Assembly: GCF_017094505.1 (NCBI RefSeq)
Contig: NZ_CP064787.1
Coordinates: 992,001-1,056,000, forward strand
Reading direction: 5' to 3'
Length of the DNA: 64,000 bases
Source: Halapricum desulfuricans
GTDB lineage: Archaea > Halobacteriota > Halobacteria > Halobacteriales > Haloarculaceae
In this document: positions 1 to 64,000 of the stretch, one piece after another
How the letters are laid out: every line of letters starts with the position of its first letter
Numbering within the stretch: the first letter of the stretch is position 1
Notes under the pieces: model-generated
What the model saw: only the letters and a program-made list of their open reading frames with translations
Databases searched by the model: none
Told to the model about the DNA's origin: nothing
Translations under genes and position numbers: made by a program

Positions 1-113
1 TCGGCCAGACACACCTTCACCGAAATAGGGCCGCGAGAGCGTCTCTAACTCCAATATTCTGGGCCTTCGCTGATCGACGAAACACCGCCGGCGTCGCTCG
101 TCGGACTCGCGGG

Positions 114-121
114 CTTTATAA
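114..121 (+). promoter_or_regulatory. TATA box for nadM
   Basis: TTTATAAA lies 27-34 nt before the nadM ATG at 148. That spacing is typical of haloarchaeal promoters and predicts a leaderless or nearly leaderless transcript. Bases 1-113 upstream show no gene I can support. Confidence 0.6.
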
Positions 122-147
122 AATCTGCCGCCGAGATAGTAACCAGA

Positions 148-705
148 ATGACTCGCGGGTTCTACATCGGCCGCTTTCAGCCGTACCACAACGGCCACCA
201 CACAGTAATCGAGCACATCGCTGGCGATGTCGACGAACTCGTCCTCGGAATCGGCAGCGCCGACGTCTCGCACACGGTCCGCAATCCGTTCACGGCGGGC
301 GAGCGGATCATGATGCTCACCAAGGCCGTCCGGGAATTCGAGCGCGAACACGATCTGGTCACCTACGTCGTCCCGATCGAGGACATCGACCGCAACGCCG
401 TCTGGGCCGGCCACGTCGAGAGCATGTGCCCGGACTTCGACGTCGTCTACTCGAACAACCCGCTGGTGATCCGGCTGTTCGAGGAAGACGGGATCGAAGT
501 TCGCCAGTCGCAGATGTTCGACCGCGAGCGTCTGGAGGGGACCGACATCCGCGAGAGCATGATCGACGGCGAACCATGGCGCGATCGCGTTCCCGATCCT
601 GTCGTCGAGGTCGTCGAGGAAATCAACGGCATCCAGCGACTGCGAACGATCGCACAGGACGACGTGGTCGACCGCTGGGAAGCCGACGAGGACAAGGGAC
701 TGTAG
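148..705 (+). CDS. nadM: Nicotinamide-nucleotide adenylyltransferase, archaeal NadM type
   Basis: Transfers AMP from ATP to NMN, making NAD+ in the cytoplasm. The 185-residue protein opens with the nucleotidylyltransferase signature GRFQPYHNGH (residues 8-17), which contains the HxGH ATP-binding motif. Near residue 131 it has GTDIRES, the second phosphate-binding motif of archaeal NadM. The length fits the archaeal family (about 170-190 residues) and there is no Nudix or kinase fusion. The start follows a good TATA box. The next gene begins 90 nt downstream on the same strand and may be read separately. Function is assigned with high confidence from motifs. Confidence 0.95.
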   Translation: MTRGFYIGRFQPYHNGHHTVIEHIAGDVDELVLGIGSADVSHTVRNPFTAGERIMMLTKAVREFEREHDLVTYVVPIEDIDRNAVWAGHVESMCPDFDVVYSNNPLVIRLFEEDGIEVRQSQMFDRERLEGTDIRESMIDGEPWRDRVPDPVVEVVEEINGIQRLRTIAQDDVVDRWEADEDKGL

Positions 706-795
706 TACTGCGAGTCGAACGCCTGCTCGCAGGCGGTGGTTGCGGCGAGCCCTCGCGACGCAACCTCTATCAACGAGGACACCGAGTGAACGGGT

Positions 796-1686
796 ATGTA
801 CGCCGACACCCTCGTTCTCGACGTCGACGGCGTCCTGGTGGACGTCGCCGGGTCCTACCGCCGTGCGATCGTCGAGAGCGTCGAACGGGTCTACGGGGAG
901 ACGATCGCTCAGCCCGCGATCCAGCAGTTCAAAGACGCCGGCGGGTTCAACAACGACTGGGAGCTGACTGACGCCGTCGCGCTGTACGTGCTGGCCGGCC
1001 GTGAGGGGTTCCCGCTGAGCATCGAGACCTTTACCGATCGCATCGCCGCCTCGGGCGGGGGACTGGCTGCGGCCCGGTCGGTCGTCGACGACGAACTCGA
1101 CCCGGCACAGCGCGAGCGCGCCCTCGACGCGTGGGACCGTGACCGACTCCGAGACGTCTTCCAGCAACTGTACCTCGGGGCGCGACTCTACCGTGAGATC
1201 GAGGGCGGCTCGCCCGAACTGCACACCCGTGGCTACATCCACGACGAGCCGGTCGTACTCGACTCGGACACGCGCGAGACACTGACCGAGCGGTTCGCGA
1301 TCGGAGTCCTGACCGGCCGTCCCGCCGCGGAGGCCGACATCGCACTCGAGCGGGTCGGACTCGAGGTGCCCGACGCCCACCGGTTCACCATGGACGACTG
1401 GGAAGCGGGCAAGCCTGACCCGACCGCGCTCGTGACGCTCGCGGAACGGCTCGGCGGCGCGGAGATCGCCTTCGTCGGGGACACGCTCGACGATGTTCGG
1501 ACGGCCGAGAACGCCGCCCGCGAGGACCCGGATCGAACGTATCACGGAATCGGAGTACTGACCGGCGGGCTCGACGGCGAAACCGGTCGCGAGAAATTCG
1601 AGCGCGCCGGCGCAAGCGCAGTCGTTGAGTCGGTCAACGACCTGCCCGAACTGCTGGAGCCGGTCGAGGAGACGCCCGCGGACTGA
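796..1686 (+). CDS. HAD-superfamily phosphatase, TIGR01548-like
   Basis: A 296-residue cytoplasmic HAD hydrolase. All four HAD motifs are visible: DVDGVLVD (residues 9-16, nucleophile Asp9 and acid/base Asp11), LTGRP near 172 (Thr/Ser motif II), KPDP near 206 (Lys motif III) and GDTLDD near 228 (acidic motif IV). The segment between motifs I and II is long (about 160 residues), which suggests an all-helical cap. It resembles the archaeal TIGR01548 family, whose substrate is not established as far as I know. It stands alone between nadM and the SPFH gene, so context gives no substrate. Confidence 0.85.
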
Positions 1687-1771
1687 TAGCGACCAGTATT
1701 CGGTCTCGAGTAGCGACAAGCGTTTTCTCACGGGCGACGAGACTTTGGGTGTGTGTCACTAGGTATCGGGT

Positions 1772-2977
1772 ATGGACAAGTCATCCATCCCACGAGTCCG
1801 TCAGACGGCGAACAACGCGACTGCGATCATCCTCGCGGCAGTGATCATCGCTGCGTTGCTTGCCGCGCTATCGAGCGGCGCGTTCGGTCTCAGTATCACG
1901 ATCGATCCCGTGCTGATCGCGGGCTTTCTCCTGCTGGCGATTGCCGTCGCAACGGTGTACTCCGCCGTCGAGGTCGTCGAAGCCTACGAGAAACGCGCAG
2001 TGACGGTCTTCGGTGAGTTCCGCCGCCTGCTCGAACCGGGAATCCACTTCATCCCGCCGTTCGTCTCGAAGACGTACGTCTTCGATATGCGCACCCAGAC
2101 GCTGGACGTACCCCGTCAGGAGGCGATCACTCGGGACAACTCGCCGGTGACCGCTGACGCCGTCGTCTACATCCGGGTGATGGACGCCAAGAAGGCGTTC
2201 CTTGAAGTCCAGCAGTACGAGCGCGCCGTCTCGAATCTGGCACAGACGACGTTGCGGGCAGTGCTGGGCGACATGGAACTGGACGACACGCTCAACAAGC
2301 GCCAGGAGATCAACGCCAAGATCCGCCAGGAACTCGACGAACCGACAGACGAGTGGGGGATCCGCGTCGAGAGCGTCGAGGTCCGGGAAGTCAACCCGAG
2401 CACGGACGTCCAGCAGGCGATGGAACAGCAGACGTCCGCCGAGCGTCGCCGCCGCGCGATGATCCTCGAGGCCCAGGGTGAACGCCGCAGCGCGATCGAG
2501 AAAGCAGAGGGAGACAAGCGCTCGAACATCATCCGCGCGCAGGGTGAAAAGCAGAGCCAGATCCTCGAGGCCCAGGGTGACGCCATCTCGACGGTCCTGC
2601 GGGCCAAATCCGCCGAGGCGATGGGTGAACGCGCCGTCATCGAACGCGGCATGGAAACCCTCGAAGAGATCGGCAAGGGCGAGTCGACGACGTTCGTTCT
2701 GCCCCAGGAACTGACCTCACTGGTCGGCCGTTACGGCAAGCACCTCACCGGCTCCGACGCCCGGACCGACGGCGAGACCCTCGAAGGGCTCGAGTTCGAC
2801 GCCGAGACCCGCGAGATGCTCGGGCTGGACGCCATCGAAGAGATCCTCGAAGCGACGGAGGGCGTCGACATCGAAGCGATGGAACGGGAGGCGGAGGCGG
2901 TCAAGTCTGGCGACATCGGGGGCGACATTCAGGACCCCGACGAGATCATCGAGAGCGCGGACGACGGAGAGCGCTGA
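1772..2977 (+). CDS. SPFH/band-7 membrane protein (stomatin/prohibitin family)
   Basis: A 401-residue membrane-anchored scaffold protein. Two hydrophobic segments (about residues 14-35 and 45-63) precede the SPFH domain (about 65-235), which contains the characteristic AYEKRAVTVFGEF and EPGIHFIPPF stretches. Residues 230-305 form an Ala/Glu/Arg-rich coiled coil with repeated (A/E)QGE(R/K) units, as in prohibitins. The tail (about 340-401) is acidic and probably disordered. Such proteins form membrane microdomain rings; their archaeal clients are largely unknown. No NfeD gene, a common partner, is adjacent. The ATG at 1772 is preferred because hydrophobic segment 1 starts just after it. Confidence 0.9.
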   Translation: MDKSSIPRVRQTANNATAIILAAVIIAALLAALSSGAFGLSITIDPVLIAGFLLLAIAVATVYSAVEVVEAYEKRAVTVFGEFRRLLEPGIHFIPPFVSKTYVFDMRTQTLDVPRQEAITRDNSPVTADAVVYIRVMDAKKAFLEVQQYERAVSNLAQTTLRAVLGDMELDDTLNKRQEINAKIRQELDEPTDEWGIRVESVEVREVNPSTDVQQAMEQQTSAERRRRAMILEAQGERRSAIEKAEGDKRSNIIRAQGEKQSQILEAQGDAISTVLRAKSAEAMGERAVIERGMETLEEIGKGESTTFVLPQELTSLVGRYGKHLTGSDARTDGETLEGLEFDAETREMLGLDAIEEILEATEGVDIEAMEREAEAVKSGDIGGDIQDPDEIIESADDGER

Positions 2978-2989
2978 TCGGGCCGACGC

Positions 2990-3484
2990 CTACCCGATGT
3001 AGTCGTTCAACATCGCGCCGAAGCCGGCCGCGGCAGCGCCGAGCGAGACCAGCCCGCCGACGCCCGTGAGCACCAGCCCGCCGTTGAGGGCCGCAACCAG
3101 TACCAGCGTCCCGAGCCAGTGGTCGTCGATATCGACCAGTCGACCGACGGTCCCCAGAAACACGATCGTCGCGCCCAGCACGGCAGTGACGACAGACGCC
3201 ACGAGCACCACCAGCGCGATCGGCGCCGCGATGACCGTGATCGAAAGCAACAGCGCGACCAGTCCGGCGGTCAGCATCGAGAGCAACCCGTAGAAGAGCG
3301 AGCCGAGCGGCCGCGCGCGAACCGCACCGATCATCTGCTCGGTGTACCGGGGGGTGAACGTCGTCAGGAACACGCCACCTAACAATGTCGCAACGAACGC
3401 GATCACTGCGCCACCGCCGAGACCGATCGCGATGTCCGACGATTCCCCGAGGGCACAGGACTGCAAGGCGATGGACGCGCTCAT
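2990..3484 (-). CDS. Four-TM membrane protein, DUF5518-like (paralogue 1)
   Basis: A 164-residue integral membrane protein with a Gly/Ala-rich first segment, two central hydrophobic hairpins and a C-terminal stretch LTGVGGLVSLG. It matches the protein at 3912-4406 along its whole length: same size, shared YTEQ/YTER motif near residue 50, shared (V/I)NGGL(V/A)LTG near 137. The frame stays open upstream to 3682, but the ATG at 3484 gives the same length as the paralogue, so I chose it. It ends 12 nt from the convergent SPFH gene. Function unknown; DUF5518 is the haloarchaeal family it most resembles. Confidence 0.8.
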   Translation of the reverse strand: MSASIALQSCALGESSDIAIGLGGGAVIAFVATLLGGVFLTTFTPRYTEQMIGAVRARPLGSLFYGLLSMLTAGLVALLLSITVIAAPIALVVLVASVVTAVLGATIVFLGTVGRLVDIDDHWLGTLVLVAALNGGLVLTGVGGLVSLGAAAAGFGAMLNDYIG

Positions 3485-3635
3485 GCTCGTTGCTCGACAG
3501 CCACAGAGAAAAGTCCTGTGACAGCCGACCGCCACTCTGAACGGTCTGATACGAAAGCGATGTCTGCGGGTTCGGTTCCGACATATCGGGGCAGGATGGA
3601 CAAACGACTTAGTGTCGGCCGACGTACGCCCGTGT

Positions 3636-3911
3636 ATGACGGACAAGCCACAGTCCGGCGAACTCTTCGGCGTACCGTACAACTTCGAGCGACCGAGCCT
3701 GAAGCGGTTGCTGTCGTCCTACTGGCAGCCCGGCGAGCGCATGCTCGTCGAGAAGCCCTTCGGTGTCGGCTACACGCTGAACCTCGCGAACTGGCGGTCC
3801 TGGATCGTGCTCGCGATCGCCGGGCTGCTGGTCTATCAGGAAACCAGCGGTAGCGACGAGCGCGAGGAAACCAGAGAGGACGAGGAACCGGTCGAAGTCA
3901 TCGTCGACTGA
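3636..3911 (+). CDS. Small DUF5808-like protein
   Basis: A 91-residue protein beginning with the FGVPYNFERPS segment (residues 10-20) typical of DUF5808, a haloarchaeal family of unknown function. A single hydrophobic segment (WIVLAIAGLLVY, about residues 54-65) is followed by an acidic tail. It may be a small membrane-associated protein. The ATG at 3636 is preferred over the in-frame upstream ATG at 3612 because the family motif starts soon after. It is flanked on both sides by genes for the paralogous DUF5518-like membrane proteins, and its stop codon touches the end of the downstream one (3912). Confidence 0.75.
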   Translation: MTDKPQSGELFGVPYNFERPSLKRLLSSYWQPGERMLVEKPFGVGYTLNLANWRSWIVLAIAGLLVYQETSGSDEREETREDEEPVEVIVD

Positions 3912-4406
3912 TCACAGCAGGTCCCGCAAGACCGTCCCGAAGCCGACAGCGCCGACGAAAAACGATACCAGCCCGCCGATCCCGGTGAGCGCGAGCCCGC
4001 CGTTGATCCCCGCAGCGAGCACCAGCGGTACGGCCCACCCGTCGTCGTGTCCGACCAGACTGTCGGCGATCGCGAGAAAGGCGATTGCCGCGCCGACCGC
4101 CCAGAGGACGACCGCGAGCACGAGCAGCGCGACTGCGACCGGAACTCCGACGATCGTAATAAACAGCACCAGCGACAGGAGTAGCAACGCGATCAGCGAC
4201 ACTACTCCGTAGATGAACGCGCCGACGACGTTCTCGCGAATCTCGTCGATCTGTCGCTCGGTGTAGTCGGGAGCGAGCGCCACCAGAATCGCCCCGACGA
4301 GCAGCGTCGACAGGAACGCGCTGGCGGCCCCACCGCCGAGGCTGAACGCAATGTCGATACCGCCCGGATCGGGCGCGTCGAACGCCTGAAGAACGAGTTC
4401 TCCCAT
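3912..4406 (-). CDS. Four-TM membrane protein, DUF5518-like (paralogue 2)
   Basis: A 164-residue integral membrane protein, same length and topology as the paralogue at 2990-3484. Shared features are the GGGA glycine run near residue 25, YTERQIDEIRENVVGAFIYG after the first TM segment, a central pair of TM helices and the C-terminal INGGLALTGIGGLVS. Both genes are on the minus strand with one plus-strand gene between them, so they probably arose by local duplication. This gene converges on the DUF5808-like gene with zero spacing. No catalytic motif is visible and the function is unknown. Confidence 0.8.
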   Translation of the reverse strand: MGELVLQAFDAPDPGGIDIAFSLGGGAASAFLSTLLVGAILVALAPDYTERQIDEIRENVVGAFIYGVVSLIALLLLSLVLFITIVGVPVAVALLVLAVVLWAVGAAIAFLAIADSLVGHDDGWAVPLVLAAGINGGLALTGIGGLVSFFVGAVGFGTVLRDLL

Positions 4407-4470
4407 GGCAAGATATCACAGGCAGCGGGCAAAAGTCCTGTGGCGGCCGCCGCTTTCACAGCAGTCGCGA

Positions 4471-5718
4471 TCAGAAATCAGTCAGTTTCGCCTGCAGCCC
4501 GGCGACTAGCTCGGACTTCCGCCGCAGCGCACCCAGCGAGACCGGCAACTGCTCGGTCACGTCGGTCACGGCCTGTCGGAAGGTCTCGCTCTCGCCGTGC
4601 CGACCCTCGAAGGCGTTGCGGACGCCCTCCCTGACCTGCCAGACGCCGACCGGTGCCCAGTAGTCGTCGGTCACTTCCCGGAGGACGAGACACTTGGCTT
4701 GCCTGTTCCGATCGTGGAGGTGTTCGAGCACGCCCAGCCGGGAGGCGTAGTACGCGCCGGCGGTCTCCTCGACGTAGCCCGTCCGACCCTCGTAGCCCTC
4801 GTGGGCGCTGGCGAGGTAGTAGGCCTCACCGGCGGGGTTCCAGACGCTGTCAGGGGCTTTCATCTCGACGAGTTCGAACTCCCACTGGCCGGGCGTCAGG
4901 ACGATCCAGTAGCGGTTGCCCATGTACTCGTTGTAGTGCACCTCGGTCTCGCTGATGGTCGAGGCGTTCCGAATGCCGCCCCGAAGGTACTGCCCGACGG
5001 TGTCGTCGACGGCGGTGATCGACCACCGCGTCGGGACGAGCCGTCGGTTTCGGCCTTGACCGAGCGCGCCGGCCGAGAGGATCGTGTTGATGTCGTACAC
5101 GTCGAACCCCCGCCGGTAGAGATAGGTCATCGCGCCCTCGGCCCGCCAGTCGTCGTCCTCCAGCGTCTTCTCGACCGGCCGGGGGACGTGTGGATTCTCG
5201 GCGAGGTCGGCCGACTCGGCGCTGGCTCGCGGCCCGGTCGGTGCGCCCACGTCGTCGAGCGAGAGGTCGATGTCGGGTTCGCCGTCCAGTCCGACCTCCA
5301 CGTCGACGGGGTGGTCGGCGATGGCGACTTCCCGCTGGACGCCGACGAACCCGTCCCAGACGTCACGCACGTCGACGTTGGCCGAGCGCGTCGAATTCAG
5401 CAGGCCGGTCCGTCGCTGGAGAACCTCCGAGACGCCCAGCCCCTGGCGGTACCACTCTCCCGAGGTGGCGAAGTCGGCGGCGTCGCCGTCCGTGACAGGC
5501 GAGAGCACGCCCGTCGAGACGTTGGGGTACGACGAGCGGCCGACGAAGATCTCCGGGGCCGTCGCACCGAACAACGAATCCCCGGAGACAGCCCGCTCGA
5601 ACTCCCGCTCGACCTCATCGAGGTAGTCGGTGATCTCGTAGGACTTCTGTTCGGCCAGCCGACGCTTCTCGGCGGCCTCGTCGCGCTGGAAGTCCTCGAT
5701 GAAGTCGTCCAGTCGCAT
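4471..5718 (-). CDS. nreA: DNA repair protein NreA
   Basis: A 415-residue protein of the archaeal Nre family, implicated in the DNA-damage response (mitomycin C sensitivity in Haloferax mutants). Family hallmarks are the segment EIFVGRSSYPNVSTGVLSP near residues 57-75, the central MTYLYRRGFDVYDINTILSAG and the conserved LVEMKAPDSVWNPAGEAYY stretch. The last seven residues, QAKLTDF (409-415), form a QxxLxxF PIP box, so it probably docks on PCNA. It stands alone on the minus strand. The ATG at 5718 gives the expected N-terminus (MRLDDFIEDFQRDEAAEKRR). Confidence 0.93.
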   Translation of the reverse strand: MRLDDFIEDFQRDEAAEKRRLAEQKSYEITDYLDEVEREFERAVSGDSLFGATAPEIFVGRSSYPNVSTGVLSPVTDGDAADFATSGEWYRQGLGVSEVLQRRTGLLNSTRSANVDVRDVWDGFVGVQREVAIADHPVDVEVGLDGEPDIDLSLDDVGAPTGPRASAESADLAENPHVPRPVEKTLEDDDWRAEGAMTYLYRRGFDVYDINTILSAGALGQGRNRRLVPTRWSITAVDDTVGQYLRGGIRNASTISETEVHYNEYMGNRYWIVLTPGQWEFELVEMKAPDSVWNPAGEAYYLASAHEGYEGRTGYVEETAGAYYASRLGVLEHLHDRNRQAKCLVLREVTDDYWAPVGVWQVREGVRNAFEGRHGESETFRQAVTDVTEQLPVSLGALRRKSELVAGLQAKLTDF

Positions 5719-5843
5719 CTACCGACTGTTCGGCGTTCAGCGTGATGAATGTTGTACTTACGATCGACGAACCGCGATCTGGATCGGATCATTTCTGCTA
5801 TATGTTATGTTTAACCAAGATGTTTCCGACCGAGTATCGGGTT

Positions 5844-6206
5844 ATGCACTCACGGTTGGTTTCGCCTTCGATCGGACCGTCACCGGATCGCTCAATCTGG
5901 GTGACTGCGATCCTGTTTTACGGTGTCGGTGACGTGGTGACGACGACCGTCGGGCTCGGCATGGAAGGACTCACCGAAGCGGGGCCGCTCCTTGCGTTTC
6001 TCATCGAGCAGTACGACCTGAATTTGGTGGCGACGTTCGTCGTCGCTGTCGGGGTGAAGGCTGCCTTTTTCGGTTGTTGTTATGTGGCGTGGCTACGCTT
6101 GCCCCGGCCGCAGTGTGTGTCTGTTCCACTCGGAGTGGCACTTGTCGGCATATCGGCGACCGCGTGGAATACCTATCACGTGATATACCTGGCCCGCCCG
6201 TTCTAG
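5844..6206 (+). CDS. Small haloarchaeal membrane protein
   Basis: A 120-residue protein with three predicted TM segments: around ILFYGVGDVVTTTVGL (residues 22-38), LVATFVVAVGVKAAFFGCCY (about 60-80) and VSVPLGVALVGISATAW (about 90-107). The GxGDVxTT motif in the first helix recalls a group of short haloarchaeal membrane proteins of unknown role. The open frame continues upstream to 5742, but that part is not hydrophobic and looks like leader. The ATG at 5844 is therefore preferred; 5822 is possible. It is divergent from nreA. No function can be proposed. Confidence 0.65.
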   Translation: MHSRLVSPSIGPSPDRSIWVTAILFYGVGDVVTTTVGLGMEGLTEAGPLLAFLIEQYDLNLVATFVVAVGVKAAFFGCCYVAWLRLPRPQCVSVPLGVALVGISATAWNTYHVIYLARPF

Positions 6207-6276
6207 TGTCGGTCAGACTGCCGATCGAAATTTTCCGAAGGACGGAGCCGTTCTGAGACGGATTGCTGTGCCGCTC

Positions 6277-6300
6277 CGACCGTCCGATGTCGGGCGGTCG
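6277..6300. repeat. Hairpin repeat element 1
   Basis: CGACCG-T-CCGA-TG-TCGG-G-CGGTCG forms a stem of six, then a T/G pair, then four pairs. Right-hand flank ATGCGGAGCAGACA resembles the flank of element 2 at 8602-8621. It lies between two convergent genes. Confidence 0.45.
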
Positions 6301-6386
6301 ATGCGGAGCAGACACACACTACTCCGTACGGGCGAGATGAGTGCGGTGATCGGCGACGTGTGATCGATCGCGTCGCCGAGAGGTCG

Positions 6387-6869
6387 CTACAGATTTCGCT
6401 CCACGCGCGAACGGTCCGAGTATCCCGCCGCAGTGCGAATGTCAGCGAGGTGTTCGTCGACACTGAACAGTTGCCCGTCGGTGACTGCCGGTGAGCAAAA
6501 CCGGAGTTGCCCGCCCGTGTATTCGAGAACCATCTTGTGGGGGACCATCGTCACGGTGTACTCCATGTCGTTGAAACGAGTTTCCGAGACGGTCGTCGTT
6601 CTGATTCCGGGGACGCTGGCGTCGTGCTCCTCGGTCCACGCTTCGATTTCAGCGAGGCGCTCTGTGAGGTGCTGGGCGATCGGGACTTCCTCGTAGTCGC
6701 CCTCGTGAATGATCCCGTCCCCGACGACGTGGATGGTATACTCGGAAACGAGACCGTCTGCGGCCAGCGCCTCGAGGGTCTGTATCCGGTCGAGATGTGG
6801 CCTGATCGCAGTCCGCGGAGCCAGTGACCGTACGTAGAGTTCGAGGGAATTCTGTCGGTTTTGTGTCAT
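6387..6869 (-). CDS. Haloarchaeal HTH-associated small regulator-like protein
   Basis: A 160-residue protein. The first 50 residues (LELYVRSLAPRTAIRPHLDR, LEALAADGLVSEYTIHVVG) match the start of a group of haloarchaeal proteins often annotated as HTH domain proteins. The rest is an acidic alpha/beta region (TVTMVPHKMVLEYTGGQLRF) with no catalytic motif I recognise. The frame is open to 6998, but the ATG at 6869 places the LELYVRSL block at the usual distance. A role as a transcription factor or adaptor is inference. The divergent neighbour is a non-coding stretch, and the upstream gene on this strand is the winged-helix gene at 7047. Confidence 0.6.
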   Translation of the reverse strand: MTQNRQNSLELYVRSLAPRTAIRPHLDRIQTLEALAADGLVSEYTIHVVGDGIIHEGDYEEVPIAQHLTERLAEIEAWTEEHDASVPGIRTTTVSETRFNDMEYTVTMVPHKMVLEYTGGQLRFCSPAVTDGQLFSVDEHLADIRTAAGYSDRSRVERNL

Positions 6870-7046
6870 TATATTCACGACTATCCTGACTGTGTCCTTC
6901 GAGATTTGCCGTCCAAAGCACCTCGGTTGGACCACCACGGTGTTTTTCCGCTGTCCGACGATCCGATTGCGACACCCGCTCCGGCCGCACGTCTTCACGA
7001 ACGTGTCACCGACAGTATGAGCCGCCCATATCCGGAGCGGTCGCGT

Positions 7047-7325
7047 TCAATCGATCAGGTTCTGCGATTCGATCTGTTGCCAGACGTCGTTCCCGTCGGT
7101 AGTGATCCCGTAGACGCGTCCTTTCTTGCGCTCTTCCGGTACCAGGAGTTCGACGAGTCCCCGATCGCGCAGTCCCTTGAGTGCCCGGGAGACGTGGGCG
7201 ATGCCGATATCGGCTTCGTCGGCAATCTGTGACGGCGTGGCCGGCCCCTCAGCGAGGCGTTTCAGCGCAGTGACCCGGTAATCGGAGCTGATCACGAACC
7301 CGATTTCGTCCCATTCATCCGACAT
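7047..7325 (-). CDS. Winged-helix transcriptional regulator (ArsR/MarR-like)
   Basis: A 92-residue single-domain DNA-binding protein. The winged helix runs from about residue 10 to 80: VISSDYRVTALKRLAEGP, a recognition region TPSQIADEADIGIAHVSRAL, and a wing LVELLVPEERKKGRVYGIT. There is no ligand domain. Its ATG lies inside the last codons of the DUF354 gene (11-nt overlap), so the two are almost certainly co-transcribed and translationally coupled. It may control its own operon or nearby glycan genes. The reading frame extends far upstream inside the DUF354 gene, but that part is a shadow. Confidence 0.85.
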   Translation of the reverse strand: MSDEWDEIGFVISSDYRVTALKRLAEGPATPSQIADEADIGIAHVSRALKGLRDRGLVELLVPEERKKGRVYGITTDGNDVWQQIESQNLID

Positions 7326-8427
7326 TTTTGCCCCCGCGTGTCTGCTCTGCCCGCAGCCGTGCTGGCCGGAGGTGGGACACGGATTCGATCGTCTCGAGGG
7401 ATTCGGCGACCTCCACGAGGACGTCCGTGAGGTTGACCATGTCTTCGACGTACGCGTCCCGTCGCTGTCGCCACGCCGATCTGGTCTCGTCGTCGGTGAG
7501 CAGCGGGATCGCCGTGTCGACGATCTCGGTCGCGTCCCGGAGGTTGACGACCAGCCCGGCCCGCTCCAGTTCCAGGAAGTTGCCCATGTCGTCCTCCCCG
7601 ACGAAGGAGTTCGATCTGATGGCCGGCGTCCCCAGCAGTGCGGCTTCCGTGACCATGGTCTGTGTGTCCGCGACGAGCACGCTCGCTTCGGCCAGTGCGT
7701 CGTGCAGCTTCGCCGGGTGGAGATCGAACGGCCGGGCCGGGACCGTCGAGAAGTCGAGCGAGTCGTCCTCGTCGGAGACGAACACCGTCGCGTGCTCTGC
7801 AAGGTTCTCGATCAGTGGCCCTCGTACCGCCGGCGTGAGGCCGTCCTTGCCGACGTCGTGGTGGGAGCCGAAGGCGTTCAACCGGAGGATGACGTACTGC
7901 TCGTCGGGCCCAACACCGAGCTCGTCCCGGATCGTCGGATCGGGCTCGAACACCGACGGGTGGAGATACGCCGACTCCTTGAACCCCTCGAACGTGTAGT
8001 GCGACTCCCCCAGGTCTTTCCGGAAGGCCGACGGCGTCAGGATCACGCGTGCGAACGGCGTCGATATCGCGTGATCGAGCGACGTGGGTTCGGAGTCGAG
8101 AACGAGTACCGAGGGCGTTCGCGAGAGCACTCCAGCGTGAGCGCCGTACGCCCCCATCCCGAAGATGAGGCCCGGGTCGAGTCGGCGGACCGTTCGGGCG
8201 ATGCGGTAGTAGTGCCCGGGCAACTGCGTGAACAGCGACCGCCGGTCGGTGCCGCAACTCCCGTAGACCGTGTAGTCCAGACCCTCCCAGTCGAGCAACG
8301 CGAGCGTACACCCGTAATCCCGTGCCAGAACGGACGTCCGATGACCGCGCTCCCGTAACTTCCTGATCACATGTTTGTACATGTGGACGTGGGCAGGCGT
8401 GTTCGTAAAGAACAGATAGTGCATCAC
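7315..8427 (-). CDS. DUF354 family protein, GT-B-like sugar transferase candidate
   Basis: A 370-residue cytoplasmic protein. N-terminal FFTNTPAHVHMYKHVIRKL, then LDPGLIFGMGAYGAHAGVL and LVLDSEPTS (about residues 105-118), are typical of DUF354, a family with a GT-B-like fold found in prokaryotic polysaccharide clusters. The second half has DALAEASVLVADTQTMVTEAALLGTPAIRSNSF, resembling the nucleotide-sugar-binding half of GT-B enzymes. The donor and acceptor are unknown. The gene heads a two-gene operon with the winged-helix gene at 7047. The start at 8427 is the first of two adjacent Met codons. Confidence 0.8.
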   Translation of the reverse strand: MMHYLFFTNTPAHVHMYKHVIRKLRERGHRTSVLARDYGCTLALLDWEGLDYTVYGSCGTDRRSLFTQLPGHYYRIARTVRRLDPGLIFGMGAYGAHAGVLSRTPSVLVLDSEPTSLDHAISTPFARVILTPSAFRKDLGESHYTFEGFKESAYLHPSVFEPDPTIRDELGVGPDEQYVILRLNAFGSHHDVGKDGLTPAVRGPLIENLAEHATVFVSDEDDSLDFSTVPARPFDLHPAKLHDALAEASVLVADTQTMVTEAALLGTPAIRSNSFVGEDDMGNFLELERAGLVVNLRDATEIVDTAIPLLTDDETRSAWRQRRDAYVEDMVNLTDVLVEVAESLETIESVSHLRPARLRAEQTRGGKNVG

Positions 8428-8833
8428 TCTCTACACAGTTCAAACTGTGGCGGTATTGTTAGTCAGCCCTTGCGAGCAGTGAACACGACCTATTCTGGCC
8501 TTTCTCAGATGGAGCGATCGATCCCTTGACCCGACGGACGTCTCGACCGTCCGGAGACGGCAACCGAGACGTGTCACGGGTCGCTGAACGAGTTACCGCA
8601 CCGACCGCTATCGGGCGGTCGATACGGAAGGGGCAGACAGCGATCCGCACGGGGGTGTTCGTCCCGCGGTAACCACCTCCTACGCGTTCGGGAACGGGAC
8701 AGGCGTGCGTACGCCACTCATAACAACGATAGCAGCCGGAGACAGACGTTTGCAGGATGAACTACTTCGTCTGTCAGCACCGGTGTGCGGACCGCCCGAA
8801 ACGGCGTCTGGTCCCGCTGTACGGGTGCGCCTG
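8428..8833. other. 406-nt divergent intergenic region
   Basis: No supported gene. It separates DUF354 (minus) from the YdjM-like gene (plus) and must hold both promoters. It contains hairpin repeat element 2 at 8602-8621. A reading frame open from 8705 runs into the YdjM-like gene but lacks a plausible N-terminus. Confidence 0.5.
8602..8621. repeat. Hairpin repeat element 2
   Basis: CGACCGC-TATCGG-GCGGTCG is a perfect 7-bp stem with a 6-nt loop. The right flank ATACGGAAGGGGCAGACA is close to that of element 1. It sits between divergent genes, so it is not simply a terminator. Confidence 0.5.
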
Positions 8834-9409
8834 ATGTGGCCCTGGGAGCATCTCGCGCTGGCGTACCTGTTCGGATCGGCCGTCCACAGGGTCGCGACCG
8901 GTCGTGGTCCGACCACTGCAGCGGTCGGTGCGATCGCGATCGGCTCTCAGCTGCCCGACCTGATTGACAAGCCGCTGGCCTGGACGTTCGGGGTGCTTCC
9001 CAGCGGACTCTCGCTGGGCCACTCTCTGCTGTTTGCGGTCCCGCTGTCAGCACTTGTGATCCTGCTCGCCCGCTCCGACGGGAGAACGGCTCTGGGTATC
9101 GTGTTCGCACTCGCATACGGCACACACCTGCTGGGAGACGCCTCGTACTCGCTTTTGGCCGGCGGTGAACTCGCGACCGGGTTCCTCCTGTGGCCGCTGA
9201 TCCCGGCCTCGCCCGAGGCCGGCGTCGGACTCCTGTCCCAGACGGGGGAGTTCTTCGCGTCGTTCGTCGAGTTCCTGGGAACGCCGCGGGGGCGCCTGTA
9301 TCTCGTCTTCGAGGCGACGCTACTGGGTGGTGCCGCTCTGCTCTGGCACCTCGACAGGCGACCCGGGCTGTCGTGGTTCAGACGACGGCTCCGTCCGTCG
9401 ACGGAGTAA
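8834..9409 (+). CDS. YdjM/DUF457-type membrane-bound metal-dependent hydrolase
   Basis: A 191-residue polytopic membrane protein. It has the family signature in order: WEHLALAYL (residues 3-11), GSQLPDLIDKPL (about 40-51), SLGHSLLF (about 64-71) and YGTHLLGDASY (about 98-108). Conserved His/Asp residues lie at the membrane face and are thought to bind metal. Family members are predicted phospholipid or other membrane-associated hydrolases; activity is poorly defined. The ATG at 8834 places the WEHLALAYL motif at the N-terminus as in relatives. Confidence 0.8.
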   Translation: MWPWEHLALAYLFGSAVHRVATGRGPTTAAVGAIAIGSQLPDLIDKPLAWTFGVLPSGLSLGHSLLFAVPLSALVILLARSDGRTALGIVFALAYGTHLLGDASYSLLAGGELATGFLLWPLIPASPEAGVGLLSQTGEFFASFVEFLGTPRGRLYLVFEATLLGGAALLWHLDRRPGLSWFRRRLRPSTE

Positions 9410-9510
9410 TCCCCACGCGATCGAACGGGCGGCCGTCCCACGGACTGCTACCCGTCAATACCGGATCGGCTCCAGACGGTCCAAACGGCGGCTCCGAACG
9501 GGAGTCCGCG

Positions 9511-9837
9511 TCACGAGACGCGGTACTCCGAGTCGGATCTGGCTCTGATAGTCCCGTCGTCACTGATCTGGATCTCGTGTTGCTGGCAGGTGAAGTGGAG
9601 CTCGTTCGCCCCGCGGTCGGATGACGGCCCTCCGAAGACTGCGTTGATCGCCTCGAGGTCGATATAATCGAAGATCACGATGTCGTCCTCGACACCGTCG
9701 AGTTCGTCGAACGCACGGTCCAGCGCGAGTGCGATGTCTTCCTGCCGGTTCCAGTGAGTGAGAACCGTCCACGACTCGCCACGAGTGTTAGATTGCACGA
9801 CCGCCAGTAATTGCGAACACCATATAAATCCCATCAT
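9511..9837 (-). CDS. HalOD1 output-domain protein
   Basis: A 108-residue protein that is mostly one HalOD1 domain, a haloarchaeal output module found alone or fused to sensors. The signature runs from EDIALALDRAFDEL (about residues 33-46) through IDLEAINAVFG (about 58-68) to a final beta hairpin ELHFTCQQHEIQISDDG. Its partner and output are unknown. The gene is isolated, with a TATA-like box about 27 nt before the ATG. A second in-frame ATG at 9834 is equally possible. Confidence 0.75.
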   Translation of the reverse strand: MMGFIWCSQLLAVVQSNTRGESWTVLTHWNRQEDIALALDRAFDELDGVEDDIVIFDYIDLEAINAVFGGPSSDRGANELHFTCQQHEIQISDDGTIRARSDSEYRVS

Positions 9838-9859
9838 AGCAATTTTGGATTAAAACGAT

Positions 9860-9867
9860 ATACCTAT
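9860..9867 (-). promoter_or_regulatory. TATA-like box for the HalOD1 gene
   Basis: On the minus strand the A/T-rich GGTATATCG lies 25-30 nt before the ATG at 9837, consistent with a leaderless transcript. Confidence 0.45.
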
Positions 9868-10007
9868 AGTGAGATGGCAAGTACCTGGAAAGCACTCGCC
9901 GTCACAGAAGCGTCCCGGTAGGACACGGACAGAGCGGCAACCACTCCGGACGTATTCGTAGACAAGTGGCAAGAACACCTAATACGGTAATGGCTTCATA
10001 CCAACGT

Positions 10008-10181
10008 ATGGCTCACAGCGACGGAGAGAAACGACGTCCTACCGACGGCTCGTCGGCGAGGAATGAACTGCTTACCGAGAGTAACGTGAACCAAACACGG
10101 GGGTCGAGTGCCGGCTCCGGGCCAGCGGGGATACTCGAGCCGGCCGCAGATCAGTTCGGGCTGACAGGGACTGACCGATGA
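10008..10181 (+). CDS. Small hypothetical hydrophilic protein
   Basis: A possible 57-residue protein starting MAHSDGEKRRPTDG, rich in Ser, Gly, Arg and Glu, with no domain I recognise. Other in-frame starts exist at 9966 (GTG) and 9990. Its stop overlaps the ATG of the next gene in the ATGA arrangement (10178-10181), the strongest argument that it is translated. Low complexity means it could still be a chance frame. Confidence 0.4.
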   Translation: MAHSDGEKRRPTDGSSARNELLTESNVNQTRGSSAGSGPAGILEPAADQFGLTGTDR

Positions 10182-10417
10182 CGAGTGATATCGATAGCGA
10201 CGAGCAACGCTCTGAATCGGTCGACTGGGAATCCGTGTCTCCCGACCCCGATCTGGAGGACGACCTCGGGTACGAACTCGGGGATATGGACGTTATCGAA
10301 ACCAACAACGGATCGGGACAGATCCTGCTTCTCCCCCCTGACGAAGAATCCATTCGGGACCAGAGCTTCATCGTTGCCCAGGAGAGTATGCTCGTCGATC
10401 TGCTCGACAGCTGTTAG
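10178..10417 (+). CDS. Small acidic haloarchaeal protein
   Basis: A 79-residue acidic protein. Its second half (LGYELGDMDVIETNNGSGQI, LLPPDEESIRDQSFIVAQES) resembles a short haloarchaeal family that I remember only as hypothetical, with an ordered beta-rich core and a C-terminal SC. It overlaps the small frame at 10008 by ATGA and lies 84 nt before the GT4 glycosyltransferase, so it may be co-expressed with the glycan genes. Function unknown. Confidence 0.65.
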   Translation: MTSDIDSDEQRSESVDWESVSPDPDLEDDLGYELGDMDVIETNNGSGQILLLPPDEESIRDQSFIVAQESMLVDLLDSC

Positions 10418-10501
10418 CGGGGGCGCCGGAAGGGCGCGCTCGTTCTATTGGTGCGGTAGGGAGCCTTTGACTAAGGAGGTCCCACCCAAGGCCCCACACG
10501 A

Positions 10502-11596
10502 ATGTCGTCACAGGAAATCCTGATCGTGGGACCGGAACAGAGCCGGACCGGTGGTGTGTCCCGCTACATGGCCGAGCAACAGCGACATCTCGACGCCGTC
10601 ACGACGACCGTCTACGAGACTGGACCCGCCCGCGCCGCCACGACACGGGCTCTTCTCGTCGGGGCTCTCCTGTCGGTCTGGCGGATGGTGCAGTTTCCGC
10701 TGGTGCGACGGCCCGACGTCATGCACGTCCACTCGTCGTTCCGTCACTCGTTTTATCGGAACTCGTTTTACGTCCTGTTCGGACGGTACGTCTGGGACTG
10801 TCCCGTCGTCCTCCACGTCCACGGGTCCTCGTTCGATACGTTCCTGCAACCGGACTCACGAGTCGTGTCGCGGTTTCAGTCGGCCGTGCTCAACGCGACC
10901 ACGCGGGTCGTGGTCCTCTCGCCGTACTGGCAGTCGGTGCTCGCCGAGGTCGTCCCTGAAGACCGGATCGTCGTCGTCCCGAACGCCGTTCCGACCGAGG
11001 GATACGACCCCGAATACCCGGAAGTGCCCCACGTCGTCTTCCTCTCGAACCTCATCGAGCGCAAGGGGATCACCGAGTTCGCGGCCGCCGTCGAGGCTGC
11101 GAGCGACGACCCCGAGGTGCCGCCTTTCCGGGTCTCCATCGCGGGGAGCGGCCCGCTCGCCGACCGCGTGGAGCGGCTTGCCGCCGAGCACGATCACGTG
11201 ACCTATCTCGGTTACGTCGACGAGGCCGAGAAACGGGCGTTGCTCTCCTCGGGGACGATCTACGCGTTGCCGACCCGAGCCGAGGGCCTCCCGATCGCGA
11301 TCCTGGAGGCCATGGCGGCGGGAATGGCAATCGTCTCGACGCCGGTCGGCTCGATCCCGGAGGTCGTCGGCGAGGACAACGGTCTCTTGGTCCGGCCCGG
11401 CGACGCCGACGCGCTCACTGAGGCCCTCGAGAAGCTGCTGGCCGATCCGGATCGCGTCGATCGCATGGGCCGGACCAACCGGGCGGTCGCCGTCTCGGAG
11501 TACTCCTGGGAGGCCGCCGCTGACCGACTCACAGAGCTGTACGCGACGGTGGACGGCTCCACGACGACGCACGCCGCGCCGGTCACGGCGTCGTGA
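10502..11596 (+). CDS. GT4-family glycosyltransferase
   Basis: A 364-residue retaining GT-B glycosyltransferase that would transfer a sugar from a nucleotide-sugar donor to a lipid-linked glycan on the cytoplasmic face. Visible features are the N-terminal RTGGVSRY loop (about residues 16-23), VMHVHSSFRHSF in the acceptor domain, and the donor-site block AEGLPIAILEAMAAGMAIVS (about 260-279) with its E(x7)E-type glutamates, followed by PVGSIPEVV. It is plus-strand and convergent with the flippase gene. Donor and acceptor sugars cannot be told from sequence. Confidence 0.93.
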   Translation: MSSQEILIVGPEQSRTGGVSRYMAEQQRHLDAVTTTVYETGPARAATTRALLVGALLSVWRMVQFPLVRRPDVMHVHSSFRHSFYRNSFYVLFGRYVWDCPVVLHVHGSSFDTFLQPDSRVVSRFQSAVLNATTRVVVLSPYWQSVLAEVVPEDRIVVVPNAVPTEGYDPEYPEVPHVVFLSNLIERKGITEFAAAVEAASDDPEVPPFRVSIAGSGPLADRVERLAAEHDHVTYLGYVDEAEKRALLSSGTIYALPTRAEGLPIAILEAMAAGMAIVSTPVGSIPEVVGEDNGLLVRPGDADALTEALEKLLADPDRVDRMGRTNRAVAVSEYSWEAAADRLTELYATVDGSTTTHAAPVTAS

Positions 11597-11648
11597 TCAC
11601 ACTGCGGGTGCGACCACAGGCCGTTCCGGGACGACACAGCGATCCGTG

Positions 11649-13166
11649 TCACTGTTCGGGAATGTACTTGCGGATGAATCCCAGTCGCACGTTCGCGTGG
11701 TTCTCGACGAGTTCGACGAGCAGTACGTCGTCCGGCTCGAGGCTCCTGACTGCCAGGGCGATCGCGACGGCCAACAGCGCAAACGAGACAGTAAAGAGCA
11801 TGATCATCGGGAGCGTGACCGGGACCAGCTGTCGGACGCCGAATCCCAGTGGAACGAGCACACCCGGTATCGCGATGAACGCCCGCCGGGATCGGCGAGT
11901 GAACGGCGTGATACCGAACCGATACCGGAGGAAGACGTAGACGGTGGCGTTCAGCAGGACGTAAGAACCCGCTGACGCCACGGCGGCACCCATGAATCCG
12001 TACCGCGGGATCAAAAAGAGGTTCAGCAGGACATTGACGACGAACGCGACGACGTTGGAGACGAGGATGACGCTTGTCTCCCCGAGCGCCGACAACGTCT
12101 CTTTGTTGCGTCCCACTGCCGTGTTCGTGAAGAACCCGATCGCCACGATAGCCAGTGCACTGCCACCCGCGGCGTACTGGCTCCCGAAGACGATCGAAAT
12201 GATCTGGTCAGGAAACACTAACAGGGTTACGAACAGCGGCACGAGGAGAACGAATACCCACTTTGTCGTGATCTCGTACACGTGTTCGACGGAGCTGTGG
12301 CCGTCACTATCGAGCCGAGAGGCAACCGGGAGATACATGTAGCCGACCGCCCCGCCAGCGATTGTCAGCACGCCGGCGAGCGGATATGCGGCGTTGTAGA
12401 CGCCGACTTCGGCGGACGAGCGGAAGTACCCCAGCATCAGTGTGTCCGTCCGCGTCAGGAGTGTCCCCACGATCGTCGAGACGATCAAGGGGGCCGAAAA
12501 CGTCGTCATCTCGCGTGTGTGCAGTCGGAACGCTCCGCGAATGGGAAACAGTCGATTGAGGAGAGCGTACGTGAGAACCACGGTGATCAAGAGGGTGAAG
12601 AGGTAACTGAACCCGGTCGCGACGATCCCCACACCGGATGCCAGGAGGACACTGACCAGCGCCAGGCGGAACCCGGGGTAGAACACGTTCGACGTCAGGA
12701 CCTTGTACATCGTGTTCTCTTGTCCTCGTATCGCAGCGACCCCGATAGTGTAGACCACATAAACCGGGATGGCGATCACGAAGATGACAAACAGAGTGGT
12801 CGCTTCGTTCGACTCGAAGAGCTGTGGGACGATAATCGGTGCACCAAGTATGAGTACGATAGCGATCAAGACGGACAGCCCGGTGGTGAACAACAGGCCC
12901 GTGAGCCACGCGCCCCGGACGTCTTCGAGGTCGTCGAACCGGGCCATGAAACGCGGGATCCCCTGGGTGTACCCGGCAGCTCCGAGCGTCGCTCCGAGCG
13001 TGAACACGGCGAGCGCAACGCTGAACTCACCGTAGCCGCCGGGGGTCAACAGTCGGCCGATGACGACCCGTTCCAGTAGCTTCGCCGCCGAGCTCGCCAT
13101 GGTGGCGATAAACACGAAGACGGCACTGGACAGTATCTTCCCGAGGTCGCCCTGTTCTGAATTCAT
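11649..13166 (-). CDS. Wzx-type polysaccharide flippase
   Basis: A 505-residue MATE/MOP-superfamily membrane protein with about 14 hydrophobic segments. The first repeat begins ILSSAVFVFIATMASSAAKL and includes the conserved LLTPGGYGEFSVALAVFTLG (about residues 40-59). Wzx proteins move lipid-linked oligosaccharides across the cytoplasmic membrane; haloarchaeal homologues such as AglR serve N-glycosylation. It starts 3 nt after the end of the truncated sulfatase-fold gene on the same strand, so it is probably translated from the same mRNA. It is the only flippase in the window and so the likely exporter for the local glycan. Confidence 0.92.
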   Translation of the reverse strand: MNSEQGDLGKILSSAVFVFIATMASSAAKLLERVVIGRLLTPGGYGEFSVALAVFTLGATLGAAGYTQGIPRFMARFDDLEDVRGAWLTGLLFTTGLSVLIAIVLILGAPIIVPQLFESNEATTLFVIFVIAIPVYVVYTIGVAAIRGQENTMYKVLTSNVFYPGFRLALVSVLLASGVGIVATGFSYLFTLLITVVLTYALLNRLFPIRGAFRLHTREMTTFSAPLIVSTIVGTLLTRTDTLMLGYFRSSAEVGVYNAAYPLAGVLTIAGGAVGYMYLPVASRLDSDGHSSVEHVYEITTKWVFVLLVPLFVTLLVFPDQIISIVFGSQYAAGGSALAIVAIGFFTNTAVGRNKETLSALGETSVILVSNVVAFVVNVLLNLFLIPRYGFMGAAVASAGSYVLLNATVYVFLRYRFGITPFTRRSRRAFIAIPGVLVPLGFGVRQLVPVTLPMIMLFTVSFALLAVAIALAVRSLEPDDVLLVELVENHANVRLGFIRKYIPEQ

Positions 13167-13169
13167 AAC

Positions 13170-13703
13170 TCAGACGGCACAATCCCTTTCGACGCGTCCG
13201 AGTGCCCGGACCCGGGACGTACGTGTCTGGTCGTCCAGCTGCTGTCCGGGCCGTGCGGCGTCCGGAACGTCCAGATCGCCTTTGCTCGGGTTGCAGACGC
13301 CGAACCAGTCCTGTTCGTGCATCGCTACCGTGAGATCGACGACAGCACTCGGGGGAGCCGTCCTGAGTGACTCGCCCCTGCAATCGAGCACGTCAGTGTA
13401 GCAGACACAGAAGAACACGTCGCCGTCGATGCCCTCGAGGAACTCCCGGCTATGTGTCCCTTGCGAAACGATCCAGTGTCGTTCGCCGTCCATCGTGTTG
13501 GATTCGGCGACGTGATCGAACTGACAGGCATCCAGAACGACGAGGTCATCCCAGTCCATCACGTTCATGCCCGGCCCGTATCGACGTCGAAACTGAACCT
13601 TCGAGAGGGCTCGTTCGGTCTCGCTGACGAACGCGCGCAGTGATCGGATCGCGTACAGCAGATTCGACGGCGCGTACCGCCCGCGGAGACGAGTTGACGA
13701 CAT
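13170..13703 (-). pseudogene. Truncated sulfatase/alkaline-phosphatase-fold gene
   Basis: A 177-residue protein whose first 100 residues align with the complete 313-residue protein at 53742-54683. Both share (D/E)WD(D/T)LxVLDAC with a metal-binding Asp at residue 58 and a candidate Thr nucleophile at 83/84 in a THSREF/HTSEF context. After about residue 120 the similarity fades, and the frame ends in an Arg-rich tail with no SDHG metal motif. A complete enzyme needs that motif, so this is probably a remnant truncated by deletion. It stops 3 nt before the flippase start and may persist as its translational leader. Confidence 0.7.
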
Positions 13704-13803
13704 CGAGTGTACACAGACGTCTCCCTCGTATTGTTATGGCTTGTTTACTGTGCGGCGAGCGGCTGTTCCGGCACGGCGAGATTCCCGGCCGCGACCGGCA
13801 GTG

Positions 13804-14826
13804 TCACTCGCTCGAGCCGACAGTGACCCAGAGTGAGAGCGTGCGGTACGCGGTCTCCCCGTTGACGTCCTGCGGTGGCTCGCCCCGATAGATGTGATAC
13901 TGCAGACGGAGGTCCTCGCCGGTCATCGTCGGCGTGATCGTGTGGGGTTCAGTCCAGGTCTGGCCGGGCTGGACGGTTTCCTGCTCTTCCAGGATCCGCT
14001 CCGTCTCGCCGACGGCCCCCGACGCGTCCACGCGCTGGAGCGATACGACAGCGGTGTACGTCGTTTCGACGCCTTCGTGGTTTTCGACACGGAGCGTCAA
14101 CTGCTCGCTCGCTCCGGCATCGAGTGTCGAGGGGTATCCGGACGCGACGAGCTCGCCGTCGCCGTTTTCGGTGAGCAGTGCCGTACTGGTGTACGTTTCA
14201 CCGCTCGCAGGGAACGTGACGGCGAGCCCGATCGAGGCGAGCGCCACCACGACGGCCAGGACGAGGGCGACTGAAAGCAAACCGCTTTCGTCCCGGCCGA
14301 ACGTCGTTCTCAGCGAGTCGCGCACCGAGCGGGACGGGAGCTGCAGTCGCTCGTTGGCGGGGAGGACGCTCCGCCGAGCGACCGCGGCAACGGTCCCGAC
14401 GAAAACAAACGCGTTCAGCCCGTGAAACACCGACTGCGGTGAGAGCGAGCCGGTGAACGGCGTGACGAGAAGACCCAGTATCGGAACGATCGCGACGCTG
14501 AGGCCGAACGACAACACGAAGCGCTCGCTCCAGGACGGACGGCCGCCGTGTGCGAGCCTTTGGACCGCTGGCGTGGCCGACTCGACCGGACCGGTCCCGT
14601 CGACGGTCGACTGTCGGCGCGGAAAGAGGACGGCCAGAAACAGATAGCCGGGGACGAACAACACGGCTGCCAGACCGACCACCGCACGCAACGGCGGAAC
14701 GGCGGCCGGGTAGCCGAACACGAGTCCGTCGAAGACGACGAACAGGACGGTGATCGCGACGAGATCGGTCGGGATCGCAGCAGTGATCGCGCCGATCCCC
14801 TTCGTCGTGTTCTTCGTCGTCACCAT
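13804..14826 (-). CDS. DUF1616 membrane protein
   Basis: A 340-residue protein of the DUF1616 family, common in archaeal polysaccharide and surface-protein clusters. It has two N-terminal TM helices (about residues 18-62) with the PPLRAVVGLAAVLFVPGYLF hallmark, two more around residues 100-140, another near 200, and an extracytoplasmic beta-sandwich-like C-terminal part with PGQTWTEPHTITPTMTGEDL. The ATG at 14826 is preferred over an in-frame ATG at 14847 since MVTTKNTTKG leads directly into the family start. No enzymatic motif is visible; it may assist glycan assembly. Confidence 0.88.
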   Translation of the reverse strand: MVTTKNTTKGIGAITAAIPTDLVAITVLFVVFDGLVFGYPAAVPPLRAVVGLAAVLFVPGYLFLAVLFPRRQSTVDGTGPVESATPAVQRLAHGGRPSWSERFVLSFGLSVAIVPILGLLVTPFTGSLSPQSVFHGLNAFVFVGTVAAVARRSVLPANERLQLPSRSVRDSLRTTFGRDESGLLSVALVLAVVVALASIGLAVTFPASGETYTSTALLTENGDGELVASGYPSTLDAGASEQLTLRVENHEGVETTYTAVVSLQRVDASGAVGETERILEEQETVQPGQTWTEPHTITPTMTGEDLRLQYHIYRGEPPQDVNGETAYRTLSLWVTVGSSE

Positions 14827-15026
14827 GGTTCCCCCGAGCAACTGCAAGCCATCGATCTGGGGGCTTCGCCGTCCGGGTTCTCACTCTCTGCTCTCATCCG
14901 TATCGGCTACGTACCCGCGATAGGCCCATTGTAATGGTGACCCTTCCAGTCAGTGTCGTCGGGTCCTGTCGGGCCAGTCTCGCCGTGTCGGTCGTGGGTC
15001 GGCATGCCCGCCACTGGCACGCGTCA

Positions 15027-16412
15027 CTACAGGTAGCCGAGGTCGTCGAGCTGTTTCCGCATTTCCGCGTTGAACTGGGCGGTACGCGTCTCACCGACGG
15101 GCTGGCCGAATCGCTCGAGCCACTCCTCGGCGCGGTTCCGGAACCTGTCGGCCGTGTCCCGCGTTCCGTCACGCAGGTCGACGTCCTCGCTCGGACGCTC
15201 GAACAACCGCGAGTACGACCCCGCCGTGTCGTATCGGTAGTCCCGCGTTCGGAGCGTGGTGAGATCGTCGGCGGGAAAGTCCTCGACGGGGAACTGTTCG
15301 CTGTAGGCGCTGATCGCCTCGAGTTTCCCTCTCGCGCGAACCCCGCCACGCTGGGTGACGGCGACGTCCCGCTGTCGATCGCGCACGTCCTGACCGACCG
15401 GGACGGGATGGTCGACACCCACCTCCGAGCAGAGCATCCGCATCACGTCCGCGTGCTGGACGAGCCCCCCGGTCGGTAGTCCGTCGAGACCACTGATCAC
15501 CAGCGGCACCCGCGACACGGCGCTGTGGGTCGTCAACATGTGTGCGAGCAGCCCGTGTTCGTCAAACAGCTCGCCGTGATCCGCCGTGACCACGACGATC
15601 GGATCCGATAGGTTCGCCTGCGCGTAGTCTATCAGCTCGCCGGCGAGCGAATCGACGTACGCGATCGCCGAGTCGTACATGACGCGCAGCGTCTGCCACT
15701 CCTCGTCGGTGAAGGGGTCGTCCTGCGCGATGTATTGATGGAGGTTACTGGACATGTCGAGCGCGATGTCGACGGCTTCGTCGACGGTCACTGGGAGATC
15801 GTCGACGAACCGGTCACGCCACGCCATCGGGGGGACGTACGCGTGGTGTGAGTCGCCGTGGTGAATGTACAGAAACAGCGGTTCGTCGTCGGCTCCGGCG
15901 TTTCTGATGTGTCTCTTCGCGATCTCGTTTCCGAGGTAGCCGACACAGTGCTGGTTACCGTCGGTCGTCAGGCCGCCGGAGTGCCGTCGGATGTTCAGTA
16001 GCCACTTCGCGACGGACGTCGGCCCGGCTTCGGCGAGCAGACTCGATTTGACGAGGTAGTGGAAGTCGTCGAACCCGCGATCGAGGCCAGTGCTCGCGCT
16101 CAGCTGTCCGTTCGGTGAGATGCAGGCGGTTCGGTACCCCGCGTTCCCGAAGGCTTCGGGGATCGTCGTGATCTCGTCGGGGAGTCTCGCGTCGGTCGAC
16201 CACGTCCGATGGGCCGATGGGGCCTGCCCGGTCAGGATGCTCGCACTCGAGGAGCGCGTCCAGATGTCGTGTGAGAAACACTGGTCGAACGACCGGCCGT
16301 CGGAAGCGAGGCCCGAGAGGCACGGAGTCGTCTCTCGGTCGTGGCCTGCAAGCGACGTGTGGTCGAAACGGATACTCTCTAGGGTTATCCAAAGGATATC
16401 TCGTTGGGACAT
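15027..16412 (-). CDS. Sulfatase-fold hydrolase or phosphotransferase with Thr nucleophile
   Basis: A 461-residue alkaline-phosphatase-superfamily protein. N-terminal ILWITLESIRFDHTSLAGH gives the metal-binding acidic residue (Glu12 rather than the usual Asp). The nucleophile region WTRSSSASILTG (about residues 51-62) aligns with sulfatase CxPSRxxLLTG but has Thr52 where true sulfatases carry the formylglycine Cys. Near residue 280 VVTADHGELFDEHG supplies the second metal site. Thr at this position is typical of phosphodiesterases and phosphoglycerol/phosphoethanolamine transferases. It ends 10 nt before the GT-C-like gene on the same strand, probably an operon. No TM segment is visible. Confidence 0.87.
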   Translation of the reverse strand: MSQRDILWITLESIRFDHTSLAGHDRETTPCLSGLASDGRSFDQCFSHDIWTRSSSASILTGQAPSAHRTWSTDARLPDEITTIPEAFGNAGYRTACISPNGQLSASTGLDRGFDDFHYLVKSSLLAEAGPTSVAKWLLNIRRHSGGLTTDGNQHCVGYLGNEIAKRHIRNAGADDEPLFLYIHHGDSHHAYVPPMAWRDRFVDDLPVTVDEAVDIALDMSSNLHQYIAQDDPFTDEEWQTLRVMYDSAIAYVDSLAGELIDYAQANLSDPIVVVTADHGELFDEHGLLAHMLTTHSAVSRVPLVISGLDGLPTGGLVQHADVMRMLCSEVGVDHPVPVGQDVRDRQRDVAVTQRGGVRARGKLEAISAYSEQFPVEDFPADDLTTLRTRDYRYDTAGSYSRLFERPSEDVDLRDGTRDTADRFRNRAEEWLERFGQPVGETRTAQFNAEMRKQLDDLGYL

Positions 16413-16421
16413 GATCGGTTT

Positions 16422-18212
16422 TCAGGGAACGAAGTACAGTTCCGTATCGCCGTTCGAGAAGACCCGGTCGACGCCTCGCTGGCGGTCGAGAGACTCGAAG
16501 GACGCGCGTGAGAAGCGGTATTCTCGATACGTGATGACTTCGCGCTCGTAGGTGTTCCGGGAGAGCACGAGGTACCACTCGGAGCCCGGTCGGTCCTGTA
16601 GGGACCGTATCTCGCTCTCGTTGAGAGTGTCAGACAGACGGGGGTCGCTATCGACGGACCGCAGCGCGTCGTGGTAGCGGTCCGGTTCCTGGACGACGCC
16701 GCTGATCACGGCCGAGTCGCCCGTCACGTCGAACGTCGTCTGGTAGCCGTCGACGCGGGATTCCGTCACGTGCTGGTTGGCCAGATGGAGATACGGGGAG
16801 TTGAAAAACACCGCCGCGGAGAGCACGAACAGAACCACGAACACGGTCACAGCGGACGGTTTCATGACTGTCCGAAACCGCGTTTGGGAGAGCCCCATCA
16901 GCCCGTACGTCATCGCGATCGCGCCGAGGATCGTCACGACGACCATCATGAAGCTGGCCTGTCTGAAGTAATACCGTCCGACGTTGCCGAACAGGTACAT
17001 GCCGAAGACGGGTGCCGTCAGCGCGAGTCCGCCGACGAGAGACAGGAGCAGCCGCCGGGTATCGGCCGAGTCCTCCAGCCACGCAGGGCGGTTGGTGAGA
17101 GCAGCCACCGCAAGCGCGACCGCCGCAACGATGTACAGCGTACTCACGGTGAACAGCTTGAGATAGATCACCACGGGGCTCGATCCGATCGACTGCAGGG
17201 AGTTCGACTGTGTACCGATCGCGGCACCGGCACCTGGAGACGCGCCAGACACGTATTCGCTCAGCGAGGTGACGATGATGCCCCCCGTATCCAGCACGCC
17301 GGGGGACTGGAGAGTCCAGGCAAGGAAGGCGATCACGGAGAGGAGGATGACCGGGGCCAGCGACCGATGGTCCCACCACGACTGCGTGTTCGACCACCGG
17401 GAAGCCACGAAGCCGACGAGAGCGAACGCGACGAGCAGCAGGATGACGTTCAGTGCCTGCATCGGATGCAACAGGATCGACGCACCGACCGTGACCAGAA
17501 CGACGGCGCTGAACGCCGTGGCGCTCCCGTATCCCGAATCGGGGGACCGGAGATAGCCGACCAGGAGATACAGGATGATCGGGACGAAAAGCACCGCCTG
17601 GCTGCTGGGGTGCGGAAAGAGGTTGGTCGCGAACTGGTGTATCGGGACGAGCAGAAACGCCGTGAACCCACCGACGACCAGCGCCGTCTCGCCGCCGACG
17701 ACCGCACGAACCAGCAGCGGGACGAAGACGAAAAAGATGGCTGCGACGACTGGCGGGACAAGCAGGGCGGACTGCCACACCGAGAACCCGGTCACGCCGG
17801 ACAGGAACGCGGCGAGCGTATGGACCGCCGGGTAGGCCGTTCCGTAGGGTGTCAGTGTCCCGGCCGTGAGTTCTCGGGTTATGCCGGCGTGAGTCATCGG
17901 GTCGTTGACACCGTAGTAGAAGTATCCCCGGATGAGGGGAAGCGCAACGATTGCGAAGCTTCCGGCCCCGCCGAGGACGAGCCCGAGACGCCGGTGGAGA
18001 TCGTTGGTCGTCGAGAACGAGACGACTGCCGCGGACAGGTAGGCGATGCCGATACCGACCCAGAAGGGCGTCGGCGTCGACGCGTAAATCGACAGTTCGT
18101 AGGCAGTCGCGGGGTTGACGTGTGCGATCAACACGGCGCCCGTGAGACACGCAAACCCGACGAGCCCCACGGCTGCCGTGAACCGATCACCGCTGGGAGC
18201 GAGCCGCTTCAT
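16422..18212 (-). CDS. Large polytopic membrane protein, GT-C-like
   Basis: A 596-residue protein with about 13 TM helices and a C-terminal soluble part of about 110 residues. After TM 3 an extracytoplasmic loop contains YFYYGVNDPMTHAGITREL (about residues 95-113), where an acidic residue precedes a His, as in the first external loop of GT-C glycosyltransferases and related polymerases. The next loop has TPYGTAYPAVHTLAAFLSG. It may use a polyprenyl-linked sugar donor outside the membrane, or act as a glycan polymerase. It lies upstream of the sulfatase-fold gene at 15027 on the same strand. The assignment is by topology only. Confidence 0.7.
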   Translation of the reverse strand: MKRLAPSGDRFTAAVGLVGFACLTGAVLIAHVNPATAYELSIYASTPTPFWVGIGIAYLSAAVVSFSTTNDLHRRLGLVLGGAGSFAIVALPLIRGYFYYGVNDPMTHAGITRELTAGTLTPYGTAYPAVHTLAAFLSGVTGFSVWQSALLVPPVVAAIFFVFVPLLVRAVVGGETALVVGGFTAFLLVPIHQFATNLFPHPSSQAVLFVPIILYLLVGYLRSPDSGYGSATAFSAVVLVTVGASILLHPMQALNVILLLVAFALVGFVASRWSNTQSWWDHRSLAPVILLSVIAFLAWTLQSPGVLDTGGIIVTSLSEYVSGASPGAGAAIGTQSNSLQSIGSSPVVIYLKLFTVSTLYIVAAVALAVAALTNRPAWLEDSADTRRLLLSLVGGLALTAPVFGMYLFGNVGRYYFRQASFMMVVVTILGAIAMTYGLMGLSQTRFRTVMKPSAVTVFVVLFVLSAAVFFNSPYLHLANQHVTESRVDGYQTTFDVTGDSAVISGVVQEPDRYHDALRSVDSDPRLSDTLNESEIRSLQDRPGSEWYLVLSRNTYEREVITYREYRFSRASFESLDRQRGVDRVFSNGDTELYFVP

Positions 18213-18385
18213 CGTACCACCACTCGACGTATGAGACGCGTAGTTATCACCCTCTTACCGGCCTCGATCGGCCCGCTGCTGTCGGAAGCTTCTGTCGGAG
18301 ATCGCGTTAGGAACTCGTTACTGTTCTAGATGGGTCCTTACCCGGCAGTATGCTCACAATCACTTTCCAGACGCGTGGCCAGTGT

Positions 18386-20401
18386 ATGGCTATGGATCTC
18401 TCTCGGCGACGGTATCTACTGGCCGCCGGAAGCGCTTTCGGCCTCGCAGGCTGCTCAAGTGGCGGCACGATACCAGCGGATACGCAGACAAACTACACGA
18501 TCCACCCCGGCGTGCCGGTCCTCGAAGACGCTGTGTACGATCTGGATCACACGGTCGGGAAGAACGGAGTCGGCGAGTACGAGACGATGGTCGAGGCGTA
18601 CCGAAACGCGAGTGCGGGGGACGTGATCGGGCTCGGAGAGGGAGAGTTCTCACTGAAGCCGGTGCTGACGACGGTCAGCGACACCCCGATCGGATCGGTC
18701 GGCACCCTCGAGATACCGGACGTTACCGTAGTCGGCAGGAGCGCCGGTCGGTCGACCGTGGATTTCGGGTCCGAACACGAGGTGATCGCGCTCCCGTCGT
18801 GGCAGTTACGACGCCTGACGGTCACGGCCGGGGACAGCGTTGTCGGACCGAGGAGCGACACCTTCCGAACGTGTCGCATCGCGTCCCCGATCATGGACCC
18901 GCCGGGGTACGGCAGCGAGTCTCACCGAACCGAGACGGGCGACGTACTCACCGCGTCCGGCCTGCCACGGACACGGTCGGCGGCCCGGACCTATCACGGA
19001 CTCGCCTTCGACACGGTTCTGGACGCCGTCGAGGACCTCGGGTTCGATAACACCGGTACCGAGCCGATCGACGATGCGTTCGAGGCGGCATACGAGTCGG
19101 GGACGCTCATCGAGTTCCCCCCGGGCGAGTACCTGACCGAACGCGAGCACGAGAGCGCTGACGTCTCCCGGTTCGGTATCAGGGGCCTCGGCACCAGCCG
19201 CCGGGACGTCCAGATCAAACCGGTCGAAGGCGCGCGACTGAAGTGGCTGAACGCCACTGACAGCGGCCCCCACCTGGTTGAGAACCTCTCGCTACACGAG
19301 CGTAGCGACGACACGAGTCAGTTGTCGCTGCGACTCACGACGAGTGACGGATCGGTCCTCAAAAACGTCGAGTGGCTCGGCCGGACGCCGAACGACTCCG
19401 GCGTGGGGTACTCACTGGCCGCGGAGGTGACTGACCGGGACGGCGTCTTCGTCATCGACGGGATCTACGCTGGCCTCGACGAACCGGCGGTGGAAGTGTC
19501 GTATCCGAACGGCGTCGCATTCCTCCGATCCGGGCCGCTACACGAAGGTGAGGTCGTCCTCAGAGATCCGGTAATCCACGAGCGCAATTCCGCCGCAACC
19601 CGTTCGACGGCACCGTCCGGCGTACTGACCATCGAGGGAGGGGAGTTCGTCAACAACCAGAACGCGAACATCCGCTTCGGTGCCGGCGATCACCCGTCGA
19701 AAGTCTCCAGCGCGACCGGCTGTTACGTCAAAGTCGATGGGTCCAGAAGTTCGGGCGACGCGGTCCGCGTCGAGGCTGGCGAAAACGGGTATTCCGGGGC
19801 GGTATTCCGTGGTCTCGAGATCGAGTGGTCCAAGGAGGCTAGCCGGGGAGTCATTACGATCCCAAGCTACGCAACCCACGGCCGGGCGGAGTTCTACGAC
19901 TGCGTCGTGCGCAACGACGGCGCGGACACGCTGACGGTCAACGCGGCCAAGACGTCGAACAGAAACGACGCAGTCGTGTTCGAGAACTGTTCGTTTACCG
20001 GCTCTGGTCTCGGCTTCGACGCGGCGAACCGCGACGGGAGCGTCATCCGCGACTCCTGTATCGACATGCCGAACGCGTCGATCGAGACCTTCGACACGGA
20101 GAACGTGAAGCGAGCGGATTGCAGGGTTCCCCGACGGCCGGCAAGCGTCGTCCCGACCATCACCGCGAACAAGCAGGACGGAACAGGGGTCGCTCTCTCG
20201 GCAGCGGACGCCGCCTATCTGGACCGGAGCATCACGAGCTACAGTTGGTCCATCGAGGGTGGGACCGTCAGGGACAAAACCGTCTCGTGGACGTTCCCGG
20301 AACCGGGAACCTACACCGTCGGCCTCACCGTCGAAGCCGACGACGGGACGACGAAATCGACGACGGCCGAACTGATCGTGAACTATCCGGAACTGGTGTG
20401 A
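18386..20401 (+). CDS. Secreted parallel beta-helix lipoprotein with C-terminal PKD-like domain
   Basis: A 671-residue exported protein. MDLSRRRYLLAAGSAFGLAGC gives a twin-Arg motif and a lipobox (LAGC), so it is a Tat-exported lipoprotein. The body is a right-handed beta-helix; two copies of the entry unit YHGLAFDTVLDAVEDLG and ETMVEAYRNASAGDVIGLGEGEF resemble pectate-lyase-type folds. The C-terminus (about 590-671) is a PKD-like domain ending WTFPEPGTYTVGLTVEADDG. From residue 210 to 590 it is strikingly similar to the protein at 57665-60022. Likely role is binding or cleaving acidic surface polysaccharide. Starts at 18386 and 18392 are both possible. Confidence 0.85.
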   Translation: MAMDLSRRRYLLAAGSAFGLAGCSSGGTIPADTQTNYTIHPGVPVLEDAVYDLDHTVGKNGVGEYETMVEAYRNASAGDVIGLGEGEFSLKPVLTTVSDTPIGSVGTLEIPDVTVVGRSAGRSTVDFGSEHEVIALPSWQLRRLTVTAGDSVVGPRSDTFRTCRIASPIMDPPGYGSESHRTETGDVLTASGLPRTRSAARTYHGLAFDTVLDAVEDLGFDNTGTEPIDDAFEAAYESGTLIEFPPGEYLTEREHESADVSRFGIRGLGTSRRDVQIKPVEGARLKWLNATDSGPHLVENLSLHERSDDTSQLSLRLTTSDGSVLKNVEWLGRTPNDSGVGYSLAAEVTDRDGVFVIDGIYAGLDEPAVEVSYPNGVAFLRSGPLHEGEVVLRDPVIHERNSAATRSTAPSGVLTIEGGEFVNNQNANIRFGAGDHPSKVSSATGCYVKVDGSRSSGDAVRVEAGENGYSGAVFRGLEIEWSKEASRGVITIPSYATHGRAEFYDCVVRNDGADTLTVNAAKTSNRNDAVVFENCSFTGSGLGFDAANRDGSVIRDSCIDMPNASIETFDTENVKRADCRVPRRPASVVPTITANKQDGTGVALSAADAAYLDRSITSYSWSIEGGTVRDKTVSWTFPEPGTYTVGLTVEADDGTTKSTTAELIVNYPELV

Positions 20402-20475
20402 ATCGCGGACACACTCGATTTTCGTCCCGGATACACAGCGCATTACTATTATATCGCAGCGATGACCTACCCCGC

Positions 20476-21783
20476 ATGTCTCGGGATCAAGACGAGGAGT
20501 GGCGTTGTCGGTCCGATACCCCCTCGTATCCGCTGTTCCGTCGCCGCGACATCCTCAGTGCCGTAGCGGGTGGGGTCGTTGCCACCGCGGGGTGCCAAGA
20601 GCGCTCCCCTCTCGATGATGGCGGTGGCCGGACCGCAGGCTCGCGGACGCGGGCGTCGACGGACAGACCCGTTCGGAACGGACTCGGTCCGGACACGTTC
20701 GAGCGACTGTCGGACCTCCAAGTATCCGGCGGGACACTCCTCGCGAACACAGATCGTCACGTCACCGGCACCCAGTGTGCGGAGTTGCAGACAGACGGTG
20801 ACGGGACGTGGCTCCACATCCCGCTGGACGAACCGATGGATTTCAGCAACGCCCGTCTGTCGTGTGCCATGTCGGTCGGTGGGACGGTCCCGGGACGCTA
20901 TCCGTACGCGGACCTGCGAGACGCGGCGGAACGCAGATTCCGGACACGAGCGGTTGTCCGGAGTCGCGGCGAGTTGGTCAGAGCGGACTTCGGCGTGCTT
21001 GACCCGCGGGTCGACGACGCCGCAGTCGACCTGGAAGCCATCACCCGGGTCTCGTTCCGGATAGGGCCCAGAGACGAGACCGGGACCGAGACCCTGTATC
21101 TCGATGCCCCGACCCGCGTGCCCGTTCCGGAGACGCCGCTGGTCGTGTTCATGTTCGACGACGGGAACGAGACTGACTACACGGAAGCACTGCCCGCGCT
21201 CTCGCAGTACGGCTACCCCGCGATCACCTACGTCAACACCGACACGATCGGCGACGACGGAAACCTGGACGAGGCTCAACTCGACCAGCTCGCCGCGGCG
21301 GGATGGCTCGTCGGCTCGCACACGGCGGACCACACCGACTTGCGGGACGCCGAGCCGGCGGCGATAGAATCGACTGTCCGGCGAGCACAGCGGTGGCTCC
21401 TCGAACGGGGGTTCACAGAAGGGGCCCGGCACTTCGCGTATCCCTACGGAGGCGTCGACGCACAGGCGATCGATATCGTCTCCCAGTTTCACGACACCGG
21501 ACGCGCCGGCGGCTGGCAACCCATCGCCTACCCGTCGAACCCCCAGTTAATCCCCGGTGACGGCGAACTGACTGTCTCGGAGGCGCGCAGGTTACTCGAG
21601 CAGACGGTTCGATACGGAGGCACCCTCGCGCTGTTCTACCACGGGCTGAATACCGACGAGGACATCGAACAGTTCCGGGGCGTCGTCAAGGAGGTCCACA
21701 GACGCGATCAGGCCGGCGAACTGAGTGTCGTCCGACTCGACGAACTGGCGGCCAGAGCCCGGTCCGCGGTTGGTTCCCAGTAG
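20476..21783 (+). CDS. Secreted polysaccharide deacetylase (CE4/NodB-like)
   Basis: A 435-residue exported protein. The N-terminus has RRRDILSAVAGGVVATAGC, a twin-Arg signal followed by a likely lipobox Cys. Residues 60-220 form a beta-rich domain resembling a carbohydrate-binding jellyroll. The NodB domain (about 225-420) shows VVFMFDDGNETDY with the catalytic and metal-binding Asp pair, SHTADHTDL with the HxxxH metal motif, FAYPYGG, and a final LFYHGL. It would remove N-acetyl groups from an extracellular acetamido polysaccharide. It follows the beta-helix gene by 74 nt on the same strand, so the two may act on the same glycan. Confidence 0.88.
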   Translation: MSRDQDEEWRCRSDTPSYPLFRRRDILSAVAGGVVATAGCQERSPLDDGGGRTAGSRTRASTDRPVRNGLGPDTFERLSDLQVSGGTLLANTDRHVTGTQCAELQTDGDGTWLHIPLDEPMDFSNARLSCAMSVGGTVPGRYPYADLRDAAERRFRTRAVVRSRGELVRADFGVLDPRVDDAAVDLEAITRVSFRIGPRDETGTETLYLDAPTRVPVPETPLVVFMFDDGNETDYTEALPALSQYGYPAITYVNTDTIGDDGNLDEAQLDQLAAAGWLVGSHTADHTDLRDAEPAAIESTVRRAQRWLLERGFTEGARHFAYPYGGVDAQAIDIVSQFHDTGRAGGWQPIAYPSNPQLIPGDGELTVSEARRLLEQTVRYGGTLALFYHGLNTDEDIEQFRGVVKEVHRRDQAGELSVVRLDELAARARSAVGSQ

Positions 21784-21838
21784 GGACACTCGTCCGTTCG
21801 ACACGGCCCCGATCCCGAACTATCCCCGGCTGGTGTGG

Positions 21839-22222
21839 CTACCCTTCGACCGTGATCTGTCCGTCCCCGTAGACGGTGACCCTGTGTCCGGAATAGTAAA
21901 ACGTCACTTCGCCGGGCTGTCCGTCGGCCAGGTCGTCGAACATCGTCTCCAGCGACTCGACGTCGATCGAATCCTGCAACGGTGGGAGCCCAGTCTTCTC
22001 GACGCCCTCGTGAGACGCCACGGCCGTCAGAATCGAATCGACCGGGAACTCGTCCGTCGTCGGCGACTGGTGTGTGGTCTCCCGGGCGAGCTGTGTGATC
22101 TCGACGTCCCACGCCAGCGCCGTGTCGCCCTCGGGAACGACCTGCCAGCCCCCAGTGACCTCGATACCGTTTTCGTGTGCCGAAATCAATAGTTCGTGCA
22201 GGGCTTCGTGGAAATTCCTCAC
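21839..22222 (-). CDS. Two-part HalOD1 protein
   Basis: A 127-residue protein starting at a GTG. The N-terminal half (FHEALHELLISAHENGIEVTG to WDVEITQLARE) is a small alpha/beta module seen in haloarchaeal regulators. The C-terminal half (about residues 55-127) is a HalOD1 domain with VASHEGVEKTGLPPLQDSI, VESLETMFDD and a last hairpin GEVTFYYSGHRVTVYGDG. I prefer the GTG at 22222 over the ATG at 22318, because a TATA-like ATATAGAAAA at 22251-22260 lies about 34 nt before the GTG and the extra residues look non-coding. Partner unknown. Confidence 0.7.
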   Translation of the reverse strand: MRNFHEALHELLISAHENGIEVTGGWQVVPEGDTALAWDVEITQLARETTHQSPTTDEFPVDSILTAVASHEGVEKTGLPPLQDSIDVESLETMFDDLADGQPGEVTFYYSGHRVTVYGDGQITVEG

Positions 22223-22250
22223 GGACCTCGTATTTCCCCCTGAAGCGTGT

Positions 22251-22260
22251 TTTTCTATAT
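22251..22260 (-). promoter_or_regulatory. TATA-like box for the HalOD1 gene at 21839
   Basis: Minus-strand ATATAGAAAA is centred about 34 nt before the GTG at 22222. It would lie inside the coding region if the ATG at 22318 were used, so it supports the GTG start. Confidence 0.45.
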
Positions 22261-22463
22261 CTTCAGACACGGTAGTAGGACTTAGAATCAGCACGGCAAA
22301 TAAGTTATCCCAAAACAACTGTCATTGGCCGCTCGTCGCGCGCGATCCGGAAGCGGCAGGCGTTCGTGTGCGTACGCATCGGCGACTGTCACTCACATCA
22401 TCAAAACCACGACGTTTGTGAAAACATCGCACAGTGATGTGTGTGGAGACCGACTGTTCGATC

Positions 22464-22790
22464 ATGAGAGAACCGATCATGGACGAGTGTCTCCAGTTGC
22501 TCTCCGACAGTCGACGGCGTCGGGTGATCCGAAGCCTGCAGGCGGAGGATGAGACGACAGTCGAAGACCTCACGATGCGGCTACTCGCCGATGATCCTGA
22601 GAAATCTCGTGGGAAGATCCACGCCGAACTCCATCACACGCACCTGCCGAAGCTCCAGTCCTACGGGATCATCGAGTACGACCGCGACAGTGGTGCCGTG
22701 CAGTATCACGCCCACGACGGGCTCGAGCAGGTCATGGATTCGCTGCCGGAGCAGACGATCGTTCCGCCTGTCGAGGCCGAAAACAGATGA
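22464..22790 (+). CDS. DUF7344 winged-helix regulator
   Basis: A 108-residue single-domain protein of the haloarchaeal DUF7344 type. It has the family pattern CLQLLSDSRRRRVIRSLQ (helices 1-2), a central acidic linker, ELHHTHLPKLQSYGIIEYD (recognition helix and start of wing) and the wing DSGAVQYHAHDGLEQVMD. It is thought to be a DNA-binding regulator; targets are unknown. In-frame starts at 22434 (GTG) and 22437 also exist, and 22464 is chosen because it best fits the domain start. Its TGA abuts the TCA of the convergent TrmB gene, forming TGATCA. Confidence 0.75.
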   Translation: MREPIMDECLQLLSDSRRRRVIRSLQAEDETTVEDLTMRLLADDPEKSRGKIHAELHHTHLPKLQSYGIIEYDRDSGAVQYHAHDGLEQVMDSLPEQTIVPPVEAENR

Positions 22791-23606
22791 TCACGCCGAC
22801 GAGTCAGTTCCGCCGTCGTCAGCTCTATCGAGTTGCCAGGTGAATATCGCTTTCAGGACGACGACGAGGCTGTTCGTCTCACCCTTGCCCCAGATCGCGG
22901 TTTCCGACCGTGGGTCGGACGGGGCCGCGTCGTCGCCGTTGACCAGGACGCTCACGAGCGTCTGCTCTCTGTCGATCATCAACAGTCGGCCGGCGGGCGT
23001 CTCCGACCAGTCCCACAGGGACTCGAAGGTCTCGACGTCCGGGACCTCCTCCCGGATGTGGTCCCGGACTGGACTCGAGACGCCCGCGAGGTTGACCGTG
23101 ACGCCGCGCGCGCTCGCGTCCCGCAATCCCTCGATCAGGTCATCAGTCAGGAGGTCCGCGACAGTCATGTAGACGATCTCCTCTTCGGCACCGGCGAGAA
23201 ACTCCACGACCCGCTGGGTGACCGCTCGCTGGCCCTCGACCGTCCAGACGCCTCGCTGTTCGTCCTGTCGCGTTTCGGGTTCGAGTTCGCTCAGTGCCGT
23301 CCGGAGCAGATCCGTACGATGCTGTAGTTCCCGCTCGAAGGTTCGCGTCGCGGTTTCCGCCGAGATGGCCCAGAATTCCCTGGGCGAGGACTGCCGGATG
23401 TCGACGAGGCCCCGATTGTGTAGTTCATCGGTCGCATCGTAGACGCGCGTGCGCGGGACGTCCGAAACTCGACTCACGTCTCTTGCTGTTCCCGTGCCGA
23501 GACTCGAGAGCGCGACGAACGTCTGCGCTGCGTACGTACTCAATCCGAACTGCTCGAGTTGCTCGACGGCTACTGACTGTGGGTCCGCTGTTGGATCAGG
23601 TGTCAT
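22791..23606 (-). CDS. TrmB-family transcriptional regulator (1)
   Basis: A 271-residue regulator. The N-terminal TrmB-type winged helix (about residues 16-85) reads LEQFGLSTYAAQTFVALSSL, TARDVSRVSDVPRTRVYDA and LHNRGLVDIRQSSPREFWAI. A coiled-coil helix (about 88-118) and a phospholipase-D-like effector domain (VEFLAGAEEEIVYMTVADLL to the C-terminus) follow. Haloarchaeal TrmB proteins often sense sugars, but this one lacks the long sugar-binding domain. It is divergent from the homologous gene at 23987. The ATG at 23606 is preferred since the frame upstream is not protein-like. Confidence 0.87.
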   Translation of the reverse strand: MTPDPTADPQSVAVEQLEQFGLSTYAAQTFVALSSLGTGTARDVSRVSDVPRTRVYDATDELHNRGLVDIRQSSPREFWAISAETATRTFERELQHRTDLLRTALSELEPETRQDEQRGVWTVEGQRAVTQRVVEFLAGAEEEIVYMTVADLLTDDLIEGLRDASARGVTVNLAGVSSPVRDHIREEVPDVETFESLWDWSETPAGRLLMIDREQTLVSVLVNGDDAAPSDPRSETAIWGKGETNSLVVVLKAIFTWQLDRADDGGTDSSA

Positions 23607-23625
23607 CACTCGGGTGTAGCATGAA

Positions 23626-23648
23626 CCCGGCCGGGTGGGCCGGCCGGG
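23626..23648 (-). promoter_or_regulatory. GC-rich palindromes in the leader of TrmB gene 1
   Basis: CCCGGCCGGG at 23626-23635 is self-complementary, and GGCCGGCCGGG follows at 23638-23648. In the mRNA of the minus-strand gene (start 23606) they would form a stable hairpin 20 nt before the start codon. Confidence 0.4.
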
Positions 23649-23702
23649 TGACACGCAGCAGCAAGGTGGTTGGGACACAGCACTGGTCTGCGTGCCAGTT
23701 GC

Positions 23703-23722
23703 ACGGTACGGAATCGTACCGT
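23703..23722. promoter_or_regulatory. Candidate TrmB operator palindrome
   Basis: ACGGTACG-GAAT-CGTACCGT is a perfect 8+8 inverted repeat lying next to the TATA-like box that would serve the minus-strand TrmB gene, close to its expected transcription start. The related sequence CGTACCGGTA occurs at 23939-23948 before the plus-strand gene. Binding by either TrmB protein is inference. Confidence 0.5.
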
Positions 23723-23955
23723 ATATCTCTTTTGTGATTAACTGGGTTACGTGATGTCTCAGATACAATTAGGGGAGAGAACGGCTCCGGTCTGAGCTCC
23801 GTGAGTGTTACTCGGACACTCACAAATTGTTCGATAACACTAGATAATAGGCAAAAGAAAATGAGAGGTGTCGGTAAACTCCAATCAGGCTGTCCGGCCA
23901 GTCACGAACGGAGTGACAATACATATCTGTTGTGGACGCGTACCGGTATACAAGG

Positions 23956-23973
23956 CCCGGGGGTTTTCCCGGG
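23956..23973 (+). promoter_or_regulatory. Hairpin covering the Shine-Dalgarno of TrmB gene 2
   Basis: CCCGGG-GGTTTT-CCCGGG forms a perfect 6-bp hairpin. Its right arm overlaps GGAGGT (23972-23977), a strong Shine-Dalgarno sequence 9 nt before the ATG at 23987. Folding would partly hide the ribosome site. Confidence 0.5.
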
Positions 23974-23986
23974 AGGTTGGGACACA

Positions 23987-24790
23987 ATGAGCACGGAAGA
24001 AAACCTGCAGGAAGCGATCGAACTCCTTCAACAACTCGGCTTGAAGGAGTACGAGGCGAGGTGTTTCGTCGGACTGTCGCGCCTGGAGACGGGCACGGCC
24101 AAGCAACTCAGCGAGATGACGGAGGTGCCGCGCACGCGGGTCTACGACGCGATCCGGGTGTTAGAGGCGCAGGGACTGGTCGAGATCCACCATTCGAGCC
24201 CACAGCGGTTTCGGGCAGTCTCGATCTCGGAGGCCACCGAGACGCTCCGTGATCAGTACGAGGCGCGCGTCGAGCGGTTGCAGAACGCCCTCGAGACGGT
24301 CGAAGTGGTCGAACAGGACGACGAGTCGCCCGTCCAGCAGGTGTGGTCGATGGTCGGTCAGGAGGCCATCGAGAACCGGACGAACGAACTCATAACCGAT
24401 GCGAGCGACGAGATCGTGCTGGTACTGGGCGACCAGTCGCTGCTGACCCCGGCGCTCGTCGACGCGCTCAACGCGGTCGAGGACGACATCGAGTTGATCG
24501 TCGGCGCGCTGAGCGAGCCGCTTCAGGAGCAGATCCGAGACGCCGTACCGAACGCGACGACGTTCGTCTCCGGGCTGGAGTGGCTTCAGGGGGAGAACGA
24601 TACCCTGGACGAGACCGCGATCGGCCGGCTGCTCATGGTCGACCGGTCGACGCTTCTCGTGAGTTCGATCATGCCCGAGAGCAAGGAGGAGCGGGCTATT
24701 TTCGGTGAGGGGTTCGGGAACGGACTCGTGGTGATCTCACGGCGGCTCATGGCGCAGGGCCTGCTGCAGGATCGCGACCCCAAACACTGA
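23987..24790 (+). CDS. TrmB-family transcriptional regulator (2)
   Basis: A 267-residue regulator closely similar to the divergent gene at 22791. The winged helix (about residues 8-80) reads AIELLQQLGLKEYEARCFVG, TAKQLSEMTEVPRTRVYDAI and LEAQGLVEIHHSSPQRFRAV. A coiled coil and a phospholipase-D-like domain (ELITDASDEIVLVLGDQSLL onward) follow, with the shared GRLLMVDRSTLLVSS block. The recognition helix PRTRVYDA is identical in both, so they may share DNA sites. The ATG at 23987 is set by the Shine-Dalgarno GGAGGT; the frame remains open upstream but that part is leader. Ligand unknown. Confidence 0.87.
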   Translation: MSTEENLQEAIELLQQLGLKEYEARCFVGLSRLETGTAKQLSEMTEVPRTRVYDAIRVLEAQGLVEIHHSSPQRFRAVSISEATETLRDQYEARVERLQNALETVEVVEQDDESPVQQVWSMVGQEAIENRTNELITDASDEIVLVLGDQSLLTPALVDALNAVEDDIELIVGALSEPLQEQIRDAVPNATTFVSGLEWLQGENDTLDETAIGRLLMVDRSTLLVSSIMPESKEERAIFGEGFGNGLVVISRRLMAQGLLQDRDPKH

Positions 24791-25030
24791 AAACACCCAC
24801 TGTGTGGGAGATGTGTCTCCGGGCGGGCGACCGATCTCGCGAGAGCGGTGTCCCGGTCGGCACGAAACGGAAGGAATGTCGGGTGTGGTGGGTGGGGATG
24901 GGTGTGGGGGCTCCGTCGACGGTTCCTTCCGGTCGGAACGCAACCGATCAGGTCGGATGTGGGTCCGCGCCAGGATTGACACGAATATACCCGTCTGAGA
25001 TGGGGGCGATCGATCGGGGAACCTATCACG

Positions 25031-25049
25031 GTGATCGGCAACCGATCAC
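25031..25049. repeat. Perfect 8-bp inverted repeat
   Basis: GTGATCGG (25031-25038) and CCGATCAC (25042-25049) are separated by CAA. The position between convergent genes would suit a transcript-end hairpin, but no T tract follows. Confidence 0.5.
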
Positions 25050-25125
25050 GATCAGCGGGTGACCGATCCCGGCACAGCCATCGCCGACCTGACGACACCT
25101 TCGGTCGGAACCGGATTGTACGTTG

Positions 25126-25149
25126 CCGTTGGATATCCACATCCAACGG
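25126..25149. terminator. 9-bp hairpin, possible transcript-end structure
   Basis: CCGTTGGAT and ATCCAACGG flank the loop ATCCAC. It lies 56 nt beyond the stop of the minus-strand bat-type HTH gene. Without a T tract the terminator call is tentative. Confidence 0.35.
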
Positions 25150-25204
25150 GGCACGCGACGGACAGCGACGATCGATCGGTGCCCAGTCTAAGGGAGAAAC
25201 GGCA

Positions 25205-25885
25205 CTAGCGCTGTTTCAGTGGTGTCTGCTCGTGCTCCTCGGACTGGCGGGGCAAGAGCAGCTGCTGTGAGAGCTTCTTCGTCGCTCGACGGATCCGGGC
25301 CGAGACCGCCTGATCGGACACGTCCAGTTCCGCTGCCAGTTCCACAAGCGTCGTCTTTCGCGGCACGTCGAAATAGCCCTCCTCGAGAGCGAGCTGGACA
25401 GTCCGGCGCTGGGATTTCGTGAGCTTCTCCTCTAGCGGGTCCGAGACGCTCTTGGTAGTGACTCTGTCGACGGAGATCGAGATGTCCCGGTCGGCACACT
25501 TCTTCTGGAAGGCGGAAACGGTTTCCTGATCGGCAAACCTGAGTTCGAACTCCCAGGAACTGGCCGTGCCGCCGGCCCGGAGCACGACCAGGTCGGTAGT
25601 CCGGAGACAGGACAGGAACCCGTCCGTGTCGTCACGCCAGGAGACGTCGTACAGCGCCCGCTCGTCCTCCCGGTGAACCATCTCCAGCTCCTCGACGGCC
25701 GGGTTCCGCTGGAGGAGCTGACAGAACAGCGTGTGATCGTCCGTCGAGACCCACACGTACGGAAACAGCCGGCCGCCGGTCGGTATCACCCGCTCGAACG
25801 TCACGTACACGTCCTCGATCGGCGCGAGCGACGCCCCGAGTTCGAACGCATCGCCGGGGACGGTGATCTCGGCAACGATTCCCAT
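25205..25885 (-). CDS. Bat-type HTH regulator
   Basis: A 226-residue protein of the haloarchaeal bacterio-opsin activator-like group. An N-terminal alpha/beta domain (about residues 1-155) begins MGIVAEITVPGDAFELG. A C-terminal HTH_10 domain contains the family hallmark LTKSQRRTVQLALEEGYFDV (about 165-184) and the recognition region TTLVELAAELDVSDQAVSAR. These proteins are transcription activators or repressors with unknown ligands. No fused PAS or GAF sensor is present. It is monocistronic on the minus strand, with a stop about 56 nt from a hairpin. Targets cannot be inferred from sequence. Confidence 0.88.
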   Translation of the reverse strand: MGIVAEITVPGDAFELGASLAPIEDVYVTFERVIPTGGRLFPYVWVSTDDHTLFCQLLQRNPAVEELEMVHREDERALYDVSWRDDTDGFLSCLRTTDLVVLRAGGTASSWEFELRFADQETVSAFQKKCADRDISISVDRVTTKSVSDPLEEKLTKSQRRTVQLALEEGYFDVPRKTTLVELAAELDVSDQAVSARIRRATKKLSQQLLLPRQSEEHEQTPLKQR

Positions 25886-26198
25886 CGGTCAACTCGCCTT
25901 CCCCGGGATATCGATCAACGGCCCGATCTCCGGCTGACAGCGCCGACCGTACCGTTTCGACAGAGTGCGACATCCCGTGTCGTCGCACATCCGTCCGAAC
26001 GGATGATCCCCTCCACGAGTACGTTGCTGTGTCCCACACATGGAATTATATACACATCTCGCATTCACTTAAAATGTGGCTATTGTCGCATAATCAGTCA
26101 CAGGTAAACGAACCTATCTGTGAGTATGATGCTCCTAGTTGTCGACACCTGAAAGAAGCCGGAACGTACTTATACGTCTTCCAGTCCAAGCGGGGGTG
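25886..26198. other. 313-nt divergent intergenic region
   Basis: No supported gene. It holds the promoter of the bat-type HTH gene (A/T-rich ATTATATACACAT at 26045-26057 is far upstream) and the TATA box of the small gene at 26199. Confidence 0.45.
26168..26175 (+). promoter_or_regulatory. TATA box of the 36-codon gene
   Basis: ACTTATAC is 24-31 nt before the ATG at 26199, the normal spacing for a leaderless haloarchaeal transcript. Confidence 0.5.
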
Positions 26199-26309
26199 AT
26201 GACGGAACACCTCTCAAAGGAAGACAAGGAACTGATTCGGAAGTTCGCGAACAGGCCGCGGTACAAGCGGAGTCCGGAGGAGCTGATTCCCGTCGAGGAG
26301 GAGGACTAG
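26199..26309 (+). CDS. Small conserved-looking haloarchaeal protein, 36 residues
   Basis: Reads MTEHLSKEDKELIRKFANRP then RYKRSPEELIPVEEED. A charged amphipathic helix is followed by RxKRSPEEL and an acidic tail. I recall very similar short haloarchaeal proteins with a KFAxKPRYxRSP core, but cannot verify this. A TATA box is correctly placed, and codon use fits the neighbours. The TAG overlaps the stop of the convergent DUF7344 gene by 3 nt (CTAG). It is too short for ordinary gene callers. Function unknown. Confidence 0.65.
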   Translation: MTEHLSKEDKELIRKFANRPRYKRSPEELIPVEEED

Positions 26310-26845
26310 TGCTCACTGCTCGTCACCCCCTGTGACTCGCGGCGACGCACGAGGAAGTACTGGACAGTGAGGACACCGAACGCGAAGAGGATCGTGAGAC
26401 CGACGATCGTCGGTGTGAGTGCAGCGAAGACGGGGAGCTCGAGGACTGTCGCGGTGAAGACGACGGTACCGGCCACGACCAGAGCGAGGTAATAGCGGTG
26501 CCACTGGTCGGACCGGTCCTCGTCGTCCTGTAAGTAGGTCGTGACGTCGTCCGCATGGCGAGTCAGCGTGATCAGCCCGCTCTCGCTGTCGTAGTCGACG
26601 ACTCCTTCGGCTTCGAGTTTGGGGATGTGTGTCTGGTACAGGGAGACGTACACCCGCTTTTGCTGTTTCTTCGAGACCTCTTCGGCGTCGATCTCGTTCT
26701 CCCAGGCGGCGAGCTGGCGTGCGAGTTCCTGAAGCTTCTCTCCTTCGGGATGGTCCGAGAGGTAATGCAGGGCATACCGACGACGCTGGTTGCTCAGGAT
26801 ATCGAACGCCTGGTCAGGCGAGAGCATGTCTGTTTCTTCTGACAT
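26306..26845 (-). CDS. DUF7344 regulator with two C-terminal TM helices
   Basis: A 179-residue protein. The N-terminal DUF7344 winged helix (about residues 8-100) shows QAFDILSNQRRRYALHYLSD, a long acidic linker WENEIDAEEVSKKQQKRVYV, SLYQTHIPKLEAEGVVDYD and a wing SGLITLTRHADDV. Two TM helices follow (about 118-135 and 140-162). It is therefore a membrane-tethered DNA-binding protein, the same architecture as the protein at 47071. A TATA-like GTATAC on the minus strand lies about 27 nt before the ATG. The role is unknown. Confidence 0.82.
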   Translation of the reverse strand: MSEETDMLSPDQAFDILSNQRRRYALHYLSDHPEGEKLQELARQLAAWENEIDAEEVSKKQQKRVYVSLYQTHIPKLEAEGVVDYDSESGLITLTRHADDVTTYLQDDEDRSDQWHRYYLALVVAGTVVFTATVLELPVFAALTPTIVGLTILFAFGVLTVQYFLVRRRESQGVTSSEH

Positions 26846-27300
26846 TATATCGGTGCTGTCTTGATCACGTATACTCGTCCGAGCGATCAGACGTGCCGAA
26901 GAAGAGACGACGTATCCACTTTGTTACGACGTGACTATGGTCACCAGCTGAACGTAGTATTCACCTACTGTGGGGCGATACGGCCGCCTACCGAAGCGCG
27001 AAGGTTGTCTCCCGAGGCGTCCGTTTGTCCTTGTCGGGATGTGTCTTTCTCGCGTGTAACCACACGACTGCAAACCGGTGTGATCTGAGGGCGGGCGGCG
27101 TGACCGCTTCCGACGTATGGCCGTCCCGGCCGGTCGGTATCGCAGCCACGGTCGCGCGTCTCACGAGAGAATATCGGACCGACGTCCTGCGATAGTACGA
27201 TCCTGTGGTCCCTGCAAAGCACTCAATAACAAAGCGGCAATCGACCCGAGTCACGGCGTAAGCGCTGGCCACCCGCGAAATCGGCCAGCGAGGAGCCGCA
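26846..27300. other. 455-nt divergent intergenic region upstream of the sugar operon
   Basis: No supported gene. It must carry promoters for the DUF7344 gene (minus) and the wbp-like operon (plus). A short inverted repeat GTGAC-TAT-GGTCAC is present near 26931-26944. I see no convincing TATA box at the standard distance before 27301. Confidence 0.45.
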
Positions 27301-27885
27301 ATGGAACACGTCACACTCGGTATCGACTGTACAGTAGACGAGAACGCGACGCTCGGCCACTCGAACGGCAGCGACACGGATCAGACCCAGATCGGCAACG
27401 ACGCGACGATCCGGTCGGGGACGGTGATCTACGACGACGTCGAGATCGGCGATTCCTTCTCGACCGGCCACAACGTGCTGGTCCGGGAAGACACCACGAT
27501 CGGCGACGACGTCCTGCTCGGGACGAACACCGTCGTCGACGGGGCCTGCACGATCGGCTCGTCGGTGAGTTGCCAGACGAACGTCTACGTCCCCCGGCAG
27601 ACGACGATCGGCGATTCTGTCTTTCTCGGCCCGAGCGCCGTCCTGACCAACGACGAGTACCCGGTCCGCGTCGACCAAGAGCTAGAGGGCCCGACGCTGG
27701 AAGGCGACGTCTCCGTCGGCGCGAACGCGACGGTCCTCCCCGGCGTGACCGTCGGTCGCGGATCGTTCGTCGCCGCAGGGAGCGTCGTCACCGAGGACGT
27801 CCCGCCGGAGACGCTGGCCGTGGGCACGCCCGCGCGACACGAACCGCTACCGGACCCGCTCGAAGGGGGGAACACGATCGCATGA
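27301..27885 (+). CDS. Left-handed beta-helix N-acyltransferase, WbpD-like
   Basis: A 194-residue hexapeptide-repeat transferase. Many I-G-x-x-x-x repeats (ATIRSGTVIYDDVEIGDSF, TIGDDVLLGTNTVVDGACTI) build the beta helix, ending with GVTVGRGSFVAAGSVVTEDV and LAVGTPARHE, which are typical of WbpD/WlbB-type UDP-3-amino-sugar N-acetyltransferases. The likely reaction is acetyl transfer from acetyl-CoA to the 3-amino group of a UDP-2-acetamido-3-amino-uronic acid. It is the first gene of a seven-gene operon; its TGA overlaps the ATG of the aminotransferase (ATGA). The size matches WbpD. Confidence 0.88.
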   Translation: MEHVTLGIDCTVDENATLGHSNGSDTDQTQIGNDATIRSGTVIYDDVEIGDSFSTGHNVLVREDTTIGDDVLLGTNTVVDGACTIGSSVSCQTNVYVPRQTTIGDSVFLGPSAVLTNDEYPVRVDQELEGPTLEGDVSVGANATVLPGVTVGRGSFVAAGSVVTEDVPPETLAVGTPARHEPLPDPLEGGNTIA

Positions 27886-28979
27886 TCTCGCTTGCAGCCC
27901 CGGACATCGGCGAGCCGGAGTTCGAGAGCGTCGAAGACGTGATCAAAGAGGGGCGACTCGTCGCCGGAGAGGAGGTCGAACAGTTCGAGGCGGCGTTCGC
28001 GGAGTACGTCGGCGCCGAGCACGGTGTCGCGACCGTCAACGGGACCGCGGCGCTGCACACCGCCCTGGAAGCGCTCGGTATCGGCGAGGGCGACAGCGTC
28101 GTCACGACGCCGTTCTCGTTCATCGCGACCGCGAACGCGATCCGGTTTGCCAACGCCGAGCCGGTGTTCGCCGACATCGATCCCGAGACCCTCAATCTCG
28201 ATCCCGACAGCGCCGAGGAGGCCGTCCGCGAGCACGACGCCGACGCGATACTCGTCGTCCATCTCTACGGCCAGCCGGCGCGGATGGAGCGGTTCCGCGA
28301 GATCGCTGACGCCCACGACCTGGCGCTGATCGAGGACGCCGCCCAGGCCCACGGCGCGACCATCGACGGCGAACACGTCGGCACGATCGGGGACGCCGGC
28401 TGTTTCTCGTTTTACCCGACGAAGAACATGACGACCGGCGAGGGCGGGATGGTCGTCACCGACGACGAGGCTGTCGCTCGTCGAGCCGACCAGTTCATCA
28501 ACCACGGCCGCACGGGCTCGTACACGCACGCGACGCTGGGACACAACTACCGGATGACCAATATCGCCGGCGCGATCGGCCTCACCCAGCTGCAGAAACT
28601 CCCGTACTACGTCGACCAGCGCCGCCGCAACGCCCGGCGGCTGCTCGAGGAACTGGACGGCAACAGGCTCGCGTTGCCCGAACCGCGCCCCGGAACCAAG
28701 CATGCCTACCACCAGTTCACCGTCCAGTATCCCCAGCGCAACGCGCTGAAACTCGACCTCGAGGAGCGCGACATCGGAACCGGCGTCTACTACCCGACGA
28801 CGATCCACAGACAGGGGGCCTACGCCGGCGAGGAGGCCACAACGCCGGTCGCCGAGCGAGCCGCGGATCAGGTGCTCTCGCTGCCGGTCCACCCAGGGCT
28901 CACGGACGAGGACATCACCACCATCGTCGAAGGGGTCGAGAGGCACCTCACCCGCGCCTGGGAGGCGATCGACGAATGA
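27882..28979 (+). CDS. DegT/DnrJ/EryC1 sugar aminotransferase, WbpE-like
   Basis: A 365-residue PLP enzyme. It has MISLAAPDIGEPEFESVEDV at the start, VNGTAALHTALEALGIGEGD in the cofactor region, LIEDAAQAHGA (about residues 146-156) and FYPTKNMTTGEGGMVVTDD with the PLP-binding Lys (about 183). HAYHQFTVQ closes the C-terminal domain. In the WbpE reaction, glutamate gives the 3-amino group of UDP-GlcNAc(3NH2)A. It overlaps the genes on both sides by ATGA, so translation is coupled. The exact sugar is inferred from operon context. Confidence 0.92.
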   Translation: MISLAAPDIGEPEFESVEDVIKEGRLVAGEEVEQFEAAFAEYVGAEHGVATVNGTAALHTALEALGIGEGDSVVTTPFSFIATANAIRFANAEPVFADIDPETLNLDPDSAEEAVREHDADAILVVHLYGQPARMERFREIADAHDLALIEDAAQAHGATIDGEHVGTIGDAGCFSFYPTKNMTTGEGGMVVTDDEAVARRADQFINHGRTGSYTHATLGHNYRMTNIAGAIGLTQLQKLPYYVDQRRRNARRLLEELDGNRLALPEPRPGTKHAYHQFTVQYPQRNALKLDLEERDIGTGVYYPTTIHRQGAYAGEEATTPVAERAADQVLSLPVHPGLTDEDITTIVEGVERHLTRAWEAIDE

Positions 28980-29956
28980 CCGACGAAACCCTCGCCGCCG
29001 GCGTCTACGGCGTCGGGCAGATGGGAAGCCATCACGCCCGCGTCTACGAGGAACTCCCGAACGTCAATCTGGTGGGCGTCTACGACAGCGACTCGGAACG
29101 GGCGGCGTCGGTCGCCGCCGACCACGGGACGAGTCCCCGCGACCCCGAGGACCTCTTCGAGAGGGTCGACGTCCTCTCGATCGCGGTCCCGACGGCGTAT
29201 CACTACGATATCGCCGGCCGGGCGATCGACCGCGGAATCCACGTGCTCGTCGAGAAGCCGTTCGTCGAGACCGACGGACAGGCCGAGACGCTGATCGAGC
29301 AGTCCGAGGACAACGGCGTGGTGCTGCAGGTCGGCCACATCGAGCGGTTCAACCCCGCCGTCAGGACCCTCCAGGACGTCGTGGCCGACCTGGACGTGAT
29401 CGCCGTCGACGCCCGCCGGCTCGGACCGCCGCTGGACCGGGACATGGGCACCGGCGTGGCGCTCGATCTCATGCTGCACGATCTGGACGTGGTCCTGGAC
29501 GTGCTGGACGTTCCGGTCCGGAGCGTGACGGCCGACGGGACCGAGGACGGCCAGTACGTCACCGCCTCGGTGACCTTCGAGGACGGCGTCATCGGGACGT
29601 TCACGGCCAGTCGGCTCACCCAGCAGAAGATCCGGAAACTCTCGATCACCGCCCGCAGTTGCAAGGTCGACGTCGACTACATCGATCGCTCGGTCCACAT
29701 CTACCGCAAGTCCTACCCCGAGTTCGTCGAAGAGCAGGGGTCGGTCCGGTATCGATACGAGAACCTGATCGAGCAGCCGATGGTCGGGAACGGCGAACCG
29801 CTGAAAAACCAGCTCGAATCGTTCACGGCCGCCGTCCGATCCGGCGAGGAACCGGTCGTGACGGGCGAAGACGGACGGCGGGCACTGGCGCTGGCCAACC
29901 GCATCGAGGCGCTCGCCGCGGACGAACCGGAGGTGCCACAAAATGTCACGATCTGA
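28976..29956 (+). CDS. Gfo/Idh/MocA oxidoreductase, WbpB-like
   Basis: A 326-residue NAD(P)-dependent sugar dehydrogenase. The Rossmann start GVYGVGQMGSHHARVYEEL (about residues 8-26), the EKPF motif (VLVEKPFVE near 88-96) and the catalytic-domain segment TGVALDLMLHDLDVVLDVLD are visible. WbpB oxidises UDP-GlcNAcA at C3, the substrate for WbpE. The gene overlaps WbpE-like by ATGA and the next gene by 14 nt. The family is broad, so the specific substrate rests on synteny with E, A and D functions. Confidence 0.88.
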   Translation: MTDETLAAGVYGVGQMGSHHARVYEELPNVNLVGVYDSDSERAASVAADHGTSPRDPEDLFERVDVLSIAVPTAYHYDIAGRAIDRGIHVLVEKPFVETDGQAETLIEQSEDNGVVLQVGHIERFNPAVRTLQDVVADLDVIAVDARRLGPPLDRDMGTGVALDLMLHDLDVVLDVLDVPVRSVTADGTEDGQYVTASVTFEDGVIGTFTASRLTQQKIRKLSITARSCKVDVDYIDRSVHIYRKSYPEFVEEQGSVRYRYENLIEQPMVGNGEPLKNQLESFTAAVRSGEEPVVTGEDGRRALALANRIEALAADEPEVPQNVTI

Positions 29957-31313
29957 ACAGTCGCTGGAGCGGTTGTACGGTTCGGAAGCGACGCCGGACG
30001 AACAGCAGCGCGCGTTTACCAGCGGACAGGTGCCAGTCGCCGTGTACGGACTGGGCAAGATGGGGCTTCCGCTGGCGGCCGTCTACGCGTCCGTCACCGG
30101 AAACGTCACCGGCGTCGACGTCAGCGACTCGGTCGTCGAGACGGTCAACGACGGTCGCTCGCCCGTCGAGAACGAGCCCGGGCTGGAGGCGGAGATCGAG
30201 CGGACCGTCTCCGAGGGTGCGCTGTCGGCCACCACCGACGTCGAGGAAGCCGCCGCCGATGCGAGCGTCCACGTGGTGATCGTCCCCACGCTGCTCGACG
30301 ACGAGGACGTGCCGGATCTGTCGACGCTGACGACGCTCACCAGAGACATCGGCATGCAGCTCGATCCCGGTGACATCGTCGTCGTCGAGTCGACGGTGCC
30401 GCCCGGGACCTGCGCGGACACGCTGTGGCCGATCCTCCGCCGGACCGTCTCCGATCCCGAGAGCGTCGGGCTGGCGTTCTGTCCCGAGCGGACGATGAGC
30501 GGGCGCGCGTTGCAGGACATCCGCGGGGCCTACCCGAAGATCGTCGGCGGGATCGACGACGAGAGCACGCGCGTCGCGGAACTCGTCTACGGGGAGATCA
30601 CGACCAACGACGTCCACGCCGCCCCGGACGCCCGGACCGCCGAGTGTGTGAAGGTGTTCGAGGGGATCTACCGCGACGCCAACATCGCCCTGGCGAACGA
30701 ACTCGCCACGGTCGCCCCCGAACTCGGCGTGGACGTCTCCGAGGCGATCGAACTCGCCAACACCCAGCCGTTCTGTGACATCCACAGACCGGGGATCGGC
30801 GTCGGCGGTCACTGCATCCCGGTGTACCCCTACTTCCTGCTGGACAGCATCGAGACCTCGGCCCCGATCGTGCGCATGGCCCGTCAGATCAACGACAGCA
30901 TGCCGCTGTACGCGATCGAGCAACTCCGGGAAGCCATGGACGGATCGGATCACCCGCTGTTCGGCGCGAACGTCGCCGTCCTCGGGGTGACCTACCGACC
31001 GGACGTCGACGAGGTCCGGTACTCGCCGGCGTTCCCCGTCGTCCGGGATCTGAACCAGCTGGGCGCGAACGTCTACCTCGTCGATCCGGTCTGTTCGGAC
31101 CTCTCCCCGTTCGAGGGGACGCCGACGAGTGTCGATACGCTGCACAGACTGGATCTCGACGCCGCCGTCCTCGTCACCGATCACAGCGCGTTCGACCGGA
31201 TCCGATGGGACCGGATGGACCCTATGGTCGTCGTCGACGGTCGGCAGGCGCTGCCCCTCGCAGGGTCGGACCACACCGTCCGAACGATCGGTGACGGCCG
31301 CGAGGTGGAGTGA
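29943..31313 (+). CDS. Nucleotide-sugar 6-dehydrogenase (WbpA/WecC-like)
   Basis: A 456-residue NAD-dependent UDP-sugar dehydrogenase that oxidises C6 of a UDP-acetamidohexose to a uronate. The N-terminal NAD domain has VYGLGKMGLPLAAVYASVTG (about residues 38-57). The middle domain has VESTVPPGTCADTLWPIL and FCPERTMSGRALQDI. Catalytic Cys lies in GVGGHCIPVYPYFL (about 290-303). The UDP-binding domain has VAVLGVTYRPDVDEVRYSP. It could oxidise UDP-GlcNAc (WbpA) or UDP-ManNAc (WecC); the surrounding B/E/D/I genes favour WbpA. An N-terminal extension of about 35 residues is unusual. Confidence 0.93.
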   Translation: MSRSEQSLERLYGSEATPDEQQRAFTSGQVPVAVYGLGKMGLPLAAVYASVTGNVTGVDVSDSVVETVNDGRSPVENEPGLEAEIERTVSEGALSATTDVEEAAADASVHVVIVPTLLDDEDVPDLSTLTTLTRDIGMQLDPGDIVVVESTVPPGTCADTLWPILRRTVSDPESVGLAFCPERTMSGRALQDIRGAYPKIVGGIDDESTRVAELVYGEITTNDVHAAPDARTAECVKVFEGIYRDANIALANELATVAPELGVDVSEAIELANTQPFCDIHRPGIGVGGHCIPVYPYFLLDSIETSAPIVRMARQINDSMPLYAIEQLREAMDGSDHPLFGANVAVLGVTYRPDVDEVRYSPAFPVVRDLNQLGANVYLVDPVCSDLSPFEGTPTSVDTLHRLDLDAAVLVTDHSAFDRIRWDRMDPMVVVDGRQALPLAGSDHTVRTIGDGREVE

Positions 31314-32302
31314 TGTACAAGGGCCAGACCGTCGGTGTCGTCGTTCCCGCCTACAACGAGGCGGGGTTCGTCGGCGAGGTCATCGCGACGGTCCCGGCCT
31401 TTGTCGACCGGATCTACGCCGTCGACGACGCCTCGACCGACGACACCTGGACGGAGATCACCGAACGGGCACAGCGGATGAACGACCGACAGCGAGAGCG
31501 GTCACTCGTCACGGCCGACGGCGGCGTCAGCTACCGGCAACGCGTCGTGACGGCCAGACACGAGCGGAACCGGGGCGTCGGGGCCGCGATCAAGACGGGG
31601 TATCGGCTGGCCGTCGAGGACGGCATCGATGTCGTGGCCGTGATGAACGCCGACGGACAGATGGACCCTGACATCCTCGACCGGATCGTCGACCCGGTCG
31701 CGGAGGGGCGGGCCGACTACGCCAAGGGCAACCGGCTCGAGCGACCGGAGTACCGGGCGGCGATGTCCCGCTGGCGGCTGTTCGGCAACGCGGTCCTGAC
31801 CCTCCTCACCAAGGTAGCCAGCGGCTACTGGGGGATGATGGACCCACAGAACGGGTACACGGCAGTCTCCCGGGAAGCGCTGGAGACGATCGACCTCGAT
31901 GCGGTGTATGACCGGTTCGGGTTCTGCAACGACATGCTCGTCCACATGAACGTCCATCGGTTCCGGATCGCCGACGTCGACATGCCCGCGGTCTACGGCG
32001 AGGAGACCAGCCACATCGAGTACTCCTCGTTCGTGCCACAGCTCTCGCTGTTGCTGGCGCGACAGTTCCTGTGGCGACTCCGGGTTCGCCACCTCGATGA
32101 CGGCGTCCATCCGCTGGCCGCCTGCTACGGGTTCGGCGTGATCGGGTTGCTGGCCGGACTCGGCCACGGCGTCCGGTCGCTGTGGAGCGCCGGAGAGAGC
32201 GGGCGCACGACCGGGTACGGACTGTTGTTCGGTGCTGTCATGCTGGTCGTCGCAGTCCTGTTCGACTGGCGGGACAACGAGGAACTGGAGGTCGAGAGAT
32301 GA
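31313..32302 (+). CDS. GT2-family glycosyltransferase with C-terminal TM helices
   Basis: A 329-residue GT-A glycosyltransferase. GVVVPAYNEAGFVGEVIATV (about residues 7-26), DDASTDDTW and VVAVMNADGQMDPDIL, holding the D-x-D-like metal site (about 105-120), mark the GT2 catalytic domain. MMDPQNGYTAVSREALETID is typical of the dolichyl-phosphate mannose synthase-like group. Two TM helices end the protein (about 260-312). It may attach sugar to polyprenyl phosphate. The start overlaps the previous stop by one base (TGATG); GTG at 31310 is an alternative. Its own stop overlaps the epimerase ATG. Confidence 0.9.
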   Translation: MYKGQTVGVVVPAYNEAGFVGEVIATVPAFVDRIYAVDDASTDDTWTEITERAQRMNDRQRERSLVTADGGVSYRQRVVTARHERNRGVGAAIKTGYRLAVEDGIDVVAVMNADGQMDPDILDRIVDPVAEGRADYAKGNRLERPEYRAAMSRWRLFGNAVLTLLTKVASGYWGMMDPQNGYTAVSREALETIDLDAVYDRFGFCNDMLVHMNVHRFRIADVDMPAVYGEETSHIEYSSFVPQLSLLLARQFLWRLRVRHLDDGVHPLAACYGFGVIGLLAGLGHGVRSLWSAGESGRTTGYGLLFGAVMLVVAVLFDWRDNEELEVER

Positions 32303-33384
32303 AAGTCCTCACCGTCGTCGGTGCCCGGCCGCAGTTCGTCAAGGCCTTTCCCGTCTCCGAACAGCTCGACCGCCACGAGGAGGTGCTCGTCCACACGGGC
32401 CAGCACTACGACGAGATGCTGTCGTCGGTGTTCTTCGAGGAGCTCCCGATCCCGGACCCGGCGTACAACCTCGGCGTCGGCTCGGGCAGTCACGCCGCCC
32501 AGACCGCCCAGGTCATGGAGCGGTTCGACGGCGTCGTCGACGAGGAAGCCCCCGACGTCGTGCTCGTCTACGGCGACACGAACTCCACGCTCGGGGCCGG
32601 GCTGGTCGCCGCAAAGCGCCCGGTTCGGCTCGTCCACGTCGAGGCCGGCGTCCGCAGCGGCGACTGGTCGATGCCCGAGGAAGTCAACCGCGTGCTGGTC
32701 GACCAGTGTGCGGACCTGCTGTGTGCCCCCACCGATCGGGCCGCCGAAACGTTGCGAGCCGCCGACGTCCGGGGCGAGGTCGTCGTGACCGGCGACGTGA
32801 TGTACGATGCGCTGCTTGCGGTCCGGGAGCACGCGCTGGATCACTCCACGATCGTCGACGACCTGGGACTGACCGGGGGGCCGTACGTCCTCGCGACGGT
32901 CCACCGCGAGCGAAACACCGACTCCGAGGACCGCCTGCGGTCGATCGTCGAGGGACTCGCGAGCGTATCGGCCACGGTGGTCCTGCCCGCTCACCCGCGC
33001 ACGGTCGCGGCACTCGAGGAGTACGGTCTCCACGAGGAGGCGGCCTCGGCACTGGAACTCGTCGATCCAGTGGGCTATCTGGACTTCGTGGCCTTGCTCT
33101 CGGGCGCAGAACGGGTCGCCACCGACTCGGGCGGCGTCCAGAAGGAGGCGTTCTACCTCGATCGCCCCTGTGTGACCCTCCGGGAGACGACCGAGTGGCC
33201 AGAGACGGTCGAGGCCGGCTGGAACGTCCTCGTCGGTGCCGACCCGGCGGCGATCCGGACGGCACTCACACGCCCGCTTCCGAACCCCGCGGCGAAGCCG
33301 ACGCTGTACGGCGGCGGAGAGGCGGCGGAGCGCGTCGTCCGAGCACTGAGCCACCCATCCGCTGTCACCGCAGACGATGATTGA
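32299..33384 (+). CDS. UDP-N-acetylglucosamine 2-epimerase family (WecB/WbpI-like)
   Basis: A 361-residue non-hydrolysing C2 epimerase with a GT-B fold. Motifs are VVGARPQFVKAFPVSEQL at the start, VHTGQHYDEMLSSVFFEEL, VYGDTNSTLGAGLVAAKRPV (about residues 93-112), HVEAGVRSGDWSMPEEVNR and TDSGGVQKEAFYLDRPCVTL (about 276-295). It converts gluco- to manno-configured UDP-acetamido sugars. In this operon the likely product is UDP-ManNAc(3NAc)A (WbpI role); UDP-GlcNAc to UDP-ManNAc (WecB) is the alternative. It overlaps the GT2 gene by ATGA and the next gene by 8 nt. Confidence 0.93.
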   Translation: MKVLTVVGARPQFVKAFPVSEQLDRHEEVLVHTGQHYDEMLSSVFFEELPIPDPAYNLGVGSGSHAAQTAQVMERFDGVVDEEAPDVVLVYGDTNSTLGAGLVAAKRPVRLVHVEAGVRSGDWSMPEEVNRVLVDQCADLLCAPTDRAAETLRAADVRGEVVVTGDVMYDALLAVREHALDHSTIVDDLGLTGGPYVLATVHRERNTDSEDRLRSIVEGLASVSATVVLPAHPRTVAALEEYGLHEEAASALELVDPVGYLDFVALLSGAERVATDSGGVQKEAFYLDRPCVTLRETTEWPETVEAGWNVLVGADPAAIRTALTRPLPNPAAKPTLYGGGEAAERVVRALSHPSAVTADDD

Positions 33385-34291
33385 CGACCACTCCTTTGCG
33401 CTGTGTCTCACCCACGACGTCGACAGGCCGTACAAGCGGTTCCACCAGGCGCTGTATTACACACTCGCGGAGCGGTCGATGGATCACCTGCGGTCGTTTT
33501 TCGCCCGGGAGAACCCCTACTGGCAGTTCGAGGAGATCATGGCGCTGGAAGACGACCTTGGCGTTCGGTCGGCGTTTTACTTCCTCAGCGAGCCGGGACC
33601 GTTCGCCAGCGGCGACCCCCTCGACTGGGTCCGGCCCGATACCTGGATCCAGCAGCTCGGTCGGTACGACCCCACCGACGACGACGTCGCAGCGGTGATC
33701 CGGGAACTCGACGACGGCGGGTGGGAAGTGGGCCTCCACGGCTCGTATCACTCCGGAGACGACATCGAGCGTCTGCGCCAGGAGAAAGAGCAACTTGAGG
33801 ACGTGCTCGGGCACTCGGTCCGCGGCGGCCGCCAGCACTATCTCCGGATGAACACGCCCGAGACCTGGCAGATCCAGGCCGAGCTGGGACTGGAGTACGA
33901 CTCGACGCTCGGGTCCAGCACCGACTACGGCTTCATGTACGACTACGGGCTCGTGAAGCCGCTCTCGGAGCCGTTCACTGTGTTCCCGCTGACGCTGATG
34001 GAACAGACGCTCCCCGACCCCGCGTCACGACCCCGGGCGGCCTGGCAGGTGTGTGCGAATCTCGTCGCCGAGGCCCGCGCGAACGAGGCCGTGATGACGG
34101 TGCTGTGGCACCCGCGGTACTTCAACGAGCGGGAGTTCCCGGGCTATCGACGGTTGTATCGTCGATTGATCGAACACGCTCAGGACGTCGGCGCGTGGAT
34201 CGGGCCGCCGGCGGCACTGCTCGATCGGCTGGATGAGTCCGCTCCGGAGACGACGACGTCGTCGCTGGCGACGGGCTCGGAAACCCGGTAG
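33377..34291 (+). CDS. Polysaccharide deacetylase-fold protein
   Basis: A 304-residue cytoplasmic-looking protein (no signal) of the NodB-like superfamily. CLTHDVDRPYKRF (about residues 9-21) supplies the Asp pair, and EVGLHGSYHSGDDIERL near 120-136 gives the His motif. VMTVLWHPRYFNEREFPGY is the C-terminal His-containing segment. Such proteins in O-antigen and S-layer glycan clusters may deacetylate nucleotide- or lipid-linked sugars. It is the last gene of the operon, overlapping the epimerase by 8 nt. The substrate is not known; it could act on the diacetamido sugar made upstream. Confidence 0.85.
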   Translation: MIDDHSFALCLTHDVDRPYKRFHQALYYTLAERSMDHLRSFFARENPYWQFEEIMALEDDLGVRSAFYFLSEPGPFASGDPLDWVRPDTWIQQLGRYDPTDDDVAAVIRELDDGGWEVGLHGSYHSGDDIERLRQEKEQLEDVLGHSVRGGRQHYLRMNTPETWQIQAELGLEYDSTLGSSTDYGFMYDYGLVKPLSEPFTVFPLTLMEQTLPDPASRPRAAWQVCANLVAEARANEAVMTVLWHPRYFNEREFPGYRRLYRRLIEHAQDVGAWIGPPAALLDRLDESAPETTTSSLATGSETR

Positions 34292-34388
34292 TCTGCCACC
34301 GGAGGGACGGACCGCCCGAGCCCCGCTCGTCTGGACGGGATCGTCATCGGGCGCGGACGTATCGGATAGTAGCACCCATAGGGGAATG

Positions 34389-34396
34389 ATTATATT
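34389..34396 (+). promoter_or_regulatory. TATA box of the DUF7344/DICT operon
   Basis: ATTATATT lies 23-30 nt before the ATG at 34419, within a markedly A/T-rich stretch. Confidence 0.5.
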
Positions 34397-34418
34397 GATC
34401 TATAATGAAGAATATTGT

Positions 34419-34793
34419 ATGACCTCTCCCGAGGAGACCGATCGAAGAGCCGCCAGTAGCACCAGCTCACGGTTGTCCGAGGATCGGTTCTACGACGCGC
34501 TCTCGTCGGTCCAGCGACGCCGGGTGCTGTATCACTTGCTCGAAGAAGGGGAGACCCCGATCGAGGAACTCGCCACTGTGCTCACGGGGTGGGAGGCCAC
34601 CCAAGGGGGAACGATGAGCACCCCTGCCGATCACACGAAGCACTACCTCGCGCTTCACCATATCCATCTGCCGCTGCTCGCCGAGGCAGGCCTGGTAGCC
34701 TGGGACCGCGAGAGCGGGGCAGTCACGCCCGAGTCGCTCGAACCTCTCGTCCGGGAAATCGTCCGCCGGAGTGTCGAAGCTAGCCGTTCGTGA
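34419..34793 (+). CDS. DUF7344 winged-helix regulator
   Basis: A 124-residue single-domain regulator. It has RFYDALSSVQRRRVLYHLLE (helices 1-2), a divergent linker with WEATQGGTMSTPADHTKH, and LALHHIHLPLLAEAGLVAWD with the wing RESGAVTPESLEPLVREI. The start at 34419 follows a TATA box; the longer upstream frame is non-coding. Its TGA overlaps the GTG of the DICT-domain gene (GTGA), so the two form an operon and probably a functional pair. Unlike 26306 and 47071 it has no TM segment. Confidence 0.8.
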   Translation: MTSPEETDRRAASSTSSRLSEDRFYDALSSVQRRRVLYHLLEEGETPIEELATVLTGWEATQGGTMSTPADHTKHYLALHHIHLPLLAEAGLVAWDRESGAVTPESLEPLVREIVRRSVEASRS

Positions 34794-35509
34794 CGATGTT
34801 CGAGTCGTACTTCCAGGAGTTCCAAGCCACTGATTACCGGATCACGGTCTATCGAAGCGATGGGCCAACCGACATCGAGGAGTGGTTCGACGCACACGGC
34901 GTCACCGTCGAACAGCGCCACCTGCCTCCGGGCGGTCCGGACCCGTTCGTCGTCCTCGAGGCGGACGGCGAGTTCGTGGGCTCGCTGGGAGTCACGGCAC
35001 TCGAAGGGTTGCTCGAACCGCCGCTCGTCCGGCCGACCGAGCGCGAGGGGGTCACAGCGGGCTACAGCGCCGTCTTCGATCTGATCGACGACACGCTGGT
35101 CAGAGGAATGACTCGACGCGAACTGCTCGCGGTCAGTCGGGAGATCGAAGACCGCGCCTACCGCGTCGGACGCGGGACGCTCCGGGTGAGCTTCCAGACG
35201 CTCTCGACGTTCGAGTCCCAGGCCGACGTGTATCGAACGCTCGCGACCGACACGGACCTCGACATTCATATCTACGGCGTCGCCGACTGGAAGCCACCGG
35301 AGATCCGGGGGGTCACCTACCACGGCCAGCCGGGCGAGGGGATCGACCGCCACTGGGTCCTCGCGTTCGACGGCGGGACTGACGAGACGCAGGCCTGTGG
35401 ACTGCTCGCACGGGAGCAAGCGGACGGATACGACGGGGTCTGGACCAACGATCCCGAGCAGGTCGCGGAGATCGCGACGACCCTCGCCGAGAGCGACACC
35501 GACAGGTGA
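34790..35509 (+). CDS. DICT sensory-domain protein
   Basis: A 239-residue protein with a DICT domain, a sensory module found in two-component and cyclase proteins and common as a stand-alone protein in haloarchaea. N-terminal FESYFQEFQATDYRITVYRS is followed by VVLEADGEFVGSLGVTALEG, LLAVSREIEDRAYRVGRGTL (about residues 107-126) and the core DIHIYGVADWKPPEIRGV. No output domain is present, so it may act through its DUF7344 partner encoded just upstream. The GTG at 34790 overlaps the preceding stop; the ATG at 34796 is the alternative. Confidence 0.85.
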   Translation: MTMFESYFQEFQATDYRITVYRSDGPTDIEEWFDAHGVTVEQRHLPPGGPDPFVVLEADGEFVGSLGVTALEGLLEPPLVRPTEREGVTAGYSAVFDLIDDTLVRGMTRRELLAVSREIEDRAYRVGRGTLRVSFQTLSTFESQADVYRTLATDTDLDIHIYGVADWKPPEIRGVTYHGQPGEGIDRHWVLAFDGGTDETQACGLLAREQADGYDGVWTNDPEQVAEIATTLAESDTDR

Positions 35510-35515
35510 CAGCGA

Positions 35516-35581
35516 CTGCTGTACCGACGTACCGCTGCGATCGCCTGCAGTCGGGCGATCGATCCGGGACAGGTACAGCAG
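35516..35581. repeat. Large hairpin repeat element 3
   Basis: Outer arms CTGCTGTACC (35516-35525) and GGTACAGCAG (35572-35581) are perfectly complementary. An inner stem CGATCGCC-tgcagtc-GGGCGATCG lies inside. The inner right arm and flank TCGGGCGATCGATCCGG resemble elements 1 and 2. It lies between the DICT gene and the ATP-grasp gene. Confidence 0.55.
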
Positions 35582-35776
35582 CCACTCTGATTGGGATTAG
35601 CGTCGCCGATCGAGCGACCGGATCGTCGTTCCCGGGCGAACGCTATGGAGTTCTACGCTCATCGGGATCGCCATCGACGCGGTCGTGACGACGTCACCCG
35701 GGGCGGCGTCTCCGTGCCCGCGAGTAGCCGATCCATTACTAACTGGCATAGCCGCCCTGAGTCGAACAGGCCTTCA

Positions 35777-37066
35777 ATGCAGTCTGATACTGAGTCGGGC
35801 TCCGACAGCTCCGACGTGCAGGTGCCGGTCCATCGCGAGCGTGACACGCCGGGGGACAGCCCACCGACTGTGCTGCTGCTCGACGGTGACTACGACAACA
35901 CGCTCTCCGTCGCGAGAGAACTGTCCGAGGACCTCAATGCCCGGATAATCGGGACCGGCACGACCCGATACAGTCGACTCTTGCGGTCGAACTACTGTGA
36001 TGTCGGCGAGGTCGTTCCGGCTCCCGACGAAGCGGGTTACGCCGAGGCGCTACTCGAAGTGATGGCCAGACACCGGCCGCAGATCGTCTTGCCGGTCGGA
36101 TACGACTCGATGGCGGCCGTCGATTCGATCAGATCGGAGATCCCGGACGCGGTCGAGATCTGTCTCCCGCCGTCGGAATCGTTTCGCGTCGCCGTAGACA
36201 AGGCAAGAACGTTACAGCGGGCCGAGCGTCTCGGGATCCCCGTCCCGACCGACTATTCGGATACTGCCGAGGAACTCGATGCGAGCGGACGCCCGACTCC
36301 CGCCGACGCGCTTCCGTTCCCGGTGTTTCTCAAGGCCAGACGCGAGAACGGAACCGTGACGACGGCCCGCGTCGACGAGCCGGCGAATTTCTGGACGGCC
36401 TACGACGGCATCGCCGCCGCGGCCTCCGACGGAAACGTGCTGGTCCAGGAGTACGTCGACGGTCCCGACGTGACCTTCGGCTGTGGCGTGCTCTGTCTCG
36501 ACAACGAGATCGAGCTGCTGGTCAGCCACCGGGAACTCCGTTCCGTGCCGCGCCACGGCGGCAGCGGGACCCATCTCCGTCTCGTCGGGAACCCGACGAC
36601 CGAAGCGAAAACGGCTGCGTTGCTCCGCGATATCGGTTGGAACGGGGTCGCCCTCGTCGAGTTCAGACAGCGGTCCGACGGCACGTACGTGCTGATGGAG
36701 ATCAACCCGAAGTTCTGGGCCTCCTACGCGCTGGCCAGCCGGTTCGGCTACCGGTTCGCCTCGACGATGGTCGCCAGCGCCCTCGATCTCGACGTGTCCC
36801 GCCCGATCGGGTCCCCACAGCGAACCGGGGAGATGGTGTTTCCCCTCCGTGAACTCCAGCAGTACGTTCGGAACCGGCGCGACGAGCGCCTGCTCGACTG
36901 CGTCGGGACGATCATGGCGGCCGACGCCCGCTGGGACATCGACGCGTCGGATCTCGGTGCCTGGTTGACGCCACCGGCCGGGGTTCTCCGGAAGATACCG
37001 ACACTCGACGGAAGCCGGGCGGAGCGGACACTCCCCGGGTCCGAAACAGCACCCACCGAAAAATAG
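35777..37066 (+). CDS. ATP-grasp ligase-like protein (1)
   Basis: A 429-residue ATP-grasp protein. The N-terminal domain has TVLLLDGDYDNTLSVARELS and the central domain LPFPVFLKARRENGTVT (Lys of the ATP lid) and VLVQEYVDGPDVTFGCGVLC. The C-terminal ATP/Mg site reads GWNGVALVEFRQRSDG and YVLMEINPKFWASYALASRF (about residues 312-331), with the E-x-N metal ligands. This family makes amide or peptide bonds via acyl-phosphates. It ends 11 nt before barrel paralogue A, and the two are surely co-transcribed. The frame is open upstream to 35591, but that part is not protein-like. Substrates unknown. Confidence 0.88.
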   Translation: MQSDTESGSDSSDVQVPVHRERDTPGDSPPTVLLLDGDYDNTLSVARELSEDLNARIIGTGTTRYSRLLRSNYCDVGEVVPAPDEAGYAEALLEVMARHRPQIVLPVGYDSMAAVDSIRSEIPDAVEICLPPSESFRVAVDKARTLQRAERLGIPVPTDYSDTAEELDASGRPTPADALPFPVFLKARRENGTVTTARVDEPANFWTAYDGIAAAASDGNVLVQEYVDGPDVTFGCGVLCLDNEIELLVSHRELRSVPRHGGSGTHLRLVGNPTTEAKTAALLRDIGWNGVALVEFRQRSDGTYVLMEINPKFWASYALASRFGYRFASTMVASALDLDVSRPIGSPQRTGEMVFPLRELQQYVRNRRDERLLDCVGTIMAADARWDIDASDLGAWLTPPAGVLRKIPTLDGSRAERTLPGSETAPTEK

Positions 37067-37077
37067 GGACAAAACAG

Positions 37078-38292
37078 ATGGATGGAACACAGCTCACACC
37101 GACAAAAGAAACGCACGCCGTCTCGACCGACGTCGTCGCCCTCTGTCGAGACGTGCTCGAGTATTCGCGCGAGCGGGACTACACCGGCTGGGATTACGTC
37201 GATGGACTGAGTAGCGAGTTCGTCCAGTGGCTCCCCTTCGAGAACAAGTACCTCAACCTCGCCGTCCAGGAAGGCATCAAGCGTGCGCCCGTCAATCTGC
37301 GCCCGTACTTTCGCGTCGAACAACGGCGCAGCTACCTCGGGGCAGCGCTGTTCGCGATGGCGAACGTCGACATGTACAGGCTCACCGGCGATGACCGGTA
37401 CGCCCGGGAAGCGACGGACCTCGTCTCCTGGCTGGTCAGCGAGCGAGTCGAGGGGTTCAGCGGCTACGCGGGCGGCGGTCACCGACATCCGATTCAGAGT
37501 CTGGGGCGTGACACGGCCTCGACGCCCGGGGAGAGCTCAGGCGTCGTGTCGGCGACGCTGGGCGCGGAGGCGTTTCTCCAGTACGACGAGGCGTTCGATG
37601 CGCCCGAATACGCGGAGCTCGCACACTCGGCCGCCGAGTTCGTCATCGAAGACCTCGATTACACGGCGGTCGATGAGGGTGCACACATCAACTATATCCC
37701 GAGAGACACGGACGCGTACACACTCAACGCCAACGCGCTCGGCGCTCGCCTGCTCGTGAACCTGTACGCGCGGTTCGACGAGGACCGGTTGCTCGACGCC
37801 GCGAGAGAGATCATGGACTACGTCGCCTCGAAGCAGGCCATAAACGGCGGCTGGATGTACACGGACCCGCCCTCGGCGTCTCACCTCTCGATGGACAGCT
37901 TCCACAACGGGTTCATTATCGAGTCGCTCCTGCGCTATCGGGAGGTGACTGGCTCGGACCGGTACGACCCGACGATCCGGCGTGCCCGGGAGTTCTATCG
38001 GGAGCAGCTGTTCGAGCCCGACGGTGCCCCGAACTGGGACGAATCGAGCACGTATCCCCGTGACATCCACGCGGCCGCCCAGGGGATCATTGTGTTCACC
38101 GAACTGGGCGAGTTCGCGTTCGCCCGCCGGATCATCGACTGGGCGCGGGACACGCTCTACGCCGGCGACGGCCAGTTCTACTACCAGCAGCGGCGATTCT
38201 ACACGAAACGGTTCACGCTCATGCGGTGGTGTCAGGCCTGGATGGCCTACGCGCTCTCGACGTACGCCACGGCGAACGAACTCTCCCGGTAA
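37078..38292 (+). CDS. Uncharacterised alpha/alpha-barrel-like protein, paralogue A
   Basis: A 404-residue soluble protein without signal peptide. It contains repeated helical-hairpin units, as in (alpha/alpha)6 toroids of polysaccharide-acting enzymes. Motifs shared with paralogues B and C: DYTGWDYVDGLSS (about residues 32-44), VNLRPYFRVEQRR, LNANALGARLLVNLYARF, DPPSASHLSMDSFHNGFIIE (about 263-282), YPRDIHAAAQGI, and LYAGDGQFYYQQRRFYTKRF then MRWCQAWMAYAL. The invariant His, Asp, Arg and Trp residues suggest an active site. It follows an ATP-grasp gene by 11 nt. I cannot assign a reaction; isomerase, epimerase, lyase or hydrolase on glycan are open. Confidence 0.8.
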   Translation: MDGTQLTPTKETHAVSTDVVALCRDVLEYSRERDYTGWDYVDGLSSEFVQWLPFENKYLNLAVQEGIKRAPVNLRPYFRVEQRRSYLGAALFAMANVDMYRLTGDDRYAREATDLVSWLVSERVEGFSGYAGGGHRHPIQSLGRDTASTPGESSGVVSATLGAEAFLQYDEAFDAPEYAELAHSAAEFVIEDLDYTAVDEGAHINYIPRDTDAYTLNANALGARLLVNLYARFDEDRLLDAAREIMDYVASKQAINGGWMYTDPPSASHLSMDSFHNGFIIESLLRYREVTGSDRYDPTIRRAREFYREQLFEPDGAPNWDESSTYPRDIHAAAQGIIVFTELGEFAFARRIIDWARDTLYAGDGQFYYQQRRFYTKRFTLMRWCQAWMAYALSTYATANELSR

Positions 38293-38332
38293 CCGGTTTG
38301 GATTTCTCACCCGACAGGAATCTTGGAGGGGG

Positions 38333-38340
38333 TTTTATGA
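38333..38340 (+). promoter_or_regulatory. TATA-like box of the HalOD1 gene at 38365
   Basis: TTTTATGA lies 25-32 nt before the ATG at 38365, matching a leaderless start. Confidence 0.4.
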
Positions 38341-38364
38341 TTTTGCGGGTTACAAGCGTCTGCT

Positions 38365-38631
38365 ATGGGAGCCACCGATCTGGCGGAGCCTGCGACTATC
38401 GGGGTTGTAAACGCCGTTGCCGAGACCAAGGGCGTTTCGCCGGAAGAACTCGCGCCGCTTGCGGACGTCATCGATCCCGATGCACTCGAAGCGCTGTTCG
38501 GATCTCCGTCGGATCATCGACAGGAGTTTCGGTTCGAGTACGAAGGTTGCACTGTGATCGTAACGAACGACACAGGGGTCACGGTGCGTGCACACGCCGA
38601 CCTGGCCGCTGAGAGCGCACCGGTCAACTGA
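38365..38631 (+). CDS. HalOD1 output-domain protein
   Basis: An 88-residue protein that is almost exactly one HalOD1 domain: TIGVVNAVAETKGVSPEELA, PLADVIDPDALEALFGS (about residues 31-47), FRFEYEGCTVIVTNDTGVTV. This is the most typical of the three HalOD1 proteins in the window. It lies between barrel paralogue A and the convergent ATP-grasp gene, with its own TATA-like box. The partner and output are unknown. Confidence 0.88.
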   Translation: MGATDLAEPATIGVVNAVAETKGVSPEELAPLADVIDPDALEALFGSPSDHRQEFRFEYEGCTVIVTNDTGVTVRAHADLAAESAPVN

Positions 38632-38671
38632 ATCGCCCGGGAGGGATCGCCGGCGGCCGTGAAACCGGTAG

Positions 38672-39877
38672 CTACAGCACCTGGCTCTCGATGAGACGCT
38701 TGACGCCGACGACCGCCGGGAGGGGGTCGTCGGCGTGGAAGTCGTCGAAATTCGGCGTCTCGGCGAACGAAGCGAGTATCTTCAGCAGTTCAACGGGCGG
38801 TGACGGGCGCTCGACGAACGGCGACTGTTCCTGAAACAGGCTGCGGAAGTACTTCATCTCCCCGTACAGCGTGTGGGTTCCGACGCCGGTCTCGTAGTCG
38901 TTGTCGATCTCGTCCGAGCGCCCCTGCGACTGGAGCCAGTAATATACCGGAAAGTCCGCCCCCGACTGGATCGCACAGTTGGTCGACTGCCACAGCCGCG
39001 GGTTGATCTCGATAAATTTGAACTCCCCCGTTCGGGCGTCTTCCATGTATTCGATACAGGCGAGCCCGTGCCACTCGAGGCTGTCGAGCAACGCCCGCCC
39101 GGTCGATTCGAGTCGCGGGATGTCCACCGACTTCCGGTAGACGCCGCCGCCGTGGGTATAGGAATCGCCGCGGATCTGTCGGTGCTGGAACGTCGCCAGC
39201 GCGTCGCCGTGATCGTACAGCGCGCCGAAGACGTACTTCCCGGCGCTGTGGATGTACTCCTGTACGACCGGTTCGTGGTACATCGCCTCCCTGATCGCGT
39301 CGGTGTCCGGGACAGTTCCGTCCCGAACGAACTCGACCGTCTTCACCGTGCCGGGGATCACACTCGTATCCTGGCCGAGGTACTCGTCCGCCAGGAGGTT
39401 GTACCGGGCTTTGATTATCAGATCGGAGTCCCAATCGTTCACGTCCTCGAGCAGCCGCGTTTCCGCCGTCGGGACGCCGGCTTCCCGGGCCGCTTCTGCC
39501 AGCCGGAGCCTGTCGTGGCAGAGCCGCAAGGTATCGAACGACGGGACGACGAGATCGACGTACTGTTCGAACTCCGATCTGTATTTGGCGAAGACGTACG
39601 GGTCCTGGGGCCGTATCGGGAGGATCGTATCGACGTCCGGTCTGGCGGCTATCCCGACGAGCGCGTCCTTGTACGCCTCTAAGTCCTCCGAGATCGGCGG
39701 GATCGATATCGATTCGTCACAGCTCCGTGAGGCAGCGGCGGGGAGATCATCGTATTCCGATGCGACGATCGTGTCGAGGCCGGCACGGGACAGCGACCGC
39801 ACACAGGAGTAACTCTTCCCGGGATCGATCCCCGCGGGCACGACGACTGCGTTCTGATTCGGTTCCGGCTTTGCCAT
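38672..39877 (-). CDS. ATP-grasp ligase-like protein (2)
   Basis: A 401-residue ATP-grasp protein starting MAKPEPNQNAVVVPAG. The pre-ATP-grasp domain has SRSCDESISIPPISEDLEAY and ILPIRPQDPYVFAKYRSEF. The ATP-binding part has SDLIIKARYNLLADEYLG (lid Lys) and VVQEYIHSAGKYVFGALYD. The C-terminal site has WHGLACIEYMEDARTGEFKF and IEINPRLWQSTNCAIQSGAD with E-x-N ligands (about residues 310-330). Such proteins are often called carboxylate-amine ligases. The ATG at 39877 is preferred over 40102 because the family start follows. It converges on HalOD1. Confidence 0.87.
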   Translation of the reverse strand: MAKPEPNQNAVVVPAGIDPGKSYSCVRSLSRAGLDTIVASEYDDLPAAASRSCDESISIPPISEDLEAYKDALVGIAARPDVDTILPIRPQDPYVFAKYRSEFEQYVDLVVPSFDTLRLCHDRLRLAEAAREAGVPTAETRLLEDVNDWDSDLIIKARYNLLADEYLGQDTSVIPGTVKTVEFVRDGTVPDTDAIREAMYHEPVVQEYIHSAGKYVFGALYDHGDALATFQHRQIRGDSYTHGGGVYRKSVDIPRLESTGRALLDSLEWHGLACIEYMEDARTGEFKFIEINPRLWQSTNCAIQSGADFPVYYWLQSQGRSDEIDNDYETGVGTHTLYGEMKYFRSLFQEQSPFVERPSPPVELLKILASFAETPNFDDFHADDPLPAVVGVKRLIESQVL

Positions 39878-40037
39878 GTGCGATCGTACACAACTCGGTC
39901 CCATCAGTATGGACTTGATACCGCCCAGACGGCCGTTCCAGAACAGCGGACGTTCGCTGTCGTCTGGCGATCGATCCGAGGCAGTCGCCGATCCGAAACA
40001 GGCACATGAGAGTCCGTCCGTCGTTTCGGCAGGCGTG

Positions 40038-41048
40038 TCACTTCCGGCGTCTGTACATCCGGGCCGCGAGTGAACCCAGCAACGAGGCGCGTTCGATCCC
40101 ATAGAAGGGCGTCAGTTCCGGGCCGAATTTCGACTTGTAGCGGTTGATACGGGGCGTGTTCGCACCGACGAGATCGTACGTCGTGCAGCCGCTCTCGCGC
40201 CCGGCGCACAGCACTTCCCAGTCAAGCACGTCGTTGATCGGGAAGTCGCTGTCAACGTCGGGTTTGACACCGCCCTGCCAGCGGGCGATGGTATCGCCGA
40301 ACTCCACGGCCAAGATGCCGCCGACGAACGACCCGTCGAGACGGCAGGTGAACGGGCGAATCGTTCCATCGGGTGTTTGCTCGTACAGCTCCCGGACGAA
40401 CGAGGGAGTCACGTCGTAGGGAACGGCCTGGGCCGCATAGCGCGAGCGGACCTGCTCGACGATCCGGTCGATCGCCTCCGGACCCCGTTCGCCGACGTCG
40501 TAGTCGGTCGCCGCGGCGTTCCTGATGTTAGTGCGGGCGTCTCGACTGAACTGATCGAGGAGGGCCGACTCCGGGCCGGTGATGTCGACGTGGTAGGTGT
40601 AGGTCGGGGACACCGTGCAGTCGTTCCAGACGAACGGGCGGACGTCCGGGTATCCCGGCGCGGTCCGGACGTGGATGTAGCTGGGGTCGACGCGCTCGTC
40701 GACCCACTCCAGGACGCCGTCGATGAACGCCCGCTGGCGGCGCTCGGTCTTTCGCTGCGTGAGTTTGTCCATGTTGAGCAGCCCGGGTCCGAGATAGACG
40801 ATCCGGAGCCCCGGCGGCGGGGAGAAGACTGTCGTTATCGGCCCGTAGCGCCGTTCGAACACCGGGAAGACGCCCACCGGCTCCTGGCCCTTGTATCCGA
40901 CCAGTCGGTGGACAGTGCTGTCGGCGCGTCTCGCGATGACGGCCAGCGCCTCCCACTGGTGCATCGCGTCGGTGTAGCGTGCCCGCTCGACGAGGGCATT
41001 CCACTCTGCGGGCGTCATGTCGTCCGCGCTCGTGATGTCGATAGTCAT
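40038..41048 (-). CDS. FemAB/GNAT-like transferase (1)
   Basis: A 336-residue protein with the double-GNAT fold of FemAB-like transferases. YTDAMHQWEALAVIARRADS and VGYKGQEPVGVFPVFERRYG form the first module. SRDARTNIRNAAATDYDVG gives the conserved basic region. The second module ends VGGILAVEFGDTIARWQGGV (about 250-270), INDVLDWEVLCAG and YDLVGANTPRINRYKSKFG (about 300-318). FemAB enzymes transfer aminoacyl groups to amino sugars or peptides; the archaeal acceptor is unknown. Its ATG overlaps the stop of the phosphodiesterase-like gene at 41045 (ATGA), so they form an operon. Confidence 0.85.
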   Translation of the reverse strand: MTIDITSADDMTPAEWNALVERARYTDAMHQWEALAVIARRADSTVHRLVGYKGQEPVGVFPVFERRYGPITTVFSPPPGLRIVYLGPGLLNMDKLTQRKTERRQRAFIDGVLEWVDERVDPSYIHVRTAPGYPDVRPFVWNDCTVSPTYTYHVDITGPESALLDQFSRDARTNIRNAAATDYDVGERGPEAIDRIVEQVRSRYAAQAVPYDVTPSFVRELYEQTPDGTIRPFTCRLDGSFVGGILAVEFGDTIARWQGGVKPDVDSDFPINDVLDWEVLCAGRESGCTTYDLVGANTPRINRYKSKFGPELTPFYGIERASLLGSLAARMYRRRK

Positions 41049-42679
41049 TCTATGTAGCCCAGATCTGTCAGGCGTTGCTCGACGGTCGCGCCGTCGGTCG
41101 TGGTCCGCGTGGTCCGCTGTGGGTCGGGATAGTCCTGCCGGCCGACCCCCTCGACGATCCGCAGCGCCGCCCCGTCCATCCGTCGGTCGGCCGGGACGCC
41201 GAACGTCGCGAGGACGGTCGGCGCGATATCGAGCAGCGTCGCCCCCTCGAGCGAGCGGCTCGCGTCGATCGCCTCGCCCCGGGCGGCGACGAGACCGTCC
41301 AGCTTGTGGTTCCAGGGTTCGGTCGGCCGGCCGAACACCGAGCCCCGGATCTCCGCCGACAGGAAGTGCTCGAATCCCGCCGGCACGAGGACGATGTCGG
41401 CTGCCCGCTCGGTCTGTGGCCCTTCGAACACCGCTTCCCGCGGCAGAACCGCCTCGAACAGAGGGCTCCCGTCGGGGGCCTCGACCTCGCGCAGCGCCGC
41501 GATCAGTTCGGCCCGGACGGGCCCGTACTCCGCGGGCGGGACGACGCCGTCCGGCTCGCGTCCGGCGAGATTGAGGCGGATCCCGCACTCGGTTCTGGAG
41601 CGCATGTACGCGGCCGAGTTCGGGAAGTCGACCCGCTCGGTGCCGGATCTGATCACGCTCGCCGGGACCGCGCGAGCGACCGTCTCCGCGAGGCCGACGC
41701 GCTCGAGCGCGCGACCGATTCGCTGACTCGTGAGTCCGAGGCGAGCGGCCGCACTGACCGCGGCCGCCAGGGCGCTGTCCCGCAGCGCCGCCACCTGCTC
41801 CCGGCGCGGCGGATCCGCCGCGTCCCCGCCGGCTTTCAGCTCGCTGTCACGCACCGTCGACCAGGTCGGCATCCCGTCACCGCCTGCAGCGGTCCGAACG
41901 TCCCCGCGCCCTGCGAGGAAGTCGTTGGCGCGGAACTCGACCCCCGCGAGCGGCCCCATCCCGTGGTCGCTGACGACGAAGACGTTGTCCGGATCGCAGG
42001 CGTCCAGCACCAGCCGTATTTCGGCGTCGACCGCGCGGTAGATCGCCTCGACGGTCTCCCAGTCGTCCGGTCGATCGTGAAAGACCGTGTCCGTCGCCTG
42101 GAACTGCAGGAAGCCGAAGTCCGGGTCGAACCGATCGGCGAGGTAGCGAAACGCCGCGCCCCGGGAGGAGACGGCGGCGGTGTATCCGTGCTCGCCCCCG
42201 GACTCGTCGGGATAGATCCGATAGGACCCGATCGCGTCTTCCAGTTCGTCGAAGAGACCGGCCGGATGACACGTCGGCGATTCGGGAGCCATGTACCCGG
42301 GCACCAGCGCGCCGTCGAACGCGGTCGGCGGATGGGTCACCGGGACGTTTACGACGACGCTCCGGAAGCCGTGGCGGTCGAGCAACTCCCAGACCGGTCG
42401 TTCCCGGCAGTGGGTGGCGTTGACGACGTCCCACTCGTACCCGTCGAAGGACAGGAAGTCGAAGACCCCGTGTTTGCCCGGATTCATCCCCGTATAGAGG
42501 GAGGGCCACGCGCTGGGCGTCCAGGGTGGCACCTGTGACGTCAGGGGGGCGTCGACGCCGGTCTCGAATATCGAACGAAGCGTCGGGACCGCGTCCCCGG
42601 GGAGCCGATCGAGAACGCCGTGACACGCGGCGTCGAGGCCGAAGACGACCGTCCGCACGCCGCCATCCCGAGTGTCCAT
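41045..42679 (-). CDS. Alkaline-phosphatase-superfamily phosphodiesterase-like enzyme
   Basis: A 544-residue soluble protein of the type I phosphodiesterase/nucleotide pyrophosphatase group. VVFGLDAACHGVLDRLPGD has the metal Asp16. The nucleophile loop PPWTPSAWPSLYTG (about residues 51-64) carries Thr54. NVFVVSDHGMGPLAGVEFR supplies the second metal site and LDIAPTVLATFGVPADRRMDG ends the fold. It may hydrolyse or transfer phospho-linked substituents, or cleave nucleotide sugars or polyprenyl pyrophosphates. The ATG at 42679 lies close to the divergent secreted-protein gene. It is the upstream gene of the two-gene operon with the FemAB-like gene at 40038. Confidence 0.88.
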   Translation of the reverse strand: MDTRDGGVRTVVFGLDAACHGVLDRLPGDAVPTLRSIFETGVDAPLTSQVPPWTPSAWPSLYTGMNPGKHGVFDFLSFDGYEWDVVNATHCRERPVWELLDRHGFRSVVVNVPVTHPPTAFDGALVPGYMAPESPTCHPAGLFDELEDAIGSYRIYPDESGGEHGYTAAVSSRGAAFRYLADRFDPDFGFLQFQATDTVFHDRPDDWETVEAIYRAVDAEIRLVLDACDPDNVFVVSDHGMGPLAGVEFRANDFLAGRGDVRTAAGGDGMPTWSTVRDSELKAGGDAADPPRREQVAALRDSALAAAVSAAARLGLTSQRIGRALERVGLAETVARAVPASVIRSGTERVDFPNSAAYMRSRTECGIRLNLAGREPDGVVPPAEYGPVRAELIAALREVEAPDGSPLFEAVLPREAVFEGPQTERAADIVLVPAGFEHFLSAEIRGSVFGRPTEPWNHKLDGLVAARGEAIDASRSLEGATLLDIAPTVLATFGVPADRRMDGAALRIVEGVGRQDYPDPQRTTRTTTDGATVEQRLTDLGYIE

Positions 42680-42803
42680 AGCGGAAGACGACCGCACGCG
42701 GCTATTGTTATGGCTATGCTTACGAAACACACCACAGGACCAACATGATCGGCCGGTAGATAACGGCTGTATACTAATACGCGGATGCGGCTTGGATTTC
42801 ACC

Positions 42804-44090
42804 ATGGTAGACGGGAAAATCGGTTCGCTGACCAGACGAGCCGTTCTGGGCGCGACCGGCGCGCTGATGGCCGGCGGGACCGCCCTCGGGACGAGCCGGG
42901 TCGGGGGCGCACCGGGGGCGTTCGTGCTCGAGCAGGGCGAGGAGTGTCTCCCGATCGCGCCCCTGCGCGGCGACGAAACGGCCGAGGACCTGTACGACCG
43001 GCGAACGGCACAGACCGACTACAGCTCCGCCGGCACGACCGACCTCCAGCGTGACGATACGAGCATCCTCTTTCTGTATCGAGATCCACAGGGCGAGCAC
43101 TATCTCGTCGTCGTTCACGACAGATACGACACGGACCGTTCCGGGAGTCAGCGCGGTGGTGGTTCGGCCACATTCGAGTTCAGCGGCCCGGACTCGGGAC
43201 AGTGGGTCGTCACCGACGACCTGTACTCGGGCTCGGCGAACTACGACAGGTGGGCACTCGATCAGGACCCCCAGCGGATCGACTGGACCTGGGACGACTT
43301 CCGGACCGACGGCGGCGTGTACGGTCCGCTCGGCGACTCTTTCGAGGTGACGATCGATCCGGCGTTTAACGAGGACGCGGCGCTGTTCGACCAGCACTAC
43401 GAGGGTCGGATCACCGACTGGCAGGTGCTCTCGGGAGGTCGGTCGGACCCCGATCGGACCTCGATGTCGATGGACGAGCCGATCCGGATCCGCGCGGGTC
43501 GCTGCGAGGACGAGCCACGGTCGGGTCGACTCGACGTTAGGGTCCCGCAGCGCCGCGTTAACCCCCGCAGTCGCGGGCTACTTCCTGTCGACCTCTACTC
43601 GACCGACACGCATCCGGTCGGGGATGTCGACCCCGGGACCATCCGCACGCGGTCTAACGGCGTTCGGCCCGTCAAGATACGCCGCCGGTCGGACAGGGAC
43701 GGAACCGTCCGGCTGTTCTTCCGGACGTCTGACGTAGATCTCACGGGCGAGGAAACGGCGACGATCCGGCTCGAAGCCGAGACCGCCAGCGGCGCCCGCG
43801 GGACCGGATCGGCGACCGTCCGACTGGTTCCTCGGCCGCGACGGGACGAATCCGACGGGAATCGTCCGGGCCGTCGCGAGGACGATACCGATGGCGCGAA
43901 GGGGGGCGATGACAAACAGCGAGGGCCACCGGGCCACGCGAGTTCGAACGGTCGAAACGGTAATGATACCGATGACGCGAAGGGGGGTGATGACGAACAG
44001 CGAGGGCCACCGGGCCACGCGAGTTCGAACGGTCGAGACGGTGACGACGGGCGCGGAGGCCAACCGGGATCGGGTCGACGGAGTTCCTGA
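42804..44090 (+). CDS. Tat-exported protein with tandem-repeat tail
   Basis: A 428-residue secreted protein. The start IGSLTRRAVLGATGALMAGG is a twin-Arg signal with an Ala/Gly-rich hydrophobic region, probably without lipobox. The body has EHYLVVVHDRYDTDRSG, WDDFRTDGGVYGPLGDSFEV and a beta-sandwich-like domain GLLPVDLYSTDTHPVGDVDP, common in haloarchaeal secreted proteins. The C-terminus is a low-complexity tail made of two copies of a 27-residue unit ending RGPPGHASSNGR. No catalytic motif is seen. It is divergent from the phosphodiesterase-like gene; the ATG at 42804 gives the correct signal. Confidence 0.8.
   Translation: MVDGKIGSLTRRAVLGATGALMAGGTALGTSRVGGAPGAFVLEQGEECLPIAPLRGDETAEDLYDRRTAQTDYSSAGTTDLQRDDTSILFLYRDPQGEHYLVVVHDRYDTDRSGSQRGGGSATFEFSGPDSGQWVVTDDLYSGSANYDRWALDQDPQRIDWTWDDFRTDGGVYGPLGDSFEVTIDPAFNEDAALFDQHYEGRITDWQVLSGGRSDPDRTSMSMDEPIRIRAGRCEDEPRSGRLDVRVPQRRVNPRSRGLLPVDLYSTDTHPVGDVDPGTIRTRSNGVRPVKIRRRSDRDGTVRLFFRTSDVDLTGEETATIRLEAETASGARGTGSATVRLVPRPRRDESDGNRPGRREDDTDGAKGGDDKQRGPPGHASSNGRNGNDTDDAKGGDDEQRGPPGHASSNGRDGDDGRGGQPGSGRRSS
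43884..44045. repeat. Two 81-bp tandem repeats in the secreted protein gene
   Basis: Units at 43884-43964 and 43965-44045 share long identical stretches, for example the 20-mer CGAGGGCCACCGGGCCACGC in each. The 27-residue period stays in frame. The two copies differ at only a few positions, so the duplication looks recent. Confidence 0.85.
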
Positions 44091-44269
44091 TGGTGGCCGC
44101 TGTAACTGCCTGCATAGACGACAGCCACGACACTGTCCACAGGGTTGCGAACCCGGGCCGGGCCGTCGGCTGTACCCGCATGAGCGGTGTCGTTACCCCT
44201 GGATGGCGACCGTTCGCACGGAGTGACAGCCAGCACCATCAAACACAGCCGATACCGCGGTACTAGACC

Positions 44270-45304
44270 ATGGAAATCAAACGAGTCACGCTGGACGAGT
44301 GGGGACAGCTGCTCCCGGCGTCCGGGTTCGAGGTGTTTCACACCCCGGAAGCGCTGTCGGTCCTCGATGCTCACACGAGCGGGGACTTGCAGTTGCTCGG
44401 TGGCTTCAAAGGGAAGTCCCCGGTCGCCCTGCTGCCGGCGTTCGTCCGCGAACTGTCGGTCGGTCGGGCGGTCTTCTCCCCGCCGCCGGGGATGGGCGTG
44501 CCGCGTCTCGGGCCGATCGTCATGCCCAACAGCCCCAAGCGGAGCAAGCAGGAATCGGTCACACGCGCGTTCGTCGAGGGCGTGATCGAGGAGCTCGACG
44601 CGAACGATCCGCTGTCGCTGCTCAGAATGCAGTGCAGTCCGTCGTTCACCGATCCCCGTCCGTTCAACTGGGAGGGGTTCAACGTGGAGCCGGCGTTCAC
44701 GTACCTCGTCGACGTCGACAAGCCTGATATCGAGACGGTCCTCGAGCCGTTCAGCCGGAGCCGCCGCCGGGAGTTTCGACGGGCGACCGAGACGGAACTC
44801 TCGGTGACGCGAGAGGGCATGGCGGCCGCCGAGCGGATCGTAAATCACGTCGGGGATCGGTACGACGAGCGCGACGACATTGGACGGGTCCCGTGGCCGT
44901 ACGTCCGAGACCTGCTCGAGGCACTCCCGGATCGTTCGAGAGTCTACGTCGCCCGAGATCCTACCGGAGAGTACCTCAGCGGCATTATCACTCTCATCTC
45001 GGACGAGATGGTGTACTTCTGGCAGGGGGGCGTCAGCGAAAGCTACGAGGCGACTGACGACGGTGACGGCGGCACCGTCAGCGTGAACTCGCTGGTACAC
45101 CGGACGATCATCGAGGACGCTCTGACGGACCCGGAGTTCTCGGACGTCGGCTACTACGACCTGGTCGGTGCGAACACCCGCCGACTGTGCGCGTACAAAT
45201 CGAAGTTCGGCGGGCAGTTATCCCCGTACTACGTCGTCGAATCGTCGGGCATGAGTACGACACTCGCGAAAGCTGGCTACCGGTTTCTGACCCGCCACCG
45301 GTAG
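44270..45304 (+). CDS. FemAB/GNAT-like transferase (2)
   Basis: A 344-residue paralogue of the protein at 40038-41048. Shared blocks are VFSPPPGMGVPRLGPIVMPN (compare VFSPPPGLRIVYLGPGLLNM), SRSRRREFRRATETELSVT, YFWQGGVSESYEATDDG and YDLVGANTRRLCAYKSKFGG (about residues 292-311). The fold is double GNAT as in FemAB. The probable role is transfer of an acyl or aminoacyl group to an amino group on the glycan precursor. It is convergent with barrel paralogue B (80 nt apart), with a GC-rich hairpin between them. The start at 44270 follows a weak leader. Confidence 0.85.
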   Translation: MEIKRVTLDEWGQLLPASGFEVFHTPEALSVLDAHTSGDLQLLGGFKGKSPVALLPAFVRELSVGRAVFSPPPGMGVPRLGPIVMPNSPKRSKQESVTRAFVEGVIEELDANDPLSLLRMQCSPSFTDPRPFNWEGFNVEPAFTYLVDVDKPDIETVLEPFSRSRRREFRRATETELSVTREGMAAAERIVNHVGDRYDERDDIGRVPWPYVRDLLEALPDRSRVYVARDPTGEYLSGIITLISDEMVYFWQGGVSESYEATDDGDGGTVSVNSLVHRTIIEDALTDPEFSDVGYYDLVGANTRRLCAYKSKFGGQLSPYYVVESSGMSTTLAKAGYRFLTRHR

Positions 45305-45353
45305 GTATCGGCACGAACGTGACAATCCGTACCGGGAAGCTGATATCCGTCAT

Positions 45354-45379
45354 CCGGCCGGCCGGGAACCTCCGGCCGG
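45354..45379. terminator. GC-rich hairpin between convergent genes
   Basis: CCGGCCGGCCGG (45354-45365) and CCGGCCGG (45372-45379) can pair. The position between convergent genes would suit a bidirectional end structure, but no T tract is present. Confidence 0.35.
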
Positions 45380-45384
45380 GTGCG

Positions 45385-46665
45385 CTACTCTCCGGGCAGA
45401 CGGGACGCGAGCGGCAACTGCCGGCGTCGCCGTAACGGCTCCTGGCTGCTGACGCGGAGGTGTTCGGCGAGCGCGTAGGCCATCCAGGCCTGACACCACC
45501 GCATGAGCGTGATCCGCTGCGTGTAGAAGCGATGCTTCCGGAAGTAGTACCGCCCGTCACCGACGTAGAGGTTGTCGAGGACCCACTGAATGACGGTCCG
45601 CGCCCTGTCGAACTCCCCGGCGTAGGTGAACACGAGGATCCCCTGGGCGGCCGCGTGAATGTCCCGCGGGTACGCCGTGACCTCGTCGAAGCGCGGCGCG
45701 CCGTCTCCCTCGAACAGTGACCGATAGAACGACTGCCCCCGATCGAGCGTGTCCGTGTATCGGGAGTCGTCGGCGACCCCCGCGTATCGCTGGAAGGACT
45801 CGATGACGAACCCGTTGTGATGGGAGTCCATCGAGAGATGAGACGCGTCGGGCGGGTCGCGATAGTACCATCCGCCGCTATCGGTCTGCAGTCCGGCGAT
45901 GTGATCCAGCAGGGCCGTCGCCCGATCGAGGTGTGCCTCGTCGCCGACGGCCACGTAGAGGTCCAGAAATAGGCGGGCACCGAGCGCGCCGGCGTTGATC
46001 GTGTAGTGATCGCCGTGGTTCAGGTGGTAATCGATTACCGCGCCGTCTTCGACCTCGCGGTAGTCGAGGTCCTCGACGACGAACTCGGCGGCACTGCGAG
46101 CCGTCTGTAGATAGCGGTCCCCGAGGTCCGCGTTCGAGAGCAGTGCCCGAACGGCGTAGGACGTCGACACCACGTCCGGATCGGTCGGGACTCCGATTCG
46201 TCCGTTGAGATGCTGTATTCGGTGCTGGTGTCCGCCGCAGAACCCGCTGTACCCGGGACACTGGTTGTCGAGCAGCCAGTCCAGCAGACGGATCGTTTCC
46301 GCTCGCACGTCGACATCTGTGTGCTCACCTGCCCCGTCGGTGAGCTGGTAGCACGTTCGGTTAGCCATCGCGAACAGGGCCGTTCCCTTGAAGTTGCGGC
46401 GCTGTTCGACCAGAAACAGCGGCCTGAGGTTGATCGGCGGTCGCTTGACGGCCTCCTGAAACGCGACGTTCAGCCACTTGCTCTCGAGAGGCAGTGCCTG
46501 CAGGAGTCGACTACTCATCCCGTCCCCGTAGTCCCAGCCCGTGTAGTCGTGGCGGCGACTGTACGCCAGTGTCTTCCGGAGCAGTGAAACCACTTCCCGG
46601 TCCGTGAGATGGGCTCCTGCGGCCGGTGCGTCGATCGAGGCGACGCGAGCGCGCTGGTCGGTCAT
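45385..46665 (-). CDS. Uncharacterised alpha/alpha-barrel-like protein, paralogue B
   Basis: A 426-residue soluble paralogue of the proteins at 37078 and 49716. Conserved blocks: DYTGWDYGDGMSSRLLQALP, INLRPLFLVEQRRNFKGTAL, CPGYSGFCGGHQHRIQHLN, INAGALGARLFLDLYVAV, DPPDASHLSMDSHHNGFVIE, YPRDIHAAAQGILVFTYAG and LYVGDGRYYFRKHRFYTQRI. It is closer to paralogue C than to A in these blocks. A C-terminal Arg-rich tail (EPLRRRRQLPLASRLPGE) is unique. The ATG at 46665 is preferred; the frame upstream is not protein-like. Function unknown, with the same barrel inference. Confidence 0.8.
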   Translation of the reverse strand: MTDQRARVASIDAPAAGAHLTDREVVSLLRKTLAYSRRHDYTGWDYGDGMSSRLLQALPLESKWLNVAFQEAVKRPPINLRPLFLVEQRRNFKGTALFAMANRTCYQLTDGAGEHTDVDVRAETIRLLDWLLDNQCPGYSGFCGGHQHRIQHLNGRIGVPTDPDVVSTSYAVRALLSNADLGDRYLQTARSAAEFVVEDLDYREVEDGAVIDYHLNHGDHYTINAGALGARLFLDLYVAVGDEAHLDRATALLDHIAGLQTDSGGWYYRDPPDASHLSMDSHHNGFVIESFQRYAGVADDSRYTDTLDRGQSFYRSLFEGDGAPRFDEVTAYPRDIHAAAQGILVFTYAGEFDRARTVIQWVLDNLYVGDGRYYFRKHRFYTQRITLMRWCQAWMAYALAEHLRVSSQEPLRRRRQLPLASRLPGE

Positions 46666-46818
46666 CTGTGTGGGCGCCCCACGAGACGGACTGCGCGCGC
46701 GAGAACGACAGTGTGAGCCATACAACAGACGTCTCGGCCTGGCCCGAATTGGTAATGTTCGTCTTACTAGCGAAAGGTGCTCCGAGCAGGGTTGGTGTAC
46801 TAAAAGCGTTGGGGACCC

Positions 46819-46830
46819 AACCAATTGGTT
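46819..46830. promoter_or_regulatory. Perfect 12-bp palindrome, candidate operator
   Basis: AACCAATTGGTT is fully self-complementary and lies in the divergent control region, about 155 nt upstream of the paralogue B start. No binding protein is known. Confidence 0.4.
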
Positions 46831-46982
46831 CTCGGTAGTATGCCAGAAACGTACTCCTATGAGCGTCGGGATACAGCCGCTCGGTGGTAGTGGGTTGCCT
46901 AGAGGTGGCGGAAGGCGGACTAACACTCCCATACTGGGGCATCGATGCAGGGGAACAGCTAACACGGGAGAGACACAATCGC

Positions 46983-47066
46983 ATGACTGCGAAGCGGACC
47001 CGCACAACGATCGGCGAATCGAGTCTGAACGGTGTACACGTGAGCAAAACGGCGCTACGGAGGTGA
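46983..47066 (+). CDS. Possible 27-residue leader peptide gene
   Basis: Reads MTAKRTRTTIGESSLNGVHV then SKTALRR, a basic peptide. Its TGA is part of GGAGGTGA, the Shine-Dalgarno of the DUF7344 gene 4 nt downstream, so termination here would favour re-initiation. The basic composition is unlike typical haloarchaeal proteins, so it may be a chance frame. Confidence 0.3.
   Translation: MTAKRTRTTIGESSLNGVHVSKTALRR
47059..47066 (+). promoter_or_regulatory. Shine-Dalgarno deciding the DUF7344 start
   Basis: GGAGGTGA is 4 nt before the ATG at 47071. Such a strong site implies a leadered mRNA, unlike several leaderless neighbours. Confidence 0.55.
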
Positions 47067-47070
47067 TTCG

Positions 47071-47706
47071 ATGAGTAGTATTGGTCAGGCTACTGAAGAG
47101 GCGCTGGAAGACGCGACATCAAGTGTCGCCCCCGAAGCGGAAGAGATCGAAGACGAAACGGCACTCGAGGACCCGGCCGAGCCAGCGCCTGATCTCTCGA
47201 TTGACGTCATCTTCGAGGTGCTCAAAAACGAGCGCAGACGGCGGGTGATCGAGTACCTGCAAGCCAACGACGGTCCCGCGGAACTCGGGACCGTCGCCGA
47301 ACACATCGCGGCGCTGGAAAACGACAAGGAGGAGTCGGCGATCTCCTACGACGAGCGCAAGCGCGTCTACGTCGGCCTGTATCAGTGCCATCTCCCGAAG
47401 ATGGACGACATGGGAGTCATCGACTTCAATCGGGCGCGCGGCCGGATGGAACTGACCGATCAGGCCCAGCAGCTCGATCCCTACCTGCAGGGGCCCGTGT
47501 CACGCCGCCCGTGGTATCACTACTACGGGACGATCGTGCTCGGCGGTCTGGGGATGTACGCCGCGGTGCTCGCGCAGATCGCCCCGTCGATACTGTCACT
47601 ACAGGTTGTGCTCGGCGGCGTGCTCGCCGCGATGGCCGTGTGTACGGTCTTTCACTCGCTCGACGAAATGTCACAGACGGCCCCGGATCTGTCGCTGCGG
47701 TCGTGA
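47071..47706 (+). CDS. DUF7344 regulator with C-terminal TM helices
   Basis: A 211-residue protein. An acidic N-terminal extension (about 40 residues) precedes the winged helix LSIDVIFEVLKNERRRRVIE, a linker LENDKEESAISYDERKRVYV, GLYQCHLPKMDDMGVIDFN and the wing ARGRMELTDQAQQLDPYL. Two TM helices follow (about residues 150-168 and 173-192). The architecture matches 26306-26845, so it is a membrane-anchored regulator. It has a strong Shine-Dalgarno and a possible upstream leader peptide. It is divergent from barrel paralogue B and so may control the glycan genes; this is inference. Confidence 0.85.
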   Translation: MSSIGQATEEALEDATSSVAPEAEEIEDETALEDPAEPAPDLSIDVIFEVLKNERRRRVIEYLQANDGPAELGTVAEHIAALENDKEESAISYDERKRVYVGLYQCHLPKMDDMGVIDFNRARGRMELTDQAQQLDPYLQGPVSRRPWYHYYGTIVLGGLGMYAAVLAQIAPSILSLQVVLGGVLAAMAVCTVFHSLDEMSQTAPDLSLRS

Positions 47707-47816
47707 TAGGGCGGTGTGTGCCAGTCCCGGGCCGCCTTCCGTGAGGCAGTCGGCGATCTGGCTGAAGGCGCCGGTCAACTCGCCGGTCGGCCCGGAAAGG
47801 CGGTCGGTAGTCGACG

Positions 47817-49604
47817 TCACCCCTGGTGTTGATCGAAGTGTCGCTGGAGCCAGATCTCGAGCGTCGTGAGCGCGCTGATCACGTCCATGTCGGCTCCGTC
47901 GCCCAGCTGTTCCCGGTAAGAGGCGACCGCCTCACCGTCGATAAAGGGTCGTTCACCGACGGCGTCGAGGAGGTCGTCGATCTTCGTCCGGAACGCCTCG
48001 TGGGTGTTGTACCACGTCTCGGTCCTGCTGGTTGCGCTTCCGTAGGTCGGCCTGGACAGCAGCTGTGCGATGGCGGTCGCGGTGTAGAATCCAATCACGT
48101 GGAGGGGGTACGGCATAGAGGGCTTCAGCCGCGACCGCTCGTAGGGGATCTCCGCGAGATCGGCGTTGAGCGTGCGAATCAGCTGGAGCTTCGGCTCGAC
48201 GAGACCGTAAATGAGTTCCCCGTCCGAGAACGGGAGCGCCCTCATACGCCAGGAGACGGGGAGTTTCGCGGCTTTCGACAGGAACTCCCCGTCGGCGTAG
48301 GGGACGCGCGTTCCGACCTGATTGCGCGCGACGGGATTGCTCGCGTGCGCGAGACGCGGGAAGTAGTTCTGGTAGTGGGCGTCGACGATTCCCTCGGTGA
48401 GTGTCGGCTCGTCGATCCGGCGCGCCTCCTTGCGGAACGAGCCCAACGGGTCCACCGGCACGGCCAGCAGGTCTTCGACCGCTTCGGCCGTCAGGGTCGC
48501 CTCGCTCGCGTACATCGACTCGACGAGCGACGACGGTTCGGTCAGGTGGTGCCGACAGAGATGGTGGCCGGCGAACGACCCCGCGATGCCCTCTAGCATG
48601 ACGTCCGGGTCGCGGTCGTCGATGTTGAACGTGGCGGTGAGATTGAGCAGCGTGTTCCACTTCAACATGCCGTCGGTGACGGAGACTGCCTTCTCCAGTA
48701 CCGGGGTGAACTGCTCGACCGTCAGCGGAACCGTCTCGTTGTCGAGGCCGAGTACCTCGGCCGTCTCCGCGGCCAGCCTGAGGTTGACCCCGCCGCCGGG
48801 GTTCGCGTCGTAGGTGTACGTCACCAGCGACTCGAAGTCCCCGTCGTCGGCGCGAGCGAGTTCGTTCGCCGTCGCTCGGCTGTCGAGGCCGCCCGACAGC
48901 CACAGCCCGACGTCACCTGTCATCGTGTTGGCCGTCCGCTCGGCCGAGCGCTGGTAGGCGTTCGTCCATTCGTGGCGATACTCGTCGGTCGGCTGGGCCG
49001 GCCTGTAGTCGGGCTTCCAGTATCGTCGCTCGTCGATCTCTCCCGCTCGATACTCGATGACCGTCGCGGGATGGACTGCGTCGACTCCCTCCAGAAGCGT
49101 CGTGTCACTCCACATGTGTCCCATGAGCAGGAGGTCGCTGACGCCCTGGGTATCGATCGCCGCCCCGTCGAGATAGTCCAGAAACGGTGCCAGCCTGGAC
49201 GCGAAGGCGAAGCCTCGCTCGCTGGTGTAGAGGGGGATCCGACTGCCGATCCTGTCGGTCGCGAGAATCACCCTGTCGTCGGCGGCGTCCACACAGGCGA
49301 TCGTGAACGGCCCGTCGAGCGCTCGAAGCGTCGCCTCCGGGGAGCGAAGGAGTCGCTCGAAGATCTCCCGGTCGTCCCAGCCCAGCGCGTCGCGGTTCGA
49401 GACCGCGCCGTCGATCGCGCCCGCGGCCTGCCCGTCGCCCCAGAACGTGTATCCCTTGGGGTCTTTCTCGCCGTGGTGCTTGAGCGCGAGGCCGTGTTCA
49501 CCGGCCTCGAAGCGCTCTGTCTCGTACCACGGCTCCTGTGGCAGTGTCTCGACCATCCCTTCTAGCTGTGCCCGATCGACGGTGCCGCCGACGATTCCGG
49601 TCAT
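47817..49604 (-). CDS. Asparagine-synthetase-like protein lacking the glutaminase Cys
   Basis: A 595-residue protein with an N-terminal class II glutamine amidotransferase-like domain and a C-terminal AsnB-type ATP-dependent synthetase domain. The latter is intact at the PPi loop LWLSGGLDSRATANELARAD (about residues 234-253). The first domain begins MTGIVGG where active enzymes begin MCGI, so the N-terminal nucleophile Cys is Thr. The NGE motif region reads AIDGAVSNRDAL, with Asp for Asn. It is probably ammonia-dependent, or transfers another amine. In O-antigen clusters AsnB relatives amidate uronic acids. Divergent from barrel paralogue C. Confidence 0.85.
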   Translation of the reverse strand: MTGIVGGTVDRAQLEGMVETLPQEPWYETERFEAGEHGLALKHHGEKDPKGYTFWGDGQAAGAIDGAVSNRDALGWDDREIFERLLRSPEATLRALDGPFTIACVDAADDRVILATDRIGSRIPLYTSERGFAFASRLAPFLDYLDGAAIDTQGVSDLLLMGHMWSDTTLLEGVDAVHPATVIEYRAGEIDERRYWKPDYRPAQPTDEYRHEWTNAYQRSAERTANTMTGDVGLWLSGGLDSRATANELARADDGDFESLVTYTYDANPGGGVNLRLAAETAEVLGLDNETVPLTVEQFTPVLEKAVSVTDGMLKWNTLLNLTATFNIDDRDPDVMLEGIAGSFAGHHLCRHHLTEPSSLVESMYASEATLTAEAVEDLLAVPVDPLGSFRKEARRIDEPTLTEGIVDAHYQNYFPRLAHASNPVARNQVGTRVPYADGEFLSKAAKLPVSWRMRALPFSDGELIYGLVEPKLQLIRTLNADLAEIPYERSRLKPSMPYPLHVIGFYTATAIAQLLSRPTYGSATSRTETWYNTHEAFRTKIDDLLDAVGERPFIDGEAVASYREQLGDGADMDVISALTTLEIWLQRHFDQHQG

Positions 49605-49715
49605 TGGGGATACAATACCCGGTCCGGTCAATCAGTATACGCCCGCTACCTGTCGAGACAGGGGCCTATAACGAAGTGTCCGCCGGCGTCACTCCCGGTC
49701 GGTAGATCGATTCTT

Positions 49716-50930
49716 ATGGTTGCCGACCACCGGTCGCCCGCCGGGCGACAGCGCGCGAGTCCCCCGACGGACAGCGCCGCGGCCGCCGGGCTCGCGGCAC
49801 TTGCGTACGCCGCCCGGCGGGAGTACACCGGCTGGGACTACGCCGACGGCATGAGCAGTCGCCTCCGGCGGGCGCTCCCGTTCGACAACCGGTGGGTGAA
49901 CCTCGCCGTCCAGGAGACGATCAAGCGCAGCCCCGTCAACGTTCGCCCGCTGTTTCTGGTCGAACAGCGCCGCAACTTCAAGGGAACGGCCCTGTTCGCG
50001 CTGGCCCACCGGGAGTTCGACCGCGCGTCGCTCAAGACCGACTTCGAGCACGCGCGCGAGGCGACGCGACTGGCCGACTGGCTTCTCGACAACCAGTGTC
50101 CCGGCTACAGCGGATTCTGCGGTGGCCATCGCCACGAGAACCAGCATCTCGACCACCGGACGTTGCCGACCGAGCCCGACGTCGTGTCGACCGCCTACGG
50201 CGTCAGGGCACTGCTCGCGGCGGCCGAGTACGATCCGGAATACGCGGCCGTCGCACGCACGGCCGAGGCGTTCTTGCTCGAGGACATGCGCTACCGCGAG
50301 GTCGAGGGCGGCGCGAAGATAGACTACTACCCGAAAGACACGGCCGACCACTACACGCTCAACGCCGGCGCGCTCGCCGCCCGGACGCTCGTGGACCTCT
50401 ACGCGCACGTCGGCGACGATCCGCTCCGCGAGCGGGCACGGAAACTCCTCGATTACGTCGTCGCGCGCCAGACCGACCGCGGCGGGTGGTACTACCGCGA
50501 TCCGCCCGACGCGTCCCACCTCTCGATGGACACCCATCACAACGGGTTCGTCATCGAGTGTCTCCAGCGGTACCGCGAGGTCACGGGCTCGCGGCGATAC
50601 GACGAGGCGCTCGGTCGCGCGCTCGAGTTCTTTCAGGACGCGCTGTTCGAGGCGGACGGCGCGCCGCGCTTCGACGAGTCTACGGCGTACCCGCGGGACG
50701 TCCACGCGGCCGCCCAGGGGATCCTCGTGTTCACATACGCCGGTGACCTGCAGTTCGCACGCCGGATCGTCGACTGGACGCTTGAGCACCTCTATGCCGG
50801 GGACGGACGGTTCTACGTCCAGAAACGCCGCTTCTACACGAAGCGGATCACTCTGATGCGGTGGTGTCAGGCCTGGATGGCCTACGCGCTCGCGGTATAC
50901 TGTCGGTCGGCGGAAGCCGGTAGCGAGTGA
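49716..50930 (+). CDS. Uncharacterised alpha/alpha-barrel-like protein, paralogue C
   Basis: A 404-residue soluble protein close to paralogue B. Shared blocks: EYTGWDYADGMSSRLRRALP (about residues 32-51), VNVRPLFLVEQRRNFKGTAL, CPGYSGFCGGHRHENQHLD, LNAGALAARTLVDLYAHVGD, DPPDASHLSMDTHHNGFVIE, YPRDVHAAAQGILVFTYAGD, LYAGDGRFYVQKRRFYTKRI then TLMRWCQAWMAYALAV. Regular Gly-Trp-(Y/M)-Y and (F/Y)E-like helix ends suggest an alpha/alpha toroid. The gene is divergent from the AsnB-like gene with 111 nt between. Start at 49716 is the first ATG. Function unknown. Confidence 0.8.
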   Translation: MVADHRSPAGRQRASPPTDSAAAAGLAALAYAARREYTGWDYADGMSSRLRRALPFDNRWVNLAVQETIKRSPVNVRPLFLVEQRRNFKGTALFALAHREFDRASLKTDFEHAREATRLADWLLDNQCPGYSGFCGGHRHENQHLDHRTLPTEPDVVSTAYGVRALLAAAEYDPEYAAVARTAEAFLLEDMRYREVEGGAKIDYYPKDTADHYTLNAGALAARTLVDLYAHVGDDPLRERARKLLDYVVARQTDRGGWYYRDPPDASHLSMDTHHNGFVIECLQRYREVTGSRRYDEALGRALEFFQDALFEADGAPRFDESTAYPRDVHAAAQGILVFTYAGDLQFARRIVDWTLEHLYAGDGRFYVQKRRFYTKRITLMRWCQAWMAYALAVYCRSAEAGSE

Positions 50931-51019
50931 GCCCCCCGACGTCGGTCGGTGGCGAGTGGCTTCCCCGACACGAGCCAGCGCTCGGGAGAGACGGGGCGGC
51001 CGAAGCGATATGATCCGCG

Positions 51020-51229
51020 TCACAGAATGAACGTGATGACCGCGAGCACGACAAAGAGAACGACGAGCCATTTGGCGATGGTCACGCTCACTCCGGCGAC
51101 CCCGCTCGCGCCGGCGACGCCCGCGATCACCGCCAGAATGAGAAAGAGGATCGCGAGTTCGATGAGATCGCCGCCGAACTGGAGCGGTATGCGTGTGGTT
51201 TCGGTGAGTGTGACCTGCGTGAGTTCCAT
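51020..51229 (-). CDS. DUF1328-like small membrane protein
   Basis: A 69-residue protein with two TM helices: LIELAILFLILAVIAGVAGA (about residues 22-41) and TIAKWLVVLFVVLAVITFIL (about 50-69). The GxxGVAGVS turn between them matches DUF1328, small prokaryotic membrane proteins of unknown function. An N-terminal hydrophilic extension (MELTQVTLTETTRIPLQ) precedes the first helix. It lies downstream of paralogue C in convergent orientation, and 56 nt from the ATP-grasp gene end on the same strand. Confidence 0.75.
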   Translation of the reverse strand: MELTQVTLTETTRIPLQFGGDLIELAILFLILAVIAGVAGASGVAGVSVTIAKWLVVLFVVLAVITFIL

Positions 51230-51285
51230 GTCAGGCCCTTCGACCTCTAGTCATATGGTTAACAGATCGTTACGACTGGCTCTCG

Positions 51286-52503
51286 CTACGAGAGACGCTC
51301 TCGTATCGACTGTGCGGCCAGATAGGCCCCCTGCAGGAGCGCACCGGCGGTCGGAACCGGATCGTCGATCGAGACGAACGTGTGACGCGTCGTCACAAAC
51401 GAGCGGACGAACGGGACGACTGCCCCGGGGCGACCGTCGGCGAGGTGCTCTCCGAGCCACTTGATGTCCTCGTAGAGCAAGCGGCGCTGGAGAACGTCGG
51501 TCCGGTAGGCCCCGACGTCGATCAGCGGTGACGGATCGAAGCCCCTGAGCAGGAGATAGTGGAACCACGGGACGTCCACGCCGCTCTCGACGGCGAACGG
51601 GAGCGAGCCCCAGTATCTGCCGTTGACCTCGATGACGTAGAACTCCCCGTCCGGCGTCTGCATGAACTCCACCATGACCGGCCCCGTCCAGTCGAGGCGG
51701 TCGAGGACGCGCTCGGTGTACTCGAGCATCGTCGGCTCGCGAACCGCCGCCAGCAGCGCCGAGTTCCCGCCCGAGGCGGGGTAGGTCCGGAGTCGCTCCT
51801 CCTGGAAGTACGTCAGCACGTCACCGCCGTCCGCGAGCGCGACCGTCGTGGTCGTCGTTCCCGGCACGTACTCCTGGACGAGGGGATAGCGCCCCTCCGC
51901 GTGGTCCTGTTCGCGACTGAGCCGCCGATAGGTTCGTCGCAGCTCCGCGGGCGAGTGGACGTAGTTCTCGTCACCGACGAGCGTCACCGTGTAGCCGGCG
52001 TCGTGGAGGTGGCTCTTACAGCGGGGCTTGACCAGCGCCGGGTACTCGATCTCGTCCGCGATCGCAGCGACGTCGTTCATGTCGGTCGGAGTGTGCGTCT
52101 CCGGCGTCGGCACGTCGATCGAGGCGAGCGCGTCCGCGAGTTTGCCCTTGTCGAACGCCCGGTCGAACGTCTCCCAGTCCTCGACGGCGACGGTCGTTCC
52201 CGTCCGCTCGATCCGTTCCTTGTACCGCGAGAGGATGAGCGAGGAGTGATCGGCGGCCGGGATGACGGCGACGTAGTCGGAGCGACGCAGGTGATCGACG
52301 AGGTGATCGACGAACGCCGCGTGATCCGAGTCGGGATCCGGGTGGACGTACGTCTCGTCGCTGTACCGCGAGAACATCCCCAGCGACCGTCGGGAGGAAC
52401 CACCAGCGGTGATCGGCACGTGTTTGCTACCCAGCGAGCGGATCACGCTCATCGCACACTGCGTGTCGCTGTTCAGGACGAGCACGCCGTCACGGGATGT
52501 CAC
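51286..52503 (-). CDS. ATP-grasp ligase-like protein (3)
   Basis: A 405-residue ATP-grasp protein with a GTG start that overlaps the stop of the upstream ATP-grasp gene (GTGA). GVLVLNSDTQCAMSVIRSLG is the pre-ATP-grasp start, EIEYPALVKPRCKSHLHDAG (about residues 155-174) holds the lid Lys, and YPLVQEYVPGTTTTTVALAD the strand before the site. LDWTGPVMVEFMQTPDGEFY and VIEVNGRYWGSLPFAVESGV (about 288-307) give the E-x-N metal site. It is related to ATP-grasp 2 in overall pattern. The pair with 52500 suggests sequential amide-forming steps. Substrates unknown. Confidence 0.87.
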   Translation of the reverse strand: MTSRDGVLVLNSDTQCAMSVIRSLGSKHVPITAGGSSRRSLGMFSRYSDETYVHPDPDSDHAAFVDHLVDHLRRSDYVAVIPAADHSSLILSRYKERIERTGTTVAVEDWETFDRAFDKGKLADALASIDVPTPETHTPTDMNDVAAIADEIEYPALVKPRCKSHLHDAGYTVTLVGDENYVHSPAELRRTYRRLSREQDHAEGRYPLVQEYVPGTTTTTVALADGGDVLTYFQEERLRTYPASGGNSALLAAVREPTMLEYTERVLDRLDWTGPVMVEFMQTPDGEFYVIEVNGRYWGSLPFAVESGVDVPWFHYLLLRGFDPSPLIDVGAYRTDVLQRRLLYEDIKWLGEHLADGRPGAVVPFVRSFVTTRHTFVSIDDPVPTAGALLQGAYLAAQSIRERLS

Positions 52504-53585
52504 GCGGGCCCCCTCCGTTCGGACGAGAGAACGCCGTGATATCGATAGAACCGGCGCACGCGGTCGTCGGCGAGGAGCGGACCGTGTGCCTGTACGTCCG
52601 CGTCGACCGACTGTGGGTCCCCTTCGAGCACCGCGATGGACCCGGCGCCGTCCCGGACGACGACGTCCCAGCCCACGTGTGGCCACAGCCGGCCGTACGC
52701 CCCGGCGAGTTCGCGGACGGACGCGCTGATCCGCTCCCATCCGGGGACGGTGCAGTCGGCGATCCGGGTCCCGGTCTCGGGGTGATTGTCGTTCCATCCC
52801 TCGACGGTCGTATCACGGTGTGGGTTCGCCACAGCCCTGCTCAGCGTCCCGGTATCGGGAGCGATCTCGGCGCTGAGCCCGCCCGCTCCCCAGTTGTCGA
52901 TGTGTCCGCTCGACGGTGTCCCGAACCGATGGACCGCTCTGGCGACGAACGGCTCGCCGGTTTCGGGATCGATCATCGTGAGAAACCGGATCGTGTTCGT
53001 CGAATCCGGGGCGATACGCGCCGCGTACTCGGCCTGACTGACGTGTTCGGTGAGGAGTCGGTCCCGGCCGTCGGTCAGGGTCTCGTACAGGGCTGTCCGT
53101 TCGATCGGGCGACCGTCGAGACGGAGTTGTCCGTCCAGTCTGTCGATGCGTCGTATCTCGTCACCCTTGGCGGCCTGTACGGGTTTCGCGATAGCGGGCG
53201 TGTCCGCCAGTCTCCCGAGGAGCTGTTCGAACGAGTCGGTTTCCGGAATCCCCGGGACGTCGACGAACGTGCCGTCCATGACGACGCCGTAGACGTCTGC
53301 GAGGAGGCGGTCGTGCGTCGGCGAAACGAGCAGGTGAAACAGCAATTTGTTCTCCAGGGCTTCGGTGTAGGGGTCGTCGATACCCCTGACCCGGCGGTAC
53401 TCGACGTCCGAAAGGTACTGCTCTACAGTCCCGGGCGTGAGATCCCAGACGGCGTCTTTCGAGGAAAGAAACCCGTGCCGGTAGAGCCAGAGCCGACGCT
53501 TCCACGTGAGTCCGGGCTGTTCGCCCCCTCGAATCTCGGTCGCGAGGGCTGAGCGGATCGACTCGAGAAGCGTGCGAAACCCCAT
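52500..53585 (-). CDS. Sugar-transfer-associated ATP-grasp protein (4)
   Basis: A 361-residue protein of the ATP-grasp subgroup found with sugar-transfer genes (ATPgrasp_ST-like). The first part is helical (RRLWLYRHGFLSSKDAVWDL). TPAIAKPVQAAKGDEIRRID (about residues 149-168) contains the lid Lys. STNTIRFLTMIDPETGEPFV and AVHRFGTPSSGHIDNWGAGG (about 215-235) are characteristic of this subgroup, and GWDVVVRDGAGSIAVLEGDP closes the site. It is the upstream gene of a pair with 51286 (4-nt overlap). It may ligate an amino acid or similar group to a glycan intermediate. The ATG at 53585 fits the family start. Confidence 0.85.
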   Translation of the reverse strand: MGFRTLLESIRSALATEIRGGEQPGLTWKRRLWLYRHGFLSSKDAVWDLTPGTVEQYLSDVEYRRVRGIDDPYTEALENKLLFHLLVSPTHDRLLADVYGVVMDGTFVDVPGIPETDSFEQLLGRLADTPAIAKPVQAAKGDEIRRIDRLDGQLRLDGRPIERTALYETLTDGRDRLLTEHVSQAEYAARIAPDSTNTIRFLTMIDPETGEPFVARAVHRFGTPSSGHIDNWGAGGLSAEIAPDTGTLSRAVANPHRDTTVEGWNDNHPETGTRIADCTVPGWERISASVRELAGAYGRLWPHVGWDVVVRDGAGSIAVLEGDPQSVDADVQAHGPLLADDRVRRFYRYHGVLSSERRGPA

Positions 53586-53741
53586 TGTCGACGACGTTGG
53601 ATCCCGCAGGCCTTGTTATAATCTCCCTTCACCCGCAACGGCGGGCTGTCACGACGGAAAAGAAGTACTACTGGACCGATCCGACGGTAGCGAACCTCTT
53701 ACAACACGGCTGTAACGCCATCCTCGACCGACAGCAACCGC

Positions 53742-54683
53742 ATGATCTCCACACGGCAACTCAAACAGGCACTCACGTGGGCCATCGAGAGCCCGAACCT
53801 CCTCGTGCGGGAGGCGAACCGACTGTACCACACGCGCGGCTACAGACGCTCGTTCAATCACGACGGCATCGACGTCGTCGCCGAGGACTGGGACACGCTG
53901 ATCGTCCTGGACGCGTGTCGATACGACCTCTTCGCGGAGCGGTCCACACTCCCCGGAACGTTGCGCGCGCGCGAGTCGCGGGCGGCCCACACCTCCGAGT
54001 TCATCCGGGGGAACTTCAACGAACGGGACCTGACAGACACCGTCTACGTGACTGCGAGTCCGATCCTCCAGCGAGGATATCCCGAGAGGTACAATCCGAA
54101 GTTTCACGCCGTGGTCAACGTCTGGCAGGAGGACGGCTGGGACGAGGAGTACAACTCCGTCCACCCGGAGACGATGGTCGAGTACGCGCTCGACGCCGCG
54201 GAGCAGTACCCCCAGAAGCGACTCGTCGTCCACTTCATGCAACCGCACTACCCGTTTATCGCGTCCGAGACGAAACTGGACAAACAGACCGTACCCGACC
54301 CGACCGAGATCACGACCGACGTCTGGAACGAGATGATGTACAAATCGGCCGACGTCGATCCAGAGACGATCGTCGACGCCTACCGGGCGAACTTCGATCT
54401 GGTCGTTCCGTACGTCCAGCGACTGCTCGACGAACTGTCGGGAAAGACGGTCGTGACGTCTGACCACGGCAATATGCTCGGCGAGCGGTCCCGGCCGCTG
54501 CCGATCCGCGAGTGGGGACACCCGCCCGGCGTGTACACCCCCGAACTCGTCCGCGTCCCCTGGCTCGAGTACGAGTCGGGGCCGCGGCGGACGATCGTCG
54601 CCGAACCACCCGAAAGCGACACAGAAGACGTCGAAGACGACGTCGTTCGCGATCGGCTCCGACAGCTCGGCTACGCGGAGTGA
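53742..54683 (+). CDS. Short sulfatase-fold protein, Thr nucleophile
   Basis: A 313-residue alkaline-phosphatase-superfamily protein without signal peptide. (E)DWDTLIVLDACRYDLFAE has metal Asp58. ESRAAHTSEFIRGNF (about residues 78-92) holds the probable nucleophile Thr84, with no formylglycine CxPxR. VVHFMQPHYPFIASETKLDK is the central substrate region and TVVTSDHGNMLGERSRPLPI the second metal site. It is the full-length homologue of the truncated gene at 13170. It lies downstream of the divergent ATP-grasp pair. Activity on phospho-substituents of glycans is inference. Confidence 0.85.
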   Translation: MISTRQLKQALTWAIESPNLLVREANRLYHTRGYRRSFNHDGIDVVAEDWDTLIVLDACRYDLFAERSTLPGTLRARESRAAHTSEFIRGNFNERDLTDTVYVTASPILQRGYPERYNPKFHAVVNVWQEDGWDEEYNSVHPETMVEYALDAAEQYPQKRLVVHFMQPHYPFIASETKLDKQTVPDPTEITTDVWNEMMYKSADVDPETIVDAYRANFDLVVPYVQRLLDELSGKTVVTSDHGNMLGERSRPLPIREWGHPPGVYTPELVRVPWLEYESGPRRTIVAEPPESDTEDVEDDVVRDRLRQLGYAE

Positions 54684-55131
54684 ACGGCCGCCTTCTGCGA
54701 GTGGGTCGGTAGTGGTAGCGGATGACTGTCTTCGTCACAGGGACCGCACACGCCACCGAAGACAGCGACCGGCCACGTCAGTACGGGAACGCGCTGTGAC
54801 GGGGACCGGTAAACGTCGATTATCGGCGGGCGGGCCGACCTCGGCCCGACAAGTCCGATCATAACAAAGAGAATATTGCACTGTCTGTCTGTATGCGCCA
54901 CAGAGACGCGAATCGTGATCCGACGCGTGCGACCACGACTCGCAGCGCTCCCTTCCGAACCCGTGTGCAACTCGCGCCCGGCAGCGGCCCGGTGCGACGT
55001 CCGTCACTGACCGGCCACTCGAAACGGCCGTCGACGTCCGGTCCGAACGTTCACTGCTTGTCGCGTCGGGCAGTAGATCACACTGGTGTGACTGAGGACC
55101 CGTCCGCCGTCACGTCGGAGGTGTCGATCTG
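54684..55131. other. 448-nt intergenic region before glmS
   Basis: I see no supported gene. An A/T-rich stretch (ATAACAAAGAGAATATTG near 54861-54878) may hold a promoter for glmS, which would then have a long leader. Short antisense frames here lack protein-like composition. Confidence 0.4.
55117..55123 (+). promoter_or_regulatory. Shine-Dalgarno of glmS
   Basis: GGAGGTG is 8 nt before the ATG at 55132, supporting a leadered transcript and the MCGI start. Confidence 0.5.
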
Positions 55132-56943
55132 ATGTGCGGGATCACCGCCCGGGTCGGGAGCGACGGCTCGATCGACTCGCTGCTGACCTCGCTCCAGAAC
55201 CTCGAATACCGCGGGTACGATTCGGCGGGTATCGCTATCCAGAACGGGACAGGCATCGAGATCAACAAGCGTGAAGGTCAGGTTTCGGAGCTGCAGTCCG
55301 AGCTCGCTGCGGGCGACGTCGACGGGTCGGTCGGCATCGGCCACACGCGCTGGAGTACGCACGGCCCGCCGACTGACGACAACGCCCACCCACACACCGG
55401 CTGTCACGGGCGAGTCGCGGCCGTTCACAACGGGATCATCGAGAACTACACCGAGCTCCGTGAAGGGTTGCAGGCCCGGGGCCACGAGTTCACAAGCGAC
55501 ACCGACACGGAAGTGATCCCCCACCTCGTCGAGGAGCGACTCGCCGCGGGCCAGGATCCCGAGTCCGCCTTCCGCGACGCGGTCGACCAGCTCGAGGGCA
55601 GCTACGCTATCGCGCTGCTTGTCGACGGCGACCCGACGGTGTACGCGACCCGGAACGGCTCGCCGCTGGTGATCGGAGACGGTCAGTCGGCGAACTACCT
55701 GGCCAGTGACGTCCCCGCGTTCCTGGAGTTCACCGATCGCGTCGTCTATCTGGAGGACGACGACATCGCTGCGGTCACGCCCGAGGGTTACCGGATCACC
55801 GACGTCGACGGTACCCCCGTTTCCCGTTCGGTCGAGACGGTCGATTGGGACCCCGAAGACGCCGAGAAGGGGAGTTACGACCACTACATGCTCAAAGAGA
55901 TCAACGAGCAACCGATGGCGCTCCGGCAGACGCTTCACGGACGGATCGACGGCGACGACGTCGTGCTCGAGGACTTCCCGCCGGGGTCGTTCGAGGACGT
56001 CTCGAACGTCCAACTCGTCGCCTGCGGGACCTCCTACCACGCGGGGATGTACGGCGAGCGACTGCTCTCTGACTGGGGGATCGACGCCGACACGTTCATC
56101 GCCAGCGAGTACGCCGCCTATCCGGCCCCCGTCGACGAGAACACGCTGGTAATCGGTGTCACCCAGTCCGGCGAGACGGCGGACACCCTGGAAGCGCTAC
56201 AGAGCGCCCGGGACCGTGGCGCGCGGACGCTCGCGCTGACGAACGTGATCGGATCGACCGCCGCCCGCACGTGTGACGACGCGCTGTTCATCCGTGCCGG
56301 ACCCGAGATCGGCGTCGCCGCGACCAAGACGTTCTCCTCGCAGGTCGCGACGCTGGTCCTCCTCGGGGAGCGACTCGTTCGGGACGTCACCGGTGAACCG
56401 ACCGAGGGCCACGAACAGCGCCTGCGTGCGCTCGAATCGCTTCCGGAGAACGTCGAGTCGGTGATCGAGACCACCGACGCGAAAGCCGTCAGCCGACGCT
56501 GCCTCGGTGACAGCGGGCACTTCTTCATCGGCCGCGGAAGCGCCTTCTCGGTCGCGCTGGAGGGAGCGCTGAAATTCAAGGAGATCACCTACGAACACGC
56601 CGAAGGGTTCGCCGCGGGCGAACTGAAACACGGCCCGCTGGCGCTCGTGACTGCGGAGACGCCGGTCTTCGCCATCGGGACGGGCCGGCACCTGAACCGG
56701 CTCGAGAGCAACGTCCGGGAGATCCAGACCCGCGGGGGATCAGTCGTCGCCGTCGGACCGCGCACGGCGTCGCAACTCGCACAGACGGCCGACGAGTTCC
56801 TCCCAGTCCCCGCGACGCATCCGGATCTGGTCGCCGCGCTCGCGAACGTCCAGCTCCAGCTGATCGCCTACCACGCCGCGGACGAGATGGGGCGCTCCAT
56901 CGACAAGCCGCGAAACCTCGCGAAGAGCGTGACCGTCGAATAG
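55132..56943 (+). CDS. glmS: Glutamine-fructose-6-phosphate aminotransferase
   Basis: A 603-residue enzyme making glucosamine-6-phosphate from fructose-6-phosphate and glutamine, the entry to UDP-GlcNAc. MCGITARVG gives the intact N-terminal Cys2 nucleophile. GHTRWSTHGPPTDDNAHPHT and HNGIIENYTELREGL complete the glutaminase site. Two SIS domains follow (VQLVACGTSYHAGMYGERLL and GHFFIGRGSAFSVALEGALK, about residues 460-480). The end KPRNLAKSVTVE matches the GlmS active-site tail. Length is standard. It probably feeds the window's sugar operon and stands alone with its own Shine-Dalgarno. Confidence 0.95.
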   Translation: MCGITARVGSDGSIDSLLTSLQNLEYRGYDSAGIAIQNGTGIEINKREGQVSELQSELAAGDVDGSVGIGHTRWSTHGPPTDDNAHPHTGCHGRVAAVHNGIIENYTELREGLQARGHEFTSDTDTEVIPHLVEERLAAGQDPESAFRDAVDQLEGSYAIALLVDGDPTVYATRNGSPLVIGDGQSANYLASDVPAFLEFTDRVVYLEDDDIAAVTPEGYRITDVDGTPVSRSVETVDWDPEDAEKGSYDHYMLKEINEQPMALRQTLHGRIDGDDVVLEDFPPGSFEDVSNVQLVACGTSYHAGMYGERLLSDWGIDADTFIASEYAAYPAPVDENTLVIGVTQSGETADTLEALQSARDRGARTLALTNVIGSTAARTCDDALFIRAGPEIGVAATKTFSSQVATLVLLGERLVRDVTGEPTEGHEQRLRALESLPENVESVIETTDAKAVSRRCLGDSGHFFIGRGSAFSVALEGALKFKEITYEHAEGFAAGELKHGPLALVTAETPVFAIGTGRHLNRLESNVREIQTRGGSVVAVGPRTASQLAQTADEFLPVPATHPDLVAALANVQLQLIAYHAADEMGRSIDKPRNLAKSVTVE

Positions 56944-56997
56944 TCGAGATCCGGAGCCAGCCACAGAGTTATCAAACCAGAGATGCTAAATTCACAA

Positions 56998-57597
56998 ATG
57001 GCAGACGACAAAAACGGCAGAGAAAACCAGGCGGATCGGGAGATGCAGAGACAGCGAGAACGGGAGATCGAGGCGGAACTGCAGCGCGGGGACGAACCCG
57101 AACCCCCGGTCGATACCTCCACGCTCGCCTTCTTCGAGACGGAACTGGACGCAGTGGCGTTCCCGGCAACGGGGGCCGAGATCGTCGAGACGGTCGGCGA
57201 TCGGGAGATCGAAGCCGAGACCGGCGTCTACACCGTCGCCGAGTTGCTCCCGGAGACGGACGTCGAGACCTTCGAGTCGCCAGCTGCCGTCCGGACGCGG
57301 ATCCAGCGGCCGACGATCGCCTCGGCCATGAAACGGATCGTCGAGGCAGCTGCAGGGATCGAACAAGCGGACTTTCGCACGTCTCAACGGGAGGCCTACG
57401 AGCGGACCTTTCTGGAACTGCAGGCGATCGACGCTGTCGACGACGACGAGGGCATCTCGGTGATCCGGGACTGGATCGTAGAACGGATCGACGAGAAGGG
57501 AAAACTCCCGGGATCGCGCGACGTGCGCCGGCGGGCGGCGAAGTACTGCCGGGCGAACGGCTATCAGGTCAGCAACGACGAGTGGCTCGGTGTGTGA
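56998..57597 (+). CDS. DUF5789-like protein with extended C-terminus
   Basis: A 199-residue acidic protein. After a charged start (QADREMQRQREREIEAELQR) comes the DUF5789-type motif AVAFPATGAEIVETVGDREI (about residues 51-70), TVAELLPETDVETFESPAAV. The C-terminal 90 residues are helical with IDEKGKLPGSRDVRRRAAKY, reminiscent of a small helical DNA- or protein-binding module. The ATG at 56998 is preferred over 56983 by composition. It follows glmS by 54 nt and may be read with it. Function unknown. Confidence 0.72.
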   Translation: MADDKNGRENQADREMQRQREREIEAELQRGDEPEPPVDTSTLAFFETELDAVAFPATGAEIVETVGDREIEAETGVYTVAELLPETDVETFESPAAVRTRIQRPTIASAMKRIVEAAAGIEQADFRTSQREAYERTFLELQAIDAVDDDEGISVIRDWIVERIDEKGKLPGSRDVRRRAAKYCRANGYQVSNDEWLGV

Positions 57598-57664
57598 CGG
57601 CAGTTGGCGATCCTCTCGGCGACGGAATCAGATCGTCGAGACGTCGACCTCTTCGCCGTCGGAA

Positions 57665-60022
57665 TCAGATCGCCGAGGCGTCGACCTCTTCGCCGTCGAC
57701 GAAGACGTCGGCCTCGCCTTGCAGGAACTCGACGCCGGTCAGTTCGCCGGTGAACGTGAACTCGTCGACGTGAGAGGCGTTGGTGACCCAGCCGTTCGCG
57801 GTGTCGCCTGAGACGTCGTCCCAGCCTTCGAGAGTGTCTGAGACGCCCTCGATCTCGCCGCCGACCTCGACGGCGTACTCCGTGGGCGTGCCGGTTCCCT
57901 GAATCTTCAGCGTGCGCTCAGTCGGGTAGATCCGGTCGCCGTTCCGATAGACTTCCGCGTGACCCTCGAGGAACTCGAAGGTCGCGATCTCGCCCTCGAC
58001 CCAGAACTCGTCGCTATCGCTGGTTTCAGTGACGTAGCCCGTGGCGCTCGTCCCGGAGACGTCGTCCCACTCCTCGATAGTCCCGGAGACGGGTTCGAGC
58101 CGTTCGCTCACCTCGAAGGCGTACTCGGTGACGGTGCCGGTCCCCCGGATCTCGAGTCGATCCATGGTCAGGTCGATCTGCTCGCCGTCGAGGAAGACGT
58201 CGGCCTCGCCCTCGAGGAACTCGAAGGACGTGATCTCGCCGTCGAAGGTGAACTCGTCGCTGTGGCTGGTTTCAGTGACGTAGCCCGTGGCGCTCGTCTC
58301 GGTGACGTCGTCCCACTCCTCGATGGTCCCGGAGACGGGTTGCAGCTGTTCGCTCACCTCGAAGGCGTACTCGGTGGTGATGCCGGTTCCGCGGATCTCC
58401 AGGTGCTTCTCCAGAGCGGTCTCGCTGACGGACACCTCGGTCGTCGTCGAATCGGTCGCCCCGTCGTCGTCCTCGACGACCAGCGTGACGCTGTAAGTTC
58501 CCCCGGAGTCGAAGGTGTGTGAAACCGACTCGCCCTGATAAGTGGCGTCGTTGATATCCCAGTCGTAGGCGACGATGTCGCCGTCACTGTCCGTGGAGTC
58601 CGAGCCCGAGAGTTCGACCGTGAGCTCGGTCTTGTCCGTCACCGTGATCGACGCCGACGGTCCCCCGTTGGTGTCTTCGCCGCACCCGCCGTTCGAGACG
58701 TTCTCCGTGTCGAAGGTTTCGATCGACGCGTTCGGCATGTCGATACAGGAATCGCGGATGACGCTCCCGTCGCGGTCTGCCGCCTCGAAGCCACGTCCGG
58801 ATCCGGTAAACGAACAGTTCTCGATGATGACCTCGTCGTCGTCGGGCGACACCGAGTCCGCGTTGACAGTCAGCGTCTTCTCGCCGTCGTTGTGGACGGT
58901 GCAGTCGTGGAACTCCGCGCTCCCGTGGCCGCCCCAGCCGGGCAGGGCGATGACGCCGCGGCCCGCCTCTTTGGTCCACTCGATTTCGATGTCGCGAAAG
59001 ACAGCTCCGGCGTATCCGTTGTCACTCGCGTCGACGCGGATGGCGTCGCCGGAGTGGCGGGACCCGTCGACCTTGACGTAACAGCCGGTCGCGCTGGAGA
59101 CCTTCGACGGGTGATCGCCGGCACCGAAGCGGATGTTCGCGTTCTGGTTGTTGACGAACTCCACGTTCTCGAGGGTCGTCACGCCGGGCCCGGCCGTCAG
59201 CCGAGTCGCGGCGGAGTTGCGCTCGTGGATCACGGAGTCCCGGAGGATGACTTCGCCCTCGTGGCCGACACCAGCGCGGAAGAAGGCCACGCCGTCAGGG
59301 TAATCAGCCTTTACTGCCGGTTTGTCGAGGCCAGCGTAGACGTTCTCCCAGATCCCGACGGCGTCCTGATCCCAGACGTCGACCGCGAGCGAGTGGCCGT
59401 TTTTGTCGTCCAGCGGGGTCACCCCGAGGAACTCGATGTTGTTGACGTACACGCCCTTGTTCGATCTGATGTCGAGATACATCATCGACACCTCGTCGTC
59501 CCGTTCGTTGAACGAGACGTTCTCGACCGTGTACGGGCCCGGTCCGCCGCCCTCGAAGAACCCGATCGCCGATCCTTCCGCCGGGAGGAACTGTACGTCT
59601 CGACGGTGGTTACCGAGTCCACGGACGCCGAACCGCGAGACGTCCGAGATGTAGTGGTCGTCTTCGAGCAGGTACTCGCCGGGGGGGAACTCGATGAGCG
59701 TCCCCGTTTCGAGCGCGCTCTCGTAGGCGGAGTCGATCGGCTCGTTGCCGTTCGGATCCATCCCCAGATCGTCGACGGCGTCGACCACTCGATCGAACGT
59801 GATCCCGTTGTACGTCGTCTCCGCAGACGCGACACTGGACAGTCCCGGAACGGCTGCCGCAACCGAGGCCGAACCGATCAGCTTCAGAAGCGAACGGCGC
59901 TGTAGGTTGCTATTACTGCCGGTAGGACCTTCATTCTCCCCCGCGTTGAAGCGGGTATTATTACCGTTCGTGTCTCGCTCCGTCTCGTCGCATGGCGTAT
60001 GACCGTCATACCTGTCTGCCAT
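57665..60022 (-). CDS. Tat-exported beta-helix protein with PKD domain and three 82-residue repeats
   Basis: A 785-residue secreted protein. LQRRSLLKLIGSASVAAAVP followed by SVASA gives a Tat signal with signal-peptidase-I-like site, not a lipobox. The beta-helix (about residues 70-460) starts GITFDRVVDAVDDLG and shares long identical stretches (NSAATR, NNQNANIRFGAGDHPSKVSS) with the lipoprotein at 18386. A PKD domain (about 465-540) has DSDGDIVAYDWDIND and HTFDSGGTYSVTLVVEDDDG. Three 82-residue repeats with (L)(E/K)I(R/Q)GTGxxTEYAxEV close the protein; each has a WDDVxxxxAxGxVT motif. The repeats may bind carbohydrate or protein. Transcription is minus, opposite to 18386. Confidence 0.88.
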   Translation of the reverse strand: MADRYDGHTPCDETERDTNGNNTRFNAGENEGPTGSNSNLQRRSLLKLIGSASVAAAVPGLSSVASAETTYNGITFDRVVDAVDDLGMDPNGNEPIDSAYESALETGTLIEFPPGEYLLEDDHYISDVSRFGVRGLGNHRRDVQFLPAEGSAIGFFEGGGPGPYTVENVSFNERDDEVSMMYLDIRSNKGVYVNNIEFLGVTPLDDKNGHSLAVDVWDQDAVGIWENVYAGLDKPAVKADYPDGVAFFRAGVGHEGEVILRDSVIHERNSAATRLTAGPGVTTLENVEFVNNQNANIRFGAGDHPSKVSSATGCYVKVDGSRHSGDAIRVDASDNGYAGAVFRDIEIEWTKEAGRGVIALPGWGGHGSAEFHDCTVHNDGEKTLTVNADSVSPDDDEVIIENCSFTGSGRGFEAADRDGSVIRDSCIDMPNASIETFDTENVSNGGCGEDTNGGPSASITVTDKTELTVELSGSDSTDSDGDIVAYDWDINDATYQGESVSHTFDSGGTYSVTLVVEDDDGATDSTTTEVSVSETALEKHLEIRGTGITTEYAFEVSEQLQPVSGTIEEWDDVTETSATGYVTETSHSDEFTFDGEITSFEFLEGEADVFLDGEQIDLTMDRLEIRGTGTVTEYAFEVSERLEPVSGTIEEWDDVSGTSATGYVTETSDSDEFWVEGEIATFEFLEGHAEVYRNGDRIYPTERTLKIQGTGTPTEYAVEVGGEIEGVSDTLEGWDDVSGDTANGWVTNASHVDEFTFTGELTGVEFLQGEADVFVDGEEVDASAI
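57668..58402. repeat. Three tandem 246-bp units in the beta-helix gene
   Basis: On the minus strand the units start at 58402, 58156 and 57910, an exact 246-bp (82-codon) period, with the last unit 81 codons. Units 1 and 2 are the most alike. The homologous gene at 18386 lacks them. Confidence 0.85.
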
Positions 60023-60423
60023 GGATCGGTAGGAGAACCATTCTCGTAAAACTCTTCTCGCCCGTTCAGTAGCGGTACGGTCAATTTCCGTGCCGAGTAG
60101 ATCCCAGATACGTATTATATATTTCCGGATAGCGATATTTGACTACGTCCGATACTTGATCCATCTGCGGCCAGGTAGGATACTCCTACTGCGCGCCGAC
60201 ACAGGTAGGAACTTCATACGAGAGACAGAGCCGTCGAAATCGGCAAGTAAGGATGTCCTACTGACGGTCGGACGGGTCTAGCGCCGACGTGCTACTCGGC
60301 CACCGACCGAAGCGGCGGCCGTTCGCCAGCTGGCGGAGGCCACGAGAGCCGGTCCCAGCAACGAGAGAGCTTACTGAGTGTATCGAAGTAATAACTACCC
60401 ATCCAGCGTGACAGGACTGTACT
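60023..60423. other. 401-nt divergent control region
   Basis: No supported gene. A/T-rich TATTATATATT at 60113-60123 is a likely core promoter for the beta-helix gene (minus, start 60022). Four related motifs (CAGGTAGGA or TCCTACTG) lie beyond it at 60172-60263. Confidence 0.55.
60172..60263. promoter_or_regulatory. Cluster of four GTAGGA/TCCTAC motifs
   Basis: CAGGTAGGA at 60172-60180 and 60202-60210 are direct copies 30 bp apart, about three helical turns. TCCTACTG at 60184-60191 and 60256-60263 is the near-complement. The first pair forms a hairpin GTAGGA-TAC-TCCTAC. The cluster lies upstream of the TATA region of the beta-helix gene, where an activator would bind. Confidence 0.5.
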
Positions 60424-60636
60424 ATGGCGGAACAGACACACCGAGAGCGCGCCCGGGATACGAGCAAGCAGGTCTATACGATAGCCTTGCAGGCCACGGC
60501 CGCACTCGTCGTCCTCCTCGTCTTCGCGGGCCTCGCGTACCTCGTCAGTATCGATCGAATCGACGGGAGCGCGCTCCTGCTGTATGCCGGTGTCCTCCTC
60601 GGGTTCATTCTCAGTGCCGCGTGGCGCCGACGGTGA
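60424..60636 (+). CDS. Small two-TM membrane protein
   Basis: A 70-residue protein. A basic N-terminus (MAEQTHRERARDTSKQVYTI) precedes two TM helices, ATAALVVLLVFAGLAYLV (about residues 25-42) and ALLLYAGVLLGFILSAAW (about 50-67), with an Arg-rich end. I do not recognise the family. It converges on tfb, about 80 nt apart. The start at 60424 is the only Met before the helices. Confidence 0.65.
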   Translation: MAEQTHRERARDTSKQVYTIALQATAALVVLLVFAGLAYLVSIDRIDGSALLLYAGVLLGFILSAAWRRR

Positions 60637-60717
60637 GACGGCCAGGGACCTATACGTGCATCGAGATATTCGTCACACAGGACAGCGACACCCTCCAAAA
60701 TGCCACAGCCGGCAGTG

Positions 60718-61680
60718 TCAGCTGTGGATTCCCATCGCTTCGATCTGTTCCTGATAGCGATTGCGGATCGTGACTTCGGTGACCTGCGCGACGTCGGCGA
60801 CCTCGCGCTGGGTCTTCTTCTCGTTGCAGAGCAGCGAGGCGGCGTAGATCGCGGCGGCGGCGTAGCCGGTCGGCGATTTGCCCGAGAGCAGCCCCTGTTC
60901 GGCGGTCTCCTCGATGATCTCGTTGGCTTTCGTCTGGACCTCCTCAGAGAGGTCGAGTTCGGAACAGAACCGCGGGACGTACTTCTTGGGATCGACGGGC
61001 TCCATCTCCAGACCGAGCTCCTGGGAGATATAGCGATACGTCCGGCCGATCTCCTTGCGCTCGACCCGCGAGACGTCGGAGATCTCCTCGAGACTTCTCG
61101 GAATGCCCTCTTTCCGACAGGCGGCATACAGCGCCGAGGTAGCGACGCCTTCGATCGATCGACCCCGGATGAGGTCGTCGTCCAGCGCCCGCCGGTAGAT
61201 CACCGAGGCGACCTCCCGAACCGAGCGCGGGACGCCCAGCGCCGACGCCATGCGGTCGATTTCGGACAGGGCGAACTGCAGGTTGCGCTCGCCTGCGTCT
61301 TTCGTTCGAATTCGCTCTTGCCACTTGCGAAGGCGGTGCATCTGACTGCGCTTTTTCGAAGAGATCGAGCGGCCGTAGGCGTCCTTGTCCTTCCAGTCGA
61401 TCGTTGTCGTCAGCCCCTTGTCGTGCATCGTCTTCGTCGTCGGCGCGCCGACGCGGGACTTCTCCTGGCGTTCCTGGTGGTTGAACGCCCGCCACTCCGG
61501 ACCTGGGTCGATGTTGCCCTCCTCGACGACGAGCCCGCAATCGTCACACACCAGTTCACCTCGATCCGCGTCCGTGACGAGCTCCTCCGACCCACACTCC
61601 GGACACTGCTGTACGGCTTCCTCCTCGGCGTCTGTCTCCGTCTCGGACTCGCGCTCCCGCTGGCGGGTGGACCGTGTCAT
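60718..61680 (-). CDS. tfb: Transcription initiation factor TFB
   Basis: A 320-residue archaeal TFIIB homologue that bridges TBP-TATA DNA and RNA polymerase. An acidic N-terminal extension is followed by the zinc ribbon [20 protein letters not shown] (about residues 25-44) with a CDDC second knuckle, then the B-reader region [20 protein letters not shown]. Two cyclin folds follow ([20 protein letters not shown] and [20 protein letters not shown]). [19 protein letters not shown] is the DNA-contacting end. Haloarchaea carry several TFBs; this one has a complete domain set. It is divergent from rnhA. Confidence 0.95.
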
Positions 61681-61814
61681 CGCACTTTTATATTAGTATT
61701 TTCCCTTAACTTAAATCCTTGGGTACCGCAGCATTCCGACCAGTAGCAAGGGTCAGAATATCCAATCGAGTCGATCGCAAGTCGTAAGCCCACCGCGTCG
61801 GGATCTCGACGCGA

Positions 61815-62408
61815 ATGCCGGTCATCGAGTGTGACGAATCGGCCGCGCGCGAGCGCCTGGAAGCGGCCGGAATCGAGGTCGAACCCGGGAACACCGACCA
61901 CGAGCGCTGGCGCGCGCGCCACGGCGGGGCGATCGCGGTCGCCTACGAGAACAAGGTAGTCGTTCAGGGGGAGAGCCCGGAGCGACTCGCCGGACTGTTG
62001 CGGGAGGGCGGCGGCCGGGCGCACGTCTACTTCGACGGGGCCTCCCGTGGCAACCCCGGGCCGGCGGCGATCGGCTGGGTGGTCCTGACCGGCGACGGAA
62101 TCGTCAGCGAGGGGAGCGAGCGCATCGGCCGGGCGACCAACAACCGCGCCGAGTACGAGGGGCTGGTCAAGGCCGTAGAGGTCGCCGCCGACCACGGGTT
62201 CGAGGAGATCCGGATCCGAAGCGACTCGGAACTGGTGGTCAAACAGCTTCGCGGGGAGTGGAACACGAACGATCCGGACCTGCGCGAGCGGCGGGTCCGG
62301 GCCCGGGAATTGCTCACGGATTTCGACTCGTGGTCGATCGAACACGTCCCGAGAGCGGTAAACGAGCGCGCTGACAGGCTGGCAAACGAAGCGCTCGACG
62401 AGGCGTGA
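61815..62408 (+). CDS. rnhA: Ribonuclease HI, archaeal type
   Basis: A 197-residue enzyme that cleaves the RNA strand of RNA-DNA hybrids. The N-terminal 68 residues (VIECDESAARERLEAAGIEV) are an extension also present in the characterised Halobacterium RNase HI. The RNase H fold carries the acidic site: HVYFDGASRGNPGPAAIG (Asp near 75), NNRAEYEGLVKAVEVAADHG (Glu), IRIRSDSELVVKQLRGEW (Asp) and NERADRLANEALDEA (Asp near 186). The TGA overlaps a GTG that is in frame with the next gene, so the two are coupled. Confidence 0.93.
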   Translation: MPVIECDESAARERLEAAGIEVEPGNTDHERWRARHGGAIAVAYENKVVVQGESPERLAGLLREGGGRAHVYFDGASRGNPGPAAIGWVVLTGDGIVSEGSERIGRATNNRAEYEGLVKAVEVAADHGFEEIRIRSDSELVVKQLRGEWNTNDPDLRERRVRARELLTDFDSWSIEHVPRAVNERADRLANEALDEA

Positions 62409-62428
62409 TCCGCCATGGAGCGACGAAA

Positions 62429-62992
62429 ATGACTGAACTACCCGAGGACGCCATAGACGAGGCCGAGCGACTGACGCGGCTGGCTCGCCGGGCGAGCGGC
62501 GAGGAGGCGCGAGCGTACCGACGGGACCGCGAGGAGACGCTCGCCGAGTACGGATACACGGCCCGGGTCCGCGAGGAGGACGACACGCTCGTCTGTCATC
62601 CCGAGGAGTGGCTCGACGAGGAGGGGCTGGTCCGCACCGAACGGATCGAAGACCTCGAGCGGGGCGTCGAGCGCTCGCTGTCCGGACCGGGCGAGTCCGA
62701 GGACTGGGAGGCGGTCGCGTCACACAACGCCGAGATCGCCCAGCGAGTCGAGACTGAACACGGCGAGACACACGGGGCGACGGCCCGGGCGCTGGCCGAG
62801 TTCGCGAGCAACCACTACGCCAAGCCGATCGAGTCCCTGACCGAGGCCGAGCTGGCGGAGTTTCGCGAGGAGTATTTCCCCCGCAACGCCTGGCCCAGCG
62901 ACGACCAGCGCGAGCGGCTCCCGCTGTCGATCGAGTATACTATCGACGCGGCGACGACAGACCGAAACGAAACGACCGGAAAAAACGCCTAG
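62429..62992 (+). CDS. rnhA-operon protein, DUF7108-like
   Basis: A 187-residue acidic helical protein of unknown function that accompanies rnhA in haloarchaea. LPEDAIDEAERLTRLARRAS begins the conserved part. TARVREEDDTLVCHPEEWLD and FASNHYAKPIESLTEAELAE are the main blocks. The ATG at 62429 fits the family start, though an in-frame GTG at 62405 overlaps the rnhA stop (GTGA). Its stop overlaps the stop of the convergent PadR gene by 4 nt (CTAG). No catalytic motif is visible. Confidence 0.8.
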   Translation: MTELPEDAIDEAERLTRLARRASGEEARAYRRDREETLAEYGYTARVREEDDTLVCHPEEWLDEEGLVRTERIEDLERGVERSLSGPGESEDWEAVASHNAEIAQRVETEHGETHGATARALAEFASNHYAKPIESLTEAELAEFREEYFPRNAWPSDDQRERLPLSIEYTIDAATTDRNETTGKNA

Positions 62993-63348
62993 TGGGCCCG
63001 GTCGATCAGTTCGCGCAGATCCGCCGCGCGAGCGTCGTCGGTGACGACCTTTGAGAGCTCCCAGCCGAGCTGATCGAGCAGCGCCTCGTAGCCGTCGTCG
63101 GTCAGCGCGTACTGGTTGGTTCGCTTGTCGAGTTCGCTCTTCTCGACGAGTTCCATCTCGACGAGGTCGTCGAGGTTCGGGTAGAGCCGGCCGTGGTTGA
63201 CCTCCGAGTCGTAGTACGACTCGAGTTCGCGCTTGATCGCAAGCCCGTATCGGGACTCCTCGGCCAAGATGACCAGGATATTGCGCTGAAACGCGGTGAG
63301 TTCCTTCGTGATGCCAGGATCGTTCTGAATTGCTTGTGCCTCTGACAT
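62989..63348 (-). CDS. PadR-family transcriptional regulator
   Basis: A 119-residue winged-helix repressor-like protein. LTAFQRNILVILAEESRYGL and AIKRELESYYDSEVNHGRLY then PNLDDLVEMELVEKSELDKR form the PadR winged helix (about residues 17-85). A short C-terminal dimerisation helix follows. The family usually responds to small molecules. The start region has a candidate operator ATGTC-atggg-GACAT 11 nt upstream. Convergent with the rnhA operon. Targets unknown; autoregulation is inferred. Confidence 0.9.
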   Translation of the reverse strand: MSEAQAIQNDPGITKELTAFQRNILVILAEESRYGLAIKRELESYYDSEVNHGRLYPNLDDLVEMELVEKSELDKRTNQYALTDDGYEALLDQLGWELSKVVTDDARAADLRELIDRAH

Positions 63349-63358
63349 GGTTAACTGG

Positions 63359-63373
63359 ATGTCATGGGGACAT
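63359..63373. promoter_or_regulatory. Candidate PadR operator
   Basis: ATGTC-atggg-GACAT is a perfect inverted repeat with the ATGT/ACAT arms typical of PadR operators (known sites usually ATGT-N8-ACAT; here N7). It is 11 nt before the PadR ATG and is flanked by GTTAAC copies. Confidence 0.5.
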
Positions 63374-63570
63374 TTAACCCTTGTTAACTCTCTCCAGCAG
63401 TACCGTGGTTTTCGTAACTGCTCGACGGATTAACTGTACATTAGTCGTATCGAGTAGATATAGTATAACCGCCGTGGTGACCCGCATTTCACCGTCCCGC
63501 CGCGGAAGCCGATCGGACGTTGGGGCTGCTGTCGAAAGGACTTTTTGGCCGCTCCCCGGAGAGGCGAGTG

Positions 63571-64000
63571 ATGACGAACCTCTGGGAAGACCTGGAAACC
63601 GGACCGAACCCGCCCGAAGAGATCTACGCGGTCGTCGAGTGTCTCAAGGGCGAGCGCAACAAGTACGAGTACGACAAGGACATTCCCGGTGTCGTGCTCG
63701 ATCGAGTCCTGCACAGCAACGTCCACTACCCCTCCGATTACGGGTTCATCCCCCAGTCCTATTACGACGACGAGGACCCGTTCGACGTGCTGGTACTCGT
63801 CGAAGATCAGACTTTCCCCGGCTGTGTCATCGAGGCGCGTCCGGTCGCGCTGATGAAGATGGACGACGACGGCGAACAGGACGACAAGGTCATCGCCGTC
63901 CCGAGCGAGGACCCCCGCTACGACCACATCGAGGACCTCGAGGACATCCCCCAACAGACGCTGGACGAGATCGACGAGTTCTTCGCGACCTACAAGAACC
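63571..64000 (+). CDS. ppa: Inorganic pyrophosphatase, class A (partial, runs off the window)
   Basis: The first 143 residues of a soluble pyrophosphatase that hydrolyses PPi and drives biosynthetic reactions. VVECLKGERNKYEYDKDIPG, VLDRVLHSNVHYPSDYGFIP and YYDDEDPFDVLVLVEDQTFP hold the metal-binding Asp residues of the DxDPxDV motif (about residues 68-76). EDPRYDHIEDLEDIPQQTLD is the C-terminal region seen. The 3-prime end is beyond base 64000. A/T-rich GATATAGTATAA near 63456-63467 may be its promoter, giving a leader of about 80 nt. Confidence 0.95.
   Translation, partial: MTNLWEDLETGPNPPEEIYAVVECLKGERNKYEYDKDIPGVVLDRVLHSNVHYPSDYGFIPQSYYDDEDPFDVLVLVEDQTFPGCVIEARPVALMKMDDDGEQDDKVIAVPSEDPRYDHIEDLEDIPQQTLDEIDEFFATYKN

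Follow-up and report, generated by a model that had tools for sequence, protein, structure and literature searches.

Three paralogous proteins of Halapricum desulfuricans, here called A, B and C, belong to a real, functional and widely distributed enzyme family, and we propose, with a probability of roughly 0.6, that they are cytoplasmic hexosaminuronate C5-epimerases of the D-ManNAcA to L-GulNAcA type. The genes lie in a window of 64,000 nucleotides (contig NZ_CP064787.1, positions 992,001 to 1,056,000, forward strand), to which all coordinates below refer unless the contig is named. An enzyme acting on glycans, such as an epimerase, lyase or hydrolase, had been suggested in a sequence-only reading of this DNA. 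This suggestion is supported by the predicted toroid fold and by the rank of C5-epimerases in profile comparisons, and the predicted activity was narrowed to that of a C5-epimerase because of the genomic context, the synteny with vpsJ and a fusion to a glycosyltransferase.

The three paralogues and their locus

Paralogues A (37078-38292, plus strand, 404 aa), B (45385-46665, minus strand, 426 aa if translation starts with the Met codon at 46665, though the reading frame continues farther upstream) and C (49716-50930, plus strand, 404 aa) together span 14 kb of a haloarchaeal surface-glycan locus. Translation and alignment showed that all three are intact, can be aligned over their full lengths and are 52–59% identical pairwise (52% for A and B, 56% for A and C). 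A search of the 2.94-Mb genome with the A/B/C alignment retrieved exactly these three members at E values of at most 1e-229, far beyond chance. The three-member family first recognized from the sequence was confirmed. The motifs quoted for it, namely VEQRR, DPPxASHLSMDxxHNGF, YPRDxHAAAQGI and TLMRWCQAWMAYAL, were all found, with DYTGWDY present in A and B and in the form EYTGWDY in C.

All three paralogues are present in the syntenic locus of Halapricum hydrolyticum, and the omega values calculated against these orthologues (0.13 for A, 0.20 for B and 0.26 for C) point to purifying selection, indicating that the three genes are maintained. In a 72-sequence tree, A clusters with Natrialbaceae proteins and apart from B and C. 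A recent local triplication therefore does not account for the set, which brings together diverged lineages.

A run of plus-strand genes precedes A. It encodes a WbpD-like left-handed beta-helix acyltransferase (27301..27885; assigned from its sequence and from the gene order as annotated in H. mediterranei), a WbpE-like DegT/DnrJ aminotransferase (27882..28979; start placed by analogy with the Halapricum orthologue), a WbpB-like Gfo/Idh oxidoreductase (28976..29956), a WecC/WbpA-like nucleotide-sugar 6-dehydrogenase of the uronate-making type (29943..31313; annotated homologue in H. mediterranei), a GT2 glycosyltransferase (31310..32302) and a WecB/WbpI-like UDP-HexNAc 2-epimerase of the type that makes the manno precursor (32299..33384; Pfam Epimerase_2 E 1.3e-97, contig 1024374-1025348). 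The gene order of 27301-33384 is kept on the H. mediterranei megaplasmid with the exception of GT2, and on a Salinigranum plasmid without the acyltransferase. WecB and WecC alone lead to UDP-ManNAcA; the complete set is one that we take to be the UDP-2,3-diacetamido-mannuronic acid pathway, by comparison with WbpA, B, D, E and I of the P. aeruginosa O-antigen. It is followed by a polysaccharide deacetylase family protein (33377..34291, plus strand), identified by cluster and by its annotated H. mediterranei homologue, with Pfam matches below threshold.

Each paralogue has a partner of a different kind, as had been noted from the sequence. An ATP-grasp ligase (35645..37066, plus strand; Pfam ATPgrasp_Ter E 1.3e-4, below cut-off) ends 11 nt upstream of A, a FemAB/GNAT protein (44270..45304, plus strand) is convergent with B, and an AsnB-like amide synthetase (47817..49604, minus strand), in which Cys2 of the N-terminal glutaminase is changed to Thr (MTGI), is divergent from C. 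Further minus-strand genes encode a second ATP-grasp protein with a weak PylC-like N domain (38672..40102), a FemAB/GNAT (Acetyltransf_6) protein (40038..41048, start estimated), a member of the type I phosphodiesterase / nucleotide pyrophosphatase family (41045..42805) and, beyond C, an ATP-grasp protein (51286..52641, start estimated) and a sugar-transfer-associated ATP-grasp protein (ATPgrasp_ST; 52500..53585).

Predicted fold and comparison with known enzymes

The AlphaFold2 model of C, obtained with a 55-sequence alignment (pLDDT 94.3, pTM 0.92), consists of a single domain in which six inner and six outer helices, together with an N-terminal helix, form an (alpha/alpha)6 toroid, in agreement with the helical-repeat scaffold that had been anticipated. 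The model of a bacterial member showed the same fold. The top PDB matches in Foldseek were AGE-superfamily 2-epimerases (cellobiose and glucose 2-epimerases) and GH76, with GH88, GH105 and a polysaccharide lyase ranking lower; the expected match to (alpha/alpha)6 glycan enzymes was thus obtained. GLCE was absent from the top 50 matches. The 2-epimerases, GH76 and terpene cyclases all matched at TM values of 0.5–0.6, and the search of the predicted models identifies a shared toroid class and no single specific family. The fold by itself is not decisive, since terpene cyclases have it too.

Among 73 sequences, G39, D44, Y204, H275, R382 and W383 never vary, and R77, W258, Y260, D328 and H330 vary once each. 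In the model, D272/H275, D328/H330, R382/W383 and N216 are positioned at the N-terminal ends of inner helices (residues 273, 329, 384 and 215, respectively) or next to them. This is the location of the active site in such barrels, and several invariant or near-invariant residues are predicted to be found there.

When taken individually, A, B and C showed no convincing sequence match in Pfam, NCBIfam or the PDB, all Pfam matches being under the cut-offs. In profile comparison with hhalign, the broad family scored 102 (97.9%) over 224 columns against C5-epim_C (GLCE) proteins, the highest value among the families tested, with lower scores for AGE (53) and an Agl32-type candidate (56). This C5-epim_C set can be relied upon: searched against the PDB, it retrieves GLCE at E 1e-32. 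Weak Pfam C5-epim_C matches were seen in 9 of 55 members (best 5.7e-4), and one divergent archaeal member alone lies above the cut-off of this family (27.7 v 23.3 bits).

Catalysis by GLCE involves E499, Y500, N510, Y560 and Y578 (PMC13308652). In the profile alignment, N216 coincides with GLCE N510 and H275 with the His that follows Y578, the invariant Y204 is one column off Y500 and the near-invariant Y260 is two columns off Y560; E499 has no conserved counterpart in the 73 sequences. This correspondence between aligned profiles is suggestive, not proof. The two groups also differ in architecture, since GLCE has beta-hairpin, beta-sandwich and helical domains, whereas the family model is one helical toroid only, and the family, unlike GLCE, is predicted to be cytoplasmic.

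A second point of comparison is Agl32 of Halobacterium salinarum, an archaeal GlcA to IdoA C5-epimerase that acts on a lipid-linked glycan prior to export (PMC13308652). Agl32 is likewise haloarchaeal, has a single helical domain, and its nearest PDB fold is also cellobiose 2-epimerase. However, the published Agl32 islands are anchored by aglB, and 20 aglB islands were found to be devoid of family members. The candidate Agl32-type ORF from these islands, which represented Agl32 in our comparison in place of Agl32's own sequence, belongs to a separate toroid family with no phmmer match to the present one, and membership of Agl32 in the family was rejected.

The leading Foldseek matches raise two further readings. 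If the proteins were AGE-superfamily sugar isomerases (N-acylglucosamine 2-epimerases), they would act at C2; enzymes of this kind head the matches of both models and share the (alpha/alpha)6 barrel, at a TM of about 0.6. Their His-x-x-Glu and His-His motifs, however, align with Tyr-x-x-Arg and non-His residues, so that the catalytic His/Glu of cellobiose 2-epimerase and RnBP are not kept, and identity to these enzymes is only 10–15%. In addition, the profile score is below that of the C5-epimerases, and a gene for a WecB 2-epimerase is frequently present alongside already. AGE identity, with fold as the sole likeness, was discarded, and we consider action at C2 hardly probable at all. The other reading, a GH76-like glycoside hydrolase or transglycosidase working on surface mannan-like chains, draws on a comparable TM of about 0.6 and on weak profile similarity over the helices (E 5.6e-5 over 152 columns against the GH76 alpha-1,6-mannanases of the PDB). 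GH76 enzymes employ an adjacent Asp-Asp pair in catalysis and are usually secreted, whereas no adjacent conserved Asp pair exists in the 73 members; moreover, 197 genomes of the phylum contained 0 proteins above the Pfam GH76 cut-off. GH76 identity was rejected on account of the weak profile matches and the missing catalytic pair, and a related activity appears very improbable.

Distribution and genomic context

Family proteins have approximately 400 residues; they occur widely among haloarchaea and sporadically among bacteria and methanogens. Examples are WP_004060887 of Haloferax mediterranei and WP_152441558 of Pseudoalteromonas THAF3. A genome scan yielded 71 loci, almost all haloarchaeal, and relatives of 32–36% identity in Planctomycetota, Desulfobulbaceae, Hydrogenedentota and Myxococcota; in the phylum search, 22 of 295 genomes were positive, in a patchy pattern, and plasmid records added members in Methanosarcina, Vibrio, Pseudoalteromonas and Burkholderia. 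Carriage by viruses was considered and set aside, as viral contigs gave no family match. Many members are labeled "antibiotic ABC transporter permease" by NCBI, and "aspartate-semialdehyde dehydrogenase" is also found among the public names. Both are ruled out by the soluble toroid fold and the lack of membrane helices, none of which were detected in A, B and C (best 17-residue hydropathy 1.06–1.36). Neither signal peptides nor twin-arginine motifs were found in members.

We counted neighbors within about 10 kb of 54 haloarchaeal family loci with flanks. WecB, a WecC-type dehydrogenase or DUF354 is nearby in 38 of these loci (24, 24 and 27 loci, respectively); for comparison, WecB, with ~0.7 full-length copies per genome, is expected in about 0.5% of random 21-kb windows. 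Genes of the WbpB, WbpD and WbpE types are often found in the neighborhood as well. FemAB, ATP-grasp or AsnB proteins accompany 42 of the 54, the FemAB family being the commonest direct neighbor, and in Natrialbaceae an ATP-grasp protein and an A-type member form a recurring pair that is followed by a FemAB-type protein. The remaining 16 loci without hexosaminuronate genes close by include stand-alone cassettes of ATP-grasp and an A-type member, and the AsnB-linked bacterial members have no wecB nearby either. For such loci, therefore, the substrates would have to vary or be supplied from elsewhere.

The AsnB-like partners in haloarchaea start with MTG instead of MCG in most clustered copies and in H. 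mediterranei, and consequently have no glutaminase nucleophile, whereas the bacterial partners retain MCGI. Among the clustered copies, the exceptions are one with an uncertain start and one with MALTG. Beta-lactam synthetase provides an AsnB-type precedent for the use of an amine other than glutamine-derived ammonia, and by analogy the Cys-less partners may also use a different amine. We hypothesize that this would fit the formation of uronate-amino acid amides such as GulNAcA-Gly.

Outside the archaea, the member of Vibrio sp. THAF191d occurs in the order vpsU-A-B-D-E-F-G-H-I-[family]-K, followed by rbmA, rbmB and rbmC. It is VpsJ by position, since it lies between a GT4 gene (vpsI) and a WecG-type gene (vpsK); beyond Pfam checks, the vps names are our reading of gene order and sequence, and the orthology rests on synteny in this Vibrio, which is other than V. 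cholerae. VpsK of the same strain belongs to the WecG/TagA/CpsF family (WecG E 3e-65), and WecG transfers ManNAcA. The Vibrio member is 27–30% identical to the family, and a Pseudoalteromonas plasmid carries a member within a similar vps-like locus. VpsJ and the haloarchaeal proteins thus share a family, but differ in host polymer, and the haloarchaeal loci add ATP-grasp, FemAB, AsnB-like and Wbp-type precursor genes.

Among the sugars of the cholera biofilm matrix, Vibrio polysaccharide (VPS) is the principal one. Its structure, solved in 2014, includes alpha-L-GulNAcA that carries glycine in amide linkage; C5 inversion of D-ManNAcA has been put forward as the origin of this uronate, and most vps genes are required (PMC3901696). 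A 2015 review assigns the GulNAcA of VPS to 'an unknown C5-epimerase', and describes the glycine enzyme as likewise unknown (PMC4432689). L-GulNAcA is also present in a V. alginolyticus polysaccharide that resembles Pseudoalteromonas LPS (PMC7600630). In the literature searched, mostly outside subscription journals, we did not find VpsJ named as the C5-epimerase.

A parallel case is found in Halococcus. In the wall of Halococcus morrhuae, gulosaminuronic acid amounts to 110 nmol/mg and glycine to 100 nmol/mg (PMC4187196), and the literature searched gave no assignment of an enzyme for this sugar. In Halococcus thailandensis the genes are arranged as family-wecB-wecC-DUF354-family, and in H. 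morrhuae as family-wecB, the contig ending inside that wecB. The first Halococcus copy has Asn at H330, and the second keeps the His.

These observations bear on whether the family could be a C5-epimerase for another uronate (e.g. GlcA to IdoA, or GalNAcA to L-AltNAcA), with hexosaminuronate neighbors being incidental in many loci. GLCE and Agl32 are indeed glucuronyl enzymes, and several loci have no WecB. We nevertheless find this distinctly unlikely, considering the strong enrichment of WecB/WecC neighbors and the presence of gulosaminuronate in both polymers with known sugars, VPS and the Halococcus wall.

Proposed function

In a planctomycete, the family domain and a GT4 glycosyltransferase form a single in-frame fusion. 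This fusion, the lack of signal peptides and membrane helices and the precedent of Agl32 suggest that hexosaminuronate C5-epimerases of this family would act in the cytoplasm on a lipid-linked intermediate. The C5 chemistry, the exact substrate, the level of action and the amidation step are those that we infer here. Enzymes of the WecB/WbpI and WecC/WbpA types, accompanied in this locus by WbpB, WbpD and WbpE, would generate UDP-D-ManNAcA or its 2,3-diacetamido form, and a glycosyltransferase would load the hexosaminuronate onto a lipid-linked oligosaccharide. The toroid enzyme would bind this oligosaccharide, with invariant Arg residues gripping the carboxylate; an invariant Tyr or His would take the C5 proton, and re-protonation from the opposite face would yield the L-gulo sugar, either L-GulNAcA or L-GulNAc3NAcA. 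The new uronate may often be amidated or linked to an amino acid by neighboring ATP-grasp, AsnB-like or AMP-ligase enzymes.

A polysaccharide lyase or unsaturated-uronyl hydrolase (GH88/GH105-like), perhaps serving in quality control of misassembled lipid-linked chains, would have the toroid class and a related first step in common with such an epimerase. This would be in line with the GH105, GH88 and polysaccharide lyase structures among the Foldseek matches and with weak Pfam matches to Pec_lyase (18 members), GH88 (12) and GH76 (17). No family cut-off was reached by these matches, however, and signal peptides are lacking. The operon partners function in precursor synthesis and not in uptake or degradation, one member is joined to a glycosyltransferase, and the Vibrio loci already possess a secreted lyase, RbmB (PMC11637428). 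We thus regard a lyase or hydrolase as unlikely.

The C5-epimerase reading can be extended to archaea and bacteria alike, a step that we consider possible, if short of probable. VpsJ-type proteins, with A, B and C among them, would constitute a cross-domain family of cytoplasmic hexosaminuronate C5-epimerases responsible for Vibrio L-GulNAcA and Halococcus gulosaminuronate. In haloarchaea they would be part of epimerise-then-amidate modules, in which a separate amide-forming ligase (ATP-grasp, FemAB-linked or glutaminase-dead AsnB) serves each paralogue. C5-epimerase activity has precedents in other families; what would be new is the present family, together with its likely substrate and its single-domain cytoplasmic form. 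The VpsJ-family reading replaces a misleading database name, and a compact one-domain epimerase could serve in making L-gulo uronates. One family thus becomes a single testable candidate for both the Vibrio L-GulNAcA and the Halococcus gulosaminuronate steps.

Gene partners and fusions of the family

In three loci gathered from other genomes (L004, L005 and L006, ~8700-12550), a family member is found with ATP-grasp and FemAB genes in a three-gene cassette that stands alone, polysaccharide genes not adjoining it. The AsnB-like protein of the window (47817-49604, minus strand) carries Thr at the position of the glutaminase Cys2, as do those of loci L007, L009, L011, L013, L056 and L103. A radical SAM/SPASM protein is encoded directly 3' of a bacterial AsnB and family pair (L064, 11186-12550), and a planctomycete ORF of 789 aa (L060, 4367-6736) unites the family and a GT4 glycosyltransferase in one protein.

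Further haloarchaeal toroid proteins

A second haloarchaeal subfamily, with the motif DPYDGLNSP, occurs in loci L070 (14822-16015), L087 and L101; Halococcus encodes it together with the main subfamily, from which it perhaps differs in substrate. The 374-aa toroid protein encoded close to aglB in locus L172 (686-1810), which has Natrialbaceae relatives at 45-49%, probably belongs to the Agl32-type family.

Secreted PKD-domain proteins

Two secreted, Tat-type proteins with PKD domains are encoded in the window, at 57665-60022 (minus strand; weak beta-helix match) and 18350-20401 (plus strand), and their cluster is also present in 15 family loci. These proteins could be archaeal analogues of the Vibrio polysaccharide (VPS) lyase RbmB.
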